From: Faecalibacterium hattorii
GTDB lineage: Bacteria > Bacillota > Clostridia > Oscillospirales > Ruminococcaceae
DNA: 64,000 nucleotides
Assembly (NCBI RefSeq): GCF_003287455.1
Contig: NZ_PRLC01000003.1
Coordinates: 124,001 to 188,000, forward strand
Direction: 5' to 3'
The notes below the pieces were generated by a model. The model ran no database searches. It had not been told where the DNA came from and saw nothing but the letters and a program-made list of their open reading frames with translations. This document shows, in pieces, positions 1-64,000 of this stretch (position 1 is its first letter; every line of letters starts with the position of its first letter). Position numbers and translations under genes: made by a program.

Positions 1-999
1 GCCCCAGCTCGTGAAGACCTCGTCGGCGTCGTGGCCGTCGTGGTGATGATGGTGGTGATGGCCGCAGCAGCAGTGGCCGTCCTCATCATGATGATGCTCG
101 TGCTCGTCATCGTCATCATGGTCGTGGTGGTGATGCTCATGCTCATCATCGTCGTCGTGATCGTGATGGTGGTGGCAGCAGCAGTGGTCATCCTCATCCT
201 CGTGGTCGTGATGATGGTGATGCTCGTGTTCGTCCTCGTCATCATCCCCGTCGTCATCATCGTCGTGGTGATGGTGGCCGCAGCTGCACACGCCGTTCTC
301 ATCGTAGTGATGGTGATGATGCTCGTGTTCTTCTTCCTCGTCCTCGTGGGCGTGCTCCTCGTTGGCCTTGGCAGCCATGGCGATCAGCTCTGCCTTGAAG
401 TCGTCCTTGGTGGACATGGCGTTCAGGATCTGCTCACCGGTCAGGGCATCCCATGCGGTCGTGACGATGGTCGCAGTGGGGTTCTTCTCGCGCAGCATGG
501 CGACAGCGGCAGCGATCTTCTCCTCGCTGGCGGTCTGGGTGCGGCTGAGGATGATGCAGCTTGCGTGGCTGATCTGGTCATCGTAGAACTCACCGAAGTT
601 CTTCATATACATCTTGACCTTGTTCACGTCGGCCACGGTAACGAAGCTGTTCAGCTGAACATCCAGATGCTCCGCCACACCCTCGACGGCGCGGGTCACG
701 TCGCTCAGCTTGCCGACGCCCGACGGCTCGATCACGATGCGATCCGGGTGGTACTGCTCCACCACCTGCTGCAGGGCAGCGCGGAAGTCGCCCACCAGCG
801 AGCAGCAGATACAGCCCGCATTCAGCTCGTTGATCTGGATGCCGGACTCCTTCAAAAAGCCGCCGTCGATGCCGATCTCGCCGAACTCGTTCTCGATCAG
901 AACGACCTTCTGGCCCGCAAAGGACTCTTTGATGAGCTTTTTGATGAGGGTCGTCTTACCGGCACCAAGGAAGCCGGAGAAAATATCAATTTTGGTCAT
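1..999 (-). CDS. CobW/ZNG-type G3E GTPase with His-rich linker (3' end outside window)
   Basis: P-loop GTPase of the COG0523 (CobW, YjiA, ZNG1) family, which deliver metals, often zinc or cobalt, to client enzymes. The protein starts MTKIDIFSGFLGAGKTTLI, so the Walker A GAGKTT is at about residues 11-16. The metal-binding motif CICC follows at about residue 65 and the catalytic-region acidic residues lie before it. After about residue 215 comes a linker of roughly 100 residues made almost only of His, Asp, Glu and Cys. The C-terminal CobW domain begins at DEVFTSWG, where the window cuts the gene. The ATG at 999 follows an AAGAGG ribosome site. The metal is not determinable from sequence; the linker suggests storage or sensing of Zn, Ni or Co. 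Family assignment is secure. Confidence 0.93.
   Translation of the reverse strand, partial: MTKIDIFSGFLGAGKTTLIKKLIKESFAGQKVVLIENEFGEIGIDGGFLKESGIQINELNAGCICCSLVGDFRAALQQVVEQYHPDRIVIEPSGVGKLSDVTRAVEGVAEHLDVQLNSFVTVADVNKVKMYMKNFGEFYDDQISHASCIILSRTQTASEEKIAAAVAMLREKNPTATIVTTAWDALTGEQILNAMSTKDDFKAELIAMAAKANEEHAHEDEEEEHEHHHHHYDENGVCSCGHHHHDDDDDGDDDEDEHEHHHHHDHEDEDDHCCCHHHHDHDDDDEHEHHHHDHDDDDEHEHHHDEDGHCCCGHHHHHHHDGHDADEVFTSWG
22..357 (-). repeat. low-complexity His/Asp/Glu/Cys-coding tract
   Basis: Repeated CAC/CAT and GAC/GAG codons on the minus strand encode about five blocks of three to six histidines separated by acidic stretches. Three blocks are punctuated by a Cys motif (CSCG or CCCG/CCC next to His). 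The repeat is imperfect and codes for the linker of the CobW-type protein. Such tracts are prone to length change between strains. Confidence 0.85.
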
Positions 1000-1082
1000 A
1001 ATGCTGTTGCCTCTTTCTTTTTCCAAAGCCCCCGCAAGGGGCCGTCAAGCAATCCGAGCCGCAGAGTGCTGGCTCAAAAATC

Positions 1083-1112
1083 CTTATATTCCTATTATAA
1101 CAAGGCTGTCAA
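1083..1112 (-). promoter_or_regulatory. probable promoter of the CobW-type gene
   Basis: On the minus strand TTGACA (1107-1112) and TATAAG (1083-1088) are separated by 18 bp, about 85 bp upstream of the ATG at 999. No palindrome that I can call a Zur or other metal-regulator site is evident. Confidence 0.5.
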
Positions 1113-1151
1113 TGGGAAAACGCCTTTTTTCATGAGAAAATTGTAACTTTT

Positions 1152-1181
1152 TTGCATCTCCTTCCCCAAATCTGCTATACT
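1152..1181 (+). promoter_or_regulatory. promoter of esterase copy 1
   Basis: TTGCAT (1152-1157) and TATACT (1176-1181) with an 18 bp spacer, 35 bp before the GTG start. The -10 region and the following 30 bp are nearly identical to the promoter of the second esterase copy at 16.68-16.71 kb. Confidence 0.6.
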
Positions 1182-1215
1182 GGGCTTATCAAAATTTTTT
1201 CGGGAGGATGCCGCA

Positions 1216-1899
1216 GTGACTGCACAGATAATGCAAATCGAAAACAAACCTTGCCGTATTTACGGCGAACCCCATGCAGAATACCTACTGCTCCAAATGA
1301 CAGGCGAACACGAGCTGCAAAGCATGGAAAGCGAGGTTACCGCTATTGCACAGAGTGCGCACCGCTTTCTGTTTGCGGCCATTCCAGTGGAAAGCTGGAA
1401 CGATGCACTTTCTCCGTGGGAAGCCCCTGCTGTGTGGGGAAAGCAAGGGTTCGGCGGCAAGGCTGCGGACACGCTAAGCTTTCTGACGGAACAGGTCATT
1501 CCCACGCTGAAGCAGCAGTATCCTCTCCCGAAAAACGTCAAAATCATTCTGGGCGGCTATTCGCTGGCGGGATTGTTTGCGTTGTGGGCATCCACCCAGA
1601 CTGATCTGTTCTACGGTGTCGCCGCCGCCTCGCCCTCTGTTTGGTTTCCGGGTTGGAAGGAGTTTGAACAGCAGCACCCGATACAGGCACAGCGCGTTTA
1701 TCTGAGCCTTGGCGACAAGGAAGAACACACGAAAAACGCCGTCATGGCTGCGGTGGGCGATAACATCCGTGCCCTGCACAGTCGGCTTGCAGAGCGTGGC
1801 GCAGACTGCACCCTTGAATGGAACAGCGGCGGGCATTTCAAAGACGCCGACCTGCGCACGGCGAAAGCCTTTCGGTGGGTGATGGAGGAACACACATGA
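1216..1899 (+). CDS. small alpha/beta-hydrolase esterase, copy 1
   Basis: 227-residue protein with a GYSLAG nucleophile elbow (about residues 111-116) and a C-terminal GGHFKD that probably supplies the catalytic His. This is the pattern of the putative-esterase branch of the alpha/beta-hydrolase fold. There is no signal peptide, so it is probably cytosolic. The start is a GTG, chosen because a GGGAGG ribosome site lies 8 bp upstream and the second copy of the gene uses the same GTG. Its stop overlaps the ATG of a truncated yaiI-like gene by 4 bp (ATGA), which shows the two were once translationally coupled. The paralogue at 16,740-17,423 has the same length and nearly the same sequence. Substrate unknown. 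Confidence 0.85.
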   Translation: MTAQIMQIENKPCRIYGEPHAEYLLLQMTGEHELQSMESEVTAIAQSAHRFLFAAIPVESWNDALSPWEAPAVWGKQGFGGKAADTLSFLTEQVIPTLKQQYPLPKNVKIILGGYSLAGLFALWASTQTDLFYGVAAASPSVWFPGWKEFEQQHPIQAQRVYLSLGDKEEHTKNAVMAAVGDNIRALHSRLAERGADCTLEWNSGGHFKDADLRTAKAFRWVMEEHT

Positions 1900-1931
1900 C
1901 CATTTTGATTGATGCGGATGGCTGCCCTGTT
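1896..1931 (+). pseudogene. 5' stub of YaiI/YqxD (UPF0178) gene
   Basis: The first 12 codons read MTILIDADGCPV, identical in protein to the start of the intact UPF0178 gene at 17,420. After that the similarity stops abruptly and runs into a terminator at 1,960. The rest of the gene is missing. The stub keeps the ATGA overlap with the esterase. It is a deletion remnant beside the tRNA attachment site. Confidence 0.8.
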
Positions 1932-1953
1932 CTCATCCGCACCATCTTGCCGC

Positions 1954-1981
1954 AAAAAAGGCACCAGCCTGAGCCGGTGCC
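1954..1981 (-). terminator. terminator of the tRNA-Ser locus (host copy)
   Basis: On the minus strand a GGCACC...GGTGCC stem (1960-1981) is followed by six T (rc of 1954-1959). It sits directly after the tRNA 3' half and matches a tRNA transcript terminator. Analogous hairpins follow the other two tRNA segments. Confidence 0.65.
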
Positions 1982-1987
1982 TTTTGT

Positions 1988-2046
1988 TGGCGGAGATGGT
2001 GGGATTCGAACCCACGTGCCCGATTAAGGACAAAACGATTTCGAGT
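1988..2046 (-). repeat. left attachment site: 3' half of tRNA-Ser(CGA), 59 bp direct repeat copy 1
   Basis: Read on the minus strand this is the anticodon-loop-to-CCA half of a tRNA-Ser: CTCGAAA loop, TCGTT anticodon-stem half, variable arm, T arm GTGGG-TTCGAAT-CCCAC, acceptor half CATCTCC, G, CCA. The sequence before the loop does not pair, so it is not a whole tRNA. The same 59 bp recurs without a mismatch at 20,516-20,574. The matching 5' half is at 24,145-24,186. This is the outer, left junction of the integrated island. Confidence 0.9.
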
Positions 2047-2375
2047 CTTTGAAATTGTTGGATGAAGCTGGTCCCGCGCGGCCGTCATTGGCAGCTGAGG
2101 GCATTTTTGTAACCTCAAAAAAGGCACGTCACACCGCAATTTGCAGGAAAAAATCAGCCGCTTTTTGCGAAATGACGTTAGAAAAAGCCTTTTTCACACG
2201 GGCCGTCAGCGGCTGCATTTCAGGTGTAGTTGTGTTAGATGTCCGTTAGAAATATGCAGTGCTGCCGTTGCTGTGCCAGCTCACAGCAGGCTTCCCTGTC
2301 TGAACGCAGCGTTTCCCGAAAGCCGGGAGATGCTGCGTTTTCTCTTGCCCGCATTGGGCTGAAAGGGAAGCCGCC
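2047..2375. other. left end of island 1, non-coding, with a strong hairpin
   Basis: No convincing gene. A strong stem (AACGCAGC 2303-2310 with GCTGCGTT 2332-2339, plus an inner TCCCG/CGGGA pairing) is followed by TTTTCTC. It lies 37 bp before the replication-type gene and could be a terminator or attenuator shielding it from read-through across the attachment site. Confidence 0.5.
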
Positions 2376-3257
2376 ATGTCAACATTCCGCGTCAATAAAA
2401 ACGTCAACTACACCGTTATGAGCAACCACCACCTGCAGGATAAGAGGCTGTCCCTGAAGGCCAAGGGACTGCTGTCCTATATGCTCTCCCTGCCGGACGA
2501 TTGGGATTACAGCCTGAAAGGGCTGACCGTTGGTTGCAAGGATGGTCTGGACAGTGTACGCACCGCTGTTCTGGAACTGGAAGAACACGGCTACGTCCGC
2601 CGTCAGAAAGTCCGCAATGCCAAAGGGCAGATCATCGACTACGATTATCAGGTTTATGAATCGCCTGTTGAGGACGCTCCTGCCGTTCCCGGCAAGGAAG
2701 GCGGGCCGTCGGACCCGTCCGCAACCAAAAGCCCGAAAAGCCGCATGAAACCTTGTTCTTCACCATTTTTGGATTTTCCAAATTTGGCTGAGCCCAATTT
2801 GGAAAAGGCAACGCAACAAAATACTAATAAACAAAATACTAAAAGACAAAGTACTAATCTATCAGGGCCGACAGGCGAATCCGCAGATTTTGACCAGATG
2901 GAAGCACAGGTACGGGAGGAGTTCCGGGAACGTTTGGAGATCGACACCCTTGCCCAGAGGTACGACCCCGACAAGCTGGAGGAACTGCTGGACAACATTG
3001 TGGAGATGTACTGCTGTCCTCGGCAGACCCAGTACGTCGGCAAGCAGCCGCAGACCACCAAAGCCATCCGGCTGCGGCTGGACAAGCTGACCAGCCAGCA
3101 CATTGAGTACATCTTCGATGTGATGTCCAACACCACCCAGCCCATCAAGAACATCATGGCCTATCTGCGCACCACCATCCTGAACGCCCCCACCACGATG
3201 GAGCACTACTATCAGGCGCAGGGCAACTGGCTGACCGCACAGAGCCGGAAGGAGTGA
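2376..3257 (+). CDS. replication-initiator-like protein (HTH N-terminus, DUF6017-type C-terminus)
   Basis: 293 residues. The N-terminal 100 residues (STFRVNKNVNYTVMSNHHL, then LSLKAKGLLSYMLSLPDDWDYS) match the winged-helix replisome-organiser type common in Firmicute integrative elements. The middle is low in complexity (Asn/Gln/Thr/Ser). The C-terminal part from about 175 (REEFRERLEIDTLAQRY to NIMAYLRTTILNAPTTMEHYYQ) matches the DUF6017 domain that ends element RepA proteins. It is probably a replication or helicase-loading protein of the island in its excised state. The ATG follows AAAGGGAAG. It is the first gene inside the left attachment site and is followed by a TnpV relic. Confidence 0.75.
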   Translation: MSTFRVNKNVNYTVMSNHHLQDKRLSLKAKGLLSYMLSLPDDWDYSLKGLTVGCKDGLDSVRTAVLELEEHGYVRRQKVRNAKGQIIDYDYQVYESPVEDAPAVPGKEGGPSDPSATKSPKSRMKPCSSPFLDFPNLAEPNLEKATQQNTNKQNTKRQSTNLSGPTGESADFDQMEAQVREEFRERLEIDTLAQRYDPDKLEELLDNIVEMYCCPRQTQYVGKQPQTTKAIRLRLDKLTSQHIEYIFDVMSNTTQPIKNIMAYLRTTILNAPTTMEHYYQAQGNWLTAQSRKE

Positions 3258-3312
3258 ACGCCGTTTTCCACAAAGACCGCAAAACACGTTGAAAATACAA
3301 AGGAGAATTTCC

Positions 3313-3686
3313 ATGAAGAACACGAACGCCGTCCGCACCGAGATCCATTACGCACAGGTTGGGGAGTATCAGCTGCCCCTGCTCACCCTGCCGCAGACCG
3401 ACAGCCGCGAACCTCTGGGCAAGTACGCCCGGATGCGGCTGGCCTACCTCAAAAACCAGCGCCCCGTGCTGTACAACCAAATGCTGCTGAACGGTACGCT
3501 CTGGCCGCATTTGCAGGATGTCCAGAAAACGGCCTGCGCGTGGCTGGAACGCACGATGACCACTCTGTTAGACAAGTACCCGCGCCGGGCAAAGAACACT
3601 CACAGCTTCTCTGGGCGGCCCATATGAACGGGCTGAAAGCGCAGGCGGAGGAGGTAGTGGTGAGGGAAATCGTGTATGCAGAGTGA
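3313..3686 (+). pseudogene. TnpV-like element protein, frameshifted
   Basis: Starts MKNTNAVRTEIHYAQVGEYQLP after AAGGAG, the typical start of TnpV proteins found in Clostridial transposons and conjugative elements. The frame runs out at 3,627 after DKYPRRAK. A shift of one base near 3,584-3,592 restores the family C-terminus (HSQLLWAAHMNGLKAQAEEVVV...) to a stop at 3,684-3,686. So a single-base deletion has probably inactivated it, unless it is a sequencing error. TnpV's biochemical role is unknown. Confidence 0.75.
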
Positions 3687-3845
3687 TTTCAACTGTTTTT
3701 CATGTTTCTGTTTCAGCATCAAAAACGCCTAGACGCGATTTTATGTCTTGATTTTGAATATTTTCCGCAAATATCAATATTAAAATTTGATTTTCTGCCA
3801 AGAATGGAGTATACTGAACCCAGAAAACACTTGGGAGGTTTTGCG

Positions 3846-5030
3846 ATGCTGCTTCAATTTTCTGTCACGAACCACCGTTCCATCAGGGATACCGCCATCA
3901 TCAGCATGAAGGCATCCACAGATAAAAGTCTGTCCGACTGCCTGATTTCGCCGGACGAGAAGAAACAGCTTGTACCTGTACTGGCACTGTACGGCGCAAA
4001 TGCAGCCGGGAAGAGCAATGTTCTCCATGCTCTCCTGCTCATGCGGGAAATGGTCTGTGGCCGATATGCCAAGCTGCTGAAGGGCGAGTCCCTTCCGCAG
4101 GAGCCGTTTGCTTTCACTGACCAGCCCACACAGCCGACCAGCTTTGAAGCCATCTATTTTTATGGCGGCATCAAATATGCCTATGGGTTCTCGTTTGACA
4201 AGTCCAAAGTCCTGACCGAATATCTCTATCACTGGCCGAATGGCCGAGAAGCCTTGATTTTTTCAAGAGAAAACAATGGCTATCAGTTCCGCGAGAATAT
4301 TCAAGAGCAGTTCACGCTTGCTGGACGAACTGCTGAAAATCGCCTTTATCTGTCCAGCTCGAACGAGTGGAACTGCCCCCAGACTGAAAAGGCATATCTG
4401 TGGTTCTTTGAAAAACTGACAGGCTTTATGGGAACCGAAATGCGGCTGGATGCTACATTGTCTGCCATCCGGCAGGGCGGCTCTGAAAAGAGCCGTATCC
4501 TGCATGAAATGCTGTATGCAGACCTCGGTATCAAGGACATCCGCATTACAGGCTCTAAGGAAGAGCCTATCATTTCCGCACTGCACACTCTCGATGCCGA
4601 AGATGGCACTTCTAAGGGTTTCTGGCTCCCGTTGGGTCAGGAATCCGTTGGGACACAGCGTTTCTTCTCTCGCATCGGTATGTGGCTTGCGGCTTTGGAA
4701 TCCGGCTCTGTTTTGGTAGTAGACGAGATAGAATCCAGTATGCACCCGCTGCTGACAAGGCATCTGATCGGAATGGTGCAGGATGCCGCTATCAATACAA
4801 ACCATGCACAACTCATCTTCACAACACACGATACCGGACTTCTCGACCTGACGTTGCTGCGGCGCGATCAGATTTGGTTTGCAGAGAAGAACGAAAAGAC
4901 CATGCAGACCGATATTTACGCCCTGACCGAGTTTTCTCCCCGGAAAGGTGAGAATATCTCCAAAGGGTATCTGCAAGGCCGCTATGGTGCGATTCCGTTC
5001 ATTGGAGGGGATGCAGCATGGGCAGAATAA
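3846..5030 (+). CDS. RloA-type AAA ATPase (AbiLi-like defence protein)
   Basis: 394 residues beginning MLLQFSVTNHRSIRD, the usual start of the AAA_15/RloA ATPases. Walker A is GANAAGKS (50-57). The Walker B region (SVLVVDEIESSMHP) and a switch His (FTTHD) are in the last third. The ATG at 3,846 was preferred over earlier in-frame codons because GGGAGG is 7 bp upstream and the family starts here. It overlaps rloB by 13 bp. RloA/RloB pairs, first noted in restriction loci and equivalent to lactococcal AbiL, abort phage infection. The ATPase is the likely sensor and RloB the likely nuclease. The specific trigger here is unknown. Confidence 0.85.
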   Translation: MLLQFSVTNHRSIRDTAIISMKASTDKSLSDCLISPDEKKQLVPVLALYGANAAGKSNVLHALLLMREMVCGRYAKLLKGESLPQEPFAFTDQPTQPTSFEAIYFYGGIKYAYGFSFDKSKVLTEYLYHWPNGREALIFSRENNGYQFRENIQEQFTLAGRTAENRLYLSSSNEWNCPQTEKAYLWFFEKLTGFMGTEMRLDATLSAIRQGGSEKSRILHEMLYADLGIKDIRITGSKEEPIISALHTLDAEDGTSKGFWLPLGQESVGTQRFFSRIGMWLAALESGSVLVVDEIESSMHPLLTRHLIGMVQDAAINTNHAQLIFTTHDTGLLDLTLLRRDQIWFAEKNEKTMQTDIYALTEFSPRKGENISKGYLQGRYGAIPFIGGDAAWAE

Positions 5031-5641
5031 AAGAGATCAGCCGCAAGTCTGCTCACACCAGAAAGCGCAACCCGGTGGTGTATCTCATCTGTGAGGGCAG
5101 TGAAACCGAGATCCGCTATTTCAAACGTTTCCGCAGCCGAGGGTGCAATATTGATATTATCCCGATTTCTTCTCAGTATAAGTCTGCCGACAGGCTTGTG
5201 CAAAAGGCCAAAGCAACGATGGGCAATAATCCATACTACCCGGAAGATGGTGACTCCATCTGGTGCGTATTTGACCGTGATGATAACTCCAACGAAGTTC
5301 TTCTGCGTGCCAAACAGTCCGCTCAAAAGGAAGGCTATCATTTGGCCTATTCTAACCCATCTTTCGAGTTGTGGTTCCTACTGCACTTTGTAAATCAACA
5401 GGCAGAGGTTGAAGATTGCCAAGCATTGATTCGATTACTGAAACAGCCGGGCAGACTTCCTGATTATGAGAAAAACAAGGATTACTTTGACGTTTTGAAG
5501 CCTTTGCAGGCAACTGCGATTCAGAGAGCGAAAGCTCGTGCTGACCAAGTTCAGAAGCAGGGTCTCGAACCGATTTCACGGCAGAGCAATCCGTTGACAA
5601 CGATTTGGGAACTGGTAGAGTATTTGAACTCCAAGGTTTGA
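5018..5641 (+). CDS. RloB-type Toprim-like protein (AbiLii-like)
   Basis: 207 residues. The RloB signature is present: VYLICEGSETE with E26 and CVFDRDDN with D86 and D88, which form the Toprim-like acidic site expected to bind a metal and cut nucleic acid. SNPSFELWFLLHF, a strongly conserved RloB block, lies at about residues 112-124. The start has GGAGGGG just upstream, inside the end of rloA, so the two are translationally coupled. It is the predicted effector of the RloA/RloB abortive-infection pair. The length is typical. Confidence 0.85.
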   Translation: MGRIKEISRKSAHTRKRNPVVYLICEGSETEIRYFKRFRSRGCNIDIIPISSQYKSADRLVQKAKATMGNNPYYPEDGDSIWCVFDRDDNSNEVLLRAKQSAQKEGYHLAYSNPSFELWFLLHFVNQQAEVEDCQALIRLLKQPGRLPDYEKNKDYFDVLKPLQATAIQRAKARADQVQKQGLEPISRQSNPLTTIWELVEYLNSKV

Positions 5642-5664
5642 ACCACATCACTTGAAAATATAGT

Positions 5665-5707
5665 AAAGCCCACAGACCGGATTTTATATCTGGCCTGTGG
5701 GCTTTTT
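5665..5707 (+). terminator. terminator after rloB
   Basis: AAAGCCCACAG (5665-5675) pairs with CTGTGGGCTTT (5695-5705) and runs into TTTTT. It separates the plus-strand RloA/B pair from the convergent minus-strand operon. Confidence 0.85.
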
Positions 5708-5829
5708 ATGAGGTACAGTATCTATTATTTTCAACCAGAGACTTCTTTTCACTCGGAAAGTTCTTTGTGATTATATAATTATCTCCGCTTCATTATGTAT
5801 ATAAAATTGTGACAACCATACATCATAAA

Positions 5830-6822
5830 TCATTCGAGAGGAACAAGTTCATTCGTTTTCTTTTCAATATTTTGGAACACTTTATAATAGTTATAAATCG
5901 CCGCCCTTAAAGATTCACATTTTTCCATATCATATTCATTTGAACAGCTGTCACATTTCCCATCACAAGATGGTATGCTTCGATTTTTTATGGGATGTAA
6001 TTTTTGATGGCATTTTCCGTACACCAGTTTAGCATGTGCTAATTTATTTCGAGGTTTAATCAACTCATCACTATATTTTTGTGAGAAATCTTCTTGAGCA
6101 ATCGGTCCGTCATCAAAAAATTTCACAATCAACCCCATAAGAGCATAACGATCCTTATTATCCATCACATACTCAACGGATTGAATCGCGTTTTTTATAA
6201 ATGATTTTCCTACTTTTTTGTTTAATCCCTCAAAATTTTGTCCAGATTTAGATGCAGCACTTTCAACATACTCCTTTGCTTTTCGGACAATCACATCCTG
6301 TTGTTCTGAACTTAACTTTTCAAATAACGCTATTGTTGTCGATTGGCAAATATAGTCAAATTCCGAGGTGCTATCCATTATAAGCCCTCTTATATTTGAT
6401 ATACGATACTCTCTTTTTAGATTTTTTTGAACAACACGGCCTATAATTTCCAGAAGATTTGCACGATCGGCCAAGAAAACACCATTCAATTGATCAGAAT
6501 TTTTTAGAGAACTTTCCATGTTTTCCTTGTCGCTTGAATAAAAAACAATATCTGTATAGATTTCCTTGCTGCGAAGTTCGCGTATCACAGCATCACCAGT
6601 TGTACCAGATAGTGCAAAGTCCATAAGAATCAAATCATAAAAATCAAAGGATGTTGCATCAAAATTTTCTAGCTTTTCACTTTTGAACTCATCATAGTCG
6701 CTATAGCTTTCAATGTCTGCATCCATAAAACGGTTTTGAATAGCTTGAACTACAAGTTCTTTTGTTGAGTCAACATAGTCTTCTGCATCATCAATCCACA
6801 GAATTTTATACGTCATATCCAT
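5830..6822 (-). CDS. receiver-domain protein with HEPN-like RNase motif and Cys cluster
   Basis: 330 residues. Residues 1-125 look like a response-regulator receiver: KILWIDDAED (acid pair D11-D12), LILMDFALSG (phosphoacceptor D68) and VFYSSD for the switch Ser/Thr. The usual conserved Lys is not seen (FLADR in its place). There is no DNA-binding output domain. The helical C-terminal region instead has PRNKLAHAK: R258-N-x3-H263 is the RNxxxH catalytic motif of HEPN ribonucleases. It is followed by five Cys (271, 286, 290, 293, 302) that could bind zinc. It is the last gene of a methylase-GHKL-receiver operon, 17 bp after the kinase-like gene. A GTG at 6,831 is an alternative start. Receiver fairly sure; HEPN is inference from the motif. 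Confidence 0.7.
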   Translation of the reverse strand: MDMTYKILWIDDAEDYVDSTKELVVQAIQNRFMDADIESYSDYDEFKSEKLENFDATSFDFYDLILMDFALSGTTGDAVIRELRSKEIYTDIVFYSSDKENMESSLKNSDQLNGVFLADRANLLEIIGRVVQKNLKREYRISNIRGLIMDSTSEFDYICQSTTIALFEKLSSEQQDVIVRKAKEYVESAASKSGQNFEGLNKKVGKSFIKNAIQSVEYVMDNKDRYALMGLIVKFFDDGPIAQEDFSQKYSDELIKPRNKLAHAKLVYGKCHQKLHPIKNRSIPSCDGKCDSCSNEYDMEKCESLRAAIYNYYKVFQNIEKKTNELVPLE

Positions 6823-6839
6823 ATTCTGCACGCTTTCTT

Positions 6840-8879
6840 TTATGGCATTTCAATAATGAACTTTGCTCCAGAGGGTGTTGCATTCTCCGCACAAATGGTT
6901 CCCTTCATTTTTTTGATAACCGTCTTAATATTGTATAAGCCGATTCCTGTTCCACCTGTGTTGCTGAACCCGAAATCAAATATTTCATTTAAATCTACTG
7001 CTCCAAAGCCATCACCATCATCCCATAATTCAATATAGGCTTTCCCCGAAATATCTTCCATCGATAAATTAAAGTTTCTGGCATGGCTTTTTTGTGAATT
7101 AGACAAAAAATTGTCCAAAACAAGAGAAATGTTTTGCGGTTGAAATTTAATTATATGCTGGCCGGAAGTTTCAACAGAAATGTGAATATTGAAATACTGC
7201 TGTTGGAGAACATTCATTAAGTATTCCCGACAAAAAGCAAACAAGTCCTCCTTAATTGAAGCATCTTCAATATTAAATTTAGCAATTGCGCTATATTTCA
7301 ATGAACTTAAAATTTTATCTGTGGCAACCGAGATTGCGCCGAGTTCTCTATAATTTTCAATTCCTATTTTTCTAGCCAAAGTTGTTACACTGTTCCTTAT
7401 CGTTAGGGCGTTCGTCTTTACCAAGTGAGTTTTTGCCGAGAATGTTTTTTGGTCTTCCGTAATCGCGCTAAAAATAGTATAGCTTTGGGCTTTATATTTT
7501 TGAATATTATCAGAAGCGACTTCCAATTTTTTTTCGGTGACACGATTCTTTATCTCTAACTCTTGGCGTGCCGCTTCGGCTGCTTTAAGCGCAGCCTCAT
7601 GCTCTTTTTTTATTTTATCTTCTTCTTCACGAATCTCCTGTCCAACTTTCACACGCTGCACAATCAAAGTGGAAACAATCGGCTTTACCAAACTAATTAA
7701 CAAGGCAACACGTTCATCATCTTCAGCAAACCCCTGTCGATTAGATGTCGCAATATCTCCCAAAGAATTATCGTCTAGTACATCAAAATTGATTTCGCCT
7801 TCTATATAATTCGAAAATGCCTGTGTGTTTTTCAAATACGGCATAAAATCTTCGACAGCAAGTTTTTTTCTCACATAAAGTCTTAATTGTGTGGATTTAT
7901 ATGCCTTATTTTTCAAAAATAATGGATCATTAACTTGTGCATCATCTTTTTTTATGCTGGCATGAATTCCAATCCATCCGGTCAAGCTATACGGAATTTC
8001 TTTTTCCGAAAGAGAACCATCCTCTTTAACAAAATGTCGTGTTCCACTGGTGTTATAGGCTGATTCATCAATAATAACAGTATGTCTTGGTTTTCTTCGA
8101 ACAGTGTCATCCGCAGATGGAAAATAAACGCTTTCGGCTATTCGACTTTTTATATTCGATTCGCTGTTGTCAAAAAGAGCATAGAAATTCCGAAATGCAA
8201 TATTTTTTGCTACTTCTTGAAATCCAATTGGCGTATTTTTTTGATACCTAACAGCTAATTCGATTTTTCCGGATATAGAATCCAGAACATAATAATCCGA
8301 AAGTCTAGCCTTTAGCCCTTCAATTGACTGAATTCCAATGTTTGTCAGGTCAACATTTTTAAGCTTTATCATCGTTCCAGAAGTAAGCTTATCCCAGTAT
8401 TCTGCTGACAAAACTTCAACTTGAGAAAGATTAACTCTATTTAACGATGGTATCTCAGACTCGCGCTCGTTGCTCATATCAAAATACCATGCGGATTCTT
8501 GTCCGGCAGATTTTGATATAAGATAATATTTACTAGATAAATATAAAGCTGCGAGTTTTCCGATTCCCTTTCGCCCCATAACTTTGTTCTTTGAAACTTC
8601 ATCTAGCGAAAGGTCTTCTCGTTTGTTTTTTCCAATTAAAACATATTTTTCTGCAAGATCTGAATATGTCATTCCTGTACCATTATCGAAAATTTCTATC
8701 TCAGAGTTTTTCTTGTCACTCATGTCGATAAAAATTCGTACACAGGTTGCCTTAGCATCAAGTCCATTAGCAACAAGCTCCGCTATTGCTGTCCATGGAT
8801 TTGAGTATAATCCCTTGCCTAACAGTTTAAGTGCAAAGTACGAGAAATTGAAAAAGATTTTATCATTGGTATTGTCCAT
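6840..8879 (-). CDS. double-GHKL ATPase / sensor-kinase-like protein
   Basis: 679 residues with two GHKL ATP-binding modules. The N-terminal one resembles MutL/MORC/Hsp90: ELVANGLDA (34-42, Mg-binding N38), DNGTGM (65-70) and GRKGIGKLA (102-110). A long middle region (about 120-410) is followed by a charged coiled coil (EEDKIKKEHEAALKAAEAAR, about 420-460). The C-terminal module is histidine-kinase-like: LVLDNFLSNSQ (N box), DDGDGFG (620-626) and GGTGIGLYN (642-650). Candidate phosphoacceptor histidines lie before it (for example SAKTHLVK) but no textbook H-box is evident. The next gene is a receiver, so phosphotransfer is plausible. Ten bases separate it from the upstream methylase. AT-rich compared with the flanking chromosome. 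Confidence 0.78.
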   Translation of the reverse strand: MDNTNDKIFFNFSYFALKLLGKGLYSNPWTAIAELVANGLDAKATCVRIFIDMSDKKNSEIEIFDNGTGMTYSDLAEKYVLIGKNKREDLSLDEVSKNKVMGRKGIGKLAALYLSSKYYLISKSAGQESAWYFDMSNERESEIPSLNRVNLSQVEVLSAEYWDKLTSGTMIKLKNVDLTNIGIQSIEGLKARLSDYYVLDSISGKIELAVRYQKNTPIGFQEVAKNIAFRNFYALFDNSESNIKSRIAESVYFPSADDTVRRKPRHTVIIDESAYNTSGTRHFVKEDGSLSEKEIPYSLTGWIGIHASIKKDDAQVNDPLFLKNKAYKSTQLRLYVRKKLAVEDFMPYLKNTQAFSNYIEGEINFDVLDDNSLGDIATSNRQGFAEDDERVALLISLVKPIVSTLIVQRVKVGQEIREEEDKIKKEHEAALKAAEAARQELEIKNRVTEKKLEVASDNIQKYKAQSYTIFSAITEDQKTFSAKTHLVKTNALTIRNSVTTLARKIGIENYRELGAISVATDKILSSLKYSAIAKFNIEDASIKEDLFAFCREYLMNVLQQQYFNIHISVETSGQHIIKFQPQNISLVLDNFLSNSQKSHARNFNLSMEDISGKAYIELWDDGDGFGAVDLNEIFDFGFSNTGGTGIGLYNIKTVIKKMKGTICAENATPSGAKFIIEMP

Positions 8880-8889
8880 TGATTTTACC

Positions 8890-10116
8890 TCATTTCAGAG
8901 TTTTCTCAAATTGTGATGCTAGTCGTAAAGCCAGCAATGGAGGAACAGCATTCCCGATTTGTGTACAAACATCCGATTTGAATCCCTCAAACTTGTACCA
9001 ATCTGGGAATGATTGTATTCTCGCTCCTTCGCGTGGAGTTAATGCACGATTTTGGCTATAATGAATACATCTCAAACTAGAAACAGTTGTCAAATTGTTG
9101 GTTATCGTAGGTGATGGTTGATCCGCTATTAAACGTCCATAAGTATTCGCATAGCCAGATGTTAGCCTATAAGATTTATCGATTTTACCAGAATCAACCA
9201 ATGCATTAAATTCATTTTTTCCTTCGCCCTGCTTCACATGTTGTATAACAGCTCTGATTTTTTCACTATAACACCCACAGAAGTGTTGCGTTAGTTCATT
9301 TGACCCATGTCGCATGAGTTCTTGATACTTATTCTGTGGTAGCTGCTGATAAGAACTTATGCTTTGTCCTTCTAAAACTTCTGGAAGATCGGATATTGCA
9401 TCCTTTATAGTAAGGTGCGCAGACTTTTCTTTTGGAGGACAGTTCCATTTTAAATTCAAGTCGTTTCGGATGCCTACAATGAAGACCCTTTCTCTATTTT
9501 CAGGAACTCCATAGTCCATAGCATTCAATCGTTCCGTCCAAATGTTATAGCCCAAACCATTTCCAAGATTTGAAAACTGATCATTTAAAATCTCCATAAC
9601 AGATTTACCATAATGATCTATAACAGGCTTTTTTCGCGGCGTTAACGACTCTCTGCCCTCAACATCTTTTAATTCATACAAGATATTTCCAGCTGCATCT
9701 CTTTTATAGAATATTTCTCTCATCGATAAAATGCCTCGGACATTTTCAAACAAGAACATTTTTGGACGAGCAATTTTTAACACTCTCAAATATTCCGTAT
9801 ACAGTTGTGCTTTTTCGTCGTAATTTCGTTGTCCAACGGTACTAAAAGACTGGCATGGTGGTCCACCAATTATCAAATCAACTGGTTCCGATCCAATCCA
9901 TTTTCTTATGTCACTTTCTTTCAAGGACTTTATATCGCAGTTTTTCATAGGAATATCAGGATAATTTTCAGAGTATGCTTTAGCTGCAAACGGATTGTAT
10001 TCATTTGCAAAAACGAATTGATTTTTTCGATTCCTGACAAAATGGTCTTTGTATTTTCTATAATAAAATCCAAATGTTAGTCCTCCAACTCCAGAGAACA
10101 GGTCAATTATTCTCAT
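8890..10116 (-). CDS. DNA (cytosine-5) methyltransferase
   Basis: 408 residues from MRIIDLFSGVGG (AAAGGA upstream; a TTG at 10,146 could add ten residues). All main C5-methylase motifs are visible: I FSGVGG (7-12), IV GGPPCQSF with catalytic C88, VI ENVRG (E124), VIII PENRERVFIVG, IX/X RALTPREGARIQSFP and QIGNAVPP. It should methylate cytosine in a specific DNA site. It heads a three-gene operon with the GHKL protein and receiver-HEPN protein, and no partner endonuclease of a standard type II system is visible. Its role may be self-marking for that operon. AT-rich, apparently acquired. Confidence 0.93.
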   Translation of the reverse strand: MRIIDLFSGVGGLTFGFYYRKYKDHFVRNRKNQFVFANEYNPFAAKAYSENYPDIPMKNCDIKSLKESDIRKWIGSEPVDLIIGGPPCQSFSTVGQRNYDEKAQLYTEYLRVLKIARPKMFLFENVRGILSMREIFYKRDAAGNILYELKDVEGRESLTPRKKPVIDHYGKSVMEILNDQFSNLGNGLGYNIWTERLNAMDYGVPENRERVFIVGIRNDLNLKWNCPPKEKSAHLTIKDAISDLPEVLEGQSISSYQQLPQNKYQELMRHGSNELTQHFCGCYSEKIRAVIQHVKQGEGKNEFNALVDSGKIDKSYRLTSGYANTYGRLIADQPSPTITNNLTTVSSLRCIHYSQNRALTPREGARIQSFPDWYKFEGFKSDVCTQIGNAVPPLLALRLASQFEKTLK

Positions 10117-10330
10117 TTTCAAAAATATCCTTTGCAATAATTTCAAAAAGTGAACATTTAAGATTTCTCTAAAAGTTGGGCAAAAGAATAATATACACTC
10201 TTTCCGCCAATGCCATTATATCGTCAAAAACCAATTTAGCATTACTTTTACTATGATAATCTCAAAAAACTGTTCTTGTATACCTATATTTTCAATCTTA
10301 AAGCTTGTGACGCTATAAAATCGTTTTTTA

Positions 10331-12955
10331 TCACAACGCCCTCAACAGCGTCAAAAACTCATCAAAGCGATATGCACCCTCCATCTGCAAGTCTTTGTTC
10401 TGGAACACCATATAATAGCGGTATGCCTGCTTGCCAGCGGCATCCTGCCATGCACGACCCAGACGAATTTTTTCTCTGGACTCTGCATTTTCCAGCTGGT
10501 CGCCTTTGGTTTCAATCAGAATAATCTTTCCGCTGGTCGTGCGAACGATAAAATCCGGGTAATGGTTGCGGAATCCGTTCAAACAGAACGAAAACTTGTT
10601 ACGCTCCGGGTTGCGATGCCACCAGCGGATATTGTCCATGTTGGTCATTGCCAGAGCCATTTTATATTCCAGACCATCCATCTTGCCCTCGGTCTGGTAC
10701 AGGCTCTTGCTCATTGAAGAAGTGCTATCCGGGAGGGTGATATACTCCGTCAACTGAAAGCGGGGTTCACATACGATTTTCTCCGTTTCCAGCCACTTGT
10801 AGAAGTTTTCTCGTGCAGTTTCCTCTTGAAGCTGCATGACGTATGCACGAATTTTTGCTGCAAAGTTAACAGGCATCCGTTCCAGCGCGTCCAGCTCTTC
10901 GCGGTTCATATTATCCACGATACCATCGACATAACGCCGCAGTTCATTATCATCCACCGCGTTCATCTTGCAAAGGCTCTTGTGGATAATATCCTTGCAG
11001 ATACGCAGTTTATCCTCGCCCGGAAGCAGTGGAAACTGCCTGTTCATGTACTGCTGATAATCATCTTTCAGCTTGGAGATACGCGGTGTCGTGGTATCGC
11101 GGTCTTCCAAATCGACCTGCGCCAAATCGTCGTCCAGATGGCCGAAGTCGATTGCGCTGGGTTTTCCTTTCAGAGAAAAATCCAAAAGCAGCTGGGCTTT
11201 ATCCAGCTCCGTTTTCCCTTCCGGATCTAAAAGGCTTGGCAACGTTTTTAAGTAGAATTTCGGCAATTTAAGGGTGCGCACATCTTCCAGAAATTCTGGA
11301 TTTACATGGGAAACATCCACTTTGTCCTGCACCTCCAGCGGCAAATCGCTCAACGGGTCATTCTGGTGCTGCTGCATAGCAACATCAAAATCGTTCTGTT
11401 CCTTTTCAGAGCGGTCAAAAATATTCTGCACCGAGGGAGAAACACTTGCCTTTGCCAAAGTGTTGCCCAACAGTGTCGGGTCAAAATCCAAAAACTCTTC
11501 TTCCGCCGATGCCGCAGGCATTGCTTCGTTTGTCGGCTGTGCCGGGAAGATGGTCTGCTCCACTTTGGGCAGCGGCTCGACCGGGGCAGCTTCTTCCTGC
11601 ACACGGTAATCGTGGTCCGTGAAGCCTGCGTTATTCAAGCCCTTGACGATGCCGTCCAGCGTACGCTTGAAGTCCGCAGACGAGGTCAGAACATACGAAG
11701 TATTCAGGATCGGAGAAGAATGTTTCCGGGTATAGGGCAGGCGCAGAATACGCCCCACGATTTGCTCCACATCCACCTGACTGGTGCGGTTCGCCAGCGA
11801 AGCAAGGATATACGCAAAGGGGCAGTCCCAACCCTCTTTCAAGGCATTGACTGTAATGATAAAGCGAATCGAACACTTTTCCGACAGCAAGTCCACATTT
11901 TTCAACTCGTTGATTTCCGCCGTCTTGATGGCAATTTGCTCTGCTGGAATGTTGGCAGTAATCAGGCGTTGGCGCAGTTTTTCAAAAGTCGTTGCATTTT
12001 CTGTGCTCTTGGGTTGCGCCTGAAACAGCACGATGGGGCGAATGTAGCTGCCACCCTTTTCGTAGGCATCTTTTGCGTGAATTTCCAGTGTCCGCTGCAT
12101 CTCGATGGCATCATGCAGCACATCCTGCTGGCTGTTGCGGTTCATCACAATGACAGGCAACTTGACCATGTTCTCGCGTTTCAAGTGAATCGCATCCACA
12201 ATGGAGATGATGTTGCTTTCCTTAGTGGGCGTTGCCGTCAGATCCAGCACAAAGCAGGGATTGAAGTTTTGCAGCATCTGCTTGCTCGGGTTACTGCGCG
12301 CATGGTGGCTTTCGTCCACAATGACCAGCGGATGCAGCTGATTAATGACCTGCATCAAGGCGGTCGGGTCGGTATCTTCCAGCGGCATATCAGGTTCGCC
12401 CAGTGCATTTGCCAGCGCAACAAGGCTGCTGTTCTCCTGCTTGGCCTTGAGCCGCTCCTTCTTGCCACGGAACGAATCGTAAGACAGCACCATGATGGAA
12501 AGCTGCTCGTTGACCGTAGAGATATTGAAGTGCTGCCCCATCAAAAGCTGTTCTTTGGTATACACTTCTACACGGCTGCCAAAGGCAACATCAATTTTCT
12601 GGCGGTAAGGATGTGCAGGGTCACGCAATGCAGCCAAGGTTTGGGTCAGGATAGCATCTGACGGAACCAGCCAAACCACTGCACGGCGTTTTACCACACC
12701 CAGTGCGGAGAAAATCGGCTCGATGGCATTTGCAGCCAAAAATGTTTTGCCGCCGCCCGTAGGAACTTTCAGGCAGACATTTGGCACACCAGGCAGAAGA
12801 TTCTGATACTTGGGCATTCCGCCAAATCCGACTTTTACATCTTTCTCCTGCCAGAGCCGAGTATAGGCCGTTTCGATGTTCTTTGTCTGCATCAGGATTT
12901 CCAGATAGCGTTCCAAATCCCGAATGACGGCTTTCTGATATTTTTTCAATTCCAT
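10331..12955 (-). CDS. type III restriction enzyme Res subunit
   Basis: 874 residues. SF2 helicase motor: Walker A VPTGGGKT (64-71), DESH box (214-217), LTATP motif III and a C-terminal VGRILRLPY motif VI. The endonuclease module is at the extreme C-terminus: YPDFIVR (D801) followed by LIETKGD (E815, K817), a PD-(D/E)xK site. It translocates on and cuts DNA lacking the cognate Mod methylation, together with Mod. It is the last gene of the mod - AAA-DUF4435 - res operon. Base composition is more GC-rich than the gene directly upstream. Confidence 0.93.
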   Translation of the reverse strand: MELKKYQKAVIRDLERYLEILMQTKNIETAYTRLWQEKDVKVGFGGMPKYQNLLPGVPNVCLKVPTGGGKTFLAANAIEPIFSALGVVKRRAVVWLVPSDAILTQTLAALRDPAHPYRQKIDVAFGSRVEVYTKEQLLMGQHFNISTVNEQLSIMVLSYDSFRGKKERLKAKQENSSLVALANALGEPDMPLEDTDPTALMQVINQLHPLVIVDESHHARSNPSKQMLQNFNPCFVLDLTATPTKESNIISIVDAIHLKRENMVKLPVIVMNRNSQQDVLHDAIEMQRTLEIHAKDAYEKGGSYIRPIVLFQAQPKSTENATTFEKLRQRLITANIPAEQIAIKTAEINELKNVDLLSEKCSIRFIITVNALKEGWDCPFAYILASLANRTSQVDVEQIVGRILRLPYTRKHSSPILNTSYVLTSSADFKRTLDGIVKGLNNAGFTDHDYRVQEEAAPVEPLPKVEQTIFPAQPTNEAMPAASAEEEFLDFDPTLLGNTLAKASVSPSVQNIFDRSEKEQNDFDVAMQQHQNDPLSDLPLEVQDKVDVSHVNPEFLEDVRTLKLPKFYLKTLPSLLDPEGKTELDKAQLLLDFSLKGKPSAIDFGHLDDDLAQVDLEDRDTTTPRISKLKDDYQQYMNRQFPLLPGEDKLRICKDIIHKSLCKMNAVDDNELRRYVDGIVDNMNREELDALERMPVNFAAKIRAYVMQLQEETARENFYKWLETEKIVCEPRFQLTEYITLPDSTSSMSKSLYQTEGKMDGLEYKMALAMTNMDNIRWWHRNPERNKFSFCLNGFRNHYPDFIVRTTSGKIILIETKGDQLENAESREKIRLGRAWQDAAGKQAYRYYMVFQNKDLQMEGAYRFDEFLTLLRAL

Positions 12956-12958
12956 AAT

Positions 12959-12992
12959 ACGGCTACTCTCTTATCACGGCTACTCTCTTATC
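12959..12992. repeat. 17 bp perfect tandem duplication at the AAA-DUF4435/res junction
   Basis: Two adjacent identical 17 bp units (12959-12975 and 12976-12992) lie between the stop of the AAA-DUF4435 gene and the res ATG and cover the stop codon. They carry the GAGAG that may serve as the res ribosome site. The unit may mark the junction where the AAA gene was inserted. Confidence 0.85.
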
Positions 12993-14595
12993 GTGGAATC
13001 TCAGGTGGCAGATAATTTGAAAGCGCATCTGAAATCTCCCTGCGTAACGCTCCATTCAACAAAACCAGTACTTTATTACAGTATTCTTTGTTTTCAATTT
13101 TTAGGAAATGTCCAATTGAGATTATCAGCCCTTTTTCATTAAACACTCTCAATATCTTTGCGTAATCACCATCATCCAGTACACTTTGAAACCTTGTCTT
13201 TTCCTCATCTCTTACTCTATCGTAGTCAATCGATTCTAACGCAGTGTCTAAGCTATGTTTAAGTTCATCATTATTTTTTGACGACAACTCAATCGATGCT
13301 AATTGATATTTCAAATGCGCAACTGTGCTTTGACAAATCTGCCGCTCTTTTTGACTAGAAAAGCGTGCATGGATGGATTTACTGATTTCATCAAAACACC
13401 TATCAGGATCCATTGCAAACCGCTCCGCCATCAGTCGAATTAATTCTTCCACTAAAAATAGATTTTCAACTTCGGCCACTTCAAGAGTATAAATATTTTC
13501 CTTTTTATATTTTTGAATCTCATAATCGGATCGATAGTCTCTATCAATAAGCCCATATACTTCGCAGTGGTGTAACGAAGGGCAATTGCGGAATGCCTTT
13601 GTCCTTGCAATAACACGTGTACAGCTCCCACAAGCAATCACATAATAATTGGGGTATAAAATAGTGTACAATTGGGTATCATAACTATTTTTCTCACCCT
13701 CGACAAATAATACATTCTTTCGACTTCCTAAAATATCAAAAAGTAATTCCTCTGGAAGGTCATTACTCTCCAATTTTTGAAGTTTCCAATGCTCCCCATT
13801 AAATTCTTTGATCCAGATTTTATCTGCATTTCCATGTGCGGCAGCAAATTGCGTATCATGCGTGATATAAATAAACAAGCAATCCTGTCGATATCTTTCT
13901 AATGCATTCCAGAGTCGATTCATAATAGACCGATTAAGATGCACTTCTGGCTCATCAATAATCAGTGTTTTATTCTGTGGGACACAAAGCACCTGTGCAG
14001 CTAGATAAAGTACGGCTCTTTCGCCATCACTCATTTGAGTAGAACTATATTCAACAGTTTTCCCCTCTTTGTCAAAGTATGCAATAAACTTTGAGTCTAC
14101 AACCTTTAGATTTCTTTGCGGAAAAATTTCATTCCAAATTAAGATCAATTTATCAATTGCTGTTAATGGCGGTTCTGGATAAGATTCCTTATTTGTTGCA
14201 GCTTTACATTCCTGTGCAAATTTATCATTATCATTATTTTTGAGTGCAATAATCGCTGCGAGAACATCATCAAAATCATTTAAAAGTTGCGTAGTAAAAT
14301 TTCCCCATCCCCATCGATATCCTTTATTTCTATCGTGCTTTCCACTTGCATCGTCTGTGCCAAAAAGCACAAAATCCTCGGCCTGAGAATAACTTTTAAG
14401 CGGAATGTTTTCTTTGAAATTAAGATTTCGTTGAGCGCCAATGCGATGGATATTGCTCATGTTCTGTTGCTCAATCCATGCACCAAGCTTGCTCTTTCCT
14501 GACCCGTTCGCACCAATGATGATAACCGAATTCGATGCCGCTTTATTTTCTGTTTTGTTTCCATTTTCATCTGGAAGCCAGTATGTGAAGTCCAT
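12988..14595 (-). CDS. AAA ATPase-DUF4435 fusion (PARIS-like) inside the type III R-M operon
   Basis: 535 residues. ATPase half: Walker A GANGSGKSK (28-36), signature SDGERAVLY (189-197), Walker B LIIDEPEVHL (D214, E215) and switch H246 in YITHDT. The second half begins NVLFVEGEKN (about 295-303) and has YGLIDRDYRS (D351, D353), the Toprim-like DUF4435 pattern. AAA plus DUF4435 is the composition of the anti-phage PARIS system (AriA/AriB), here as one polypeptide. PARIS reacts to phage anti-restriction proteins, which fits its place between mod and res. It starts right after mod with AAGGAG overlapping the mod stop. AT-rich relative to mod and res, so it probably has a separate origin. The PARIS comparison is inference. 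Confidence 0.82.
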   Translation of the reverse strand: MDFTYWLPDENGNKTENKAASNSVIIIGANGSGKSKLGAWIEQQNMSNIHRIGAQRNLNFKENIPLKSYSQAEDFVLFGTDDASGKHDRNKGYRWGWGNFTTQLLNDFDDVLAAIIALKNNDNDKFAQECKAATNKESYPEPPLTAIDKLILIWNEIFPQRNLKVVDSKFIAYFDKEGKTVEYSSTQMSDGERAVLYLAAQVLCVPQNKTLIIDEPEVHLNRSIMNRLWNALERYRQDCLFIYITHDTQFAAAHGNADKIWIKEFNGEHWKLQKLESNDLPEELLFDILGSRKNVLFVEGEKNSYDTQLYTILYPNYYVIACGSCTRVIARTKAFRNCPSLHHCEVYGLIDRDYRSDYEIQKYKKENIYTLEVAEVENLFLVEELIRLMAERFAMDPDRCFDEISKSIHARFSSQKERQICQSTVAHLKYQLASIELSSKNNDELKHSLDTALESIDYDRVRDEEKTRFQSVLDDGDYAKILRVFNEKGLIISIGHFLKIENKEYCNKVLVLLNGALRREISDALSNYLPPEIPR

Positions 14596-14609
14596 AATCT
14601 TTTTTCTCC

Positions 14610-16415
14610 TTACACCCGCGCAATGTCGCGCGGAATTTTCTTAAACGTAATACCAAACCGCAGCAAGTCACTCTCACTCAATGCACAGCGGTCAGCATAA
14701 ATCAGATAGTTTTCCGCTTTTTCCTGGATGGTAGACAAAAAAGCATAGTCCAACACGCATATCTGGTCTGGCTCATAGTAGAAATAGTAAGCGGTGTGGT
14801 TGTTCTCACCGAGAAAATATGGGCTTTCGTTCTGTTGATTCACCGCAGGTTTCTTCGTTTCCGTATACCAGATGTAGTCACGGATTTTGTCTGTGCCGAT
14901 GCTTTCATTCAGGTTGCCATCCGGCAGAAGCAGCCGCTCGCCCAGTTCGTAGTAACTGAAATTGCCACCAGTGCCATCTACTTTATCACTTGCTTTATTG
15001 ATTGCCGTTACTTTAAGGTGTCCATCAATAATTTGGGGGGCTTTTACCGTCGAATACGCCGACTTTGCTTCTTTAGCAACAGCTTTCGCTTCTTCTAGTA
15101 GTGTTGCACCCTCCGCAAGGTTTTTTGTGGTAATTTCTTTGTCATATAAGACAGCTTCACTATCTGTTTTATAACCCGTTATTATATGTTTTACCCTCTC
15201 TGCCGTAATGGTATCTGCATAATTTTCCATTTCAACTAGAATAAATTTGCGATGACCCCCATCCATTTTATTCATGTTCAATACTGCATGGGCAGTTGTT
15301 CCAGAACCTGCAAACGAATCTAATACGATAACATCCGGGTCAGAAATCATTTGGAGGATACGTTCTATCAGCTCATGCGGCTTAGGTGTGCTAAATATGT
15401 CTGTCACTCCAAAAATGGATTTCAAAAAAGCTTTTGCTTGTCGCATGGTTGCAAGGTCATTCCAAATCGTCGGGTAAGGGCGTGATGGATTTTGGGGTGC
15501 ATACTCGCGCGAGTAAGGCTCCCAAACCTCTTTTCCCATTCGATTTCTACGTTTCCAGACTAGTGTTCCTGCGGCAATATGTTTGGCAATTCCATCCTTT
15601 CCCATCGCCCATCGAGCTTCTTCGCCATTATCATGAATAGGATAGACCTCGGAACCATCTGGTGCGATTATCGGAAAGTACATAGTTGGTCTATCTGTGC
15701 GCAAACTATTTCTACCATTTTTCTTTACCAAACGATCCCTGTACCGTCGCCCTTGCTCATCTACAAACCCATAAGCATTAACAATTCCAGGTGCTTCCAG
15801 TTGCTTGAACTTTTTTAAGCTTGGATTCTTTCCATAGAGAAGGATGTACTCATGATCTGGCGTAATAGGAACTTTGTTATCGTTTGGGCTATCAACTTTT
15901 CGCCAAATAAATGTTGCTATAAAATTTGATGCGCCAAAAATCTCGTTGCAAATCAATCGAAGATTCGCAAATTCAATATCACTAATACTAATGAAAATCG
16001 CACCGTCATCTGCCAGAAGCTTTTGCAGAAGCATCAGCCGAGGATACATCATACAGAGCCACTTGTCATGGCGTGTCAAATCTTCGCCTTCTTTGCCAAC
16101 CGGCTGGCCTTTGAGTGTTTCTTGTAGCCATCTCTGAATGCGAGGATCGTTGACATTATCGTTATAGCACCACTTTTCTTCGCCAGTGTTGTAAGGAGGA
16201 TCGATGTAGATGCACTTCACCCGGCCCTCATACTGCGGCAGCAGAGCTTTCAGGGCTTCCAGATTATCGCCGTGGATAATCATGTTATCACTGCCGTTGT
16301 CCTCGGTGTGCTTGCCCATTTCGTCAAAGCTATACTGACGCTCCAACACACGGAACGGCACTTCCTGATGATGATTGACAACTTTGCTTTTTCCGATCCA
16401 TTCCAAAGTAGGCAT
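14610..16415 (-). CDS. type III Mod-type adenine methyltransferase
   Basis: 601 residues from MPTLEWIGKSKVVNHH, the usual family start; the frame is open 77 codons further upstream but that part is not conserved-looking. Catalytic motif DPPY at 72-75 precedes the AdoMet-binding DSFAGSGT (366-373), the beta-class order expected of type III Mod. The region between (about 170-340) is the likely target-recognition domain. It methylates one strand of an asymmetric site and recruits Res. First gene of the operon; GGAGA lies upstream of the ATG. Confidence 0.92.
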   Translation of the reverse strand: MPTLEWIGKSKVVNHHQEVPFRVLERQYSFDEMGKHTEDNGSDNMIIHGDNLEALKALLPQYEGRVKCIYIDPPYNTGEEKWCYNDNVNDPRIQRWLQETLKGQPVGKEGEDLTRHDKWLCMMYPRLMLLQKLLADDGAIFISISDIEFANLRLICNEIFGASNFIATFIWRKVDSPNDNKVPITPDHEYILLYGKNPSLKKFKQLEAPGIVNAYGFVDEQGRRYRDRLVKKNGRNSLRTDRPTMYFPIIAPDGSEVYPIHDNGEEARWAMGKDGIAKHIAAGTLVWKRRNRMGKEVWEPYSREYAPQNPSRPYPTIWNDLATMRQAKAFLKSIFGVTDIFSTPKPHELIERILQMISDPDVIVLDSFAGSGTTAHAVLNMNKMDGGHRKFILVEMENYADTITAERVKHIITGYKTDSEAVLYDKEITTKNLAEGATLLEEAKAVAKEAKSAYSTVKAPQIIDGHLKVTAINKASDKVDGTGGNFSYYELGERLLLPDGNLNESIGTDKIRDYIWYTETKKPAVNQQNESPYFLGENNHTAYYFYYEPDQICVLDYAFLSTIQEKAENYLIYADRCALSESDLLRFGITFKKIPRDIARV

Positions 16416-16739
16416 GGTGTTTTCTCCGTTTCTCTGTGAAAGTTCTTTCACGTTTAATAATAACAAGTTGGGCGGCAAAGCGCAACGGTTCCGGCAAAGA
16501 AATACAAGTTTGATGAACAAAATTGCAAGTCGCAAAAGCGTTTTGCAAAAACGCGTAGCCTGCATCCGTCGGATGCAGTTCAAGGGTTTGGGATTTCCCA
16601 ACAAGCATTTTGCAACGCAAAATGGTCTTTGTATATACGAAGACACTGCTTGCTACGAATGCGAACGCCTTTTGAATTGCAAAATGATTTTTCAGTTGCT
16701 ATACTGGGCTTATCAAAGTTTTTTAGGGAGGACGCCGCA
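16416..16739. other. divergent intergenic region between mod and esterase copy 2
   Basis: 324 bp without a gene. It holds the upstream region of mod on the minus strand, the esterase promoter on the plus strand, and several short inverted repeats: CTGCATCC/GGATGCAG with a 3 nt loop near 16,560-16,580, GCAAAAGCGTTTTGC near 16,530, and GGGATTTCCC near 16,592. None has a T-run that would make a clear terminator. Confidence 0.5.
16677..16705 (+). promoter_or_regulatory. promoter of esterase copy 2
   Basis: TTGCAA (16677-16682), 17 bp, TATACT (16700-16705), 34 bp before the GTG start. It is homologous to the copy 1 promoter around the -10 region. Confidence 0.65.
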
Positions 16740-17423
16740 GTGACCGTACAAACCATGCAAATCGGGAACAGACCTTGCCGGATTTACGCCGAAGCCCATG
16801 CGAAATACCTGCTGCTCCAAATGACCGGCGAACACGAGCTGCAAAGCATGGACCATGAAGTGACAGTGATTGCGCAGAGCAGCTGGAATTTTTTGTTTGC
16901 GGCTATCCCGGTGGAAAGCTGGAACGATGAACTTTCCCCATGGGAAGCTCCTGCGGTATGGGGCAAAGAAAGTTTTGGCGGCAATGCGGCGGACACGCTG
17001 CGCTTTCTGACAGAACAGGTCGTGCCAACGCTGAAACAACAGTTCAATCTCCCGGAAAACGTCAAAATCATTCTGGGCGGCTACTCGCTGGCAGGGCTGT
17101 TTGCTTTGTGGGCCTCCACCCAGACAAATCTGTTCTACGGTGTCGCCGCCGCCTCGCCCTCGGTGTGGTTTCCGGACTGGATGGAGTTTGAACAGCAGCG
17201 CCCGATACAAACGCAGCACATTTATCTGAGCCTTGGCGACAAGGAAGAACACACGAAAAACGCTGTCATGGCTGTGGTGGGGGATAATATCCGCACTCTG
17301 CACAGTCAGCTTATAGCGCGCGGTGCAGACTGCACCTTTGAATGGAACAGCGGCGGGCATTTCAAAGACGCCGATTTGCGTACCGCGAAAGCCTTTCGGT
17401 GGACGATGGAGGAACACGCATGA
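16740..17423 (+). CDS. small alpha/beta-hydrolase esterase, copy 2 (island-borne)
   Basis: 227 residues, the same length as the protein at 1,216-1,899 and collinear with it. The nucleophile elbow GYSLAG and C-terminal GGHFKD are kept. Start GTG with AGGGAGG upstream, as in copy 1. It overlaps an intact YaiI-like gene by 4 bp. Similarity between the copies begins near the -10 box and covers the whole gene with scattered differences, mostly synonymous or conservative. This fits an old duplication or acquisition from a related genome, not a recent tandem copy. Function beyond hydrolase fold is unknown. Confidence 0.85.
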   Translation: MTVQTMQIGNRPCRIYAEAHAKYLLLQMTGEHELQSMDHEVTVIAQSSWNFLFAAIPVESWNDELSPWEAPAVWGKESFGGNAADTLRFLTEQVVPTLKQQFNLPENVKIILGGYSLAGLFALWASTQTNLFYGVAAASPSVWFPDWMEFEQQRPIQTQHIYLSLGDKEEHTKNAVMAVVGDNIRTLHSQLIARGADCTFEWNSGGHFKDADLRTAKAFRWTMEEHA

Positions 17424-17854
17424 CAATTTTAATTGATGCAGATGGCTGTCCGGTGGTCAATCTGACTTTGCAGGTTGCAAAACGGTTCAGTGTTCCAGTT
17501 ACCATCCTGTGTGACACCTCTCATCAAATCGAGCGTGAAGGTGCGCAGACACTGGTGTTCGACAAAGGAGCGGACAGCGTGGATTTTGCTCTCGTCAACC
17601 GGGTAAAACCGGGAGATGTGGTTGTGACGCAGGACTACGGGCTGGCGAGTATGTGTCTTGCCAAGTGCGCACGAGTGCTGAACCAGAATGGTCTGGAATA
17701 CACCGCTGATAATATAGACGCTCTCATGCTACGGCGTTGTGAAAACAAAAAGCTCCTCCGTGCCGGAAAGCACCCCAAGAGGAGCCCAAAGCGGACGAAG
17801 GAGCAGGATGAAGCATTTGTCGCCACACTGACAGATATTTTAGCGAGCATCTGA
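17420..17854 (+). CDS. YaiI/YqxD family protein (UPF0178), intact
   Basis: 144 residues starting MTILIDADGCPVVN, with VVTQDYGLAS (acidic site) and the C-terminal block KRSPKRTKEQDEAF; these are the diagnostic segments of UPF0178, a PIN-like fold family of unknown function. Translationally coupled to esterase copy 2 by ATGA. A terminator follows at 17,881. The chromosome-side copy at 1,896 is only a 12-codon stub, so the island now holds the only complete copy in view. Confidence 0.9.
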   Translation: MTILIDADGCPVVNLTLQVAKRFSVPVTILCDTSHQIEREGAQTLVFDKGADSVDFALVNRVKPGDVVVTQDYGLASMCLAKCARVLNQNGLEYTADNIDALMLRRCENKKLLRAGKHPKRSPKRTKEQDEAFVATLTDILASI

Positions 17855-17880
17855 TTTTCTGAATCAAAAATTTGATATTG

Positions 17881-17927
17881 CAACCGCCACTCACTCTTTC
17901 CCGGAGTGAGCGGCGGTTGTTTCTTGT
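17881..17927 (+). terminator. terminator after yaiI-like gene
   Basis: CAACCGCC (17881-17888) with GGCGGTTG (17912-17919), plus an inner CTCACTC/GAGTGAG stem, then TTTCTT. A strong stem, moderately T-rich tail. Confidence 0.75.
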
Positions 17928-17944
17928 TCAGCGCATCTTGCTTT

Positions 17945-18495
17945 GTTAACTTTCTGTTAATTTTCAAAATAAAGGTTGTCAACGAGCCTTTCTCGATGCC
18001 TACCAAGTGAGGGAGGTTTTTCAATTTTCAATGAAGGCAAAAAAATCAGCGTCAGCACCCCCCATTTCTGGCCATTTTTTCTGTTAATAATAGAACCTCC
18101 TCTTTGAAGGCCGGTCGTTTGTGACCTTTTTGTTAATTCTCAAAAACATGGTTGTCTTTTGCCCTTTTTCGTCGGCTACCAAGTGAGAGGACTTTTTCAA
18201 AAGTGGAGATTCGGCTTCAAGAATTACAATTCAATTACAATTTCCCCTTCGATGCTATGAAACAGGCGTTCTCGACGCCTACCAAGTGTAGGGCATCTTT
18301 TTTCAAGACCACTTTCAACTTCAGGCACTGCCATTGTTGCCAAGTTCCGCCCTCCATCGGTCGCCCCGTAGACCGACGTTATTTTAACCAAGAGGCTACT
18401 TCGGCTATATTTTCCAAGAACTTTTCAACAAATTTCTTTTTCGGGTAACAAAAAGCACTTTTTCGTCGGCTACCAATTAGAGGGATAATTTTTCG
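17945..18495 (+). repeat. four imperfect direct repeats upstream of the excisionase
   Basis: A motif of about 40 bp recurs four times in the same orientation. Its core is TCGwCGsCTACCAAGTGAG followed by a purine-rich gap and TTTTTCAA. The TACCAA core begins at 18,001, 18,177, 18,280 and 18,471 (the last is TACCAATTAG). Copies 1 and 2 also share an upstream block (TGTTAATTyTCAAAA...GGTTGTC), making units of about 75 bp. No gene is visible here. Spacings of 176, 103 and 191 bp are too irregular for a CRISPR array. Possible roles are protein-binding arms for excision, replication iterons, or a transfer/regulatory region. Confidence 0.7.
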
Positions 18496-18539
18496 GAAGC
18501 CCTAAATTCTGAAGATTTTCTATATAACTCCGTTCTTTG

Positions 18540-18850
18540 AAAACAGAATAGTTCAATCGTCTGGTACTTCACAAAAGGTACTTCTGTAACTCGCAGCCCG
18601 GTCATAACGAAGACGGGGTGGCTGAAATGCCAATGGTGCGGTGCAAGCCCACCGCCGGACGATTCCCCACTCCTAGGGAAGTCGAGGACCAATATGGGAG
18701 ACCTTAACTTATTAACGCAGACGGGTTTGAACTTATCTGCGATGGGGGAGTTGGAACTACTGCCAGCTCTCTTTACATTGCCACCTGACCGCAGCTTTGC
18801 TGCAAAGGATATAACCGCAGGTAACACACTTTTTGACCTTAGACTACTTA
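18540..18850 (+). ncRNA. possible structured leader RNA before excisionase
   Basis: About 300 bp of GC-richer, gene-free sequence between the repeats and the excisionase gene. It contains several local stems: CGGTG-caagcc-CACCG near 18,638, CGCAGA...TCTGCG near 18,715-18,740, GCAGC-ttt-GCTGC near 18,791. It looks more like a structured leader or attenuator than like spacer DNA. I do not recognise it as a named RNA family. It could also simply be the integration-control region. Confidence 0.35.
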
Positions 18851-18866
18851 TGCTGAAGGAGTGCCT

Positions 18867-19142
18867 ATGAAGTTTAACAATGCCTATTCCCAGATGTTTC
18901 CCGGCTACCCCGATGCCGTCAGCCTTCAGCAGGCTGCGGAGATGCTTGGTCTGAACCGTCATACAGTTGGGGAACTGATCCGTTCCCGCCGCCTGTTTGC
19001 GCTTAAAATCGGCCGCACCTATCGTATCCCGAAGCTGAGTGTGATCGAGTTCCTGCTCACCGGGCAGAGCACCTTCCCGGCTGGAAATCCGCCGCTGGAT
19101 GTGGTATGCTGTGGGTGCAGCAACGGACAGCACGCCTGTTGA
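18867..19142 (+). CDS. excisionase / MerR-like HTH protein of island 1
   Basis: 91 residues. DAVSLQQAAEMLGLNRHTVGELIRS followed by GRTYRIPKLSVIEFL is the helix-turn-helix plus wing of excisionase-family (Xis) proteins. It should direct the integrase towards excision. ATG with AAGGAG 5 bp upstream; it ends 17 bp before the integrase start, the usual xis-int order. The tail after residue 75 is Cys/Gly-rich and not part of the fold. Confidence 0.85.
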   Translation: MKFNNAYSQMFPGYPDAVSLQQAAEMLGLNRHTVGELIRSRRLFALKIGRTYRIPKLSVIEFLLTGQSTFPAGNPPLDVVCCGCSNGQHAC

Positions 19143-19159
19143 CCCAAAGGAGGTTTATG

Positions 19160-20407
19160 ATGAAAACTACAGGGTCTGTCCAAGAGAAAAATGGACGTTT
19201 CTATTTCGTGATCAATCTTTATGATGCCAACGGCAAGCGGAAGATCAAGTGGATCTCCACAGGTCTGACCGTCCGGGGCAACAAGCGCAAGGCGGAATCC
19301 ATGCTCCGGGAAGTATTGCTCCACTATGATGAGACTGGGGAGCTGCCCACAGGGCGGGGCGGAGCCTACGAAAAAGTAGATGCTAAAACCGCCAAGCCCC
19401 TGCCGCTGCCCCTCCAACCCGTCAACAAGTCGGAGATGCTGTTTCTGGACTATCTCAACGAGTGGGTGCAAGTCCATAAGGCATCCATTCAGCCTGCAAC
19501 CTTTATCAGCTACAATCGGATGATCACCGGGCGTATCACGCAGTATTTTGAACCGCTGGGCTTGAAGCTGTGCGAGGTCACACCGCAGGTGCTGGATGAG
19601 TTTCAGGAGAAGATCTTGCTGGAGGGCTACACCACCAACACGGTCATTCACTACCACGCCATCTTCGGCAAAGCGTTCAAGGATGCCGTCCGCAAGGATT
19701 ATCTGGAAACCAACCCGATGCTGAAAGTTGACCGCCCGAAGAAGAACAGCTTCCGTCCCAACTTCTACTCCAAGGATGAAGTCCAGCAGCTGCTTGAAGT
19801 ATCGCAGGATGACCCCCTGCATCTGTGCATCCTCATCACGGCCTACTACGGTCTGCGCCGCAGCGAGGTGCTGGGGTTGAAGTGGTCGTCTATCGACTTT
19901 GAGCGCAAGTCCATCACCATCAATCACAAGGTGACGGAACAGTTGGTGAACGGCAAGTACGTTCCTGTGGTCAGCGATGTGATGAAGAACAAGACCAGCT
20001 GCCGCACCCTGCCGCTGATCCCGGCTGTGGAAGAAGAACTTCTGAAGCAGAAGGAAAAGCAGCAGCTTTACCGCAAGCTGTTCAAGAAGAGCTACAGCAC
20101 TGAGTATCTGGATTTCGTCTGCACCGATCAGGAAGGCAAGCTGATCCGCCCGAACTTCGTGACGGAGCACTTCGACTGGTTGCTGACCAAGTACGGGCTG
20201 AAGCACATCCGTTTCCACGATCTGCGCCACAGCTGCGCCAGCCTGATGGTGATGAACGGCGTATCTATGAAGCAGGTTCAGGAATGGCTGGGGCACAGTA
20301 CCTTTTCTACCACCGCTGACATCTACGCACATCTCGATTACAAAAGCAAACAGGGGTCTGCTGGGGTCATTGCGAACCTTTTGGGAGAATCCAAACTCCC
20401 CAAATAA
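19160..20407 (+). CDS. tyrosine recombinase (integrase) of island 1
   Basis: 415 residues (an ATG one codon earlier is also possible; AAAGGAGG precedes both). N-terminal AP2-like arm-binding region (SVQEKNGRFYFVINLYDANGKRK), core-binding domain, then the catalytic domain: GLRRSEVLGLKW (Arg I), HDLRHSCAS (His-x-x-Arg), GHSTFSTTADIYAHLDY (His/nucleophile Tyr). It belongs to the Tn916-like Int family. It lies next to the 59 bp attachment repeat at 20,516, so it is the enzyme expected to have integrated the 18.5 kb island at the tRNA-Ser(CGA) anticodon loop. Confidence 0.95.
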   Translation: MKTTGSVQEKNGRFYFVINLYDANGKRKIKWISTGLTVRGNKRKAESMLREVLLHYDETGELPTGRGGAYEKVDAKTAKPLPLPLQPVNKSEMLFLDYLNEWVQVHKASIQPATFISYNRMITGRITQYFEPLGLKLCEVTPQVLDEFQEKILLEGYTTNTVIHYHAIFGKAFKDAVRKDYLETNPMLKVDRPKKNSFRPNFYSKDEVQQLLEVSQDDPLHLCILITAYYGLRRSEVLGLKWSSIDFERKSITINHKVTEQLVNGKYVPVVSDVMKNKTSCRTLPLIPAVEEELLKQKEKQQLYRKLFKKSYSTEYLDFVCTDQEGKLIRPNFVTEHFDWLLTKYGLKHIRFHDLRHSCASLMVMNGVSMKQVQEWLGHSTFSTTADIYAHLDYKSKQGSAGVIANLLGESKLPK

Positions 20408-20479
20408 TTATGGATTTATCGTTCATGCATAAAGCATACTGTGATGAGGCAAAAGCGGTCTTTCTCTGCTTGATGCAAA

Positions 20480-20514
20480 AGAAAAAGTCGCAGATTCGTT
20501 TGAATCTGCGACTT
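20480..20514 (-). terminator. terminator next to the inner tRNA 3' half
   Basis: AAGTCGCAGATTC (20485-20497) pairs with GAATCTGCGACTT (20502-20514). On the minus strand it is followed by TTTTTC. It starts two bases after the CCA of the tRNA 3' half, so the island supplied a terminator along with the tRNA half. It may also end integrase transcription on the plus strand. Confidence 0.8.
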
Positions 20515-20515
20515 C

Positions 20516-20574
20516 TGGCGGAGATGGTGGGATTCGAACCCACGTGCCCGATTAAGGACAAAACGATTTCGAGT
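20516..20574 (-). repeat. inner attachment site: 3' half of tRNA-Ser(CGA), 59 bp direct repeat copy 2
   Basis: Identical over 59 bp to 1,988-2,046. With the 5' half at 24,145-24,186 placed next to it, it would give a perfect tRNA-Ser(CGA): acceptor GGAGATG/CATCTCC, anticodon stem AACGA/TCGTT. So island 1 alone would have left the tRNA intact at its right end; element 2 now separates the halves. Confidence 0.92.
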
Positions 20575-20868
20575 TTTTCCTGCTTCACGGTACTTGGTGG
20601 AAGATAGAGGTAATTAGCCGACTTTGCCAGAAGATACGAACCATCGAATTTACGCTCAAAATTTCATCAAAATCCAAAATCATTAGGCTCCATGCGGATT
20701 TGAACCCACATTCCAAAACGCAGAAAAATCTGCCTTTTGGAGAGAATTGGGAGAGATTCTACGCCCTTTGGAGAGAACGGGCGAGAGAGATTCCGGGAGC
20801 CAGAATCCATCCATACAATATGTTGCTTCTGACGCTGACAAAATCAAAGCAGCAAAGGATGGATGAAC
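20575..20868. other. left end of element 2 with repeated GGAGAGA motifs
   Basis: 294 bp without a convincing gene. TTTGGAGAGAA occurs at 20,736-20,746 and 20,767-20,777, with related GGGAGAGATT and GCGAGAGAGATT beside them. The same motif occurs at the other end of element 2 (24,038). These are probably arm-type integrase-binding sites. A short stretch at about 20,686-20,715 resembles a decayed tRNA T-arm and 3' end on the minus strand. Confidence 0.55.
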
Positions 20869-21498
20869 ATGAGGACTCTGTTAGAGTGCTATAAAATACT
20901 CGAAGAATATCCCAATGGAATGACGAAAGACCAGTTCTATCGCGTTGCCCGCATCAACAAGCAACATGCCAAGTACCTTCTGGATTCCGGCCTCGTTCCG
21001 TGTATCAATACAGGAAAGAAAACACGCAAATACCATATTGCGACCCACGATGTGATCACCTACTTGTGTGACCGTGAAGATAACCCCGAAAAGTATAAAG
21101 TGCCAACGGGCTTTTATATCGGAAAGAGCGGCTGCTCCAAGCGGCACCCGGACAAGCCTGCCGCAGAGATCATCCGCTTCAATTTTACAGAACCGGAAAA
21201 AACAGGGCTGTACACCCTATGGGAAAAACTCACGGTTGGATATGATGATCTGCTGACCACCCCGGTAGTTTCGGAACTGACAGGCTACTCTGCACAAAGC
21301 ATCCAGCGATGGTGCAATCAGAAGATCCTTGTTGGTTTCAAAATTCGTGGCACGCTGACGATTCCACGGCTTGCAGTCGTTGAGTTTATGTCCGGCGACC
21401 GTGCAACGGCTATCGTCCGAAAATCCCAAAGGCACCTTGATCTGCTCCGCACCTATGCACAGGACTGCCATGAAGGTGCAATGACAATTACATATTAA
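20869..21498 (+). CDS. HTH DNA-binding protein of element 2
   Basis: 209 residues with two separate helix-turn-helix-like segments. The first (MTKDQFYRVARINKQHAKYLLDSGLVPCINTGKKTRKYHI, around residues 17-56) and the second (TTPVVSELTGYSAQSIQRWCNQKILVGFKIRGTLTIPRLAVVEFM, about 128-173) both have the excisionase-like HTH-wing pattern. It is likely a DNA-binding regulator or accessory excision factor. The ATG at 20,869 has AAAGGA 9 bp upstream; an ATG two codons earlier is too close to it. No closer assignment possible. Confidence 0.65.
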   Translation: MRTLLECYKILEEYPNGMTKDQFYRVARINKQHAKYLLDSGLVPCINTGKKTRKYHIATHDVITYLCDREDNPEKYKVPTGFYIGKSGCSKRHPDKPAAEIIRFNFTEPEKTGLYTLWEKLTVGYDDLLTTPVVSELTGYSAQSIQRWCNQKILVGFKIRGTLTIPRLAVVEFMSGDRATAIVRKSQRHLDLLRTYAQDCHEGAMTITY

Positions 21499-21653
21499 AC
21501 GAACAGGACTGCTCCACAGCGCAATGTATGTGAGGCAGTCCTGTTTGCTTAGTACCCTTTTCAACGGACGTTGTATTTTACATCTGACAGGAAAGGAGTG
21601 ATAGTTTTCCACATGAATACACCCATACGGTTGAAAATCCGAGGTCACACCAA

Positions 21654-22241
21654 ATGACGCTGGACTACTTTTATGGTCAGTCGGGCGAGTTGTTCTCCTA
21701 CTTCCGCATCCCGAAAGCACTGTTCCAAGACAGCCGCTTCCGGCAGCTTTCCACGGATGCCCGGACTCTGTACGGCATCCTGCTGGACCGCATGAGCCTG
21801 TCCGTAAAGAATGGCTGGCTGGACGAGCAAGGGCGGGTGTATATCATCTACACCGTCCGGGAAGTGCAGGAATCCCTTTGCTGCGCCGAACACAAGGCGG
21901 TCAAGCTATTCCGGGAACTGGAGGACATCGACCTCATCGAGCGCAAACGCCGTGGTCTGGGCAGACCCAGCCTGATCTACGTCAAGGACTTTTCCTCCGG
22001 CTTGCCAAAAGCGCAAGTACAGAATTGCCCAAACAGCAATTCTGGTGCTGCCGAAAACGCAATTCTGGAGCAGCCAAAACCGCAAGCAAATAAGACTGAT
22101 AAGAATAAAACTGAGTGGAACGATCCTGACCCTATCTATTCCGGGGGCATCCGGGAGCAGCTTGAGGATTATTTTTATCAGTCTTTGGAGGTGGACCTCC
22201 TGCTCCGGCTCTGCCCGGACGATGAGGATGGCGCAAATTGA
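21654..22241 (+). CDS. RepA_N-type replication initiator, C-terminally truncated
   Basis: 195 residues. MTLDYFYGQSGELFSYFRIPKAL through LGRPSLIYVKDF is the RepA N-terminal winged-helix domain common to Clostridial integrative elements. The C-terminal DUF6017-like domain starts at YSGGIREQLEDYFYQSLEVDLLLRLCPDDED but ends at once in GAN-stop, so most of that domain is missing. A 3' deletion has probably joined it directly to the downstream excisionase gene. Initiation may be impaired. GAGGT lies upstream of the ATG. Confidence 0.8.
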   Translation: MTLDYFYGQSGELFSYFRIPKALFQDSRFRQLSTDARTLYGILLDRMSLSVKNGWLDEQGRVYIIYTVREVQESLCCAEHKAVKLFRELEDIDLIERKRRGLGRPSLIYVKDFSSGLPKAQVQNCPNSNSGAAENAILEQPKPQANKTDKNKTEWNDPDPIYSGGIREQLEDYFYQSLEVDLLLRLCPDDEDGAN

Positions 22242-22306
22242 AAAAGCCCTGAAATGCAGTCTGGCATTGGATCGGGAGAATATGAACCCAGAAAGGGGGA
22301 ATCTGT

Positions 22307-22546
22307 TTGGGTGAGGAAAATCTGAATCCCCGTGATGCGTACCGTGTGATGCTCCGGGATTACCCGGATGTGCTGAACATCGACCAGATGTGCGAAATTT
22401 TGAGCGTCAGCACAAAAACCGGGTATGCACTTCTGAAAAAAGGGAGCGTCCAGCATTTGAAGGTCGGACGCTCCTACCGCATCCCCAAGGCACATCTTTT
22501 GACCTATCTCATCGGATTCGCACCCGGCAACATGGTTCGGGCGTGA
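22307..22546 (+). CDS. excisionase-like HTH protein of element 2
   Basis: 79 residues. VLNIDQMCEILSVSTKTGYALLKKG then VGRSYRIPKAHLLTYLIG is the excisionase HTH-wing pattern, similar to the protein at 18,867. The start is inferred as TTG (22,307) after AAGGGGGA; ATG at MLRDYP is an alternative. It precedes the integrase by 93 bp. Confidence 0.78.
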   Translation: MGEENLNPRDAYRVMLRDYPDVLNIDQMCEILSVSTKTGYALLKKGSVQHLKVGRSYRIPKAHLLTYLIGFAPGNMVRA

Positions 22547-22639
22547 CATCCTTGCATTCTCTCCTGCCGTTGGGTACACTGATGGTGTCAGCGGCAGAAG
22601 TTACATATTCAAGTGGATGCAAAGACAGGAGGAAACACT

Positions 22640-23815
22640 ATGGTAGCAGGGCATCTGCAAGAAAAAAACGACTTCTACTACATCGTTCTGAGTTACAAGG
22701 ACGCAAACGGAAAGCGAAAGACCAAGTGGGAAGCCACCGGTCTGTCCGTCAAGAGGAACAAGAAGAAAGCCGAGGCTCTTTTGCTGGAACGTCGGCGGAA
22801 CTTCATGGTTTCCACCGCACCTGCGGAGATTCGCTTAGACGATGACATTCTCTTTTCGGACTTCATGCTGAAATGGCTGGAAGTCACGAAAAACACTGTC
22901 CAAATCACGACCTATGCAAGCTATCAGGGAATGGTGGAGCGTGTGATCGTTCCCTATTTCCGAAAGCGCGGCATCAAACTGGTAGACCTGAAAGCCACCG
23001 ACTTGCAGGATTTCTACAACAAGCAGCTTGAACGGGTCAAGGCAAATTCGGTAATCCATTATCATGCAAACATCCACAAGGCGTTGAAGTATGCGGTGAA
23101 GATCGACCTGATCCCCACCAACCCGGCAGATAAGGTCGAGCGTCCGAAGAAGAATGCGTTCAAAGGCAGCTATTACAGCGCCGAAGAGATTCATGCTTTG
23201 ACGGAGGTCGCAGAGGGCACCAAGCTGGAGATCCCGGTTCTGCTGGCATCCTTCTACGGTCTGCGCCGCAGCGAGGTGCTGGGTCTGAAATGGGATGCCA
23301 TCGACTTTGAAGCCAACACGCTGGAGGTCAAGCACATCGTCACGCAGGCATCCATCGACGGCAAAAAGGTTCTGGTGCAGGCTGACCGTGCAAAAACGAA
23401 GTCCAGCCTTCGGACGCTGCCACTTGTGCCCCACATCCGTGACCGTCTGCTGATGCTGAAAGGTCAGCAGGACACCTACCGCCGCCTGTGCGGTAAAAGC
23501 TACAATCGGGAGTATCTGGGCTATCTGTGTGTGGACGAGATCGGGAACATCATCCGCCCCAACTACGTTTCCGAGCAGTTCCCGAAGCTGTTGGAGAAAA
23601 ACGGTCTGCGTCCTATCCGCTTCCACGATCTGCGCCACAGCTGCGCCAGCCTTCTTCTGGCAAACGGCGTTCCCATGAAGCAGATTCAGGAATGGCTGGG
23701 TCACAGCGACTTCTCCACCACCGCCAACATCTACGCCCACCTCGATTACGCTTCCAAACTCTCGTCTGCACAGGCGATGCTGGAGGGGCTGGGCTATGGC
23801 AATGCGTCAGCATAA
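22640..23815 (+). CDS. tyrosine recombinase (integrase) of element 2
   Basis: 391 residues from the ATG after AGGAGG. Same domain order as the island 1 integrase: AP2-like arm-binding N-terminus (KNDFYYIVLSYKDANGKRK), core-binding domain, catalytic GLRRSEVLGLKW, HDLRHSCASLLL, GHSDFSTTANIYAHLDY. The catalytic parts of the two enzymes are very similar and the N-terminal parts less so, as expected if both cut the same tRNA anticodon loop but bind different arm sites. It sits 90 bp from the replacement tRNA. Confidence 0.95.
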   Translation: MVAGHLQEKNDFYYIVLSYKDANGKRKTKWEATGLSVKRNKKKAEALLLERRRNFMVSTAPAEIRLDDDILFSDFMLKWLEVTKNTVQITTYASYQGMVERVIVPYFRKRGIKLVDLKATDLQDFYNKQLERVKANSVIHYHANIHKALKYAVKIDLIPTNPADKVERPKKNAFKGSYYSAEEIHALTEVAEGTKLEIPVLLASFYGLRRSEVLGLKWDAIDFEANTLEVKHIVTQASIDGKKVLVQADRAKTKSSLRTLPLVPHIRDRLLMLKGQQDTYRRLCGKSYNREYLGYLCVDEIGNIIRPNYVSEQFPKLLEKNGLRPIRFHDLRHSCASLLLANGVPMKQIQEWLGHSDFSTTANIYAHLDYASKLSSAQAMLEGLGYGNASA

Positions 23816-23858
23816 TGCCATACGCCCCAAAGACAGGGTGGACGGGCGATGTTCCGGC

Positions 23859-23899
23859 AAAAAAGAATGGACAGACGAATAAAATTCATCTGTCCATTC
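23859..23899 (-). terminator. terminator of the replacement tRNA-Ser
   Basis: GAATGGACAGA (23865-23875) with TCTGTCCATTC (23889-23899); on the minus strand a run of six T follows. It begins five bases after the tRNA 3' end. It can also act for the convergent integrase. Confidence 0.85.
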
Positions 23900-23903
23900 G
23901 ATT

Positions 23904-23995
23904 TGGCGGAGCATCAGGGAGTCGAACCCTGGCACCGGTCTCCCGGCCTATCGCATTTCGAGTGCGACCTCTTACGACCACTTGAGTAATGCTCC
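23904..23995 (-). tRNA. tRNA-Ser(CGA), complete, carried by element 2
   Basis: 92 nt, minus strand. Acceptor GGAGCAT/ATGCTCC perfect; anticodon stem TCGCA/TGCGA closing the loop CTCGAAA (anticodon CGA, reads UCG); long class II variable arm with CCGG-gaga-CCGG; T arm CAGGG-TTCGACT-CCCTG perfect; discriminator G and encoded CCA. It differs in most stems from the split host tRNA-Ser(CGA), so it is not a recent copy of it. It lies 149 bp downstream of the stranded host 5' half and its promoter. All structural features say functional. Confidence 0.94.
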
Positions 23996-24144
23996 AGATA
24001 TTAAATTTTAGAATGCTCCGTGCATTCCGGGAAAACTTTGGAGAGAATTTCAGGAGAGAACGACCGAAAATCGTTCACTCTCGAAGTCGGAAAACCCGCA
24101 TGAAACCTAGCAAAACCGGAAACCCACTTCCAAAAAGCCAGTTA
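23996..24144. other. right end of element 2 with GGAGAGAA arm-like motifs
   Basis: CTTTGGAGAGAA (24037-24048) and CAGGAGAGAACG (24051-24062) repeat the motif at the left end of the element. The region also has a short GAACGACCGAAAATCGTTC inverted repeat (24057-24075). No gene, and no separate clear promoter for the tRNA downstream. Confidence 0.55.
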
Positions 24145-24186
24145 GATTTCGAGTCGTTCTCGTTACGACCGCTTCGATACATCTCC
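24145..24186 (-). pseudogene. stranded 5' half of host tRNA-Ser(CGA)
   Basis: On the minus strand: acceptor GGAGATG, D-arm region, then AACGA and the loop CTCGAAATC, where it stops and runs into unrelated element sequence. The missing half (TCGTT ... CATCTCC-G-CCA) is at 20,516 and again at 1,988. The shared core at all three junctions is GATTTCGAGT (plus strand). So the gene is cut in the anticodon loop. Confidence 0.92.
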
Positions 24187-24249
24187 ATATTCAAATCATG
24201 CTGTGGAGCGCAGTGCAAACATTCACACTGATAATCCTACAGCTTTGTT

Positions 24250-24278
24250 ATTATACCAAAAATCCCGCCTTCCGTCAA
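24250..24278 (-). promoter_or_regulatory. host tRNA-Ser promoter
   Basis: Minus strand TTGACG (24273-24278), 17 bp, TATAAT (24250-24255), a near-consensus vegetative promoter about 60 bp upstream of the tRNA 5' half. After element 2 insertion it points through the 5' half into the replacement tRNA. Confidence 0.85.
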
Positions 24279-24403
24279 CTGGTTTTCATTGCAGAAGAGG
24301 GGGGCGCACGCAGCACCAACACGCCCGCATTATAGGAATTGGTCAACCGGTTGCGGCAGATTTCCCACACAAATTTCCGCCGGTCATTGAAATTTTCGCA
24401 AAA

Positions 24404-24460
24404 TATTACTATTTTAAAGCGATTTTGTACAAACGTCTGCCGGGTTCACTGTGATATACT
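24404..24460 (+). promoter_or_regulatory. GH2 promoter and putative operator
   Basis: TTACTATTTTAAAGCGATTTTGTACAA-like block at 24,406-24,432, then extended -10 TGATATACT (24452-24460) followed by AGT. The same two blocks occur in front of the GH3 gene (29,196-29,223 and 29,261-29,269) with the same spacing style. This suggests a common regulator of both glycosidases. Confidence 0.55.
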
Positions 24461-24523
24461 AGTTTTACAACGAGGTCTGCGCTGCGGACCCACACACTGA
24501 AAATCTGAGAAGGAGTCGTATCA

Positions 24524-26764
24524 ATGAGAGAGATCATTTCTTTGAACGAAAACTGGACCCTGTCCTTCCCCAAGGGCGACCACGCCACCGAGCAGGTCAA
24601 CCTGCCCCACACTTGGAACGCTGTGGATGGCAACGACGGCAATGGCAGCTACCTGCGCACCACCGGCGTTTACACCCGCACCTTCACCGCACCCAAGCAG
24701 CCCCGCGAGGGCGGCCGCACCTACATGGAAGTTCTGGCTGCTGCCCTGAACTCCACCGTGAAGGTCAACGGTCAGGTCGCTACCACCCACGAGGGCGGCT
24801 TCTCCATCTTCCGTGCGGACGTCACTGACCTGTGCCACGAGGGTGAGAACGAGCTGACCATCGAGGTCTCCAACGAGGACACCCCGTCCATGTACCCCTC
24901 TTCCGCCGACTTTACCTTCTACGGCGGCCTGTACCGCGGTGTCAACCTGATCAGCGTGCCCGACGCACACTTTGATCTGGACTACTACGGCGGCCCCGGC
25001 ATGATGGTCACCCCTGTTCCCACCGAGGACGGCGGCGCAAACTTCACCATCAAGAGCTTCGTCACCAACCCCGCTGACGACCTGACCGTCATGTACAGCA
25101 TCGAGGACTGCTTCGGCCGCGAGGTCGCTTCTGCTGTCCGCGGCTCTGCCGACACTGAGGTCACCATCTACGTTCCCGATGCCCAGCTGTGGAGCATGGA
25201 CGAGCCCAACCTGTACACCGTTGTCGCCACCCTGCAGCGCAACAACGAGGAAGTGGACGAGATCGCCGCCAACGTCGGCGTCCGTTCCTTCAAGGTCACT
25301 CCCGACGAGGGCTTCTCCATCAACGGCGTGCCCACCCCGCTGCGCGGTGTTTCCCGCCATCAGGACCGCGTGTTCGAGGGCAACGCTCTGACCGCCGAGG
25401 AGCACTATGATGACGCCATGCTCATCAAGGAACTGGGCGCCAACACCATCCGTCTGGCACACTACCAGCACAGTCAGGACTTTTACGATGCTTGCGATGA
25501 GATCGGTTTCGCCGTTTGGGCTGAGATCCCCTTCATCAGCGTCTTCAAGAAGGGCGAGGGCGCTCACAAGCATGTCATGGAGGAGATGAAGGAACTCATC
25601 ATCCAGAACTACAACCACCCCTCCATCATGTTCTGGGGCATCTCCAACGAGATCCTCATCGGCGGCATCTCTCAGGAGCTGGTGGACACTCATCACGATC
25701 TGGAGAAGCTCTGCAAGGAGCTTGACCCGACCCGCCTGACCACCATCGCTCACGTTTCCACCACCCCCGTCAACGGCCCCATGCACCACATCACCGATCT
25801 GGAGAGCTACAACCACTACTTCGGCTGGTACGGCGGCAAGATGGAGCAGAACGGCCCGTGGCTGGATCAGTTCCACGCAGAGCACCCCGACATCTGCATC
25901 GGCATCTCTGAGTATGGCTGCGAGGGCATCATCAACTGGCACAGCAACACCCCCCAGTGCAAGGACTACACCGAGGAGTATCAGGCTCTGTACCACGAGC
26001 ACATGGCACAGGTCTTCGAGGATCGTCCTTGGGTCTGGGCTTCCCACGTCTGGAACATGTTCGACTTCGGCTGCGCTGCCCGTAACGAGGGCGGCGTGAG
26101 CGGCCGCAACAACAAGGGCCTCATCACCATGGACCGCAAGACCAAGAAGGACAGCTATTTTGTCTATCAGGCTTACTGGACCCAGACCCCGATGGTCCAC
26201 ATCGCTGGCCGCCGCCACGCTCAGCGCGCAGGCGAGACCACCGAGATCAAGGTCTACTCCAATCAGGACACCGTCGTTCTGTACGTCAACGGCAAGGAAG
26301 TCGGCCAGCAGACCGCACACCGCGTCTTCAAGTTCAACGTTGCTCTGAACGACGGTTTCAACACCATCGTGGCCGTTGCCGGCGATGTGAAGGATTCCAT
26401 CACGCTGGAGAAGGTTGCTGAGGAGCCCGGCTACTACACCCTGCCGGAGTTCAACGAGCGTCAGGAAGGCGTCGCCAACTGGTTCAAGCAGATCGGCAGC
26501 ATGGATCTGACCGCGCCCATGGAGTTCCCGGAAGGCTATTACAGCGTGAAGGACACCATGGAAGACCTTGCTAAGAACGAAGAGGCTCTGGCTCTGGCTG
26601 CAAAGGCCGTCAAGCTGGCCACCAACTTCGACATCAAGCCCGGCGTCGGCATGTGGGACATGATGAAGAAGATGACCCCCGAAGCCATGAGCAACATGAT
26701 CTCCGGTATGCCGGAGGGCTTCATCGAGAGCCTGAACGCACAGCTCATCAAGGTCAAGAAGTAA
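24524..26764 (+). CDS. GH2 glycoside hydrolase, probable beta-galactosidase
   Basis: 746 residues, no signal peptide, cytosolic. Domains: N-terminal sugar-binding jelly roll (about 1-150), Ig-like (about 155-262), TIM barrel (about 265-570), C-terminal accessory region (about 580-746). SRHQDR (278-283), acid/base E376 in FWGISNEI and nucleophile E463 in GISEYGCEG are in place. GRNNKGLITMDRKTKKD favours beta-galactosidase over beta-glucuronidase; I cannot exclude a different beta-galactoside, arabinoside or glucuronide preference. It hydrolyses oligosaccharides probably imported by the GPH symporter nearby. GAAGGAG precedes the ATG. A strong terminator follows. Confidence 0.88.
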   Translation: MREIISLNENWTLSFPKGDHATEQVNLPHTWNAVDGNDGNGSYLRTTGVYTRTFTAPKQPREGGRTYMEVLAAALNSTVKVNGQVATTHEGGFSIFRADVTDLCHEGENELTIEVSNEDTPSMYPSSADFTFYGGLYRGVNLISVPDAHFDLDYYGGPGMMVTPVPTEDGGANFTIKSFVTNPADDLTVMYSIEDCFGREVASAVRGSADTEVTIYVPDAQLWSMDEPNLYTVVATLQRNNEEVDEIAANVGVRSFKVTPDEGFSINGVPTPLRGVSRHQDRVFEGNALTAEEHYDDAMLIKELGANTIRLAHYQHSQDFYDACDEIGFAVWAEIPFISVFKKGEGAHKHVMEEMKELIIQNYNHPSIMFWGISNEILIGGISQELVDTHHDLEKLCKELDPTRLTTIAHVSTTPVNGPMHHITDLESYNHYFGWYGGKMEQNGPWLDQFHAEHPDICIGISEYGCEGIINWHSNTPQCKDYTEEYQALYHEHMAQVFEDRPWVWASHVWNMFDFGCAARNEGGVSGRNNKGLITMDRKTKKDSYFVYQAYWTQTPMVHIAGRRHAQRAGETTEIKVYSNQDTVVLYVNGKEVGQQTAHRVFKFNVALNDGFNTIVAVAGDVKDSITLEKVAEEPGYYTLPEFNERQEGVANWFKQIGSMDLTAPMEFPEGYYSVKDTMEDLAKNEEALALAAKAVKLATNFDIKPGVGMWDMMKKMTPEAMSNMISGMPEGFIESLNAQLIKVKK

Positions 26765-26779
26765 TTCCCCCTCAAAAGC

Positions 26780-26833
26780 AGAACAATGCCCCGGCGGATG
26801 CTGCAAATGCAGTGCCCGCCGGGGCATTGTTCT
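26780..26833. terminator. bidirectional terminator after GH2
   Basis: Eighteen-base perfect stem (AGAACAATGCCCCGGCGG 26780-26797 with its complement 26816-26833) between the GH2 gene and the convergent small membrane-protein genes. Confidence 0.85.
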
Positions 26834-26845
26834 GAAACCAGATTC

Positions 26846-27049
26846 TCAGCGCTTTTTCTTCTTTTTCTTTTTCGGGCCGGAGGAAGCCGCACTGCTGGTC
26901 GTATGGGGCGCATTGCGGGCCCGGCGGGACTCATACAGATACTTTGAGAGATTGGGCACCACGATGGCGATGAACGCCAGAACGACGAACACCAGAAAGC
27001 TGGGCTGGTCGTGGTTCGTATTGAACAGCGTTTGCAGGAAGTTGCTCAT
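26846..27049 (-). CDS. small membrane protein with Lys-rich tail
   Basis: 67 residues: short N-terminus, one transmembrane helix (FLVFVVLAFIAIVVPNL, about 18-34), a basic juxtamembrane segment and a C-terminal run of eight consecutive Lys/Arg. Not recognised as a named family. AAAGGT lies upstream of the ATG. It follows a TM2-like protein on the same strand with a 45 bp gap, so the two may be co-transcribed. Confidence 0.55.
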   Translation of the reverse strand: MSNFLQTLFNTNHDQPSFLVFVVLAFIAIVVPNLSKYLYESRRARNAPHTTSSAASSGPKKKKKKKR

Positions 27050-27094
27050 AAGATGTACCTTTCCGGTTTTGCGAAACCGCTCAATGGGGGTGGC

Positions 27095-27388
27095 TCACAG
27101 CAGGATGAGGCCGTTCTCGTCCGGCTTCATGGGGACGGCGATGATCGCATCCACGAGGGTCATTGCGATGGAAAAACCGCTCCAGCAGGTCGCCAGATAG
27201 AGCACCCCCAGAATGGGCCGCTTCGCGTAGAACTGGTGTGCGCCAAAAATTCCCAGAATGCAGAGGCGGAGGTAGGTCTTGCGGTTGACGGCGTGCTTTT
27301 CGCGGCCATCATACCATGTGGCCAGATGATCGATGCAGTTCCAGATGAAGCCGTGGTTGGGGTCTTTCTGCCATTGGGTCTTTGCCAT
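27095..27388 (-). CDS. TM2-domain membrane protein
   Basis: 97 residues. Cytosolic N-terminus, then LRLCILGIFGAHQFYAKRPILGVLYLATCWSGFSIAMTLVDAII: two membrane helices joined by a short turn, with the G-x-H-x-FY motif of TM2 domains. Function unknown; TM2 proteins are often linked to envelope or signalling roles. AGAGGT precedes the ATG. Confidence 0.7.
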   Translation of the reverse strand: MAKTQWQKDPNHGFIWNCIDHLATWYDGREKHAVNRKTYLRLCILGIFGAHQFYAKRPILGVLYLATCWSGFSIAMTLVDAIIAVPMKPDENGLILL

Positions 27389-27522
27389 TGTTTTGTACCT
27401 CTGTCTCTTTCATAAAATCAGGAAAGCCGCCCACCGCGCAGTCAGCCCGGTGAGCGGTCCTCCTTATTGGTTTCTGATGAGAATGTTTTCCGCAGTGTTA
27501 AGGGTTAGAATGCAGCTTGGGA

Positions 27523-29040
27523 TCAGGCGTTCTCAGCCATAGCCTTCATCTTGATCTTCACGACTTCGTCCTGAATCTCGGCCATCTTTTCCTTGGTCAG
27601 GGGGTAGAAGTGCATCGCGATCAGGTTGCAGACCAGACCGATCATGATGACGCCGTAAGCGCACAGTGCAGTGCCGATGCGGAGCTTCATGGTGACGGGG
27701 TCGCCCATGACGGGGTTGTGGTCAGCGAAGCCGCAAGCGGTGAACATGGCACCGGCGATCATGGGAGCGAAGGAAGAGACCAGCTTGTCCACGAAGCTGA
27801 ACAGGGTGCCCATCAGGCCGGGGACGTACTTGCCGGAACGATAAACTTCGTAGTCAGCGCAGTCAGCGGTCATGGGGATAACGATGTTGCCAGCGAGGTT
27901 CTGGAAGCCGCCGGTGAGAACGGTCAGCACCAGATAGAGGATCAGGAAGTAGCCCCAGTTCAGAGCACCGGTCTCCGGGTTGGAGGTCATGGTGGTGGGG
28001 TCGCCCAGCAGCCACAGAGCGATCAGAGCGCCGTTGCCGATCAGAGCGCCGACAGAGCCGATGATCATGCCCTTGCGCTGGCCAAACTTGGTAGCCAGAG
28101 CGGAGATGCACAGGAAGGTCAGGACGCAGGTGGGGATGGTGGTCAGAGCGGTGACGTTGCCCTGCAGCAGGGTAGAACCGGCGATGCAGGCGAACAGAGC
28201 GACCTGAACGGCGCTGGTTCTTGCGGTAGAGCCCAGCTTATCGGTAGAAGCGGACAGGACCAGCATCTGAATGGCGCGGTTGTTCTTCAGGGTATCCCAG
28301 TAATCCTTCAGGCCGACCTTGATGGGCTTGCCGGTGCCGAAGAACTCAGGACGGTCCTTCGGGGTAATGGCGATGACAGCCAGCAGGGTGAAGATGCCGG
28401 AAACGATGGCGACCAACATCCAGAAGGTGTGGAAGAACTGGGTGGAAGCATAGCCGCCGACATCCTTAAAGCTGTTTGCGATGTTGGCGGTGATAACAGC
28501 CAGACCGGCAAACAGGAGGGTGTTATACACACCGTCGAAGGAGGCGAACAGAGGACGCTGCTTGGGGTCGTTGGTCAGGCAGGACTGAGCCGACTTGGTA
28601 ACGACACACTGGCAGGTGTAGCCGAGGTAGTAAACCATCAACACGACCACATAGAAGGGGAAGCGGACAGCCTGCGGCAGGTTGTGGGTGACATGGAAGG
28701 CGACGAAGCTGGTCACGGCCAGAAGGATGTTGCCGATGACCATGAACGGGCGGTTCTTGCCGAACTTGCCGTTGGTCTTATCGACCATGAAGCCCACGAA
28801 CGGGTCGGTAACGCCATCCCAGATACGCATGGCCATGGTCAGGGAAGAAGCGACCATCATGCCAACGCCGACCCAGCCCATCAGGTAGTAGGTGGCGTAG
28901 TTCATCAGGAACAGGTACAGGTTGGTGGCCGTGTTGTTCAGCGCAAAGCAGCCGATACGCCACAGCGGAACGCGGTGGATGCCGTTGGTCTCATAGTTCT
29001 TGTCATAGAACTTGTCCGGCAGAGTTCTCGTTTTTGCCAT
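27523..29040 (-). CDS. GPH-family glycoside:cation symporter
   Basis: 505 residues with about 12 hydrophobic helices. RIWDGVTDPFVGFMVDKT near residue 75 is the conserved acidic cation-binding motif of MelB/UidB-type GPH transporters, and PMTADCADYEVYRSGKYVPGLMG in the last third is also diagnostic. It imports glycosides or oligosaccharides with Na+ or H+. It is divergent from the GH3 gene and convergent in function with the GH2 and GH3 glycosidases. A leader rich in AT precedes it. Confidence 0.9.
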   Translation of the reverse strand: MAKTRTLPDKFYDKNYETNGIHRVPLWRIGCFALNNTATNLYLFLMNYATYYLMGWVGVGMMVASSLTMAMRIWDGVTDPFVGFMVDKTNGKFGKNRPFMVIGNILLAVTSFVAFHVTHNLPQAVRFPFYVVVLMVYYLGYTCQCVVTKSAQSCLTNDPKQRPLFASFDGVYNTLLFAGLAVITANIANSFKDVGGYASTQFFHTFWMLVAIVSGIFTLLAVIAITPKDRPEFFGTGKPIKVGLKDYWDTLKNNRAIQMLVLSASTDKLGSTARTSAVQVALFACIAGSTLLQGNVTALTTIPTCVLTFLCISALATKFGQRKGMIIGSVGALIGNGALIALWLLGDPTTMTSNPETGALNWGYFLILYLVLTVLTGGFQNLAGNIVIPMTADCADYEVYRSGKYVPGLMGTLFSFVDKLVSSFAPMIAGAMFTACGFADHNPVMGDPVTMKLRIGTALCAYGVIMIGLVCNLIAMHFYPLTKEKMAEIQDEVVKIKMKAMAENA

Positions 29041-29435
29041 TTCGTTTTCTCTCCTTAATTCGTGAATAGGCGTTCTCCGTTTTGCCCCGTTTAGAAAACC
29101 GCACCTGCCACTGTGCGGGCTGCGGGACTTTATGTCATTATTATGAACACATCTCGAAAATTCTGTTAGTAAAATTTTGAGGTGAATCAGGACGATTTTA
29201 CTATTTTGAGAAGATTTTCACAACTTTCAAAAAAGCTATTGGGTAGGTTGCACAATCAAGTGATATACTAGTATTGCACATTGCCCATGTGCGCGAAACG
29301 TCCTGAAAAGAATGTGGGGAAATTGCGGATTTATCCAAAAATATTTCTACTCCGTTTGGAGCCGCGTCATTATAATATAGGTATCATAAAAACGCATCTC
29401 TGCATCCCTGTAAAAATGAAAAAGGAGAAACACAA
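29041..29435. promoter_or_regulatory. divergent regulatory region, transporter / GH3
   Basis: 395 bp. An inverted repeat TAGTAAAAT (29,167-29,175) / ATTTTACTA (29,195-29,203) is a candidate operator. The second arm is also part of the TTACTATTTT...ATTTT.ACAA block shared with the GH2 promoter. TGATATACTAGTATT (from 29,261) is an extended -10 for GH3, and a second TATAAT is at 29,371. Together these suggest regulated divergent transcription by a LacI- or AraC-type factor not in the window. Confidence 0.55.
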
Positions 29436-31679
29436 ATGGCAGTAAAAGCTTCCGGGCGCGTTCAGCGCTACGTCAATGCAAACGGCCCCACCATCGGCAC
29501 AGTGGAGCGCAAGGTCCTTTCGCAGGACGGCCTGTACTTCAAGGATATCGACGGCACCGGCACCGTCAGCGCCGTCAACGACTGGCGCCTTTCCCCCGAA
29601 GAGCGCGCACAGGCTTACGTCAAGACCCTGACCACCAGCGAGAAGATCGGCCAGCTCTTCACCTCCGACTGGCGGATGGGCCCCAAGTATCCCTCCCCTC
29701 GTCTCGCCGCCAACGGCCACAAGCCTGTGGGCGACGAGACCGGCTTGCTGGATGAGGCCCCGGTGGATGTCTCCGACAGCATCTTCGGCCATCAGGCTCT
29801 GCCCAGCACCACCGACATGGTCAAGAAGTGCTTCAACCGCCACGTCATCCTCCGCGAGAGCCCCTCGCCCGAAGATCTGGCCGATTACCTCAACCAGCTG
29901 CAGTACCTGACCGAGACCTGTGAGCACTTCGTGCCCATGCAGGTCATGTCCAACAGCCGCAACGAGAACGGCGAGGTCGTCTTCGGCATGAACGACGCCA
30001 CCGGCGTGTTCGCCACCTATCCCGGCACTCTGGGCATCGCAGCCGCCGTCAAGGGTACCGCCCGCATCGACATCATCGACAAGTTCGCCGATACCATCCG
30101 CCGCGAGTGGAACGCATGCGGCCTGAAGAAGGGCTATATGTACATGGCCGACTGCGTCACCGACCCCCGTTGGCAGCGCACCTTCGGCACCTTCGGCGAG
30201 GACCCGGAGCTGATCGAGGAGATCTTCGACCACCTGATCCCCGGCATTCAGGGCGGCAGCAACGGTGTCACCCCGGAGGGCGTATCCGTCACCGTGAAGC
30301 ACTTCCCCGGCGGCGGTGCCCGTGAGAACGGCTTTGATCCCCACTATGCCGCTGGTCAGTGGAACATCTACGCCACCCCCGGCTCCCTGCAGAAGTATCA
30401 CATCCCGGCTTTCCGTGCGGCCATCCGCCACAACGCCGAGTCCATCATGCCCTACTACTCCAAGCCCTGCGCCGAGAAGAGCGCCCCGCAGGAGGACTTC
30501 AACGGCAACCCCATTGCGCTGAACCCCTACGGCTTTGCTTACAATAAGGTGTTCATCGACGGGATGCTCCGCAGCCAGATGGGCTTCAAGGGCTACATCA
30601 ACTCCGACACCGGCATCGTCCACAACATGTGCTGGGGCGTCGATATGCTGGACGAGCCGGAGCGCATCGGCTACGCCGTCACCCAGAGCGGCGTGGACCT
30701 GATCTCCGGTCTGCTGGACAACGAGCTGGGCGAGGAGAGCTACGCCCGCGCCACCAATGGCTACTACGACACCCACGAGGTGCCCGCCGGCTTCAAGAAG
30801 GAGGACCTCGTCCTGACCGACGAGAGCCTGAACCGCGCCGTCAGCCGCACCCTGACCGAGTTGTTCCGTCAGGGCATGTTCGAGGACCCCTACGCCGACC
30901 CCAAGAAGGCCGCCGAGGTCGTAGCCACCAAGGCCGACTGGGAAGAGGCTGCCCGCGTCCACCGCGAGAGCGTCGTCCTGTTGAAGAATGACGGCACCCT
31001 GCCCCTGAAGAAGGGCTGCAAGGTCTACGCCGAGGCCTTCGGCAAGAGCGCCGAAGCCAGCGGGGCTGCCACCAAGGCCCTGCGGGAGATGCTGGGCGAT
31101 GTGGTTCTGGTGGATGACCCCGCCGCAGCCGAGATCGCCCTGCTGATGGTCAGCCCCCAGTCCGGTGCGTACTTCAACGCTACCCCCGGCTATCTGGAGC
31201 TGGACATCTGCGAGGACAAGACCGTCTGCAACGTGGACGAGAGCGGCAAGCCCACCGCCGAGACCCACAAGGAGACCACGCTGGTGGGGGCCAACCGCAT
31301 CCCCGGCATCGCCGAGGCGGTCCACGCGCACGGCGGCAAGGTCGTCTCCAACATCAACTGCCCGCTGGCTTGGGAAGTCGGCAGCATCGAGAAGGTCTCC
31401 GACGCGCTGACCGTCGGCTTCGACACCTATCCTTCCGCTACGCTGGATGTCATCTTCGGCCGCTTTGCCCCGGTCGGCAAACTGCCGCTGACCCTGCCCA
31501 AGGGCGATGAGGTTCTGGCTGTCAACGCGGACGGCGTCTGCGTCAGCCCCAACGACGTGCCCGGCTACGCCAAGGATGCCTACATGCCCGACAGCATGAA
31601 GGACGAGAACGGCAAGGCTTACGCCTACCGCGACGCCGCCGGCAACTACTATGAGATGAACTTCGGTTTGAATTACTAA
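29436..31679 (+). CDS. GH3 glycoside hydrolase, probable beta-glucosidase
   Basis: 747 residues, no signal peptide. GH3 N-domain with KHFPGGGARENG (substrate-binding K-H region, about 288-299) and catalytic nucleophile Asp in GYINSDTGIV (about 390). The C-terminal domain contains RESVVLLKNDGTLPL, a GH3 hallmark, and a LPLTLPKGDEV end block. It releases terminal glucose or related sugars from imported glycosides. AAAGGAG before the ATG. Promoter motifs match those of GH2. Confidence 0.88.
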   Translation: MAVKASGRVQRYVNANGPTIGTVERKVLSQDGLYFKDIDGTGTVSAVNDWRLSPEERAQAYVKTLTTSEKIGQLFTSDWRMGPKYPSPRLAANGHKPVGDETGLLDEAPVDVSDSIFGHQALPSTTDMVKKCFNRHVILRESPSPEDLADYLNQLQYLTETCEHFVPMQVMSNSRNENGEVVFGMNDATGVFATYPGTLGIAAAVKGTARIDIIDKFADTIRREWNACGLKKGYMYMADCVTDPRWQRTFGTFGEDPELIEEIFDHLIPGIQGGSNGVTPEGVSVTVKHFPGGGARENGFDPHYAAGQWNIYATPGSLQKYHIPAFRAAIRHNAESIMPYYSKPCAEKSAPQEDFNGNPIALNPYGFAYNKVFIDGMLRSQMGFKGYINSDTGIVHNMCWGVDMLDEPERIGYAVTQSGVDLISGLLDNELGEESYARATNGYYDTHEVPAGFKKEDLVLTDESLNRAVSRTLTELFRQGMFEDPYADPKKAAEVVATKADWEEAARVHRESVVLLKNDGTLPLKKGCKVYAEAFGKSAEASGAATKALREMLGDVVLVDDPAAAEIALLMVSPQSGAYFNATPGYLELDICEDKTVCNVDESGKPTAETHKETTLVGANRIPGIAEAVHAHGGKVVSNINCPLAWEVGSIEKVSDALTVGFDTYPSATLDVIFGRFAPVGKLPLTLPKGDEVLAVNADGVCVSPNDVPGYAKDAYMPDSMKDENGKAYAYRDAAGNYYEMNFGLNY

Positions 31680-31685
31680 GCTTTT

Positions 31686-31725
31686 ATCGATAATCAGCAC
31701 CCCTTCCGGGGTGTTGATTATCGAT
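31686..31725 (+). terminator. terminator after GH3
   Basis: ATCGATAATCAGCACCCC pairs with GGGGTGTTGATTATCGAT around TTCC, followed by TTTT. It overlaps the leader of the MATE gene, whose ribosome site starts 6 bp later. Confidence 0.8.
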
Positions 31726-31743
31726 TTTCACAAGGAGAATCAA

Positions 31744-33117
31744 ATGCCTCAGACACAGAAAAAGCAAGATATGGGCACCGGCGACGTCAAGAAGCTGCTG
31801 CTCCAGCTGATGATCCCGGCGGTCGTAGCGCAGGTGGTCAATCTGCTGTACAACATCGTGGACCGCATCTACATCGGCCACATCTCCGGCATCGGTGCGG
31901 CGGCGCTGACGGGCGTGGGCCTGTTCACCCCCATCCTGATGCTGCTGAACGCCTTTGCCATGCTCATCGGTGCGGGCGGTGCCCCCCGCACCGCCATTGC
32001 CATGGGCCAAGGCGATAAGGAGCAGGCGGAAAAGATCATCAGCAACAGCTTCACCATGCTGATGATCTTCGCGGTGCTCCTGACGGTCGTGTTCTACGCC
32101 AGCGCACCCACCCTGCTGCGCCTGTTCGGTGCCAGCGATACCACCCTGCCTTACGCGCTGGCCTACAGCCGCATCTACATCCTCGGCTCGGTCTGCGTCC
32201 TCATCGTGATGGGCATGAACCCCTTCATCACAACGCAGGGCTTCGCCAAGATCAGTATGCTCACCACCGTCATCGGTGCAGTCATCAACATCATTCTGGA
32301 CCCCATCCTGATCTTCGCGTTCGGTCTGGGCGTGCAGGGCGCAGCCATCGCCACCGTGCTCAGTCAGGCCGTGGGTGCCATCTGGATCCTGCGCTTCCTC
32401 ACCGGCCCCAAGACCACTCTCAAGCTGAAAAAAGAGTACCTGAAGCCGGAAAAGAAGACCATCCTGCCCGTCGTAGCGCTGGGCATATCCTCTTTCGTCA
32501 TGCTCTCCACCGAGAGTCTGCTCTCCATCAGCTTCAGCTCCAGCCTCGCCCGGTACGGCGGCGACGTGGCCGTGGGCGCTATGACGGTCATCACCAGCGC
32601 TTCCCAGCTGGCGACTCTGCCCCTTCAGGGCATCTGCCAAGGCGGCCAGCCGGTGATGAGCTTCAACTTCGGCGCGGGCAAAAAGAGCCGCGTCAAGGAG
32701 GCCTTCCGCTTCCAGTTGACCCTCTGCTTCGGCTACACGACCCTGTTCTGGCTGCTGATGATGCTGGTTCCCGGCGCGGTGGCGGGCATCTTCACTTCGG
32801 ACGCCGCCCTCATCGAATACACCACGTGGGCCATGCGCATCTATATGGCTGGCATCTTCGCCATGGGTATTCAGATCGCGTGCCAACAGAGCTTCATGGC
32901 GCTGGGGCAGGCCAAAGTCAGCTTGCTGCTGGCCTGTCTGCGCAAGATCATCCTGCTGATCCCCCTCATCTTCATTTTGCCGCATCTGGTTTCTGAACCC
33001 GTTTTCGGCGTCTTCCTCGCCGAGCCGGTCAGCGACATCCTTGCTGCAACCGTTACCGCCTTCACCTTCTTCACACGGTTCAATAAGATCTTGGACAAGG
33101 GTGCGGGCAAAGTCTGA
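31744..33117 (+). CDS. MATE-family multidrug/toxin exporter
   Basis: 457 residues, 12 predicted helices in two homologous halves (first: LLLQLMIPAVVAQVVNLLYNIVDRIYIGH; second: ILPVVALGISSFVMLSTESLLSI). This is the NorM/MepA-like MATE pattern; cation-driven efflux of organic cations or other toxins. ATG with AAGGAG. It is followed 17 bp later by the SDR gene and may be partly co-transcribed with GH3 by read-through. Confidence 0.9.
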   Translation: MPQTQKKQDMGTGDVKKLLLQLMIPAVVAQVVNLLYNIVDRIYIGHISGIGAAALTGVGLFTPILMLLNAFAMLIGAGGAPRTAIAMGQGDKEQAEKIISNSFTMLMIFAVLLTVVFYASAPTLLRLFGASDTTLPYALAYSRIYILGSVCVLIVMGMNPFITTQGFAKISMLTTVIGAVINIILDPILIFAFGLGVQGAAIATVLSQAVGAIWILRFLTGPKTTLKLKKEYLKPEKKTILPVVALGISSFVMLSTESLLSISFSSSLARYGGDVAVGAMTVITSASQLATLPLQGICQGGQPVMSFNFGAGKKSRVKEAFRFQLTLCFGYTTLFWLLMMLVPGAVAGIFTSDAALIEYTTWAMRIYMAGIFAMGIQIACQQSFMALGQAKVSLLLACLRKIILLIPLIFILPHLVSEPVFGVFLAEPVSDILAATVTAFTFFTRFNKILDKGAGKV

Positions 33118-33134
33118 TTGAACGGAGGTACACC

Positions 33135-33989
33135 ATGGAAAAGAACGTTCTGAACACCGACCTCTCCGGCAAAGTCGCCGTTGTCACCGGTGCCAGCGGC
33201 ACCCTCTGCTCCATCTTCGCCAAGGCCTTGGCCCGCGCAGGGGCGAAAGTTGCTCTTCTGGGCCGCAATATGGACAAGCTCAAGGCGCTGGCCGATGAGA
33301 TCGAAGCCGAGGGCGGCGTGGCCAAGGGCTACACCTGCAACGTCATGAACAAGGCCAACTGCTTACAGGTGGCCGAAGACGTGCTGGCTGACCTCGGCCC
33401 CTGCGACATCCTCGTGAACGGTGCGGGCGGCAACAATTCCCGCGCCAATACCGACAAGGAATATTTCGAGATGGGCGACCTCGACACCGACACCGTGACT
33501 TTCTTCGACCTCGACGAGAGCGGCGTGGAGATGGTGTTCAACCTGAACTTCATCGGCACCCTGCTGCCGACCCAAGCCTTTGCCCGCCAGATGGTCGGCC
33601 GCGAGGGCTGCAACATCCTGAACATCTCCAGCATGAACGCCTACCTGCCCCTGACCAAGATCCCGGCCTACTCCGGCTCCAAGGCCGCCGTGACCAACTT
33701 CACGCAGTGGCTGGCCGTCCACTTCAGCAAGGTGGGCATTCGGGTCAACGCCATTGCGCCGGGCTTCTTCGCCAGCGACCAGAATGCAAAGCTCCTCTAC
33801 AACGAGGACGGCACCCCCACCGCCCGCACCGGCAAGATCCTTGCCGCCACCCCCATGGGCCGCTTCGGCGACAGCAAGCGTGACCTCGTAGGCGCGCTGC
33901 TCTTCCTGCTGAACAACGACGCCGCCGGGTTCATCACCGGCATCTGCCTCCCCGTGGACGGCGGCTTCTCCGCCTATTCGGGCGTGTGA
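33135..33989 (+). CDS. SDR oxidoreductase, D-mannonate oxidoreductase type
   Basis: 284 residues. NAD(P)-binding TGASGTLCSIF (Gly-rich, about 19-29), NGAGGNNS, catalytic Ser in NISSMNAYLP and YSGSK (Tyr-x3-Lys). The insertion with DLDTDTVTFFDLDESGVE and the end PVDGGFSAYSGV match the YjmF-like subgroup that interconverts D-fructuronate and D-mannonate. That step belongs to hexuronate degradation; no other uronate gene is in view, so the substrate is an inference. AACGGAGG precedes the ATG. Confidence 0.82.
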   Translation: MEKNVLNTDLSGKVAVVTGASGTLCSIFAKALARAGAKVALLGRNMDKLKALADEIEAEGGVAKGYTCNVMNKANCLQVAEDVLADLGPCDILVNGAGGNNSRANTDKEYFEMGDLDTDTVTFFDLDESGVEMVFNLNFIGTLLPTQAFARQMVGREGCNILNISSMNAYLPLTKIPAYSGSKAAVTNFTQWLAVHFSKVGIRVNAIAPGFFASDQNAKLLYNEDGTPTARTGKILAATPMGRFGDSKRDLVGALLFLLNNDAAGFITGICLPVDGGFSAYSGV

Positions 33990-34003
33990 TCCCAACACAA
34001 CAA

Positions 34004-34045
34004 AAAACTGCCGCATCCGAGCATTTTCCCCGATGCGGCAGTTTT
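34004..34045. terminator. bidirectional terminator between SDR and argF
   Basis: AAAACTGCCGCATC (34004-34017) with GATGCGGCAGTTTT (34032-34045) between convergent genes. Confidence 0.85.
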
Positions 34046-34050
34046 CTTTG

Positions 34051-34965
34051 TTATTGGTTCGCCAGCAGCACTGCCAGAACAGCCTTCTGGACGTGGAGGC
34101 GGTTTTCCGCTTCGGTGAAGATCTCGTCGGCGTGCTCCTCAAAGACGGCAGTGGAGATCTCCTCGCCGCGGTGGGCGGGCAGACAGTGGAGCAGCAGGGC
34201 GTCGGATCTTGCCTTGCTCATGAGCGGACTCGTGACCTGAAATCCCGCGAAATCCCGCAGACGGCGCTCGCTCTCCGGGGTGCCGGGGGCGGTGTTCCAT
34301 GCCGCCGTCACCACAACGTCGGCGTCCTTGACGCCCTCGGCGGGGTCGGTCAGGAGCTGGAACTTTGCGCCGTACTTGTGGGCGAACATCAGCACATCGG
34401 CGGCGGGGCGGTAGCCCTGCGGGCAGACGCAGCGGACCTTCATGCCCGCCAGCAGACAGCCCACGATGAGGCTGTTGGCCATGCTGCAGCCATCCCCGAT
34501 GAAGCAGAGGGTCTGGCCTTCCAGCGCACCGCGGCGCTCCCGGATGGTCATCAGGTCGGCCAGCACCTGACAAGGGTGGGCGTAATCGGTCAGGCCGTTG
34601 ATGACCGGCACGCCCGCCAGCTCGGCGAACTCTTCGAGGTCGCTCTGGCGGTAGGTGCGCCACACCACGCAGTCGTAATAGCGGCCCAGCACGCGGGCAG
34701 TGTCCTTGAGGGGCTCGCCCCGGCCGGACTGCAATTCGGTGGCGGCGTTCATGTAATTTCCAAGGCCGCCCAACTGATACACACCCACCTCAAAGCTGGT
34801 GCGGGTGCGGGTGGAGTTTTTGGAGAACATCAGCGCCACGCTCTTGCCCTTCAGCAGGGGAGCGGTGCCCCCGGCTTTCTGGTCTGCCTTGAGCTTGTCC
34901 GCCACATCGAGGATGTGGGTCAGCTCTTCGGGGGTGAGGTCGCCCATTTTCAGCAGATGTTTCAT
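34051..34965 (-). CDS. argF: ornithine carbamoyltransferase
   Basis: 304 residues. Carbamoyl-phosphate motif SKNSTRTRTSFE (about 49-60), HPCQVLADLMTI (about 131-142) and ornithine-binding HCLPAHRGEE near the C-terminus; all active-site blocks of OTCase. It converts ornithine plus carbamoyl phosphate to citrulline. Its ATG overlaps the argD stop by 4 bp, so translation is coupled to argD. Last gene of the arginine cluster, ended by a strong terminator. Confidence 0.96.
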   Translation of the reverse strand: MKHLLKMGDLTPEELTHILDVADKLKADQKAGGTAPLLKGKSVALMFSKNSTRTRTSFEVGVYQLGGLGNYMNAATELQSGRGEPLKDTARVLGRYYDCVVWRTYRQSDLEEFAELAGVPVINGLTDYAHPCQVLADLMTIRERRGALEGQTLCFIGDGCSMANSLIVGCLLAGMKVRCVCPQGYRPAADVLMFAHKYGAKFQLLTDPAEGVKDADVVVTAAWNTAPGTPESERRLRDFAGFQVTSPLMSKARSDALLLHCLPAHRGEEISTAVFEEHADEIFTEAENRLHVQKAVLAVLLANQ

Positions 34966-36167
34966 GCCTGTTCCTCCGGCGATTTCTGAGCCATTTCGGA
35001 CAGCACCTCGTTCAGGATAGTCAGGGCCATTTCCACGTCGTGGGCCGTCAGGGTCAGGGGCGGCAGCAGACGCAGACGTGTCTTGGCCGTCAGCACCAGC
35101 AGGCCCTTTTCGCGGCACGCCGCAAGGACATCCGCGGCCTTGACGTTGCCGAAGAACTCGATGCCCACCATCAGGCCGATGCCGGAGATGCTCTTGACCA
35201 TGGGGAGCTTGGCCAGACCGGTACGCAGCTGGACTGCGCGCTCGTTCACGTTGGCAAGGAAGCTTTGGTCCATCCGGTCCACCACGACATTGGCACCGGC
35301 GCAGACCACCGGGTTGCCGCCGAAGGTGGAGCCGTGGGTGCCCGCACCCATGCCATCGGCCACTTTCGCGTTCATCAGGACCGCGCCGATGGGCAGACCG
35401 CCGCCAAGGCCCTTGGCCAGCGTCACCACATCGGGCTTGAGGTTGTAGTGCTCGCAGCACAGGAAGGTGCCGGTGCGGCCAACGCCGGTCTGGACTTCAT
35501 CCACGATGAGGACGAGATCCTTTTCATCGCAGAGCTTCCGGACCGCCTGAACATACTCCGGGTCCAGCGCCACAACGCCGCCCTCGCCCTGCACCAGCTC
35601 CAGCATCACCGCGCAGGTATGGCGGTCCACCAGCTCGGTCAGCGCCTCCAAGTCGCCCGCCGGGGCGTAGAGGAAGCCCTCGTTGAAGGGGCCGAAGTAG
35701 TTGTGGAACACCTCCTGACCGGTGGCGGTCAGGGTGGCGATGGTGCGGCCGTGGAAGCTGTTCACCAGCGTGATGACGGTATCGCGGCCCTTGCCGTAGT
35801 GGTCGAAGCTGTACTTGCGGGCCGCCTTGATGGCGCCCTCGTTGGCCTCGGCGCCGGAGTTGCCGAAGAAGACCTTGCTCATGCCGGTGCGCTTGCACAG
35901 CTTTTTGGCCAGCTTGCCGCAGGGGGCGGTGTAGTAGAGGTTCGACGTATGCTGGAGCTTGTGGGCCTGTTCGGCCACGGCCTCGGCCCAGTCCACATCA
36001 CAGTAGCCAAGGCTGTTGACGCCGATGCCGCTGGTGAGATCCAGATACTTCTGGCCCTCCGGGCCCTCGGCGTACAGGCCGTGGCCCTTTTCCAGCACGA
36101 TGGGATTGCGGTTATAGGTGTGCAGGACGTATTCGCTGTCCCGCTTGATGACTTTTTCGGAATCCAT
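34962..36167 (-). CDS. argD: acetylornithine aminotransferase
   Basis: 401 residues from MDSEKVIKRD (AAGGAGG upstream; the in-frame sequence before it belongs to a palindromic repeat). PLP enzyme: LTSGIGVNSLGY, NSGAEANEGAIKAARK, LIVDEVQTGVGRTG and LAKGLGGGLPIGA with the PLP lysine. It transaminates N-acetylglutamate semialdehyde to N-acetylornithine and may also serve lysine biosynthesis. Coupled to argF. Confidence 0.95.
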   Translation of the reverse strand: MDSEKVIKRDSEYVLHTYNRNPIVLEKGHGLYAEGPEGQKYLDLTSGIGVNSLGYCDVDWAEAVAEQAHKLQHTSNLYYTAPCGKLAKKLCKRTGMSKVFFGNSGAEANEGAIKAARKYSFDHYGKGRDTVITLVNSFHGRTIATLTATGQEVFHNYFGPFNEGFLYAPAGDLEALTELVDRHTCAVMLELVQGEGGVVALDPEYVQAVRKLCDEKDLVLIVDEVQTGVGRTGTFLCCEHYNLKPDVVTLAKGLGGGLPIGAVLMNAKVADGMGAGTHGSTFGGNPVVCAGANVVVDRMDQSFLANVNERAVQLRTGLAKLPMVKSISGIGLMVGIEFFGNVKAADVLAACREKGLLVLTAKTRLRLLPPLTLTAHDVEMALTILNEVLSEMAQKSPEEQA

Positions 36168-36184
36168 AGATTGTTCCTCCTTCG

Positions 36185-36245
36185 GAGCGTCCTCGCCCTC
36201 TCCGTCTCGCTTCGCTCGCCAGCTCACCCAAAGGGGGAGCTTTTT
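36185..36245. repeat. dispersed palindromic repeat between argB and argD
   Basis: CCTCTCCGTC...CGCTTCG...GCCAGCTC...AAAGGGGGAGCTTTTT: one member of the family also at 38.4, 40.9, 45.7, 51.4 and 52.9 kb. Shared modules are CTCTCnGTC and paired CTCCC/GGGAG arms. Here a partial unit with a T-run. Confidence 0.7.
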
Positions 36246-36282
36246 CTCTTATTATACAGTTCTTCTGTACTTTCAGCAAGTC

Positions 36283-37137
36283 TTACTCCTGATGACTTCT
36301 CCGGTAGAAACGGGTGCCGGAGCCGCGGTCGGAGAACAGCTCCAGCAGGATGGAGTGGGGAACGCGGCCATCGATGATGACGGCCTCGTGGACGCCTTGA
36401 TAGATGGCGTCGGCCATGCCGCCGATCTTGGGGATCATGCCGCCCGCGATGATGCCCGCGGACTTGTAGCCCTCGATCTCGGAGACTTCCACTTCGGGGA
36501 TGAGGGTGGACTCGTCGTCCTTATCCCGCAGCAGACCCGCGATGTCGGTCATGGAAACGAGCTTTTCCGCCTTGAGCGCAATGGCGATCTGGGCGGCAGC
36601 GGTATCGGCGTTGACGTTGTATGCCTGACCGAGGTCGTCCATGCCCACCGTCGCGATGACCGGGATGTAGCCGCCATTCAACAGGTTCTGGATCAGGGTG
36701 GGGTCCACATGGATGATCTCGCCCACATGGCCCAGCTGGGGGTCCAGCTCGGTGCAGCGGAGCATCTGGCCGTCCATGCCGCACAGGCCCACGCCGCGGC
36801 CCCGGAGCTTGGCCACAAGGTCCTTGTTCACCTTACCGGCCAGCACCTGCTGGACGATCTCCATGGTGGCGTCGTCCGTCACCCGCAGACCGTTTGCAAA
36901 ATGGCTCTCCACGCCGACCTTCTTCAGCATTTCGTTGATGGCCGGGCCGCCGCCGTGGACCAGCACCACCCGCACGCCCAGCAGCGTCAGGGTGACGAGG
37001 TCGTTCATGACGGCATTCTTCAGCGTCTCGTTGATCATGGCGTTGCCGCCGTATTTGATGACCATGGTCTTGCCGTGGTATTTCTGGATGTAAGGGGTCG
37101 CCTCCGAAAACAGGAGGGCCATTTCTTCGTTTTTCAT
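36283..37137 (-). CDS. argB: acetylglutamate kinase
   Basis: 284 residues. MVIKYGGNAM (phosphate-binding Lys-Tyr-Gly-Gly), LVHGGGPAIN, the NGLRVTDDATM block and the C-terminal GGMIPKI, all typical of ArgB. It phosphorylates N-acetylglutamate, usually the arginine-inhibited step. The feedback N-helix is short; regulation cannot be judged. 31 bp after argJ. Confidence 0.96.
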   Translation of the reverse strand: MKNEEMALLFSEATPYIQKYHGKTMVIKYGGNAMINETLKNAVMNDLVTLTLLGVRVVLVHGGGPAINEMLKKVGVESHFANGLRVTDDATMEIVQQVLAGKVNKDLVAKLRGRGVGLCGMDGQMLRCTELDPQLGHVGEIIHVDPTLIQNLLNGGYIPVIATVGMDDLGQAYNVNADTAAAQIAIALKAEKLVSMTDIAGLLRDKDDESTLIPEVEVSEIEGYKSAGIIAGGMIPKIGGMADAIYQGVHEAVIIDGRVPHSILLELFSDRGSGTRFYRRSHQE

Positions 37138-37168
37138 ATGTTTCCTCTTCCCGCTCTATACACGTTTC

Positions 37169-38398
37169 TCAGGTGCGGTAGTCGCCGTTGATCTTGACGT
37201 AATCGTAGGTCAGATCACAGCCCCACGCCTTTGCGCTGGCATCGCCGGTGCCCATATCCACCTTGACGAGGACATCGTGCTCCGCCAGAACCTTGGCCGC
37301 TTCCTCCTCGCTGTAGGGGTGGTAGGCGGCATTCTCGCAGACATACACCTCGCCCGCCGGGCTGGACAGCCAGACGCAGACCTTATCGATGGAGAAATCG
37401 CCGGGGGTGTAGCCGATGGCGCAGAGGATGCGGCCCCAGTTGGCGTCCCGGCCAAAGACCGCCGCCTTGAACAGGTTGGAGCAGACCACGCTGCGGGAGA
37501 CCGCCCGCGCCGTCTTCAGGTCGGGCGCATGGGTCACTTCGCAGGTGATGAGGTGGGTCGCGCCCTCGCCGTCACCGGCGTGTTCGGCGCACATGTGCTC
37601 CGCAATGGCGGTCAGGGCCGCCACGAAGGCGTCATAGTCCGCATTTTCTTCCACGATCTCCGGGTTGCCCGCCAGACCCGACGCCATGAGGATCAGCGTA
37701 TCGTTGGTGGACGTATCCAGATCGACGCTCATCTGGTTGTAGGTGCCGGGGACCACTGTCTTGAGCGCCTTTTCCAGCAGAGCGGGGGAGACGGCGGCAT
37801 CGGTGGTGTAGAAGGCCAGCATGGTGGCCATGTTGGGGGCGATCATGCCGCTGCCCTTGCCGATGGCACCCACGGTGCAGGTCTTGCCGCCCAGCTCAAA
37901 CTGGATGGCGTATTCCTTTTTGTGGGTGTCGGTGGTCATGATGGCTGTTGCCGCGTCGGTGCTGCCCTGCGCGGTGGCGGCCAGCTTTTCGGCGGCGGCA
38001 GGGATGCCGCGGGCAAAGGGGTCAATGACCATGGGCTGCCCGATGACGCCGGTGGAAGCGGGCAGAACATCCTCTGCCGGAATGTTCAGCGCCTTGCCGA
38101 CCAGCTCGCAGCACTCTTCGGCCAGCGCCACGCCGTTGGCGGCGCAGGTGTTGGCGTTGCCGCTGTTCACGAGGATGGCCTGTGCATAGCCGTCGGTCAG
38201 GTGGGCGCGGTCCACCTTGATGGGTGCGCCGCAGACTTTATTTGTGGTATACACACCGGCCGCTGCGCAGCGGACGTCCGCCTTGATCAGCGCCAGATCG
38301 TATTTTTCATTGTGGTTGGCGCGGATGCCGCAATGGACGCCCGCCGCCGCGAAACCCTTGGGCGCGCAGATGCCGCCCGCTACTTCCTTGTAAGACAT
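37169..38398 (-). CDS. argJ: bifunctional ornithine acetyltransferase / N-acetylglutamate synthase
   Basis: 409 residues from MSYKEVAGG; a TTG seven codons earlier is not needed. The self-cleavage site is in NMATMLAF (Thr nucleophile between Ala and Met), with the preceding GKGSGMIAP. It recycles the acetyl group from acetylornithine to glutamate and makes a separate argA unnecessary. First gene of the argJ-argB pair, downstream of a palindromic repeat. Confidence 0.96.
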   Translation of the reverse strand: MSYKEVAGGICAPKGFAAAGVHCGIRANHNEKYDLALIKADVRCAAAGVYTTNKVCGAPIKVDRAHLTDGYAQAILVNSGNANTCAANGVALAEECCELVGKALNIPAEDVLPASTGVIGQPMVIDPFARGIPAAAEKLAATAQGSTDAATAIMTTDTHKKEYAIQFELGGKTCTVGAIGKGSGMIAPNMATMLAFYTTDAAVSPALLEKALKTVVPGTYNQMSVDLDTSTNDTLILMASGLAGNPEIVEENADYDAFVAALTAIAEHMCAEHAGDGEGATHLITCEVTHAPDLKTARAVSRSVVCSNLFKAAVFGRDANWGRILCAIGYTPGDFSIDKVCVWLSSPAGEVYVCENAAYHPYSEEEAAKVLAEHDVLVKVDMGTGDASAKAWGCDLTYDYVKINGDYRT

Positions 38399-38433
38399 AG
38401 GTTTACCCCCTAGCATCAAAATCCTCTTCCTTG

Positions 38434-38495
38434 TAAAGCTCCCACTTTGGGGGAGCTGGCAATGCCGTCAGGCATTGACTGAGAGGGCGAGTCCT
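38434..38495. repeat. dispersed palindromic repeat between argC and argJ
   Basis: AAGCTCCCACTTTGGGGGAGCTGGCAATGC...GCATTGACTGAGAGGGC: stem AGCTCCC/GGGAGCT and inner GGCAATGC/GCATTG module, same family as at 51.4 kb. It directly abuts the argC stop. Confidence 0.8.
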
Positions 38496-39433
38496 TTACT
38501 CCAATCCTTCCGTTTCCGGCAGCCCCAGCATCAGATTCATGCACTGCACCGCTGCACCGGACGAGCCCTTGCCCAAATTGTCGAACAGGGAGATCAGCAT
38601 CATCTGGTCGCCCGCCGCGTTTACGGTCAGGTACAGCTCCATCCGGTCGGAGCCGGAGAGGGCGTTGGAGTACAGGCCGTTTTCAGGCAGCGGCTCATTC
38701 AGCGCGTGGACGGAGACCGTTGCGCCGTCCTTATAATAATCCGCGATGCCCTCGGCCACAGCCTCGGCGGTGGTGCCCGCCAGCTTCAGATCCAGCGGCA
38801 CCAGCACCTGCATCCCGGAATAGTAATCGCAGACCACCGGCACAAAGGCGGGCGTGTGGGCCAAGCCGCTGATTTTCTGCATCTCCGGCAGGTGCTTGTG
38901 GGCCAAAGTCAGGCCGTAGCTCTTGGGGGCGTCGATCTTGCTATGGGCCGGGCGGTCGGCGCTCTCATATTCGGCGATCATCTTCTTGCCGCCGCCGGAG
39001 TAGCCGGAGATGCCGGTGCAGCTGAAGGGATAGTCCGCCGGGGCCAGCCCCAGCTCCACCAGAGGCCGGGCAATGCTGATGAAGCCGCTGGCGTAGCAGC
39101 CGGGCACGGCCACGCGATAGGAATTTTTGATCTTCTCTTTCTGGCCCTTCAGCTCCGGGAAGCCGTAATCCCATGCCGGGTCGGTGCGGAAGGCCGTGGA
39201 GGTATCCAGCACCTTGACATCCGGGCGGAGCAGGGGCATGACCTCTTTCGAGGCCGCGTCGGGCAGACAGAGGAAGGCGAGATCGGCGGAGTTGATGACC
39301 TTCGCCCGCTCGTTCACGTCCTTGCGGCCCTCGGCAGAGATGCTCAGCAGCTCCATCTCCGGCCGGGCGGCCAGACGGTCGGCGATGCGCAGACCGGTGG
39401 TGCCGGAAGAGCCGTCAATAAAAACTTTCACGC

Positions 39434-39437
<4 letters not shown>
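38496..39437 (-). CDS. argC: N-acetyl-gamma-glutamyl-phosphate reductase, short type
   Basis: 313 residues from MSVKVFIDGSSGTTGLR (NADP-binding Gly motif). VPGCYASGF holds the catalytic Cys (about 115). This is the shorter, type 2 ArgC form. It reduces acetylglutamyl phosphate to the semialdehyde. The ATG overlaps the argH stop by 4 bp, so it is coupled to argH. Confidence 0.95.
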
Positions 39438-40834
<1,397 letters not shown>

Positions 40835-40869
40835 AGTTATGTCCTTTTTATCTCTATTATAAAGCTATC

Positions 40870-41011
40870 CTTCGTACAACCTCTCAGTCGGGCTTGCGCC
40901 CGCCAGCTCCCCTAGTAGGGGAGCCTCTGGCGTATCCATCAAGCTTCACCCGGTTGCCAAGGCCTCCCCTATTAGGGGAGGTGGCAATGCGAAGCATTGA
41001 CGGAGAGGTTT
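40870..41011. repeat. dispersed palindromic repeat between argG and argH (two modules)
   Basis: CCTCTCAGTC...GCGCCCGCCAGCTCCCCTAGTAGGGGAGCCTCTGGCG, then AAGGCCTCCCCTATTAGGGGAGGTGGCAATGCG...GCATTGACGGAGAGG. Each module has a CTCCCC/GGGGAG palindrome, and the ends CCTCTC/GAGAGG are mutually inverted. The closest relative in the window is at 52.86-53.04 kb. It probably forms a large hairpin in the argG-argH transcript. Confidence 0.85.
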
Positions 41012-41030
41012 CTTCCTAAAAACGGCAAAG

Positions 41031-41060
41031 CCGCCGCAGGGGAAAACGCTCCTGCGGCGG
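41031..41060 (-). terminator. hairpin after argG
   Basis: CCGCCGCAGG (41031-41040) with CCTGCGGCGG (41051-41060); on the minus strand GCTTTGCCGTTTTTAGG follows. It may end or attenuate transcription between argG and argH. Confidence 0.65.
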
Positions 41061-41145
41061 TGCCGCCGGCAACCATGCCGGTTTTAGAACCGCTGTGTGA
41101 AAGTGTAGAAAACACGCAGCGGGGAAAGTTGGCTTTGTGTACCGC

Positions 41146-42381
<1,236 letters not shown>

Positions 42382-42791
42382 GATGAACGCTCCTTTATTT
42401 TCATGATTACACTTTTGTTTTTCTGCACCGGGCATCCCTCCCGGCACGCTCGATTCATCGCTTGCTTATCACGCTTTTTATTATACGCCGTGCGGCTTTT
42501 CCGTCAATGCCGAAAACCGCCAAACCTTCTGCCCGTTTCCGGTGCGGTTTCTGTCAATTTGTATGTTTATGCAAATATTTTGTAAATTATACAATTTTTA
42601 TGCAATCGCACTGCATATATGCGGAGGCTTTTTCCGGGCCTTTTCGGCCCCTTCGCGCCCCGGAACCGCCGTTCACGCACAAAACACCCCCATTCACGCA
42701 GGTTTTGTTTCTTTTTGACGCATTTTATGGTACAATCAGCTTAAGAAAACCGTCGTCTCTATGCAGCTACAAAACGGAAAGTGAGGTCCCT
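42382..42791. promoter_or_regulatory. argG promoter, ARG-box-like site and divergent surface-protein leader
   Basis: 410 bp between divergent genes. Minus strand promoter for argG: TTGACG (42502-42507), 16 bp, TATAAT (42480-42485). TTTGTATGTTTATGCAAA (42558-42575) fits the ARG box TNTGNATWWWWATNCANA at 17 of 18 positions, and ATGCAA / TTGCAT half-sites flank it up to 42,606. ArgR-arginine repression is therefore likely, although the box is about 50 bp upstream of the -35. On the plus strand an extended -10 TGGTACAAT lies about 60 bp before the surface-protein gene. Confidence 0.65.
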
Positions 42792-45683
42792 ATGAAAAAA
42801 CGCATTCTCGCCCTGCTTCTTGCCTTCAGCATGATGCTTTCCCTTTTGCCGGTATCTGCCCTCGCAGATACGGGGGGGGGTATCGATTTCGCCGCTTATG
42901 CGAGTAATGGGCTTATCGGTGGAACGCCCGACCTTGTAATGGACAACGACGGAAGGCCCGACCTTTCCGGAATAACACCGGTTTCGCCGGGTGTTTATCA
43001 GGGCAACGGCTGGGAGTATGAAAACGGCACGCTGACGCTGGAAAGCGGGAGCTATGACTTTTTCACCACCAAGCCTACCACCAAGAATGGTAAAGTTTTA
43101 GCGCTCGTTGAATGCACGGTAGTTGTGAAAAACGGTGCCACCATCACCGGTGGTCGGTTTCATGCGATGTTCAATTATGGCACCGTCGAAAACTCTCTGC
43201 TCGTTTCCGATGGCATCATAAATCGCGGCGGCACCATGACGAACTGTCTGTTTCGCCGCACGAGCTTGCCGGAAGGTGTTACTGACTACCACAAATTGAC
43301 CGAAGTAAAAAATAGTACATTTGACGCCACCCTTCCGAACGCCCCGTATACCTTTTCGGATTGGGAAACCTACTATTTTACCGGAACTCCGACGCTCACC
43401 GTAAAGGTTGATAACAACCCTATTATCCGATACATCAACGGCAGAACCGATTACGGCGACTTGAAGCCTTCGGGTGTGAGTGGTTACTACACGTTTACCC
43501 CCAACGCGGGCGAAGATGTTGTGCTGAATCTCGAACACTACATTACTGACCTTGTAATCACCAAAGACGGCTTCCCTGATACGACCGGGCGCGCGCCGAT
43601 CTATGACTCTGCGAAGAATGTCATCGGCTGCAAGGGCAAAGGATGGAAGTATGAAAACGGCACGCTGACGCTGGAAAGCGGCGAATACGACTTTTCCAAG
43701 GATGGCCTTGGTCAGCTTGCCCCCGATGTGAAGCTTGTGGTTGGCGCCGGTGCCAAGCTCACCGGCGGCGCGTTCAACGAGATTCCCGACGGCTTAACCA
43801 CCGATAATGTCCAAACCATCATCCTGAACGGTTCCGATTCGATTGAAGCCGTGAACGGCCTTTCTTCCCAAAAGTGGAGCAAAAAACTGTATGCCATCAA
43901 AGACAGTCAGGTGGAGATCAAAGCCAGTGTTCCCCTTACGGATATCAACTGCCGCGTGATCGATCCCCACTACTATCCTGATAGCAGGGACAAAACCACT
44001 CTCCTCTTTACAATAAATGGTGACTTCATCTACTCTTATACAAAACTTGGCGAAACTGAGCTGACGCTGAACAAGTCTACCCGCACGAATCTCATCATGT
44101 TGGACAATGGTTGTCCGAATCTCGAAGGCGTCCCATATAATTGGGACGGCATGTATACTTATACCGGCGATGGCTGGAAATATGTTTTCAACAACTCCGG
44201 TTCCTTGGAGTTGAACGACACTAGTTCTTACAATTTCCGTTATTGCGACCCGCTCAACAACAAGATCAGCAGCGAGCTTGCGGCTGTAACGTGCGGTATT
44301 ATAAACAGCGGTGCGACCATCGAAGACGGCGTTTTCAAAAATCTCGTCATAAATCATAGCGGCATCATCAGCGGCGGCACTTTTGCCGTGGGCTTGTTCT
44401 CCATAGACTCGGAAGATTTTTCCACATCGGGCACCGTGACCGGCGGTGCATTCAACGGTAAAGACGGCCTGAGTGATGGAGCTCATCCAGTGACTGTACA
44501 CGATGGACACATTCGGAAAGTGAATGACACCGAACCGCGTGTGCTGGATAGTTCTCACAATTTGACCACCGGCACCGAATGGAACCTTTACTCCTATGAG
44601 GGCACCATTGTCACCGTCACAGCCGACACCGACATTACCAACATCAACGGCTGGAACATCGGCAGGTTCCGCGGTAGCAGCTACCCGAACGGCGAGGATG
44701 ACAAAAAGACTGTCAGCTTCCAAATGCCCGACGGCCCCGTGGTGCTGAACGACACGCTGTATACGCTCGACATCATCCGCGGCACTATGTGTGGCAACAC
44801 CTCTGTCTCTGCCCCGGCGGGTACGGAATTCACGCTGGAAGCCGACGAACCGGCAGAAGATGAAACCTTCCTCGGCTGGAGGCTGAGCGACGAAAGCTTG
44901 CTGACGAGCGGCACGCTGAACGACCCCGAATGCACAACGATCACCATCACAATGAAAAACGCCAGCGCCACCGCTGAGGCGGTGTTCCAGAAAGATACCC
45001 CCGCCTACACCCTCACCGTGACTGGCGGCGGGCTTGTGAACGGCAAGACCAGCGCGGTGGTGGAGGCTGGCAAGGAAGTGTGCCTGACCGTGGGCGAGAT
45101 GCAGGAGGGCATGAGCTTCAACTATTGGGACCTGCCCACCGCGCTGATCAAGGCGCTGACGGACAGCAGTTCCGGCGGCTTCAGCAATAAGGTCGAACCC
45201 CTGACCTTTACCATGCCCGACTTGAGCAAGTACACCGAAGACACGCGCTTCACCATCCGGCTGGACATCCGCCCGGCGGAGCTGCCGGACGATGACGATG
45301 GCCCGTCGGTGCTGGGCACCATGGCCACCGTGGCCGTGGGCGGCGCGGCGGCCGGCATCTTGGTGTGGCAGGGCGTGAGCCTCGGTGTGGACAGCTATTT
45401 GCAGCTCTCCCTGCCCGGCGGCGTGCCGGTGCCGGCCAACCGCATCGAGCTGGTGAAGCTGCTGTGGGAGACGGCGGGCAAGCCCGACGTGGTGCTCCCG
45501 GCGCTGTACGGCGACGTTTCCACCGAGGACGCCGAGCTGCAGAAGGCGACCCGCTGGGCCATCGACAACGGCCTTGTGAAGCCCGCCGACGACAGCGACG
45601 CCTCCCGCTTTGACCCCGACCGCAGCGTTTCCAAGTATGAAGTGGCGCGGGCGTGGTTCAAGGTCCAGCAGATGCTGAAATAA
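42792..45683 (+). CDS. large secreted surface protein with C-terminal SLH-like segment
   Basis: 963 residues. Signal peptide MKKRILALLLAFSMMLSLLP...ALA-D. Three repeated units carry W(E/K)YENGTLTLESG(S/E)YDF-type blocks (about residues 77-95, 285-305 and a weaker one near 463); between them are beta-rich stretches with many short Gly-Thr-Val segments, suggesting a beta-helix or beta-sandwich. Around 660-850 are two InlB/bacterial-repeat-like segments (APAGTEFTLEADEP...FLGW). A membrane-like hydrophobic stretch (LGTMATVAVGGAAAGILVW) at about 840-858 is followed by a final domain with FDPDRSVSKYEVARAWF, like one S-layer homology repeat. Likely an anchored adhesin or cell-wall protein; ligand unknown. 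Confidence 0.8.
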   Translation: MKKRILALLLAFSMMLSLLPVSALADTGGGIDFAAYASNGLIGGTPDLVMDNDGRPDLSGITPVSPGVYQGNGWEYENGTLTLESGSYDFFTTKPTTKNGKVLALVECTVVVKNGATITGGRFHAMFNYGTVENSLLVSDGIINRGGTMTNCLFRRTSLPEGVTDYHKLTEVKNSTFDATLPNAPYTFSDWETYYFTGTPTLTVKVDNNPIIRYINGRTDYGDLKPSGVSGYYTFTPNAGEDVVLNLEHYITDLVITKDGFPDTTGRAPIYDSAKNVIGCKGKGWKYENGTLTLESGEYDFSKDGLGQLAPDVKLVVGAGAKLTGGAFNEIPDGLTTDNVQTIILNGSDSIEAVNGLSSQKWSKKLYAIKDSQVEIKASVPLTDINCRVIDPHYYPDSRDKTTLLFTINGDFIYSYTKLGETELTLNKSTRTNLIMLDNGCPNLEGVPYNWDGMYTYTGDGWKYVFNNSGSLELNDTSSYNFRYCDPLNNKISSELAAVTCGIINSGATIEDGVFKNLVINHSGIISGGTFAVGLFSIDSEDFSTSGTVTGGAFNGKDGLSDGAHPVTVHDGHIRKVNDTEPRVLDSSHNLTTGTEWNLYSYEGTIVTVTADTDITNINGWNIGRFRGSSYPNGEDDKKTVSFQMPDGPVVLNDTLYTLDIIRGTMCGNTSVSAPAGTEFTLEADEPAEDETFLGWRLSDESLLTSGTLNDPECTTITITMKNASATAEAVFQKDTPAYTLTVTGGGLVNGKTSAVVEAGKEVCLTVGEMQEGMSFNYWDLPTALIKALTDSSSGGFSNKVEPLTFTMPDLSKYTEDTRFTIRLDIRPAELPDDDDGPSVLGTMATVAVGGAAAGILVWQGVSLGVDSYLQLSLPGGVPVPANRIELVKLLWETAGKPDVVLPALYGDVSTEDAELQKATRWAIDNGLVKPADDSDASRFDPDRSVSKYEVARAWFKVQQMLK

Positions 45684-45701
45684 CTTCCCCAGTCCTCTTC
45701 G

Positions 45702-45752
45702 ATGGCTCCCTCCTTGAGGGAGCTGGCGCGTGAGCGCCTGAGGGAGTCCCCC
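45702..45752. repeat. dispersed palindromic repeat after the surface-protein gene
   Basis: TGGCTCCCTCCTTGAGGGAGCTGGCGCG...GCGCCTGAGGGAG: a short member of the repeat family with GCTCCCTC/GAGGGAGC palindrome. Confidence 0.7.
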
Positions 45753-45760
45753 TTACAAAA

Positions 45761-45798
45761 GCAAGAGCCTCCCGGCGTGAAAACCGGGAGGCTCTTGC
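45761..45798. terminator. bidirectional terminator
   Basis: GCAAGAGCCTCCCGG (45761-45775) with CCGGGAGGCTCTTGC (45784-45798), between the convergent surface-protein and GIY-YIG/GNAT genes. Confidence 0.8.
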
Positions 45799-45799
45799 G

Positions 45800-46651
45800 T
45801 TATATGCTGCCGTATTTTTTCAGGATGGCGGCGGTCTCTTCGGGGGATGCGAGCCGGATGGGGGCGGGCTTTTCGCTGCCGGAGCGCAGCGCCAGCCACC
45901 ACGTCGAAAGCCCCAGCCAGCCCCACTTATAGGCCGTGTGGGGGGTGCGCCCCACGCAGGAGAAGCCCAGCCGCTGGTGGATGTGCTCGCTGGCGGGGTT
46001 GGGGTCGGCCACAAGGGCGTAGACGTTCCAGTAGCCGCAGGCATCCAGCACCTCCAGCAGGGCGCGGTAGAGCAGGGTGCCCACACCGAGGCCGCGGGCG
46101 TCCGGGGCGCAGTAGATGGTGCTCTCCACCGACCAGTCGTAGGCTTCCCGCGGGTGCCACCGGTGGGCACAGGCGTAGCCCAGCAGCTTGCCCTCGGCGT
46201 CCCGCGCCAGCAGCAGCGGGGCCACCTTCCGGGTGTTGTCCACCCAGTCCTCGTACTCTTCCAGCGTGGAGGGCGTGACCTGAAAGGTCGCCGTGTGGTT
46301 CAGCACGTACCAGTTGTAAATTTCAAGGATGTCTGCCGCATCCGCGCGGGTCGCCACCGACAGCCGGGGCAGGTTCTTCCCTTCCCATTCCCCGCACAGG
46401 GCCTCTTTTTTCGCCTTGGGCAGCTTTTTCAGGGCCGCTTCGCGGCGCAGGGCGTCGGATTTGTCGGCACAGCGCTCCAAGTAGGCGAACCGCTTGGCCC
46501 CCATGGCCCGCGTCGCCTTGGCCCCTTTGCCGGTCTTGTGGGCGTGGAGCCGGGCACCGGGGTCGTTGGTCCAGCCCGTGTAGAGCTGGCCGCCCGCGCA
46601 CCGCACCATATAGACGTAGGCCCGTTCTTCGTGTTCCGCTCCGCCGCTCAT
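45800..46651 (-). CDS. GIY-YIG nuclease domain fused to GNAT acetyltransferase
   Basis: 283 residues, two domains. Residues about 10-90: AYVYMVRCAGGQLYTGWTNDPGARLHAH ... YLERCADKSDALRREAALKKL, a GIY-YIG domain of the UPF0213/YhbQ type (here VYM...LYTG). Residues about 97-283: LPRLSVATRADAADILEIYNWYV ... YDWSVESTIYCAPDARGLGVGTLLYRALLE, a GNAT domain resembling phosphinothricin N-acetyltransferases with the acetyl-CoA loop RGLGVG. The domains are normally separate proteins. No stop or shift separates them. Gene starts directly after the MYG1-like gene's stop, so they are co-transcribed. Role unknown. Confidence 0.85.
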   Translation of the reverse strand: MSGGAEHEERAYVYMVRCAGGQLYTGWTNDPGARLHAHKTGKGAKATRAMGAKRFAYLERCADKSDALRREAALKKLPKAKKEALCGEWEGKNLPRLSVATRADAADILEIYNWYVLNHTATFQVTPSTLEEYEDWVDNTRKVAPLLLARDAEGKLLGYACAHRWHPREAYDWSVESTIYCAPDARGLGVGTLLYRALLEVLDACGYWNVYALVADPNPASEHIHQRLGFSCVGRTPHTAYKWGWLGLSTWWLALRSGSEKPAPIRLASPEETAAILKKYGSI

Positions 46652-46652
46652 C

Positions 46653-47480
46653 TTACAGTCTCCCGTTGTTTTTCAGCACCTGACGGCAAGCCGCAAGGGC
46701 GGTCTCCTTGTCCTTGGCCGTGATGAGGAAGCGGCTGGCATGGCAAAAGCTGATGCCCTCGATGCCGCTCTTCTGCTCGATGACCTCCTGCGGCTGGCCC
46801 GCCCACGACTGGGGGAAGGGGAGCTTAGGTTTTTTGGTCTTGTGGTCGGTCACGCACTGGGCGCTCCAGCCGCCCCGCTGGCTGGGGTAGACCACGAAGA
46901 GGGCATCCGTCCGGTACAGGCCGTTCTTCCACGGCAGGTAGCAGGGCAGGATCACGATGCCGTCGCGGGAGTTTTTGTAGGCTTGCTGGACCTTTTCATC
47001 CGCACGGTTCACGGCGTTGGCGCTGGCGATCTGGTTTTCCAAGATCTGCTTCGCCACGGCCACCGCCTTGAAGAAACAGGTGTCCTGATCTTCCTTCGAG
47101 TCCCACACCGGGTTGAAGAAGCCGATGGCGTCGCACAGGCTGTTCTGCTCGCCGGTGTTGTCGTTCAGATCGAGGGGCTGAATGAAGTTTTCGTCGATGA
47201 GCCGCGCCTGACGCTCGCCCACAAGGCCGGGCCCCAGCACCCGCCACAGCAGACCGAAGGCTGCGTAGGGGACGCCGTTGGCCCGCATTTCCCGCGGCTC
47301 CTGATGGTGGTCGAACATGCCGAAGCCGATATCGTACACGATGCCGTCGAAATCGTCCGGCACCACAAAGCCGCGGGTGATCTTGATGTCCGGGCGGATG
47401 ATCTGCAACAGCGCCGTCGCAAAGACATCATCCGCGTGGAACTTGCCCGCATGTGTAAAACCATTTGCAGGAATTTTCAT
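46653..47480 (-). CDS. MYG1-family (UPF0160) DHH-like hydrolase
   Basis: 275 residues. THAGKFHADDVFATALL (metal ligands H-x-D-D), YDIGFGMFDHHQ (DHH motif) and SFCHASRFLITAKDKE near the end match MYG1/UPF0160 proteins, relatives of DHH phosphoesterases; eukaryotic MYG1 is a 3'-5' RNA exonuclease. The bacterial substrate is not known. Its stop is one base from the start of the GIY-YIG/GNAT gene. Confidence 0.88.
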   Translation of the reverse strand: MKIPANGFTHAGKFHADDVFATALLQIIRPDIKITRGFVVPDDFDGIVYDIGFGMFDHHQEPREMRANGVPYAAFGLLWRVLGPGLVGERQARLIDENFIQPLDLNDNTGEQNSLCDAIGFFNPVWDSKEDQDTCFFKAVAVAKQILENQIASANAVNRADEKVQQAYKNSRDGIVILPCYLPWKNGLYRTDALFVVYPSQRGGWSAQCVTDHKTKKPKLPFPQSWAGQPQEVIEQKSGIEGISFCHASRFLITAKDKETALAACRQVLKNNGRL

Positions 47481-47572
47481 ATCTGTACCTCATTCTCAAC
47501 AGTGTCTTTGAGGACAGTATAGCACATTCTTCGGGCGGGGACAAACCCCGCTTTTTGCCCTTCTAAAATGTA

Positions 47573-47601
47573 TTGCACATCGCCATACAACGTGGTACAA
47601 T
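47573..47601 (+). promoter_or_regulatory. promoter of the toxin-antitoxin operon
   Basis: TTGCAC (47573-47578), 17 bp, TACAAT (47596-47601), 23 bp before the antitoxin ATG. The partly symmetric sequence across it is where the antitoxin would be expected to autoregulate. Confidence 0.65.
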
Positions 47602-47624
47602 AGCAGAAACAGGAGGCGATCACA

Positions 47625-47924
47625 ATGTCCGCAAAAACCGCAAATGTCACCGCACGCATCCAGCCCGAAGTCAAAGAACAGGCCGAAGCGATCCTTTCCC
47701 AGCTGGGCATTCCGGTTTCCGTCTTCATCGACATGGCCTACCGGCAGGTCATCCTGCGGGACGGCATTCCGTTCTCGCTGGAGCTATCCGCAAAACTTCC
47801 CACCCGCGACACCATGACACGCAGCGAATTTGACGCCATGATGCAGACCGGCCTCGACCAAGCCAAGCGCGGCGAGTCGTCGCCGCTGGACGAAGCCTTC
47901 GCCCGGCTCCGCGCGGAGATTTAA
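47625..47924 (+). CDS. RelB/DinJ-family antitoxin
   Basis: 99 residues. TANVTARIQPEVKEQAEAILSQLGIPVSVFIDMAYRQVIL is a ribbon-helix-helix DNA-binding N-terminus of RelB/DinJ type; the acidic C-terminal part binds the toxin. AGGAGG precedes the ATG. The toxin gene follows after 3 bp. Confidence 0.9.
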   Translation: MSAKTANVTARIQPEVKEQAEAILSQLGIPVSVFIDMAYRQVILRDGIPFSLELSAKLPTRDTMTRSEFDAMMQTGLDQAKRGESSPLDEAFARLRAEI

Positions 47925-47927
47925 ACC

Positions 47928-48263
47928 ATGGAAGAATATCTTGTCCAGCTTACTCCGCAAGCGGAACAGCAGCTCCGCGCCATCGTGCATCACATCTCCC
48001 ACGAGCTGTTGGAGCCTGACACCGCAGCCGCCCTTCTCTCTGCCCTTGAACAGGCAATGGCATCGCTCCATATTCTGCCGCAGCGTACACCTTTGGTCGA
48101 AGAAGAACCGTGGCATACGCAGGGCATCCGAAAGCTTTTGTGCAGGAACTTTCTGATCTACTTTGGGGTCGATACCAGCGCTTACCGTGTGCAGATCCTT
48201 GCTGTAGTCTATGCGCGGCGCGACCAGTTGAAGCAGCTTCGGAATATAACGAGCCTTTCTTAA
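47928..48263 (+). CDS. RelE/ParE-family toxin
   Basis: 111 residues. YLVQLTPQAEQQLRAIVHHISHEL and the C-terminal YRVQILAVVYARRDQ are the RelE/ParE fold signature. Whether it cuts mRNA at the ribosome (RelE) or targets gyrase (ParE) cannot be told; the sequence looks closer to ParE/YoeB-like plasmid stabilisation toxins. Forms a module with the antitoxin upstream. Confidence 0.88.
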   Translation: MEEYLVQLTPQAEQQLRAIVHHISHELLEPDTAAALLSALEQAMASLHILPQRTPLVEEEPWHTQGIRKLLCRNFLIYFGVDTSAYRVQILAVVYARRDQLKQLRNITSLS

Positions 48264-48269
48264 AACGCA

Positions 48270-48316
48270 GACCAGCCCCGGAAACGATGCCGTTCAGGCC
48301 GTTTCCGGGGCTGGTC
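48270..48316. terminator. bidirectional terminator
   Basis: GACCAGCCCCGGAAAC (48270-48285) with GTTTCCGGGGCTGGTC (48301-48316), between the toxin gene and the convergent ATP-grasp gene. Confidence 0.85.
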
Positions 48317-48326
48317 TCTTCATCAT

Positions 48327-49703
48327 TTACTTTTTCTTCCGGCTGTCCGTCTTGGTGACGGCCTTGGTCGTGGTCTTAGTCACGGCCGTGGTGGGCTTGA
48401 CGGCGGGGGAGAGGTTGGGTTTTGGGATGAGGGCCTTGGCGGCGGGCTCGCCGAGAGCCAGCACGTTCACCAACTCCTGCTGGATGGCGTCGTTGTTCTC
48501 ATCGGTGACGGCGAGGACGTCGGCGTAGAACTGCTCCATCTCCTCAAAGGTGGGGAAGGTGGCCACGTACATCTGGTTGCCCATGGCGCCGGAGAGAGCG
48601 TCGGGGATGCGGTCCACCATCCGCATATTGCCCTGATACTTCTGCATCAGCTGCTCGTGGCTGTAGACGAAGTGCTTGCCGTCGCGGCGGCCCGCAAAGG
48701 GGCAGTAGAAGTGCTCGCCGACGGGCATATCGGTGCCGCCGAAGGCGATCATGTCGGCCCAGATCTTGTACACGTTGGTGGAGCGTGCAAAGTTGATCAT
48801 GTCGGGCGTGAAGCCGCCGCAGGGGCGCATGTTGACTTCCAGCGCAACGATCTGGCCCTTTTTGCCCATGCCGGCCTGATCCTCGCTCATCCGGAAGAAC
48901 TCGAAGTGGACGAAGCGGCTCTTGACGCCGAAGCTCTTGACGACGGCGCGGCCCGCGGCGCGGGTGTCGTCGGGCAGGTCCTTAATGATGTAGTAGATGG
49001 AGTTGTCGTTGTCGTTCACGATGTCCATGATGGACATGGGGCTGACATTGCCCGCCTCGAAGATGGGGTTGCCGCTGCCGTCGATGATGGCGTCGTAGCT
49101 GTTGACCTCGGCGCGGACGAACTCCTCCATGATGTAGGAGACATCCGGGTGATGGATGCTCTTGTAGGTCAGGAAGGTGCGCAGCTCCTCGTCATTGGAC
49201 AGCCTGTGGGTGTCGGAAGCGCCCACGCCGTTGTCGGGCTTGACGACCACCGGGTAGCCGACCTCTTCGATGAACTTCTTGCAGCCCTCAAAGTCATCCA
49301 CCATGTGATAGCGGGCGGTGGCGATGCCGGCCTTCTGGTAATACTCCTTCATCTTGCTCTTGTACTTGATGCGGGGCATGTCCTCGGTCTGGAAGCCGCT
49401 GGTGATGTGGAAATCGGTGCGCAGAGCGGCATCCCGCTCCAGCCAGTATTCGTTGTTGGACTCCAGCCAGTCGATGCGGCCATACTTGAAGGTGAAGAAG
49501 GCCACGGCGCGGTAGACCTCGTCATAATTTTCGAGGCTGCCGACCTTGTAATACTCGTTCAGGCTGTCCTTCAACTCCGGCTTCAGCTCATCGTAGGGCT
49601 GGTCGCCGATGCCAAGGACGTTCATGCCGTCATTTTTCAGCTCCCGGCAGAACTGCCAGTAGTTCGTCGGGAAGTTCGGGGAGATAAAGATAAAATTGCT
49701 CAT
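48327..49703 (-). CDS. ATP-grasp ligase-like protein
   Basis: 458 residues. Pre-ATP-grasp Rossmann-like N-terminus (FIFISPNFPTNYWQF), then GYPVVVKPDNGVGAS (ATP-binding Lys, about 153-167), ALEVNMRPCGGF (metal-binding Glu/Asn). The C-terminal tail is Thr/Lys-rich and disordered (KPTTAVTKTTTKAVTKTDSRKKK region). ATP-grasp enzymes join a carboxylate to an amine or thiol. The substrate is unknown. It is the third gene of an operon with two esterase-like genes, 22 bp after the second. Confidence 0.85.
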   Translation of the reverse strand: MSNFIFISPNFPTNYWQFCRELKNDGMNVLGIGDQPYDELKPELKDSLNEYYKVGSLENYDEVYRAVAFFTFKYGRIDWLESNNEYWLERDAALRTDFHITSGFQTEDMPRIKYKSKMKEYYQKAGIATARYHMVDDFEGCKKFIEEVGYPVVVKPDNGVGASDTHRLSNDEELRTFLTYKSIHHPDVSYIMEEFVRAEVNSYDAIIDGSGNPIFEAGNVSPMSIMDIVNDNDNSIYYIIKDLPDDTRAAGRAVVKSFGVKSRFVHFEFFRMSEDQAGMGKKGQIVALEVNMRPCGGFTPDMINFARSTNVYKIWADMIAFGGTDMPVGEHFYCPFAGRRDGKHFVYSHEQLMQKYQGNMRMVDRIPDALSGAMGNQMYVATFPTFEEMEQFYADVLAVTDENNDAIQQELVNVLALGEPAAKALIPKPNLSPAVKPTTAVTKTTTKAVTKTDSRKKK

Positions 49704-49725
49704 GGTTTAGTTGATTCCTCTTTGT

Positions 49726-50478
49726 TTAGCCTAAAATATAAGGCATATAATACACCACCTGCTGATACCACCAGTTCCAGTCATGGTTGACATCGTGGCC
49801 CCACAGATCGACCCAGATGGGGATGTGCTTGGCCTCGAAGATGCGCTTGAGATACCACGTGGTGTCCGGCTGCTCCCAATCGCCCTGACCGCAGCAGATG
49901 ACGGCCTTCTGGTTCCGGAACAGCTCCATATAGGGGTGATTCTCCGGGAAATTGACCATGTAATCCACCGGGGAGTTCATATAGACCAGCTCGTCCATAT
50001 AGTTGCCGAAGCCGTAGTGGGCGGTGTAGATGCCGCTGAGGGCCATGCAGCCGCAGAAGATGTTCGGGAAGCGCAGATACAGGTTGACCGCGTGGGTCGC
50101 GCCGAGACTGCACCCGAAGGCGATGACGCCGGGCGCGCCGTCCCAGCCGTTCCGCTCGCGGGCGATCTGCTGGATCTTGGGCACGGCCTCCTCCACGATG
50201 TAGCGGATCCACTGCTCGTAGCGGCGGATGCGCCAGTAGGGGTCGCCGCTGGAGTCCGACCACGTTTCCTTGTCGATGGTGTCGATGGAAATGACCATCA
50301 CCTGACCGGACTCGATCCACGGGGCCAGCGTATCGGCCATGTGGAAATCCTCAAAGTCGAAGAAGCGGCCGTCCTGACAGGGGATGTAAAGCATCGGGCG
50401 GCCCGCATGGCCGTAGACCTTGCACTCCATCTCGCGGCCGAGAGCGGGGCTGTAATCCTTAAAATACTGCATTTCCAT
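49726..50478 (-). CDS. esterase-like alpha/beta hydrolase
   Basis: 250 residues. Nucleophile elbow FGCSLGATHA (Ser about 129), C-terminal LWGHDVNHDWNWW with candidate His. It belongs to the putative-esterase (esterase D/antigen 85-like) group, without signal peptide. Middle gene of the operon: 23 bp after the other esterase and 22 bp before the ATP-grasp gene. Sequence similarity to the upstream esterase is limited, so this is not a simple duplication. Confidence 0.82.
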   Translation of the reverse strand: MEMQYFKDYSPALGREMECKVYGHAGRPMLYIPCQDGRFFDFEDFHMADTLAPWIESGQVMVISIDTIDKETWSDSSGDPYWRIRRYEQWIRYIVEEAVPKIQQIARERNGWDGAPGVIAFGCSLGATHAVNLYLRFPNIFCGCMALSGIYTAHYGFGNYMDELVYMNSPVDYMVNFPENHPYMELFRNQKAVICCGQGDWEQPDTTWYLKRIFEAKHIPIWVDLWGHDVNHDWNWWYQQVVYYMPYILG

Positions 50479-50501
50479 CGTTGATTCCTCCTTTTATAGG
50501 G

Positions 50502-51269
50502 TCAATCCAGTTCGTACATCAGGGTGTGGATCACAAAGGGCAGCTGCTTTTCCCAGCTGGCTTCGCTGTGGGTGCCGCCGGGCACCAGACGGGACGTCAG
50601 ATGGATGCCGCGGATCATGATCTTGCTGCACATCTCCGCAAAGCCCTTGCGCATCCCGTCGTGGTTGCCCATCTCGCGGGAACCGTAGTCCATGTAAAGC
50701 ACCGTGCCCGGTTCGAGCTTGGCACGGCCCACAAGGCCGTCAAGCTTTTCCGGCGAGACCCAGATGGAGGGCGACAGCGCCGCCGCCCGGCTGAAGACGT
50801 CATTGTGATTGAGCAGGGCGTACAGGCTCATCAGGCCGCCCATGGAGCTGCCGCCGATGAAGGTGTGCCCCCGGTCGGGCAGAGTGCGGAAATTGCGGTC
50901 GATGAAGGGCTTGAAGCGGTGGATGAACCAGCTCATCGTGGCCGCGCCCTTGCCGTCAAAGTGGCCGTACTGGGGGTCATCGAAGCGGTAGGGCGAATAC
51001 TCCACCAGCCGCTCGTTGTTCGGCCCCGCGTTGCACTCCACCGCCGCCACGATGAGCGGCGTGTCGGTGTAGTCCAGATAATCCGCCATGCCCCAGCTCT
51101 TGCCGTAGGTAGCGTCCTCGTCGAAGAAGACGTTCTGGCCGTCGAACATATACAGCACCGGATACCGGCGGTCCGGCTCGGCCTCGTACATGGTGGGCAG
51201 ATAGACATAGACCCGCCGCTGCTCCGTGCCGTTCACTGCCGGGTAGCTCACGCTCCATTTTTTGATCAT
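50502..51269 (-). CDS. esterase of the alpha/beta-hydrolase (YbbA/EsD-like) family
   Basis: 255 residues. YPVLYMFDGQNVFFDED (oxyanion region), FIGGSSMGGLMSL (Ser nucleophile), SPSIWVSPE and GGTHSEASW (catalytic His) are the classical putative-esterase blocks. First gene of the esterase-esterase-ATP-grasp operon. Confidence 0.88.
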   Translation of the reverse strand: MIKKWSVSYPAVNGTEQRRVYVYLPTMYEAEPDRRYPVLYMFDGQNVFFDEDATYGKSWGMADYLDYTDTPLIVAAVECNAGPNNERLVEYSPYRFDDPQYGHFDGKGAATMSWFIHRFKPFIDRNFRTLPDRGHTFIGGSSMGGLMSLYALLNHNDVFSRAAALSPSIWVSPEKLDGLVGRAKLEPGTVLYMDYGSREMGNHDGMRKGFAEMCSKIMIRGIHLTSRLVPGGTHSEASWEKQLPFVIHTLMYELD

Positions 51270-51361
51270 TTCCAGCTCCCTCTCAATCCTGTTACTGTGC
51301 TTTTAGTCTAGCACCAATAGGGAAGAATTGCAATTGTATGGAACGCAATCCATTCCGCCAA

Positions 51362-51506
51362 CGGGCTTGCCCTCTCCGTCATCGCTAACGCGATGCCAGC
51401 TCCCCCAAAGTGGGAGGTTTTTCGCAATACCGGCAGGTTCATCTTCTCGGAAAGCTCCCCCTTTGGGGGAGCTGGCAAAGCCGACAGGCTTTGACTGAGA
51501 GGGCAA
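51362..51506. repeat. dispersed palindromic repeat (two modules)
   Basis: GGCTTGCCCTCTCCGTCATCGC...GCGATGCCAGCTCCCCCAAAGTGGGAG, then AAGCTCCCCCTTTGGGGGAGCTGGCAAAGCC...GGCTTTGACTGAGAGGGCAAAGCC. Outer arms are mutually inverted, so the whole 145 bp can fold into one structure. Lies between the esterase operon promoter side and the ilvE stop. Confidence 0.85.
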
Positions 51507-51594
51507 AGCCGTTTGGGTTATACAGCAAACGCCGTCCGGTGAGCTACTGGACGGCGCTTGCAAAAATTCTGAACGGTCGGGGGAGAGGAGCTGC

Positions 51595-52674
51595 TTAGTA
51601 CTTCTTCTCCACGGGCACGATCCAGCCCTTCGTATCGGGGATCTTGCCCCACTGCATACCGGTCATGGTATCGTACAGCTTCTGGGTGACAGCGCCGATC
51701 TTGCCGTCGCCGATGTAAGCGTGCTCGCCCTTCCAGACCAGCTCCTTGACGGGGGAGACGACAGCGGCGGTGCCGGTGCCGAAGACTTCCTCCAGCTTGC
51801 CCTCGCGGGCAGCCTGCATGATGTCAGCGATGGCCAGCTTGCCCTCGATGACCTCATAGCCCCAATCCTTCAGCAGCTCGATGCAGCTGCGGCGGGTGAC
51901 GCCGGGCAGAACCGTGCCAACGGTAGCGGCGGTGTATACCTTGCCGTCGATCTTGAACATGATGTTCATGCTGCCGACTTCCTCGACGTACTTCTTCTCA
52001 ACGCCGTCCAGCCACAGCACCTGTGCATAGCCCTGCTCCTCGGCCAGCTCGCCAGCCTTGATGGAAGCAGCGTAGTTGCCGCCGCACTTGGTAAAGCCGG
52101 TCAGGCCGGGAGCGGCACGGATGTACTCGTCCTCCACATAGATGCGGACGGGGTTGATGCCCTCGGCATAGTAAGCGCCCGACGGTGCGCAGATGATGCA
52201 GAAGATGTAGTGCTTGGAAGCGTGGACGCCCAGACCCACATCGTTTGCAAAGATGAAGGGGCGGATGTACAGGGAGGCACCATCGGAGTGGGGCACCCAG
52301 TCGCGTTCCACATCCACCAGAGCCTCAACGGCCTGAATATAATCCTCCACGGGGATCTTAGGGATGCACAGACGGTCGGCAGAATCTTGGAAGCGCTTTG
52401 CGTTGCACTCCGGGCGGAACAGCTGCACGGTGTCGTCCGCGGTGCGGTAAGCCTTCATGCCCTCAAAGATCTCCTGTGCGTAGTGGAACACGACAGTGGC
52501 CGGGTCCAGCGAGAACGGAGCATAGGGGACGATGCGGGCATCGTGCCAGCCCTCGCCCTCGGTGTAGTCCATAACGAACATATGGTCGGTGAACTTCTTG
52601 CCGAAGCCGAGCTTCGTCTCGTCTTGCGGCTTCTCCTTCGGATGGGTAGTCCGGGTGATCTTGATATCCAACAT
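51595..52674 (-). CDS. ilvE: branched-chain amino acid aminotransferase
   Basis: 359 residues, the longer class IV aminotransferase form. Motifs: VFHYAQEIFEGMKAYR, LYIRPFIFA, GFTKCGGNYAASIKA with the PLP lysine and EVGSMNIMF, GTGTAAVVSPV. Last step of Leu, Ile and Val synthesis. Single gene with its own promoter at 52,758-52,785. Confidence 0.96.
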   Translation of the reverse strand: MLDIKITRTTHPKEKPQDETKLGFGKKFTDHMFVMDYTEGEGWHDARIVPYAPFSLDPATVVFHYAQEIFEGMKAYRTADDTVQLFRPECNAKRFQDSADRLCIPKIPVEDYIQAVEALVDVERDWVPHSDGASLYIRPFIFANDVGLGVHASKHYIFCIICAPSGAYYAEGINPVRIYVEDEYIRAAPGLTGFTKCGGNYAASIKAGELAEEQGYAQVLWLDGVEKKYVEEVGSMNIMFKIDGKVYTAATVGTVLPGVTRRSCIELLKDWGYEVIEGKLAIADIMQAAREGKLEEVFGTGTAAVVSPVKELVWKGEHAYIGDGKIGAVTQKLYDTMTGMQWGKIPDTKGWIVPVEKKY

Positions 52675-52757
52675 GATAAATTTTCCCTCTTTTCTGATCT
52701 TACACAGCTGACACGCGCGGCTCCTCCCGCGCCTGAAAATGCCGAATGTTGTCTTCT

Positions 52758-52785
52758 ATTATAATAGCATGAGCACATTTTTCAA
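52758..52785 (-). promoter_or_regulatory. ilvE promoter
   Basis: Minus strand TTGAAA (52780-52785), 16 bp, TATAAT (52758-52763), giving a leader of about 75 nt with a GGCGCGGGAGGAGCCGCGC hairpin. A T-box is not evident in so short a leader. Confidence 0.7.
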
Positions 52786-52857
52786 GGAAACACAAAATCT
52801 TTCATGTTTGGGGGCTGTAAGTTGCCGGGAATTGTGATATTATTTGAAAAGGAATTA

Positions 52858-53045
52858 ACCTCTCAGTCTCGCCTACGGCTCGCCAGTCGTCCTCCCTCTG
52901 TCGCGTACGCGACATCTCCCTCCGGCCGGAGGGAGTCTTTCCTAGTAGGGGAGCCTCTGGCGAAACCGGGAACTCTGCGAAGACTGCCAAGGCCTCCCCT
53001 ACAAGGGGAGGTGGCATTGCGAAGCAATGACGGAGAGGTTGTACG
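52858..53045. repeat. dispersed palindromic repeat, composite
   Basis: AACCTCTCAGTCTCGCC...then an inserted unit CCTCCCTCTGTCGCGTACGCGACATCTCCCTCCGGCCGGAGGGAG, then CTAGTAGGGGAGCCTCTGGCG...AAGGCCTCCCCTACAAGGGGAGGTGGCATTGCG...GCAATGACGGAGAGGTTGTACGAAGGA. The flanks match the 40.87-41.01 kb copy; the middle block looks like a second repeat type inserted in the first. Confidence 0.85.
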
Positions 53046-53078
53046 AAGGACAAGTATGCAATCAGAGGGACAAAACAC

Positions 53079-53732
53079 ATGATTCAAGGTGTCATTTTTG
53101 ATATGGACGGCCTGATGTTCGACACGGAGCGGATGTGGGCAACATTCTGGGAACCGGCGCTTGCGGCGCTGGGGCTTCCTTATAAGGAAGGGCTGGCGGA
53201 AGCCGAGCGGGGCACCGCCGGGGAAACTTCGCGGAATATCGTCCGTAGTTTCTACGGAGAGGACTGCGACGCCAACGCCATCATCGACAGTCTGCACCGG
53301 GTGGCGGACAAAGTGTTCCAGAAGCCGGTACCCAAAAAGCCGGGTCTGGATGAGCTGCTGGCGTGGCTGGACGAGCAGCACATCCCCATGGCAGTGGCTT
53401 CCTCCAGCCGGATGCACATCATCCAGCGCAACCTCGACAATTGGGGCCTGACCCATTACTTCAAGACGCTGGCGTCCGGCCAGCAGGTCACCCACTCCAA
53501 GCCCGACCCGGAAATCTTCCTCTTGGCGGCACAGCAGCTGGGCGTGGAACCGGCCCGCTGCCTTGTATTGGAGGACAGCTACAACGGCGTCCGCGCCGGG
53601 GCGGCGGGCGGCTTCGTCACCGTGATGGTGCCCGACCTGCTCCCCGCCGACGACGAGATGCGCAGCCTGTACACGGCAGAGTGCAAGAGCCTGACCGAGG
53701 TGCTGGAGCGTCTGAAAGCAAACGAATTCTAA
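53079..53732 (+). CDS. HAD-superfamily phosphatase / beta-phosphoglucomutase-like
   Basis: 217 residues. HAD motif I FDMDGLMFDTE (Asp 8, Asp 10), motif II ASSSRM, motif III HSKPDPEIF and motif IV LEDSYNGVRAG. With a helical cap of the subfamily I type. Hydrolyses or isomerises a small phosphometabolite; substrate unknown. Upstream is a composite palindromic repeat. Confidence 0.9.
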   Translation: MIQGVIFDMDGLMFDTERMWATFWEPALAALGLPYKEGLAEAERGTAGETSRNIVRSFYGEDCDANAIIDSLHRVADKVFQKPVPKKPGLDELLAWLDEQHIPMAVASSSRMHIIQRNLDNWGLTHYFKTLASGQQVTHSKPDPEIFLLAAQQLGVEPARCLVLEDSYNGVRAGAAGGFVTVMVPDLLPADDEMRSLYTAECKSLTEVLERLKANEF

Positions 53733-53734
53733 GC

Positions 53735-53764
53735 AAAAACCACCGGTGCTCCGGTGGTTTTTTC
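53735..53764. terminator. terminator between HAD gene and cysteine desulfidase gene
   Basis: AAAAACCACCGG-tgct-CCGGTGGTTTTTT: strong, with T- and A-runs on both sides, serving both convergent genes. Confidence 0.88.
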
Positions 53765-53771
53765 TGTCTGC

Positions 53772-55052
53772 TTATTTGCAGCCGACCATGATATCGATGA
53801 TCTCGCGGTTGGTCTCCTTCATGCCCTGCTTGCCGAGACGGCCTACGTTCCGCAGGGAGTTTTCGACCCCCTTGGCCACGATGCCGTCGCCGCCGCGGAA
53901 CTGCTGGCCCCGGATGTACATATTATAGCCGAGCAGTCCGGCTTCCACCGCTGTGGCGATCTTAGCGGCGCAGGACGCCTTGGCACCATCGCAGATGACG
54001 CCGGACACCACGGCCAGCGCATTGACGACGGTGTGGATGACGGCTTCGTACCCGCCGCCGCAGAGATAAGCGATGCCCGCACCGGCCCCCGCCCCCGCGC
54101 TGATGGCCCCGCAGTAGGCCGACAGGCGGCCGATGGGGGTCTTTTCGTGGATGGTGGTCAGGTTGGAGAGGGTCAAGGCCCGGTAAAGCTGCTCGTCGCC
54201 GGCCTTCAGCTCCCGCGCATAGACGATGACCGGCACCGAGGTGGTGATGCCCTGATTGCCGCTGCCGGAGTTGATGACCACGGGCTGCTCGCAGCCGTTC
54301 ATCCGGGCGTCGGAACCGGCGGCGGCGTAGGCTTTGGCCCGGACACGGACGTTGTCGCCCTCCATGTCCAGCAGGACGCTGCCGATGTTCGCGCCGTAAT
54401 CGCCCCGCAAGCCTTCCTCGGCAATGGCCATGTTATATTTGATCTGGGGATCCAGAATGGGCTTCACGTCCTCGATGTCCACCGTGCTGGCGAAGTCCCA
54501 AATGTGCTCCATATCCAGCAGACTGCGGTCGGTCAGGTTTTCCTCCTCGTCGCCGTGAACGGGCAGGTCCAGCAGCACTTCGCCGTCCTTTTCCATGTGG
54601 ACGATGTTGGTGTGGAAGACTGCGATCCGCACTTGGGCCGAGTGCCCGCCCTTCCAGACCGTCACGATGATGTCGAAGGTCACGCCATTGTCCACATGCT
54701 CGACCGTGATCTCGGTCTGATCCAGATAGGCAAGGATGGCTTTCGTTTCCTCCGGCGTCACGTCGGCGATGACCTCCAGCTTCTGTTCCGGGCGGCCCGC
54801 CACGATGCCCGCAGCGGCCGCAGCTTCCAGACCTTTACGGTTGTCGGTGTTGGGCACGATGACTGACTTCACGTTCTTGATCATGCTGCCGCTGGCCCCG
54901 ACGCACACACGCTCCGGCACGGCCCCCAGCGTCTTCCGGGCCACGGCGGCGGCATAGGCCACTGCAATGGGTTCGGTGCAGCCCATGGCAGGGATGAGTT
55001 CTTCCTTCAATATCTGAAGATAAGCCTGATATCGCAGTTCTGTTTTTTCCAT
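53772..55052 (-). CDS. cyuA: L-cysteine desulfidase family protein (UPF0597)
   Basis: 426 residues. AMGCTEPIAVAYAAA with the Cys ligand near the start, GASGSMIKNVKSV, VVINSGSGNQGIT and CGAISAGAGAGAGIAYLCGG and GVICDGAKASCAAKIA: these are the conserved Fe-S-binding and active-site blocks of CyuA/YhaM. It degrades L-cysteine to pyruvate, ammonia and sulfide. Serine dehydratase-like proteins share this fold, so the substrate is probable rather than certain. Confidence 0.85.
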   Translation of the reverse strand: MEKTELRYQAYLQILKEELIPAMGCTEPIAVAYAAAVARKTLGAVPERVCVGASGSMIKNVKSVIVPNTDNRKGLEAAAAAGIVAGRPEQKLEVIADVTPEETKAILAYLDQTEITVEHVDNGVTFDIIVTVWKGGHSAQVRIAVFHTNIVHMEKDGEVLLDLPVHGDEEENLTDRSLLDMEHIWDFASTVDIEDVKPILDPQIKYNMAIAEEGLRGDYGANIGSVLLDMEGDNVRVRAKAYAAAGSDARMNGCEQPVVINSGSGNQGITTSVPVIVYARELKAGDEQLYRALTLSNLTTIHEKTPIGRLSAYCGAISAGAGAGAGIAYLCGGGYEAVIHTVVNALAVVSGVICDGAKASCAAKIATAVEAGLLGYNMYIRGQQFRGGDGIVAKGVENSLRNVGRLGKQGMKETNREIIDIMVGCK

Positions 55053-55092
55053 TCCAAATGTCCTTTATCGTTGTTGTGAGTCGCTTTGCTTC

Positions 55093-55121
55093 ATTGTACA
55101 AAAAACGCCCCCAAAAAACAA
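55093..55121 (-). promoter_or_regulatory. promoter of the cysteine desulfidase gene
   Basis: Minus strand TTGTTT (55116-55121), 17 bp, TACAAT (55093-55098). A GCCCC/GGGGC stem (55107-55136) overlaps the -35. Confidence 0.6.
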
Positions 55122-55181
55122 GGTTTCTTAGGGGCACTTTCGCCAAACATCAGCTTTATGGAAATGAAGTCCTCTAAAAAA

Positions 55182-55222
55182 CAACCTCCCTTCTGACACT
55201 GTGATCGTCGGAAGGGAGGTTG
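55182..55222 (-). terminator. terminator of the nine-gene sugar operon
   Basis: CAACCTCCCTTC (55182-55193) with GAAGGGAGGTTG (55211-55222); on the minus strand TTTTTT follows. Lies 140 bp after the last gene. Confidence 0.8.
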
Positions 55223-55360
55223 CCTTTTAAGGAGAATGGGTTGATGAAGAAGGTATCATTTTAAGAATATATCTATGTATTTTCAGCGTAAATCCCGGAT
55301 TGTTTTTTCCACGAGGCAATTTGCATCTCATAAAATACGCTTCTTCCGGTTTTCGCGCGT

Positions 55361-56188
55361 TTATATTCTTTCCTTATACCAGTCCATCGCCTGCTTCATC
55401 GCAGCTTCGGGGGCAAAGACATAGCGGCGGTCCAGCACTTCCAGACCCAGCGCACCGGTATAATGGATTGCCTTGAGCTTTTCCAGTGCCCCGTCCAGAT
55501 CCAAAACACCATCGCCGGGCACCAGATGCCCGCCGGGGTTGCCGTCTACAAAATGGACGTGTCCCAGATTCTCCGGGCCGATCACATCAAGGAAGGTGGA
55601 GAAGGTATCCACCGCCGTGGTGGCGATGACATCCGTATCCGCCAAGCCCATAAGGCGCGGGCTGTTGACCGTGCGTAGCAGACGGCGCAGCTGGCTTGCC
55701 TCATTGCAGATGTGGGTGGTGTACTTGGTAAAAGGCTCTACCGCCAGCGTCACGCCCTCCTGCTCTGCCTTGCGGGCAATGCGTCCCATTGCCTCTGCAC
55801 ACCAGCCAAACGCGTCCTCTGCATCCACATCCAGATAAGCAAAGCCGGTGGATACCACCATGTGGTCGCAGTCCAGCTGCACGGCCGCTTCGATGTGCTG
55901 GTTGAAAAAGTCCACCGTGCGATCCCGATAGACCTTATCCGGATGAGAAACGCTGATGGCATACACGCACTGCTCCGGCGTAAAGCAGCGCAGAGCAAGA
56001 TGATGTGCCTTGATCTTGCGGTTCAGCTCAGCCAGACGGGCAGCGTCGAAATCCTCCAGATGGAGGTGGGGGCCGGATGCCCACAGTTCGATAGACTGAT
56101 AGCCCAGCCGCTCAGCAGATTCCAGAAAATAATCCAGCGTATAGCGCTTGTAATGATAATTTGCTGCACACAACTGTGAAAGTTCCAT
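55361..56188 (-). CDS. FrlC-like sugar isomerase/epimerase (TIM barrel), paralogue 3
   Basis: 275 residues of the xylose-isomerase-like (AP endonuclease 2) superfamily. Metal-binding segments: CFTPEQCVYAIS, VSTGFAYLDVDAEDAF, LAVEPFTKYTT (Glu), LADTDVIA and HVHFVDGNPGGHLVPGDG, similar to fructoselysine 3-epimerase FrlC. Two more paralogues lie at the start of this operon. Substrate unknown. Starts 2 bp after the PfkB kinase. Confidence 0.85.
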   Translation of the reverse strand: MELSQLCAANYHYKRYTLDYFLESAERLGYQSIELWASGPHLHLEDFDAARLAELNRKIKAHHLALRCFTPEQCVYAISVSHPDKVYRDRTVDFFNQHIEAAVQLDCDHMVVSTGFAYLDVDAEDAFGWCAEAMGRIARKAEQEGVTLAVEPFTKYTTHICNEASQLRRLLRTVNSPRLMGLADTDVIATTAVDTFSTFLDVIGPENLGHVHFVDGNPGGHLVPGDGVLDLDGALEKLKAIHYTGALGLEVLDRRYVFAPEAAMKQAMDWYKERI

Positions 56189-56190
56189 CG

Positions 56191-56994
56191 TTATTGCTCC
56201 TTTTCCTGTAAATAAGGATCAAACTGCTGCACGATCCGGGTCGCAAGGGCCTTGCCCCGCGCCATGCACTGCGGGATGCTCTCCCCAAGGCTCACGCCGT
56301 AGGTGAATGCTGCGATATAAGAATCGCCTGCTCCCACCGTATTTACCACCGGCACGTTTTCCGCCGCCTGATGATAGAATCTCTGTCCATCGTAGGCAAG
56401 GCTTCCATGCTCGCCCAGCATGGCGATCACACAGCCTGCGCCCTTCGCTTTCGTGCGGCGCATAAATTCCCGGATATAGTCATCATCCTTGTCGTAGGAG
56501 AAAAAGGCGTAATCCAGATAGGGGAGAAGCGCGTCGTTGGAGGGCTGCTCCAGTCGTTTCGAAAAGTCGTAGACCCAGATCTGCCCCGGCTGGCGCAGCG
56601 CAGCGATATAACGCTCTACCTTTGCCCAGCGCTCTGCATACACGATGTCAAAGCCCTTGACAAATTCCATATCCTCCGCGGAAAGCTCGATCTCCTCCAT
56701 GGCGTTGCCGTGAAATTCCAGATGCTTTTTGTCCCCGTCTACGAGGTCCATCTTTGCCATACCGGTGGGGCGGTCGATCCTTTTGAGCACTCGCAGCGGA
56801 ATATCGCGCTGCTTCAGCCGCTCCACCAGCGCATCTGCAAAGACATCGTTGCCCAGCACGGTCATTTCGGTCACATCGCCGCCCTGCGCCTTGTAGTTGA
56901 TGGCGAAGTCGATGCTGTTGCCTGTCAGATAGTACCGGTCCATCCGGTAGTAGACATCAATGCAGTTGTCTGCCATTGCGATTGCTTTTTTCAT
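56191..56994 (-). CDS. PfkB-family sugar kinase, FrlD-like
   Basis: 267 residues. MADNCIDVYYRMDRYYLTGNSIDFAIN resembles fructoselysine 6-kinase (GDNCVDIY...GGNAVNVA), and the C-terminal NTVGAGDSYIAAFTYG is the PfkB anion-hole/catalytic Asp motif. It phosphorylates a sugar or sugar-amine. No SIS-type deglycase FrlB is present in view, so fructoselysine itself is not proven as substrate. Confidence 0.85.
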   Translation of the reverse strand: MKKAIAMADNCIDVYYRMDRYYLTGNSIDFAINYKAQGGDVTEMTVLGNDVFADALVERLKQRDIPLRVLKRIDRPTGMAKMDLVDGDKKHLEFHGNAMEEIELSAEDMEFVKGFDIVYAERWAKVERYIAALRQPGQIWVYDFSKRLEQPSNDALLPYLDYAFFSYDKDDDYIREFMRRTKAKGAGCVIAMLGEHGSLAYDGQRFYHQAAENVPVVNTVGAGDSYIAAFTYGVSLGESIPQCMARGKALATRIVQQFDPYLQEKEQ

Positions 56995-57006
56995 TCCGCA
57001 GCCCCC

Positions 57007-57438
57007 TTACTCGCCCATGACGTAGATCATATATTTGCGGTTTTTGATGCCATCGTACTCACAGAAATAAATATCCGCTGCGCTGCCCAGCTTGATCTTG
57101 CCCTCTACGATCGGAAAAACGCAGTGGTTCCCCGTAAGCAGACTCTTGAGATGGCCGGGTGCATTGCCGCCGATGGTGCCATAGGTGGGCAGATAGTGGT
57201 TATGATGGTAAGGATAGTCTTCCGGCGCGATCCGGTCCAGCGTCTCCATAATATCCTTTTCCACGCAGGGCAGGCTCTCGTTCACCATGATGCCGGTGGT
57301 CGTGTGCTCCGTGATGACATAGACGACGCCGTTCTTTACTCCGGTCTGTGCCACAAATTCACGCACCGGGTCGGTGATGCGGATCAGCTCAAACTCCTTC
57401 TCTGCGCAGATGCTTACTTCCTTCAGCTCAAATCTCAT
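57007..57438 (-). CDS. YjbQ/UPF0047 family protein
   Basis: 143 residues from MRFELKEVS, chosen because this ATG overlaps the stop of the upstream amidohydrolase by 4 bp. VVYVITEHTTTGIMVNE and SLLTGNHCVFPIVEGKIKLG are UPF0047 blocks. Some members have weak thiamine-phosphate synthase activity; the real function is unknown. Here it is embedded in a sugar operon. Confidence 0.88.
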   Translation of the reverse strand: MRFELKEVSICAEKEFELIRITDPVREFVAQTGVKNGVVYVITEHTTTGIMVNESLPCVEKDIMETLDRIAPEDYPYHHNHYLPTYGTIGGNAPGHLKSLLTGNHCVFPIVEGKIKLGSAADIYFCEYDGIKNRKYMIYVMGE

Positions 57439-58295
57439 TTGTTCTGGCCCTCCCATCCAAAAAAGCGCATTGCATTTTTCCAGTAGATCTTTTCCCTCGT
57501 CTCGGGCAGCATCTCCACGCTATCCAGCCCCCGCTTGCTGCGCACCGGGCGAATGCGGGGCGAGTCCGAACCGAACATGACCTTATCGGCCAGATTATGA
57601 TCCAGCCAGTATTCGCCCATGTCCTGCTTGAACACTTTGGGAAACAGCTGGTAGGGACCATCAAAGTTCATCAGTGCAGTGTTTGCGTAGAGATTGGGGT
57701 ACTTGAGCAGCAGAGCCGCCGTCTCCTGCACCCACGGCCAGCCGAAATGAGCAAGGCAGAGATTGACCTCCGGCCAGCGCAGCGCCACCTCCTCAAATTC
57801 CATCGGGCGGGCATACTTTGCCAGCGCATTATTTTCCAGACAGAAGCCGGCGTGGAAGATGATCGGCTTGTGGTATTTGCGGCACAGATCATACAGCGGC
57901 ACAAGGCGCTCGTCCATGGGGTACATTTTGAGCCGTGCGGTGTTCACTGCAAGTCCGGCCAGCCCCAGCTCAGCAAAGGCACGTTCCAGCTCCTGCACAG
58001 CATCGGGGCGGCGGGGGTCCACCGTTGCCATACCGATATAGAACTGTGCATCCAGCGCCACCAGCTTTGCGATCTCATCGTTGGAGATCTCCACCATCCC
58101 CGACTCCACAGAGCAGTCCTCCGGCAGCAGCACCACCCGTCCGATGTCTGCAAGCGCATACTGCTTGCGCAGCAGCGCCATGTCGGAGGGCTTCATCAGA
58201 TGATAATTCATGGCATCACAGCGGCGGCGAAAGCGCTCCTGATCCTCACAGATCGGTGCAAACAGTGCCGGATGGATATGAGTATCAATGACCAT
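57435..58295 (-). CDS. amidohydrolase-like metal-dependent hydrolase
   Basis: 286 residues. MVIDTHIHPA (H-x-H metal site at 6 and 8), IIFHAGF (His), CLAHFGWPW (His) and MFGSDSPR (Asp) make a TIM-barrel amidohydrolase of the amidohydrolase_2 group, which includes lactonases and decarboxylases. It may open a sugar lactone. Coupled to the YjbQ gene. Confidence 0.85.
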   Translation of the reverse strand: MVIDTHIHPALFAPICEDQERFRRRCDAMNYHLMKPSDMALLRKQYALADIGRVVLLPEDCSVESGMVEISNDEIAKLVALDAQFYIGMATVDPRRPDAVQELERAFAELGLAGLAVNTARLKMYPMDERLVPLYDLCRKYHKPIIFHAGFCLENNALAKYARPMEFEEVALRWPEVNLCLAHFGWPWVQETAALLLKYPNLYANTALMNFDGPYQLFPKVFKQDMGEYWLDHNLADKVMFGSDSPRIRPVRSKRGLDSVEMLPETREKIYWKNAMRFFGWEGQNK

Positions 58296-58310
58296 AGGAC
58301 AGTCTTCTCC

Positions 58311-59855
58311 TTATTTTTGCATTCTGTGCATCCTGTCCCGATTTTCCAGATAGAGATCCCGGAAAATCGGGTAATGCTCCTGATAAAATTCATGATTTTT
58401 CCGGTCTGGCTGCAAGATCCTGCCCTGCGGTAAAGCGGCACGCAGGGCGGCAAAACTTTCCAGCGCACCGACGCCCAACGCCGCCAGCATGGCGTCTCCG
58501 TAGCTAGAGCACTGGAACGGCTCCGGAATGGTCAGCGGCATTCCCGCCATGTCGCAGATGATCTGCATCCATGCAGCGTTTTTCGTGCCGCCGCCCGCTG
58601 TGATAATCCGCCGGGGCGGCACCCCCAGCTCCTCAAACAGCAGCAGGTGCTGATAGGTGGAATAGCCTACGGCTTCCAGCGCAGCGCGGTTGATCTGCGC
58701 CCGTCCATGCGTTCCTTTCAGTCCGAAGAGCATTCCGGTGGCCTCTGCGTCCTGCAGGGGGCTTCGCTCACCGTAGATATACGGCAGCATGATCAGTCCG
58801 TCGCTGCCCGGCGGCACAGCAGCCGCCTCCCGCGCCATGACTGCGTAGGCGTTTTCGCCGCCCTGCTTTTCGGCGTCCAGCTCTTTGCTGTACAGCAGGT
58901 CACGCACCCAGCGGGTCAATGTGCCCGCCGCATTGGTGCCGTCGCCCAGACAATAGGTGCCCGGCACGGTAAACGCCTTCCCACCCTTGAGGGCGCCGTT
59001 GCCCTGCGGCGAAACATAGCTGCCCACGAAGTGGTCCGTACAATAGTAATAGAACATCGAGGAGCCATACTGAAAAAAGGCCGTGCCCGGCTCCACCAGA
59101 CCCACGCTGATGGCCTCTGCCGTGGAGTCTCCGGTACCGGTAATGACCGGCGTTCCCGCGGCAAGGCCGGTCTGTGCCGCAGCCTCCGGTGTGACCGTGC
59201 CCACGATGTCTGTGGACCATGCACACGCCGCGATCTGGTCCGGGCGGCAGTACAGCCCGCACTCTGCCTCGTTCACACTGCCGTCCGCTTGGTACAGCGG
59301 TCGGAACGAGCCTTTGGCAAGGGACTGATCGATGACATATTTCCCGGTCAGGCGCGCCGTCAAAAAGGAGCTGCCCGTGAGGAAATAGGCCGTCTTTGCG
59401 TAGATCTCCGGCTCATGCCGCCGCAGCCAGAGGATCTTTGTGGCCGTGTCGCCAGAGCAGATGGGATGACCGAACAGCTCCTGCACCCGCGCCTGTCCGT
59501 AATGCTCTGTCAGCCACGCCGCTTCCTCTGATGCGCGGGCGTCGATGCCGTAGAGGATGGCCGGGCGCAGCGGGCGGCACTGTTCGTCCACCGGCAGGCA
59601 GTCGGTGCCCAATGCACTGGTGCCCACGCAGGCGATCTGCTCCGGCCGGATTCCGCTCTGTTTTATCAGGATCCGGCACAATTTGCACAGGTCGCCCCAC
59701 CAGACCGCCTCGGCCTCCTGCTCGAACCACCCGGGCTGCGGGTTGTCCATCCCATGAGGCACCGAGGCATCCGCCGCCACTCGGAAGCTTTCGTCGATCA
59801 GGATGCCGCGGGACTCAAAGGTACCGATGTCGATGCCCAGAAAATAGCGTTTCAT
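58311..59855 (-). CDS. FGGY-family carbohydrate kinase
   Basis: 514 residues from MKRYFLGIDIGTFESRG (ATP phosphate-1 motif). GTGDSTAEAISVG (phosphate-2) and AGGGTKNAAWMQIICDMAG (adenosine motif) are typical of FGGY kinases such as xylulokinase and ribulokinase. It probably phosphorylates a ketose or polyol made by the isomerases of the operon. 14 bp after the BtpA-like gene. Confidence 0.9.
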   Translation of the reverse strand: MKRYFLGIDIGTFESRGILIDESFRVAADASVPHGMDNPQPGWFEQEAEAVWWGDLCKLCRILIKQSGIRPEQIACVGTSALGTDCLPVDEQCRPLRPAILYGIDARASEEAAWLTEHYGQARVQELFGHPICSGDTATKILWLRRHEPEIYAKTAYFLTGSSFLTARLTGKYVIDQSLAKGSFRPLYQADGSVNEAECGLYCRPDQIAACAWSTDIVGTVTPEAAAQTGLAAGTPVITGTGDSTAEAISVGLVEPGTAFFQYGSSMFYYYCTDHFVGSYVSPQGNGALKGGKAFTVPGTYCLGDGTNAAGTLTRWVRDLLYSKELDAEKQGGENAYAVMAREAAAVPPGSDGLIMLPYIYGERSPLQDAEATGMLFGLKGTHGRAQINRAALEAVGYSTYQHLLLFEELGVPPRRIITAGGGTKNAAWMQIICDMAGMPLTIPEPFQCSSYGDAMLAALGVGALESFAALRAALPQGRILQPDRKNHEFYQEHYPIFRDLYLENRDRMHRMQK

Positions 59856-59869
59856 CCTGCTCTCCTTTC

Positions 59870-60679
59870 TCACAGTCGGGCGCGGATGTCGTACACGATC
59901 TCCATAAAGCTGCGCACTCGCTCTTCGTCCACACGCCCGTTGAACACGCCGTCCTTCTTAAACGCAGTGCCCATGCAGACGGCATCGCAGTATTTCAGCT
60001 TCTCTCTCACATTCTCGTGACGGCAGCCGGTATTGCAGAACACCGGCACATTGCGGGGCTTTGCCACCTCGTAGACCTTGTTCAGGATGGAATCATCCGG
60101 CTCGCTGCCGGCAGAAGCGCCGGACACGCACAAGCCGTCTGCAAAGCCACCGAACATGATAGACTTTGCCACCACCTGAATATCCCGCTGCACCAGATAG
60201 CTGTCTGCCTCGGGGTTCACCTTGAACAGCAGCTTCATATCCGGGATCTCCAGCGCCTTGCGGTGGCGGACTGCCTCACCGCTGTTGGAGGTATAAAGGC
60301 CATATTCTCCCATGTATGCACCTGAGAAGCAGCTCCGGGCAAATCTTGCGCCGGTGGCAGCAGCAAGGTCGATGGTCGCGATGGGATTCTTGACCACATT
60401 GACGCCATAAGGCACCCGGATCAGCGGGCGCAGAGCGCCGATGATATAGGCCATCGCCGAGATCACTGCCACATCCGCCACCGGCTGGTAGGGCAGGCTG
60501 AATTCATTGGCAAACAGAATTCCGTCCACGCCGCCGTTCTGCAACGCCACGAGATCCTGCCGGGCGTGTTCCAGCACGGTGTCCATGCTGCCGCAGTAGC
60601 CGGGGTCGCCGGGCAGGGCATCCAGATGCAAAAGCGCAATGATTGGTTTTTCAACACCAAACATTTCCTGAGTCCACAT
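59870..60679 (-). CDS. BtpA/SgcQ-family TIM-barrel protein
   Basis: 269 residues from MWTQEMFGVEKPIIALLHLDALPGDP. LHLDALPGDPGY, ATGARFARSCFSGAYMGEYG and GGFADGLCVSGASAGSEPD match BtpA/SgcQ, which in gut bacteria occurs in sugar operons and has no proven reaction. ATG with AGGAG upstream; earlier in-frame codons look non-coding. Confidence 0.85.
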   Translation of the reverse strand: MWTQEMFGVEKPIIALLHLDALPGDPGYCGSMDTVLEHARQDLVALQNGGVDGILFANEFSLPYQPVADVAVISAMAYIIGALRPLIRVPYGVNVVKNPIATIDLAAATGARFARSCFSGAYMGEYGLYTSNSGEAVRHRKALEIPDMKLLFKVNPEADSYLVQRDIQVVAKSIMFGGFADGLCVSGASAGSEPDDSILNKVYEVAKPRNVPVFCNTGCRHENVREKLKYCDAVCMGTAFKKDGVFNGRVDEERVRSFMEIVYDIRARL

Positions 60680-60708
60680 GGTATTGCTCTCCTTTATATC
60701 CTTCCGTT

Positions 60709-61524
60709 TTAATCCAGTTCGTGCGTGTTGGCGCGCATCCACGCCACGGTGTCGTCAATGGCCTTGTCCGGGTCGATGTAATAGCGGCGGTCGCAAATTT
60801 CGAAGGAGCAGGTTCCCTCATAGCCGTGCGCCTTGATCTGGTCGTAATACTCTTTCATGGGGAAGTCCGCATCTCCCGGTACGGTATGGCCCCGGTCATT
60901 GAAATGAATGTGTTGCAGCTTATCACCCAAGTTGGCAAAGTAGTCATCGATGGTCTCTCCTGCGTAGGTCATCTGATCCATATCCACCATACCAACAACA
61001 GCGGGCGAATCGATCTCAGCAATCATCTTTGCCAGATCCTTGCTGGTAATGAGGACGTTAGTAGTGGTTACCTTCAACTCCTCCAGCAACAGAGTAACCC
61101 CCTTGCGCTCGGCGTAGGCAGCCAGAGTCCCCACACTCTCCCGGCAGAATTTCCAGGCTTCCTCGCGCGGCATATCAAAGTATCCAAACCCGGTGCTGAT
61201 TTGAATCGCGGGGCATTCCAAAAACTGGGCGGTATCAATCGCACGCTGGTAGTAGCGGATGCTGGACTCCCGGGTCAGGGTATCCTGAGTGCAGAAATTC
61301 ACTGGATAAACGCAGTTTTCCGGGGTCATGGCCATAACTGAAAGGTGATGACGGCGAATACTCTTATCCAGCTCTAAAAGACGGCTGACCGGATAGTCGA
61401 ACATGTTCAACTGAGGCGCACTGCAATAGAGATCGATACTGTCAAAGGGAGACCGCTCGACCTTATCCAGAAACTTCTCAATGGGATAGCGTACATAGTG
61501 ATAACTCATGGGCGCGAGTTTCAT
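60709..61524 (-). CDS. FrlC-like sugar isomerase/epimerase, paralogue 2
   Basis: 271 residues. MKLAPMSYHYVRYPIEKFLDKVER, TPENCVYPVNF, ISTGFGYFDM, LLLEELKVTTTN (Glu), GMVDMDQM and IHFNDRGHTVPGD. Clearly paralogous to the next gene upstream, collinear over its whole length and identical at many conserved positions. The metal ligands are kept. 66 bp gap to paralogue 1. Retention of both suggests different epimeric substrates or successive steps. Confidence 0.87.
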   Translation of the reverse strand: MKLAPMSYHYVRYPIEKFLDKVERSPFDSIDLYCSAPQLNMFDYPVSRLLELDKSIRRHHLSVMAMTPENCVYPVNFCTQDTLTRESSIRYYQRAIDTAQFLECPAIQISTGFGYFDMPREEAWKFCRESVGTLAAYAERKGVTLLLEELKVTTTNVLITSKDLAKMIAEIDSPAVVGMVDMDQMTYAGETIDDYFANLGDKLQHIHFNDRGHTVPGDADFPMKEYYDQIKAHGYEGTCSFEICDRRYYIDPDKAIDDTVAWMRANTHELD

Positions 61525-61590
61525 AAAAGACCATTCCTTTCTCTTCCATACAGGCAGCCCGATTTCTACGGGCTTCTGCCCCGAATAGGT

Positions 61591-62400
61591 TCAGGCTTTC
61601 AAAACATTCCGGATATAGTCGATATACGCATCGGTAGCCTTGTCCGGATCCAGATAATAGTCTCGGCTACACATCTCGCAGGAACACCAGCCCTGATAGC
61701 CCCTGCGGACAAGGGTGTCGTAATACTCCTTCATGGGCAGCCCGCCGGTTCCGGGGATCGTATGGTTCAGGTCACTGAAATGGACAAAGCCATACTTATC
61801 GCCCAGATTGTCAAAGTAATCGTTGATGTGCTCCCCGGCCTGAGACATCTGGTCGGTGTCGGAAAGACCCAGCAGATTGTCCGCGCCCACATCATCGATA
61901 AACTGTTTAAGCTCCTTGCTGGTAACCACCAGATTGGTGGTGGTTATCTTACAGGTCTCCATAAAGATGGTGACGCCTTTCTTTTTGGCGTACTCCGCCA
62001 GAAGCTGCACCGCCTCAACCTGACGTTTCCATGCCTCATCCTTGTCAGCATCATAATATCCCGTTCCCGGGCAAATCTGGATATGAGGACATTCCAAAAA
62101 CTGAGCCGTGTCAATCAGGCGCTGATAGTATCGCTGAGTCGATTCCCATGTCAGGAGATCCGATGTGGCCAGATTAACCGGATAGACGCAATTTTCGGCT
62201 GTCAGAACATAGGGGGTCAGGTGCCGATCCCGAATGTCGCGGTTCAACTGAATCAGCGCACCCAAAGAATAATCAAATGGGTTAAGCTGGGGGCCGGTGC
62301 AATAGATATCGATTCCATCCAAGCCGACCCGTTCCATCTTGTCAAGATACTTTCGTATAGGATATCGGAGATAGTGATAGCTCATCAGGGTAAATTTCAT
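61591..62400 (-). CDS. FrlC-like sugar isomerase/epimerase, paralogue 1
   Basis: 269 residues from MKFTLMSYHYLRYPIRKYLDKMER, the same start as paralogue 2. LTAENCVYPVNL, ICPGTGYYDADKDEA, IFMETCKITTTN (Glu), GLSDTDQMSQAGEH and VHFSDLNHTIPGTGG are the metal and substrate segments. Second gene of the operon, after the transporter. Confidence 0.87.
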   Translation of the reverse strand: MKFTLMSYHYLRYPIRKYLDKMERVGLDGIDIYCTGPQLNPFDYSLGALIQLNRDIRDRHLTPYVLTAENCVYPVNLATSDLLTWESTQRYYQRLIDTAQFLECPHIQICPGTGYYDADKDEAWKRQVEAVQLLAEYAKKKGVTIFMETCKITTTNLVVTSKELKQFIDDVGADNLLGLSDTDQMSQAGEHINDYFDNLGDKYGFVHFSDLNHTIPGTGGLPMKEYYDTLVRRGYQGWCSCEMCSRDYYLDPDKATDAYIDYIRNVLKA

Positions 62401-62492
62401 GGATACTTTCTCCCTAAAATCACTGCGTATGGATTGGGCGGTGGATCTGCACAAGGGCAGCCCACCGCCCAAATCCCGACGCGGCATAAAAA

Positions 62493-63815
62493 TTACAGGA
62501 TTACACTTGCCAACAGGAACGCTACTGCGGCATCCACGACGGCCATAACCAGAGAGGGTAACAGATAGCTGGTGTTGAATACGAATTTGCCGATTTTGGT
62601 CGTTCCCGCCGTATCAAAAGCGATGGCGGCCAGACTCTCGGAGGCAGCGGGAATCAGGAAGTGTGATCCGATGGTGACCCAGCCAGCCAGCAACACGGGA
62701 GTGCTGATGCCGAGTGCCAAGCCCAGCGGAATCACGATTGCGGTGGTGGAACCCTGCGAAGTAGTGATATTACCCACCAAATAGCAGGCAATAATGAATA
62801 CCCAAGGGTACTTATTGGTGAACTGCGAGACCGTCTCGGTCAGGAAGGTGGACTGCGCGCCGATGAAGATATTGACCATCCAGCACAGGCCAAGACAGAT
62901 GACGGCCGCAAACACACCGGACTTAAAAACGGGCATCTCAAGAATAGCATCGGCCTTTTTGTCCATCACAAGACAAATTACCGCAGCGGCGCAGAGCATG
63001 AAGATTTGGATGATGTCGGTCATGCCCATAGTGCTGCCGTCAGCCAAAACAGGACGCAGGGATTTGACCACACCCAGAAGAACGACGGCTACCATCGCAA
63101 CCAAGAAGGCGATGACAGAAATCTTGGACTGCTTGCTGAAAGAAGAGGTGTCGACCACTTTTTCTTCCTTGTGCCCACGCAGTACAAGGGTGCCATCGGC
63201 AACACGCCGCTGGAACTCGGGGTCATCTGCAAGTTCCTTGCCTCGCTTCATCATAACAAGGCCGGAAGCCAGAGAGCCAAGAAGGGTAGCAGGAATGACA
63301 ACCATCAGGACGGTAATCATATCTACGCTGCCCGACTCCTCCAAAAATCCTACCAGCGCGGCGGTAGCGGCGGCAAGCGGAGTGCCGCAGACCGCATTTT
63401 GGCTGGAAACCACAGAAGCGGCAATCGGCCGCTCGGGACGGACGCCGTTCTCGATGGCAATTTCGTTGATGATGGGCAGCAGGCTCCACAGAATGTGGCC
63501 GGTTCCGCAGCAGAAAACAAACAGCCAGCTGATCATGGGCGCCAGAATGGTGATTGATCTAGGATGTTTTCTCAAGATCTTCTCCGCAAGAGCCACCAGG
63601 TACTCAATACCACCCGCAGCCTGCATCGCGCCACCCGCAATAACCACGGCCAGAATAATTCGCAAAACCGTGAGCGGGGGATCCGACATGGGTGACTTAA
63701 AGATAAATGTAAAGACAAACGCGCCGACCGCACCGGCAAGCGTAAGGAAAACTCCTCCCTTGCGAACGCCCCAGAAGATGAGAAGGAGCATGATGACAAG
63801 CTCAATCCAGAACAT
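62493..63815 (-). CDS. Dcu-type anaerobic transporter (DcuA/DcuB-like)
   Basis: 440 residues from MFWIELVIMLLLIFW with AAGGAGAA before the ATG. About 10-12 helices. GTGHILWSLLPIINEIAIENGVRPERPIAASVVSSQ is the diagnostic Dcu segment. Family members exchange C4-dicarboxylates such as fumarate, aspartate and succinate; in this sugar operon it may carry a sugar acid or related dicarboxylate. The frame stays open upstream to the window edge (57 further codons from an ATG at 63,983), so the upstream sequence could encode an N-terminal extension. Confidence 0.85.
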   Translation of the reverse strand: MFWIELVIMLLLIFWGVRKGGVFLTLAGAVGAFVFTFIFKSPMSDPPLTVLRIILAVVIAGGAMQAAGGIEYLVALAEKILRKHPRSITILAPMISWLFVFCCGTGHILWSLLPIINEIAIENGVRPERPIAASVVSSQNAVCGTPLAAATAALVGFLEESGSVDMITVLMVVIPATLLGSLASGLVMMKRGKELADDPEFQRRVADGTLVLRGHKEEKVVDTSSFSKQSKISVIAFLVAMVAVVLLGVVKSLRPVLADGSTMGMTDIIQIFMLCAAAVICLVMDKKADAILEMPVFKSGVFAAVICLGLCWMVNIFIGAQSTFLTETVSQFTNKYPWVFIIACYLVGNITTSQGSTTAIVIPLGLALGISTPVLLAGWVTIGSHFLIPAASESLAAIAFDTAGTTKIGKFVFNTSYLLPSLVMAVVDAAVAFLLASVIL

Positions 63816-64000
63816 GATTTTTTCTCCTTTTTCTTTGATTTTTCCCAGCGACCGCATACCCAGCAAGTTCATGACGCTTTCTTTGCCTGCCGCCCCGGGC
63901 CCGTTTCCGTCAGTTTTCATCAGAAAGATGCGCACATTCTCTGTTACAAGCAATCCATCCCGATTTGTCTTTGTATTAGGCATCGAAATGTTATGCTTTG
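63816..64000 (-). other. open frame upstream of the Dcu-type gene, nature unclear
   Basis: Read on the minus strand, the frame of the transporter has no stop back to base 64,000. The encoded text (for example ENVRIFLMKTDGNGPGAAGKES, then VMNLLGMRSLGKIKEKGEKI) is hydrophilic and protein-like. It may be the C-terminal part of another gene joined in frame, an N-terminal extension of the transporter, or chance. A ribosome site at the internal ATG favours separate initiation there. Confidence 0.4.

Follow-up and report, generated by a model that had tools for sequence, protein, structure and literature searches.

A conserved methyltransferase, double-GHKL kinase and receiver operon with a candidate HEPN-like output in Faecalibacterium hattorii

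The analysed window, a 64,000-nucleotide stretch of Faecalibacterium hattorii DNA (contig NZ_PRLC01000003.1, positions 124,001 to 188,000 of the forward strand), contains three closely spaced minus-strand genes, encoding a C5 cytosine DNA methyltransferase, a double-GHKL sensor kinase and a receiver protein with a HEPN-like C-terminus (Table 1). Gaps of 10 bp and 17 bp separate the methyltransferase from the kinase gene and the kinase from the receiver gene, respectively. Open reading frames, strand and gaps are as given in the original prediction, and its assignment of a full cytosine-5 methylase and of a protein with a MORC/MutL-like GHKL site followed by a second, kinase-like GHKL site is borne out by Pfam. 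The same holds for the defence-rich island in which the genes were said to lie, since PADLOC detects AbiL-like, type III restriction-modification and PARIS-like genes in it. An alternative upstream GTG start of the receiver gene is possible at position 6831; the residue at 6822 is aligned with the start methionine in all 37 rows of the receiver alignment, for which two relatives (L030 and L062) were set to the aligned methionine rather than to an earlier start. Predicted promoter sites gave no useful information (24 vs 16.8 expected), and a terminator scan found none.

Table 1. Positions of genes, domains and key residues in the window.
Feature	Position	Strand	Basis
C5 cytosine DNA methyltransferase, 408 aa	8890..10116	-	Pfam DNA_methylase 1e-63; TIGR00675 dcm 1.8e-57; PADLOC MTase_II 1.5e-97
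Double-GHKL sensor kinase, 679 aa	6840..8879	-	Pfam domains and conserved residues
GHKL/MutL-MORC-type ATPase front end, residues 1-412	7644..8879	-	NF050001 1.9e-51 over 16-411, below family cut-off; ATP-site residues
Codon of H485, predicted phospho-acceptor His	7425..7427	-	Invariant in 36/36 full-length proteins
C-terminal histidine-kinase ATPase domain, residues 583-679	6843..7133	-	HATPase_c 5e-20 (Pfam)
Putative receiver-HEPN effector, 330 aa from ATG 6822	5830..6822	-	Alignment, model, fold comparison
Receiver domain, residues 1-139	6406..6822	-	Model pLDDT 86.8; fold match to ComE receiver
Codon of D68, predicted phospho-acceptor Asp	6619..6621	-	37/37
HEPN-like C-terminal domain, residues 140-330	5833..6405	-	Several members with low-scoring hits to Pfam HEPN families; VIA-align
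RNxxxH motif, R258 to H263	6034..6051	-	R and H 37/37; N 35/37, D in 2
Cys-rich insertion C271...C302, possible zinc site, this clade only	5917..6012	-	Cys positions common to L030

Relatives were collected in a scan whose patterns sat in the receiver domain, with confirmation over the whole protein. The scan gave 40 matches, of which four (L066-L069), showing no or only a short local receiver match and no HEPN motif, were dropped before counting. L035, L046, L047 and L054 were taken as the four seeds of the query alignment, and 32 of the 36 relatives kept are new. Near-copies occur among them: at below 60% receiver identity 22 of 34 remain, the 34 excluding L039, L052 and L056, in which the kinase or the methylase is cut. 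Co-occurrence of the three genes elsewhere, which the original prediction had named as a check, is pronounced. Although the relatives were found via the receiver protein alone, a kinase gene adjoins the receiver gene in 36/36, including a contig-end kinase fragment in L039. The methyltransferase is also present in 35 of the 36, a count that includes L052 and L056, whose methylases are truncated by contig ends; the remaining contig, L039, begins within the kinase. The trio keeps a single order and strand across several distant bacterial groups, and no separate restriction enzyme gene lies within it.

In the kinase, Pfam places HATPase_c_3 at residues 28-148 (2.8e-25). The ATP-site residues of this front end (N38, D65, G67, G69, G105 and G107) are kept in 36/36 full-length kinases, as are N590, N594, K597, G622, G624, G645 and G647 of the C-terminal kinase core. 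The architecture of HATPase_c_3, His helix and HATPase_c is likewise general, with both domains and H485 found in all 36. Judged by these residues, the kinase core is intact, with a phospho-acceptor-like histidine at position 485.

In the AlphaFold model, the N-terminal part of the third protein superimposes on the ComE receiver 4mld_B (VIA-align Z 14.4, rmsd 2.2, 126 residues aligned), and its Pfam Response_reg match (8.6e-5, 23.1 bits) lies below the cut-off of 30.2. Mean column identity among the 37 receiver proteins is 34%; D68, R258 and H263 are nonetheless invariant. The receiver-like domain had been predicted from D11, D12 and D68, and all three are present at these positions. As judged from the alignment, the first acidic position is Asp or Glu in 37/37 and the second is Asn in 9/37. 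The usual receiver Lys, however, is absent; strand 5 is followed by a conserved position with Arg in 34/37 and Gly in 3/37. Due to the missing Lys and the missing second acidic residue in nine members, the domain would count as a pseudo-receiver under the strict definition given in PMC12632262. On this reading, the kinase core could control the HEPN-like protein by binding it directly or by clamping that depends on ATP, and D68 would receive no phosphoryl group. This is unlikely, as the invariance of D68 and of a Ser at the T position (37/37 each), together with that of H485 (36/36), is hard to explain without phosphotransfer.

The C-terminal half has only four invariant columns, two of which are R258 and H263; conservation of the Arg and His of RNxxxH in homologues, on which the original prediction depended, is thus seen throughout. 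Support for the fold itself is at most moderate. In VIA-align the two best compact matches of the domain are HEPN proteins (4nqf, Z 6.9; Csm6' 8pe3, Z 6.6), AbiV reaches 3.5, and a Z of 6.9 is in the range where helical bundles can match by arrangement alone. Two ciliary microtubule proteins rank higher (Z 7.7 and 7.2), but with an rmsd of 14.5. Pfam searches with the 37 C-terminal pieces at E <= 10 gave MAE_28990 in six, RiboL-PSP in five, Apea in four, Swt1 in three and Abi_2 in two, so that at this loose threshold four HEPN families lead the counts and Abi_2 is among the ties for fifth. The best of these HEPN matches has an E-value of 3.7e-4; the window's own piece gave no Pfam HEPN match, and whole receiver proteins matched no HEPN family at E <= 0.001. 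Among the 50 Foldseek matches listed there is no HEPN protein, the best being lambda repressor at E 1.1. When the C-terminal profile was run against the sequences of solved structures, weak and unrelated proteins alone came up, and PADLOC gave no match at E <= 0.01 for the receiver proteins of the window, L030 and L035. The predicted Cys cluster is present, although in clustered form the cysteines recur only in the nearest relative, L030; model confidence in this insertion is about 59-65.

The weak Pfam matches and the lack of a significant Foldseek match would suit a generic helical bundle in which RNxxxH has a structural or metal-binding role. The lead of HEPN families in the Pfam counts, the two compact HEPN fold matches and a motif conserved in 37/37 make this very improbable. 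The receiver protein has a candidate HEPN-like end, the predicted motif being strong and the fold support moderate.

Comparison of pairwise distances connects the receiver most closely to the kinase core: in every subset this pair gave the strongest correlation among those compared (r 0.83-0.95). At first, methylase and ATPase front end also seemed to be tightly linked to each other (r 0.864). This was rejected, since without the window and L030 the value drops to 0.773, below that of front end and kinase core (0.928), indicating that the link reflects one front-end exchange and no general rule. Receiver and kinase core alone thus form a robust co-evolving pair. The methylase and front end of the window are also found with a TIR end (L103), and more distant GHKL genes carry other, nuclease-like ends. 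From its occurrence with the TIR end, the methylase plus GHKL front end looks like a portable sensor cassette.

The operon is present in 1/31 genomes of the genus. In a sample of the phylum, a five-row profile at E <= 1e-8 matched the genome of the window only (1/398), so the family is sparse there. In a class sample at E <= 0.001, 22/391 genomes matched. Five of them, including the genome of the window, did so with E-values of 1e-20 or better; the other 17, at 4e-6 to 1e-3 within the receiver half and in open frames of 227-266 aa, are presumably ordinary response regulators. Searches with tblastn and the window receiver found nothing in plasmid or phage records, and plasmid records gave nothing with a Paenibacillus relative as query. 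Viral contigs yielded no match to the single receiver protein and one match (L104) to the 37-row alignment. At other loci the defence setting is partly supported, with PADLOC matches (E <= 1e-5) for three of nine chosen flanking proteins, two type II restriction-like and one mad3-like, and none for the other six.

With a GC content of 0.35-0.37, against 0.45 and 0.50 in the flanking 1.5-kb windows, and its presence in one of the 31 genus genomes, the operon appears to be a recent acquisition. Together with a methylase and a lethal-looking effector in one operon, this would fit a selfish addiction module, in which loss of the operon leads to a loss of chromosomal methylation that is sensed, and the HEPN protein kills cured cells; phage defence would then be a by-product. 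Such a module is unlikely, as the operon has other defence genes as neighbours instead of standing by itself, and addiction would require the effector proteins to outlast the methylase.

Comparison with known systems revealed that the general layout, which the original prediction did not recognise as a named system, was published in 2021: Bellieny-Rabelo et al. (PMC8011034) describe methylase-linked double-GHKL two-component-like pairs of Response_reg_2 (PF19192) and HEF_HK (PF19191). Common to these elements and the present operon are an upstream C5 methylase, the order HATPase_c_3, H-box and HATPase_c, an adjacent response-regulator-like gene and restriction-modification neighbourhoods (PMC8011034). 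The domain families, however, differ by profile: at E <= 0.001, PF19192 and PF19191 were found in 0/73 proteins, comprising 37 receivers and 36 kinases. At E <= 1, PF19192 is absent from the best 25 of 75 families listed, and so matches at most one of the 37 receivers, and PF19191 is absent from the best 25 of 61, with none for the window kinase. The PF19192 model is part of the profile library used and does match other proteins. Seven Response_reg_2 proteins are 525-575 aa long, carry scattered R-x4-6-H strings in four cases and none in three, and gave no significant match to the receiver profiles (best E 0.011 and 0.051). The abstract, Results and Discussion of PMC8011034 mention no HEPN domain. 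The receiver and kinase families and the predicted HEPN-like end set the operon apart within a known layout, and the claim of a new combination narrows to these.

Signalling cascades controlling restriction-modification systems were proposed in PMC8011034, and by analogy the present genes might tune local restriction-modification genes without lethality, the HEPN-like domain binding RNA or a partner; a DNA-binding domain is unnecessary if the target is RNA. The invariant Arg and His of the RNase motif (37/37), which argue for probable catalysis, and the absence of a separate restriction enzyme gene from the conserved trio render this quite unlikely.

The N-terminal ~400 residues of the window kinase (16-411) match the BbrUII/HgiDII restriction enzymes (NF050001), which also occur with a C5 methylase; the score of 175.4 bits is far from the curated cut-off of 550, and in the window protein a kinase core occupies the C-terminus. 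In Detocs ('defence two-component systems'), to our knowledge, there is no methylase or MORC-type front end. These systems likewise combine two-component parts with an enzyme effector in defence, but the effector described is an ATP nucleosidase (PMC9966839, PMC10952713), unlike the HEPN-like end predicted here. ParaMORC GHKL proteins of restriction-modification systems (Iyer et al. 2008, PMC2292703) share the front end beside cytosine methylases and the interchangeable effector ends, including TIR-fused paraMORC4; in that account effectors are mostly fused, whereas here the effector would be a separate protein reached via kinase and receiver. Ymh-type HEPN domains fused to paraMORC ATPases (Anantharaman et al. 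2013, PMC3710099) likewise unite GHKL sensor, HEPN effector and restriction-modification context, but by direct fusion, and the passages of that article dealing with them mention no kinase or receiver. In VcSduA, a GHKL-Shedu (paraMORC3) protein, the GHKL ATPase domain is needed by an anti-phage nuclease, and anti-phage activity was abolished by a mutation designed to stop this domain from hydrolysing ATP (PMC12137116); this is one protein with a PD-(D/E)xK nuclease output rather than a trio. HATPase and REC are among the domain names in a predicted-system legend of DefensePredictor (PMC13092281). Searches of the open-licence PMC literature listed no receiver-HEPN system.

The interpretation in the original prediction is supported in part, its computable checks having gone in its favour. 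The reading favoured here, at slightly above an even chance, is a defence operon derived from restriction-modification with a signalling output. The methyltransferase would methylate a sequence of the host chromosome as a self mark, and the HgiDII-type-related GHKL front end would survey DNA and close on foreign or unmodified molecules. Closure could trigger autophosphorylation of H485 in the kinase core, followed by phosphotransfer to D68 of the receiver, the residues for both reactions being present. Phosphorylation may then give an active HEPN dimer that cuts cellular RNA via R258 and H263, which would arrest the infected cell. More tentatively, and a little short of an even chance, the operon may represent a separate line of immunity that arose from restriction-modification. 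Its restriction step would consist of a His-Asp relay ending in a HEPN RNase, and a portable methylase plus GHKL cassette for self/non-self discrimination would be plugged into at least two outputs, TIR (L103) and kinase plus receiver-HEPN (the window and L030).

Methylation-based self recognition is normally coupled to DNA cutting. If the proposed mechanism is true, this recognition would instead act through a phosphorelay on an RNase, uniting restriction-modification, two-component signalling and abortive infection; signal transduction would replace DNA cleavage, while methylation would remain the self mark. It would also suggest an output for the published, unexplained methylase-linked two-component-like elements. 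Finally, with H485, D68, R258/H263 and the methylase PCQ as sites for point mutants, the trio is a tractable object for studying which inputs the MORC-like GHKL ATPases of bacteria respond to.

The original prediction had described three closely spaced minus-strand genes, and open reading frames and Pfam matches place this trio as claimed, with an anatomy that is well supported (see the table). D11, D12, D68, R258 and H263 of the receiver protein are also correctly placed, provided that translation begins at ATG 6822, the start favoured by the relatives.

Features of the operon and its surroundings in the window
Feature	Position	Strand	Evidence and remarks
AbiLi and AbiLii pair	3702-5641	+	PADLOC, 5.6e-93 and 1.8e-28; convergent with the operon
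Three consecutive genes (operon)	5830-10116	-	intergenic gaps of 10 and 17 bp
Gene 1, C5 cytosine DNA methyltransferase		-	Pfam 1e-63
Gene 2, kinase, 679 aa		-	Pfam: N-terminal GHKL ATPase HATPase_c_3 2.8e-25; C-terminal histidine-kinase ATPase HATPase_c 5e-20
Gene 3, receiver protein, 330 aa		-	receiver-like N-terminus (Response_reg 8.6e-5, under the Pfam cut-off); helical C-terminus with RNKLAH
Type III R-M system with enclosed AriAB gene	10331-16646	-	PADLOC
Type III restriction gene	10331-12955	-	
Fused PARIS-like AriAB gene	12988-14595	-	PADLOC 4.2e-167, nearly full length
Type III methylase gene	14610-16646	-	
Two tyrosine integrase-like ORFs	19106-20407, 22613-23815		by eye
tRNA-Ser	23904-23995		

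Conservation of the trio is likewise well supported. In a class sample of 391 genomes, four receiver relatives were found at E 1e-20 or better, own genome aside, and at 4/4 the kinase and methylase genes lie upstream in the same order. A five-row alignment with two short receiver-domain patterns, run against a named bacterial genome collection, gave 40 loci, 36 of which were retained as true relatives, including the four seeds of the query alignment. The predicted co-occurrence of the three genes holds at these loci found via the receiver: the kinase gene is directly upstream in 36/36, the longest kinase and receiver frames overlapping by 4 bases in 23/36, and a methylase precedes the kinase in 35/36. 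The contig of L039 starts within the kinase gene, and the methylases of L052 and L056 are truncated by contig ends. At seven loci (L038, L045, L050, L052, L056, L057 and L060) one or two extra C5 methylase genes lie downstream of the trio, no more than two ORFs away, and L042 and L045 carry a type II restriction-like gene downstream.

As for the signalling parts, the receiver half aligns well with solved receiver structures (Z 14.4). H485, N590, N594, K597 and the G-box Gly are invariant in the 36 full-length kinases, as are the N-terminal ATP-site residues. Among the 37 receivers, D68 and a Ser at the T position are found in all; 9/37 have N at the second acidic position, and instead of the Lys 34 have a nearby Arg and 3 a Gly. 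By the definition given in the consulted part of PMC12632262, these are pseudo-receivers that retain the Asp. Given the retained D68 and Ser together with the altered acidic and Lys positions, phosphotransfer to the receiver is probable rather than certain. Of all pairs tested, receiver and kinase core show the closest correlation of distances (r 0.945 over 34 loci), with r between 0.83 and 0.95 across all subsets tried.

R258 and H263, the ends of the RNxxxH motif, are invariant in 37/37 receiver proteins, as the original prediction demanded of homologues, and make up two of only four invariant columns in the C-terminal half; position 259 carries N in 35 and D in 2. In a Pfam scan of the 37 C-terminal pieces at E <= 10, the largest numbers of members matched HEPN_MAE_28990 (6) and HEPN_RiboL-PSP (5, best 7e-4), followed by HEPN_Apea (4) and HEPN_Swt1 (3, best 4e-4); Abi_2 (2) tied with several other families. 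The piece from the window had no match to any of these at that threshold, and whole receiver proteins gave no HEPN match at E <= 0.001. AlphaFold models are confident (pLDDT 86.8 for the whole protein, 86.2 for the C-terminus alone). As to the predicted HEPN fold, Foldseek returned no significant match to the C-terminus model, but among its candidates VIA-align found the HEPN protein 4nqf as best compact match (Z 6.9, rmsd 3.3, 99 aligned), followed by Csm6' 8pe3 (Z 6.6, rmsd 3.5, 101 aligned). Csm6 proteins carry HEPN. Two ciliary proteins score higher, but at an rmsd of 14.5. This moderate structural evidence from a predicted model, in combination with the motif, makes a HEPN-like C-terminus fairly well supported, and the receiver protein may act as an RNase.

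A related arrangement has been published. The consulted parts of PMC8011034 (2021) describe HATPase_c_3 + HEF_HK + HATPase_c proteins paired with Response_reg_2 proteins and propose an R-M-tied two-component system; the pairs often follow a C5 methylase gene. The window operon has this same layout, but the domain families differ: none of 73 receivers and kinases matched PF19192 or PF19191 at E <= 0.001. Seven Response_reg_2 proteins from Bacteroidota genomes (525-575 aa) showed no consistent R-x4-6-H motif and no significant match to the receiver profiles, while 6/7 of the adjoining kinases match the window-family kinase profile at E < 1e-6. By eye, the seven share a Cys-Asp-Cys/Ser stretch in the C-terminus. 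ParaMORCs with TIR and nuclease ends (PMC2292703) and with fused HEPN ends at R-M loci (PMC3710099) appear in the parts consulted; a receiver-HEPN effector fed by a GHKL-kinase relay was found neither in the consulted parts of these three papers nor in searches of open-licence literature.

At 0.35-0.37, the GC content of the operon contrasts with that of the flanking 1.5-kb windows (0.45 and 0.50) and with 0.40-0.58 elsewhere in the first 30 kb. PADLOC supports the predicted defence-rich surroundings: the operon adjoins genes like AbiLi and AbiLii, a type III R-M pair and a PARIS-like AriAB gene. The AriAB-like gene is placed between the type III methylase and restriction genes. Further on, two integrase-like ORFs adjoining tRNA-Ser suggest an integrative element sited at this tRNA (19106-23995). 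We take this setting for an acquired defence island. The operon itself may serve in phage defence, with methylation as a putative self mark.

The receiver family is sparse, being found in 1/31 genomes of the genus and, with a strict cut-off, in 1/398 of a phylum sample, each time the own genome. By their record titles, the relatives come from Bacillota, Bacteroidota, Spirochaetota, Ignavibacteriota and Verrucomicrobiota. On the receiver tree the labels change 4 times for Bacillota (shuffled 12.6) and 3 times for Bacteroidota (shuffled 11.4); more than one change, though far below shuffled, suggests some transfer between phyla. A viral contig (IMGVR_UViG_2857266821_000007) carries an operon copy at 814-6918 in which methylase and receiver-HEPN frames are open and the kinase is broken into two frames, with an opposite-strand 494-aa ORF between them.

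On the same tree the window pairs solely with L030, an Oscillospiraceae locus of 51% identity, and the branch they share is long and well supported. Compared with the other 33 loci, low median identities set the window's front end (kinase residues 1-412; 0.21 against 0.45 overall) and methylase (0.33 against 0.54) apart, whereas receiver (0.25 against 0.26) and kinase core (0.25 against 0.27) are typical. The BbrUII/HgiDII restriction enzyme family matches residues 16-411 of the window kinase (1.9e-51) and 30-471 of that of L030; of eight other kinases, seven match solely within the first ~230 residues, and that of L063 has no match at E <= 1e-6. Most simply, one lineage would have swapped methylase and front end jointly, retaining kinase core and receiver-HEPN protein. 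Further GHKL genes in the class have nuclease-like, TIR-like or kinase C-termini, partly judged by eye. At L103 (genome G262, 3326-6654), a methylase with 51% identity to that of the window adjoins a GHKL protein 44% identical to the window kinase over the first ~410 residues, the end of which is TIR-like (Pfam TIR_2 0.003, under the cut-off; PADLOC SpbK 1.7e-12 and ThsB1 1.8e-6); no relative of the window receiver was found in the 9.5 kb examined. This front end looks like a portable cassette, joined at L103 to a TIR output.
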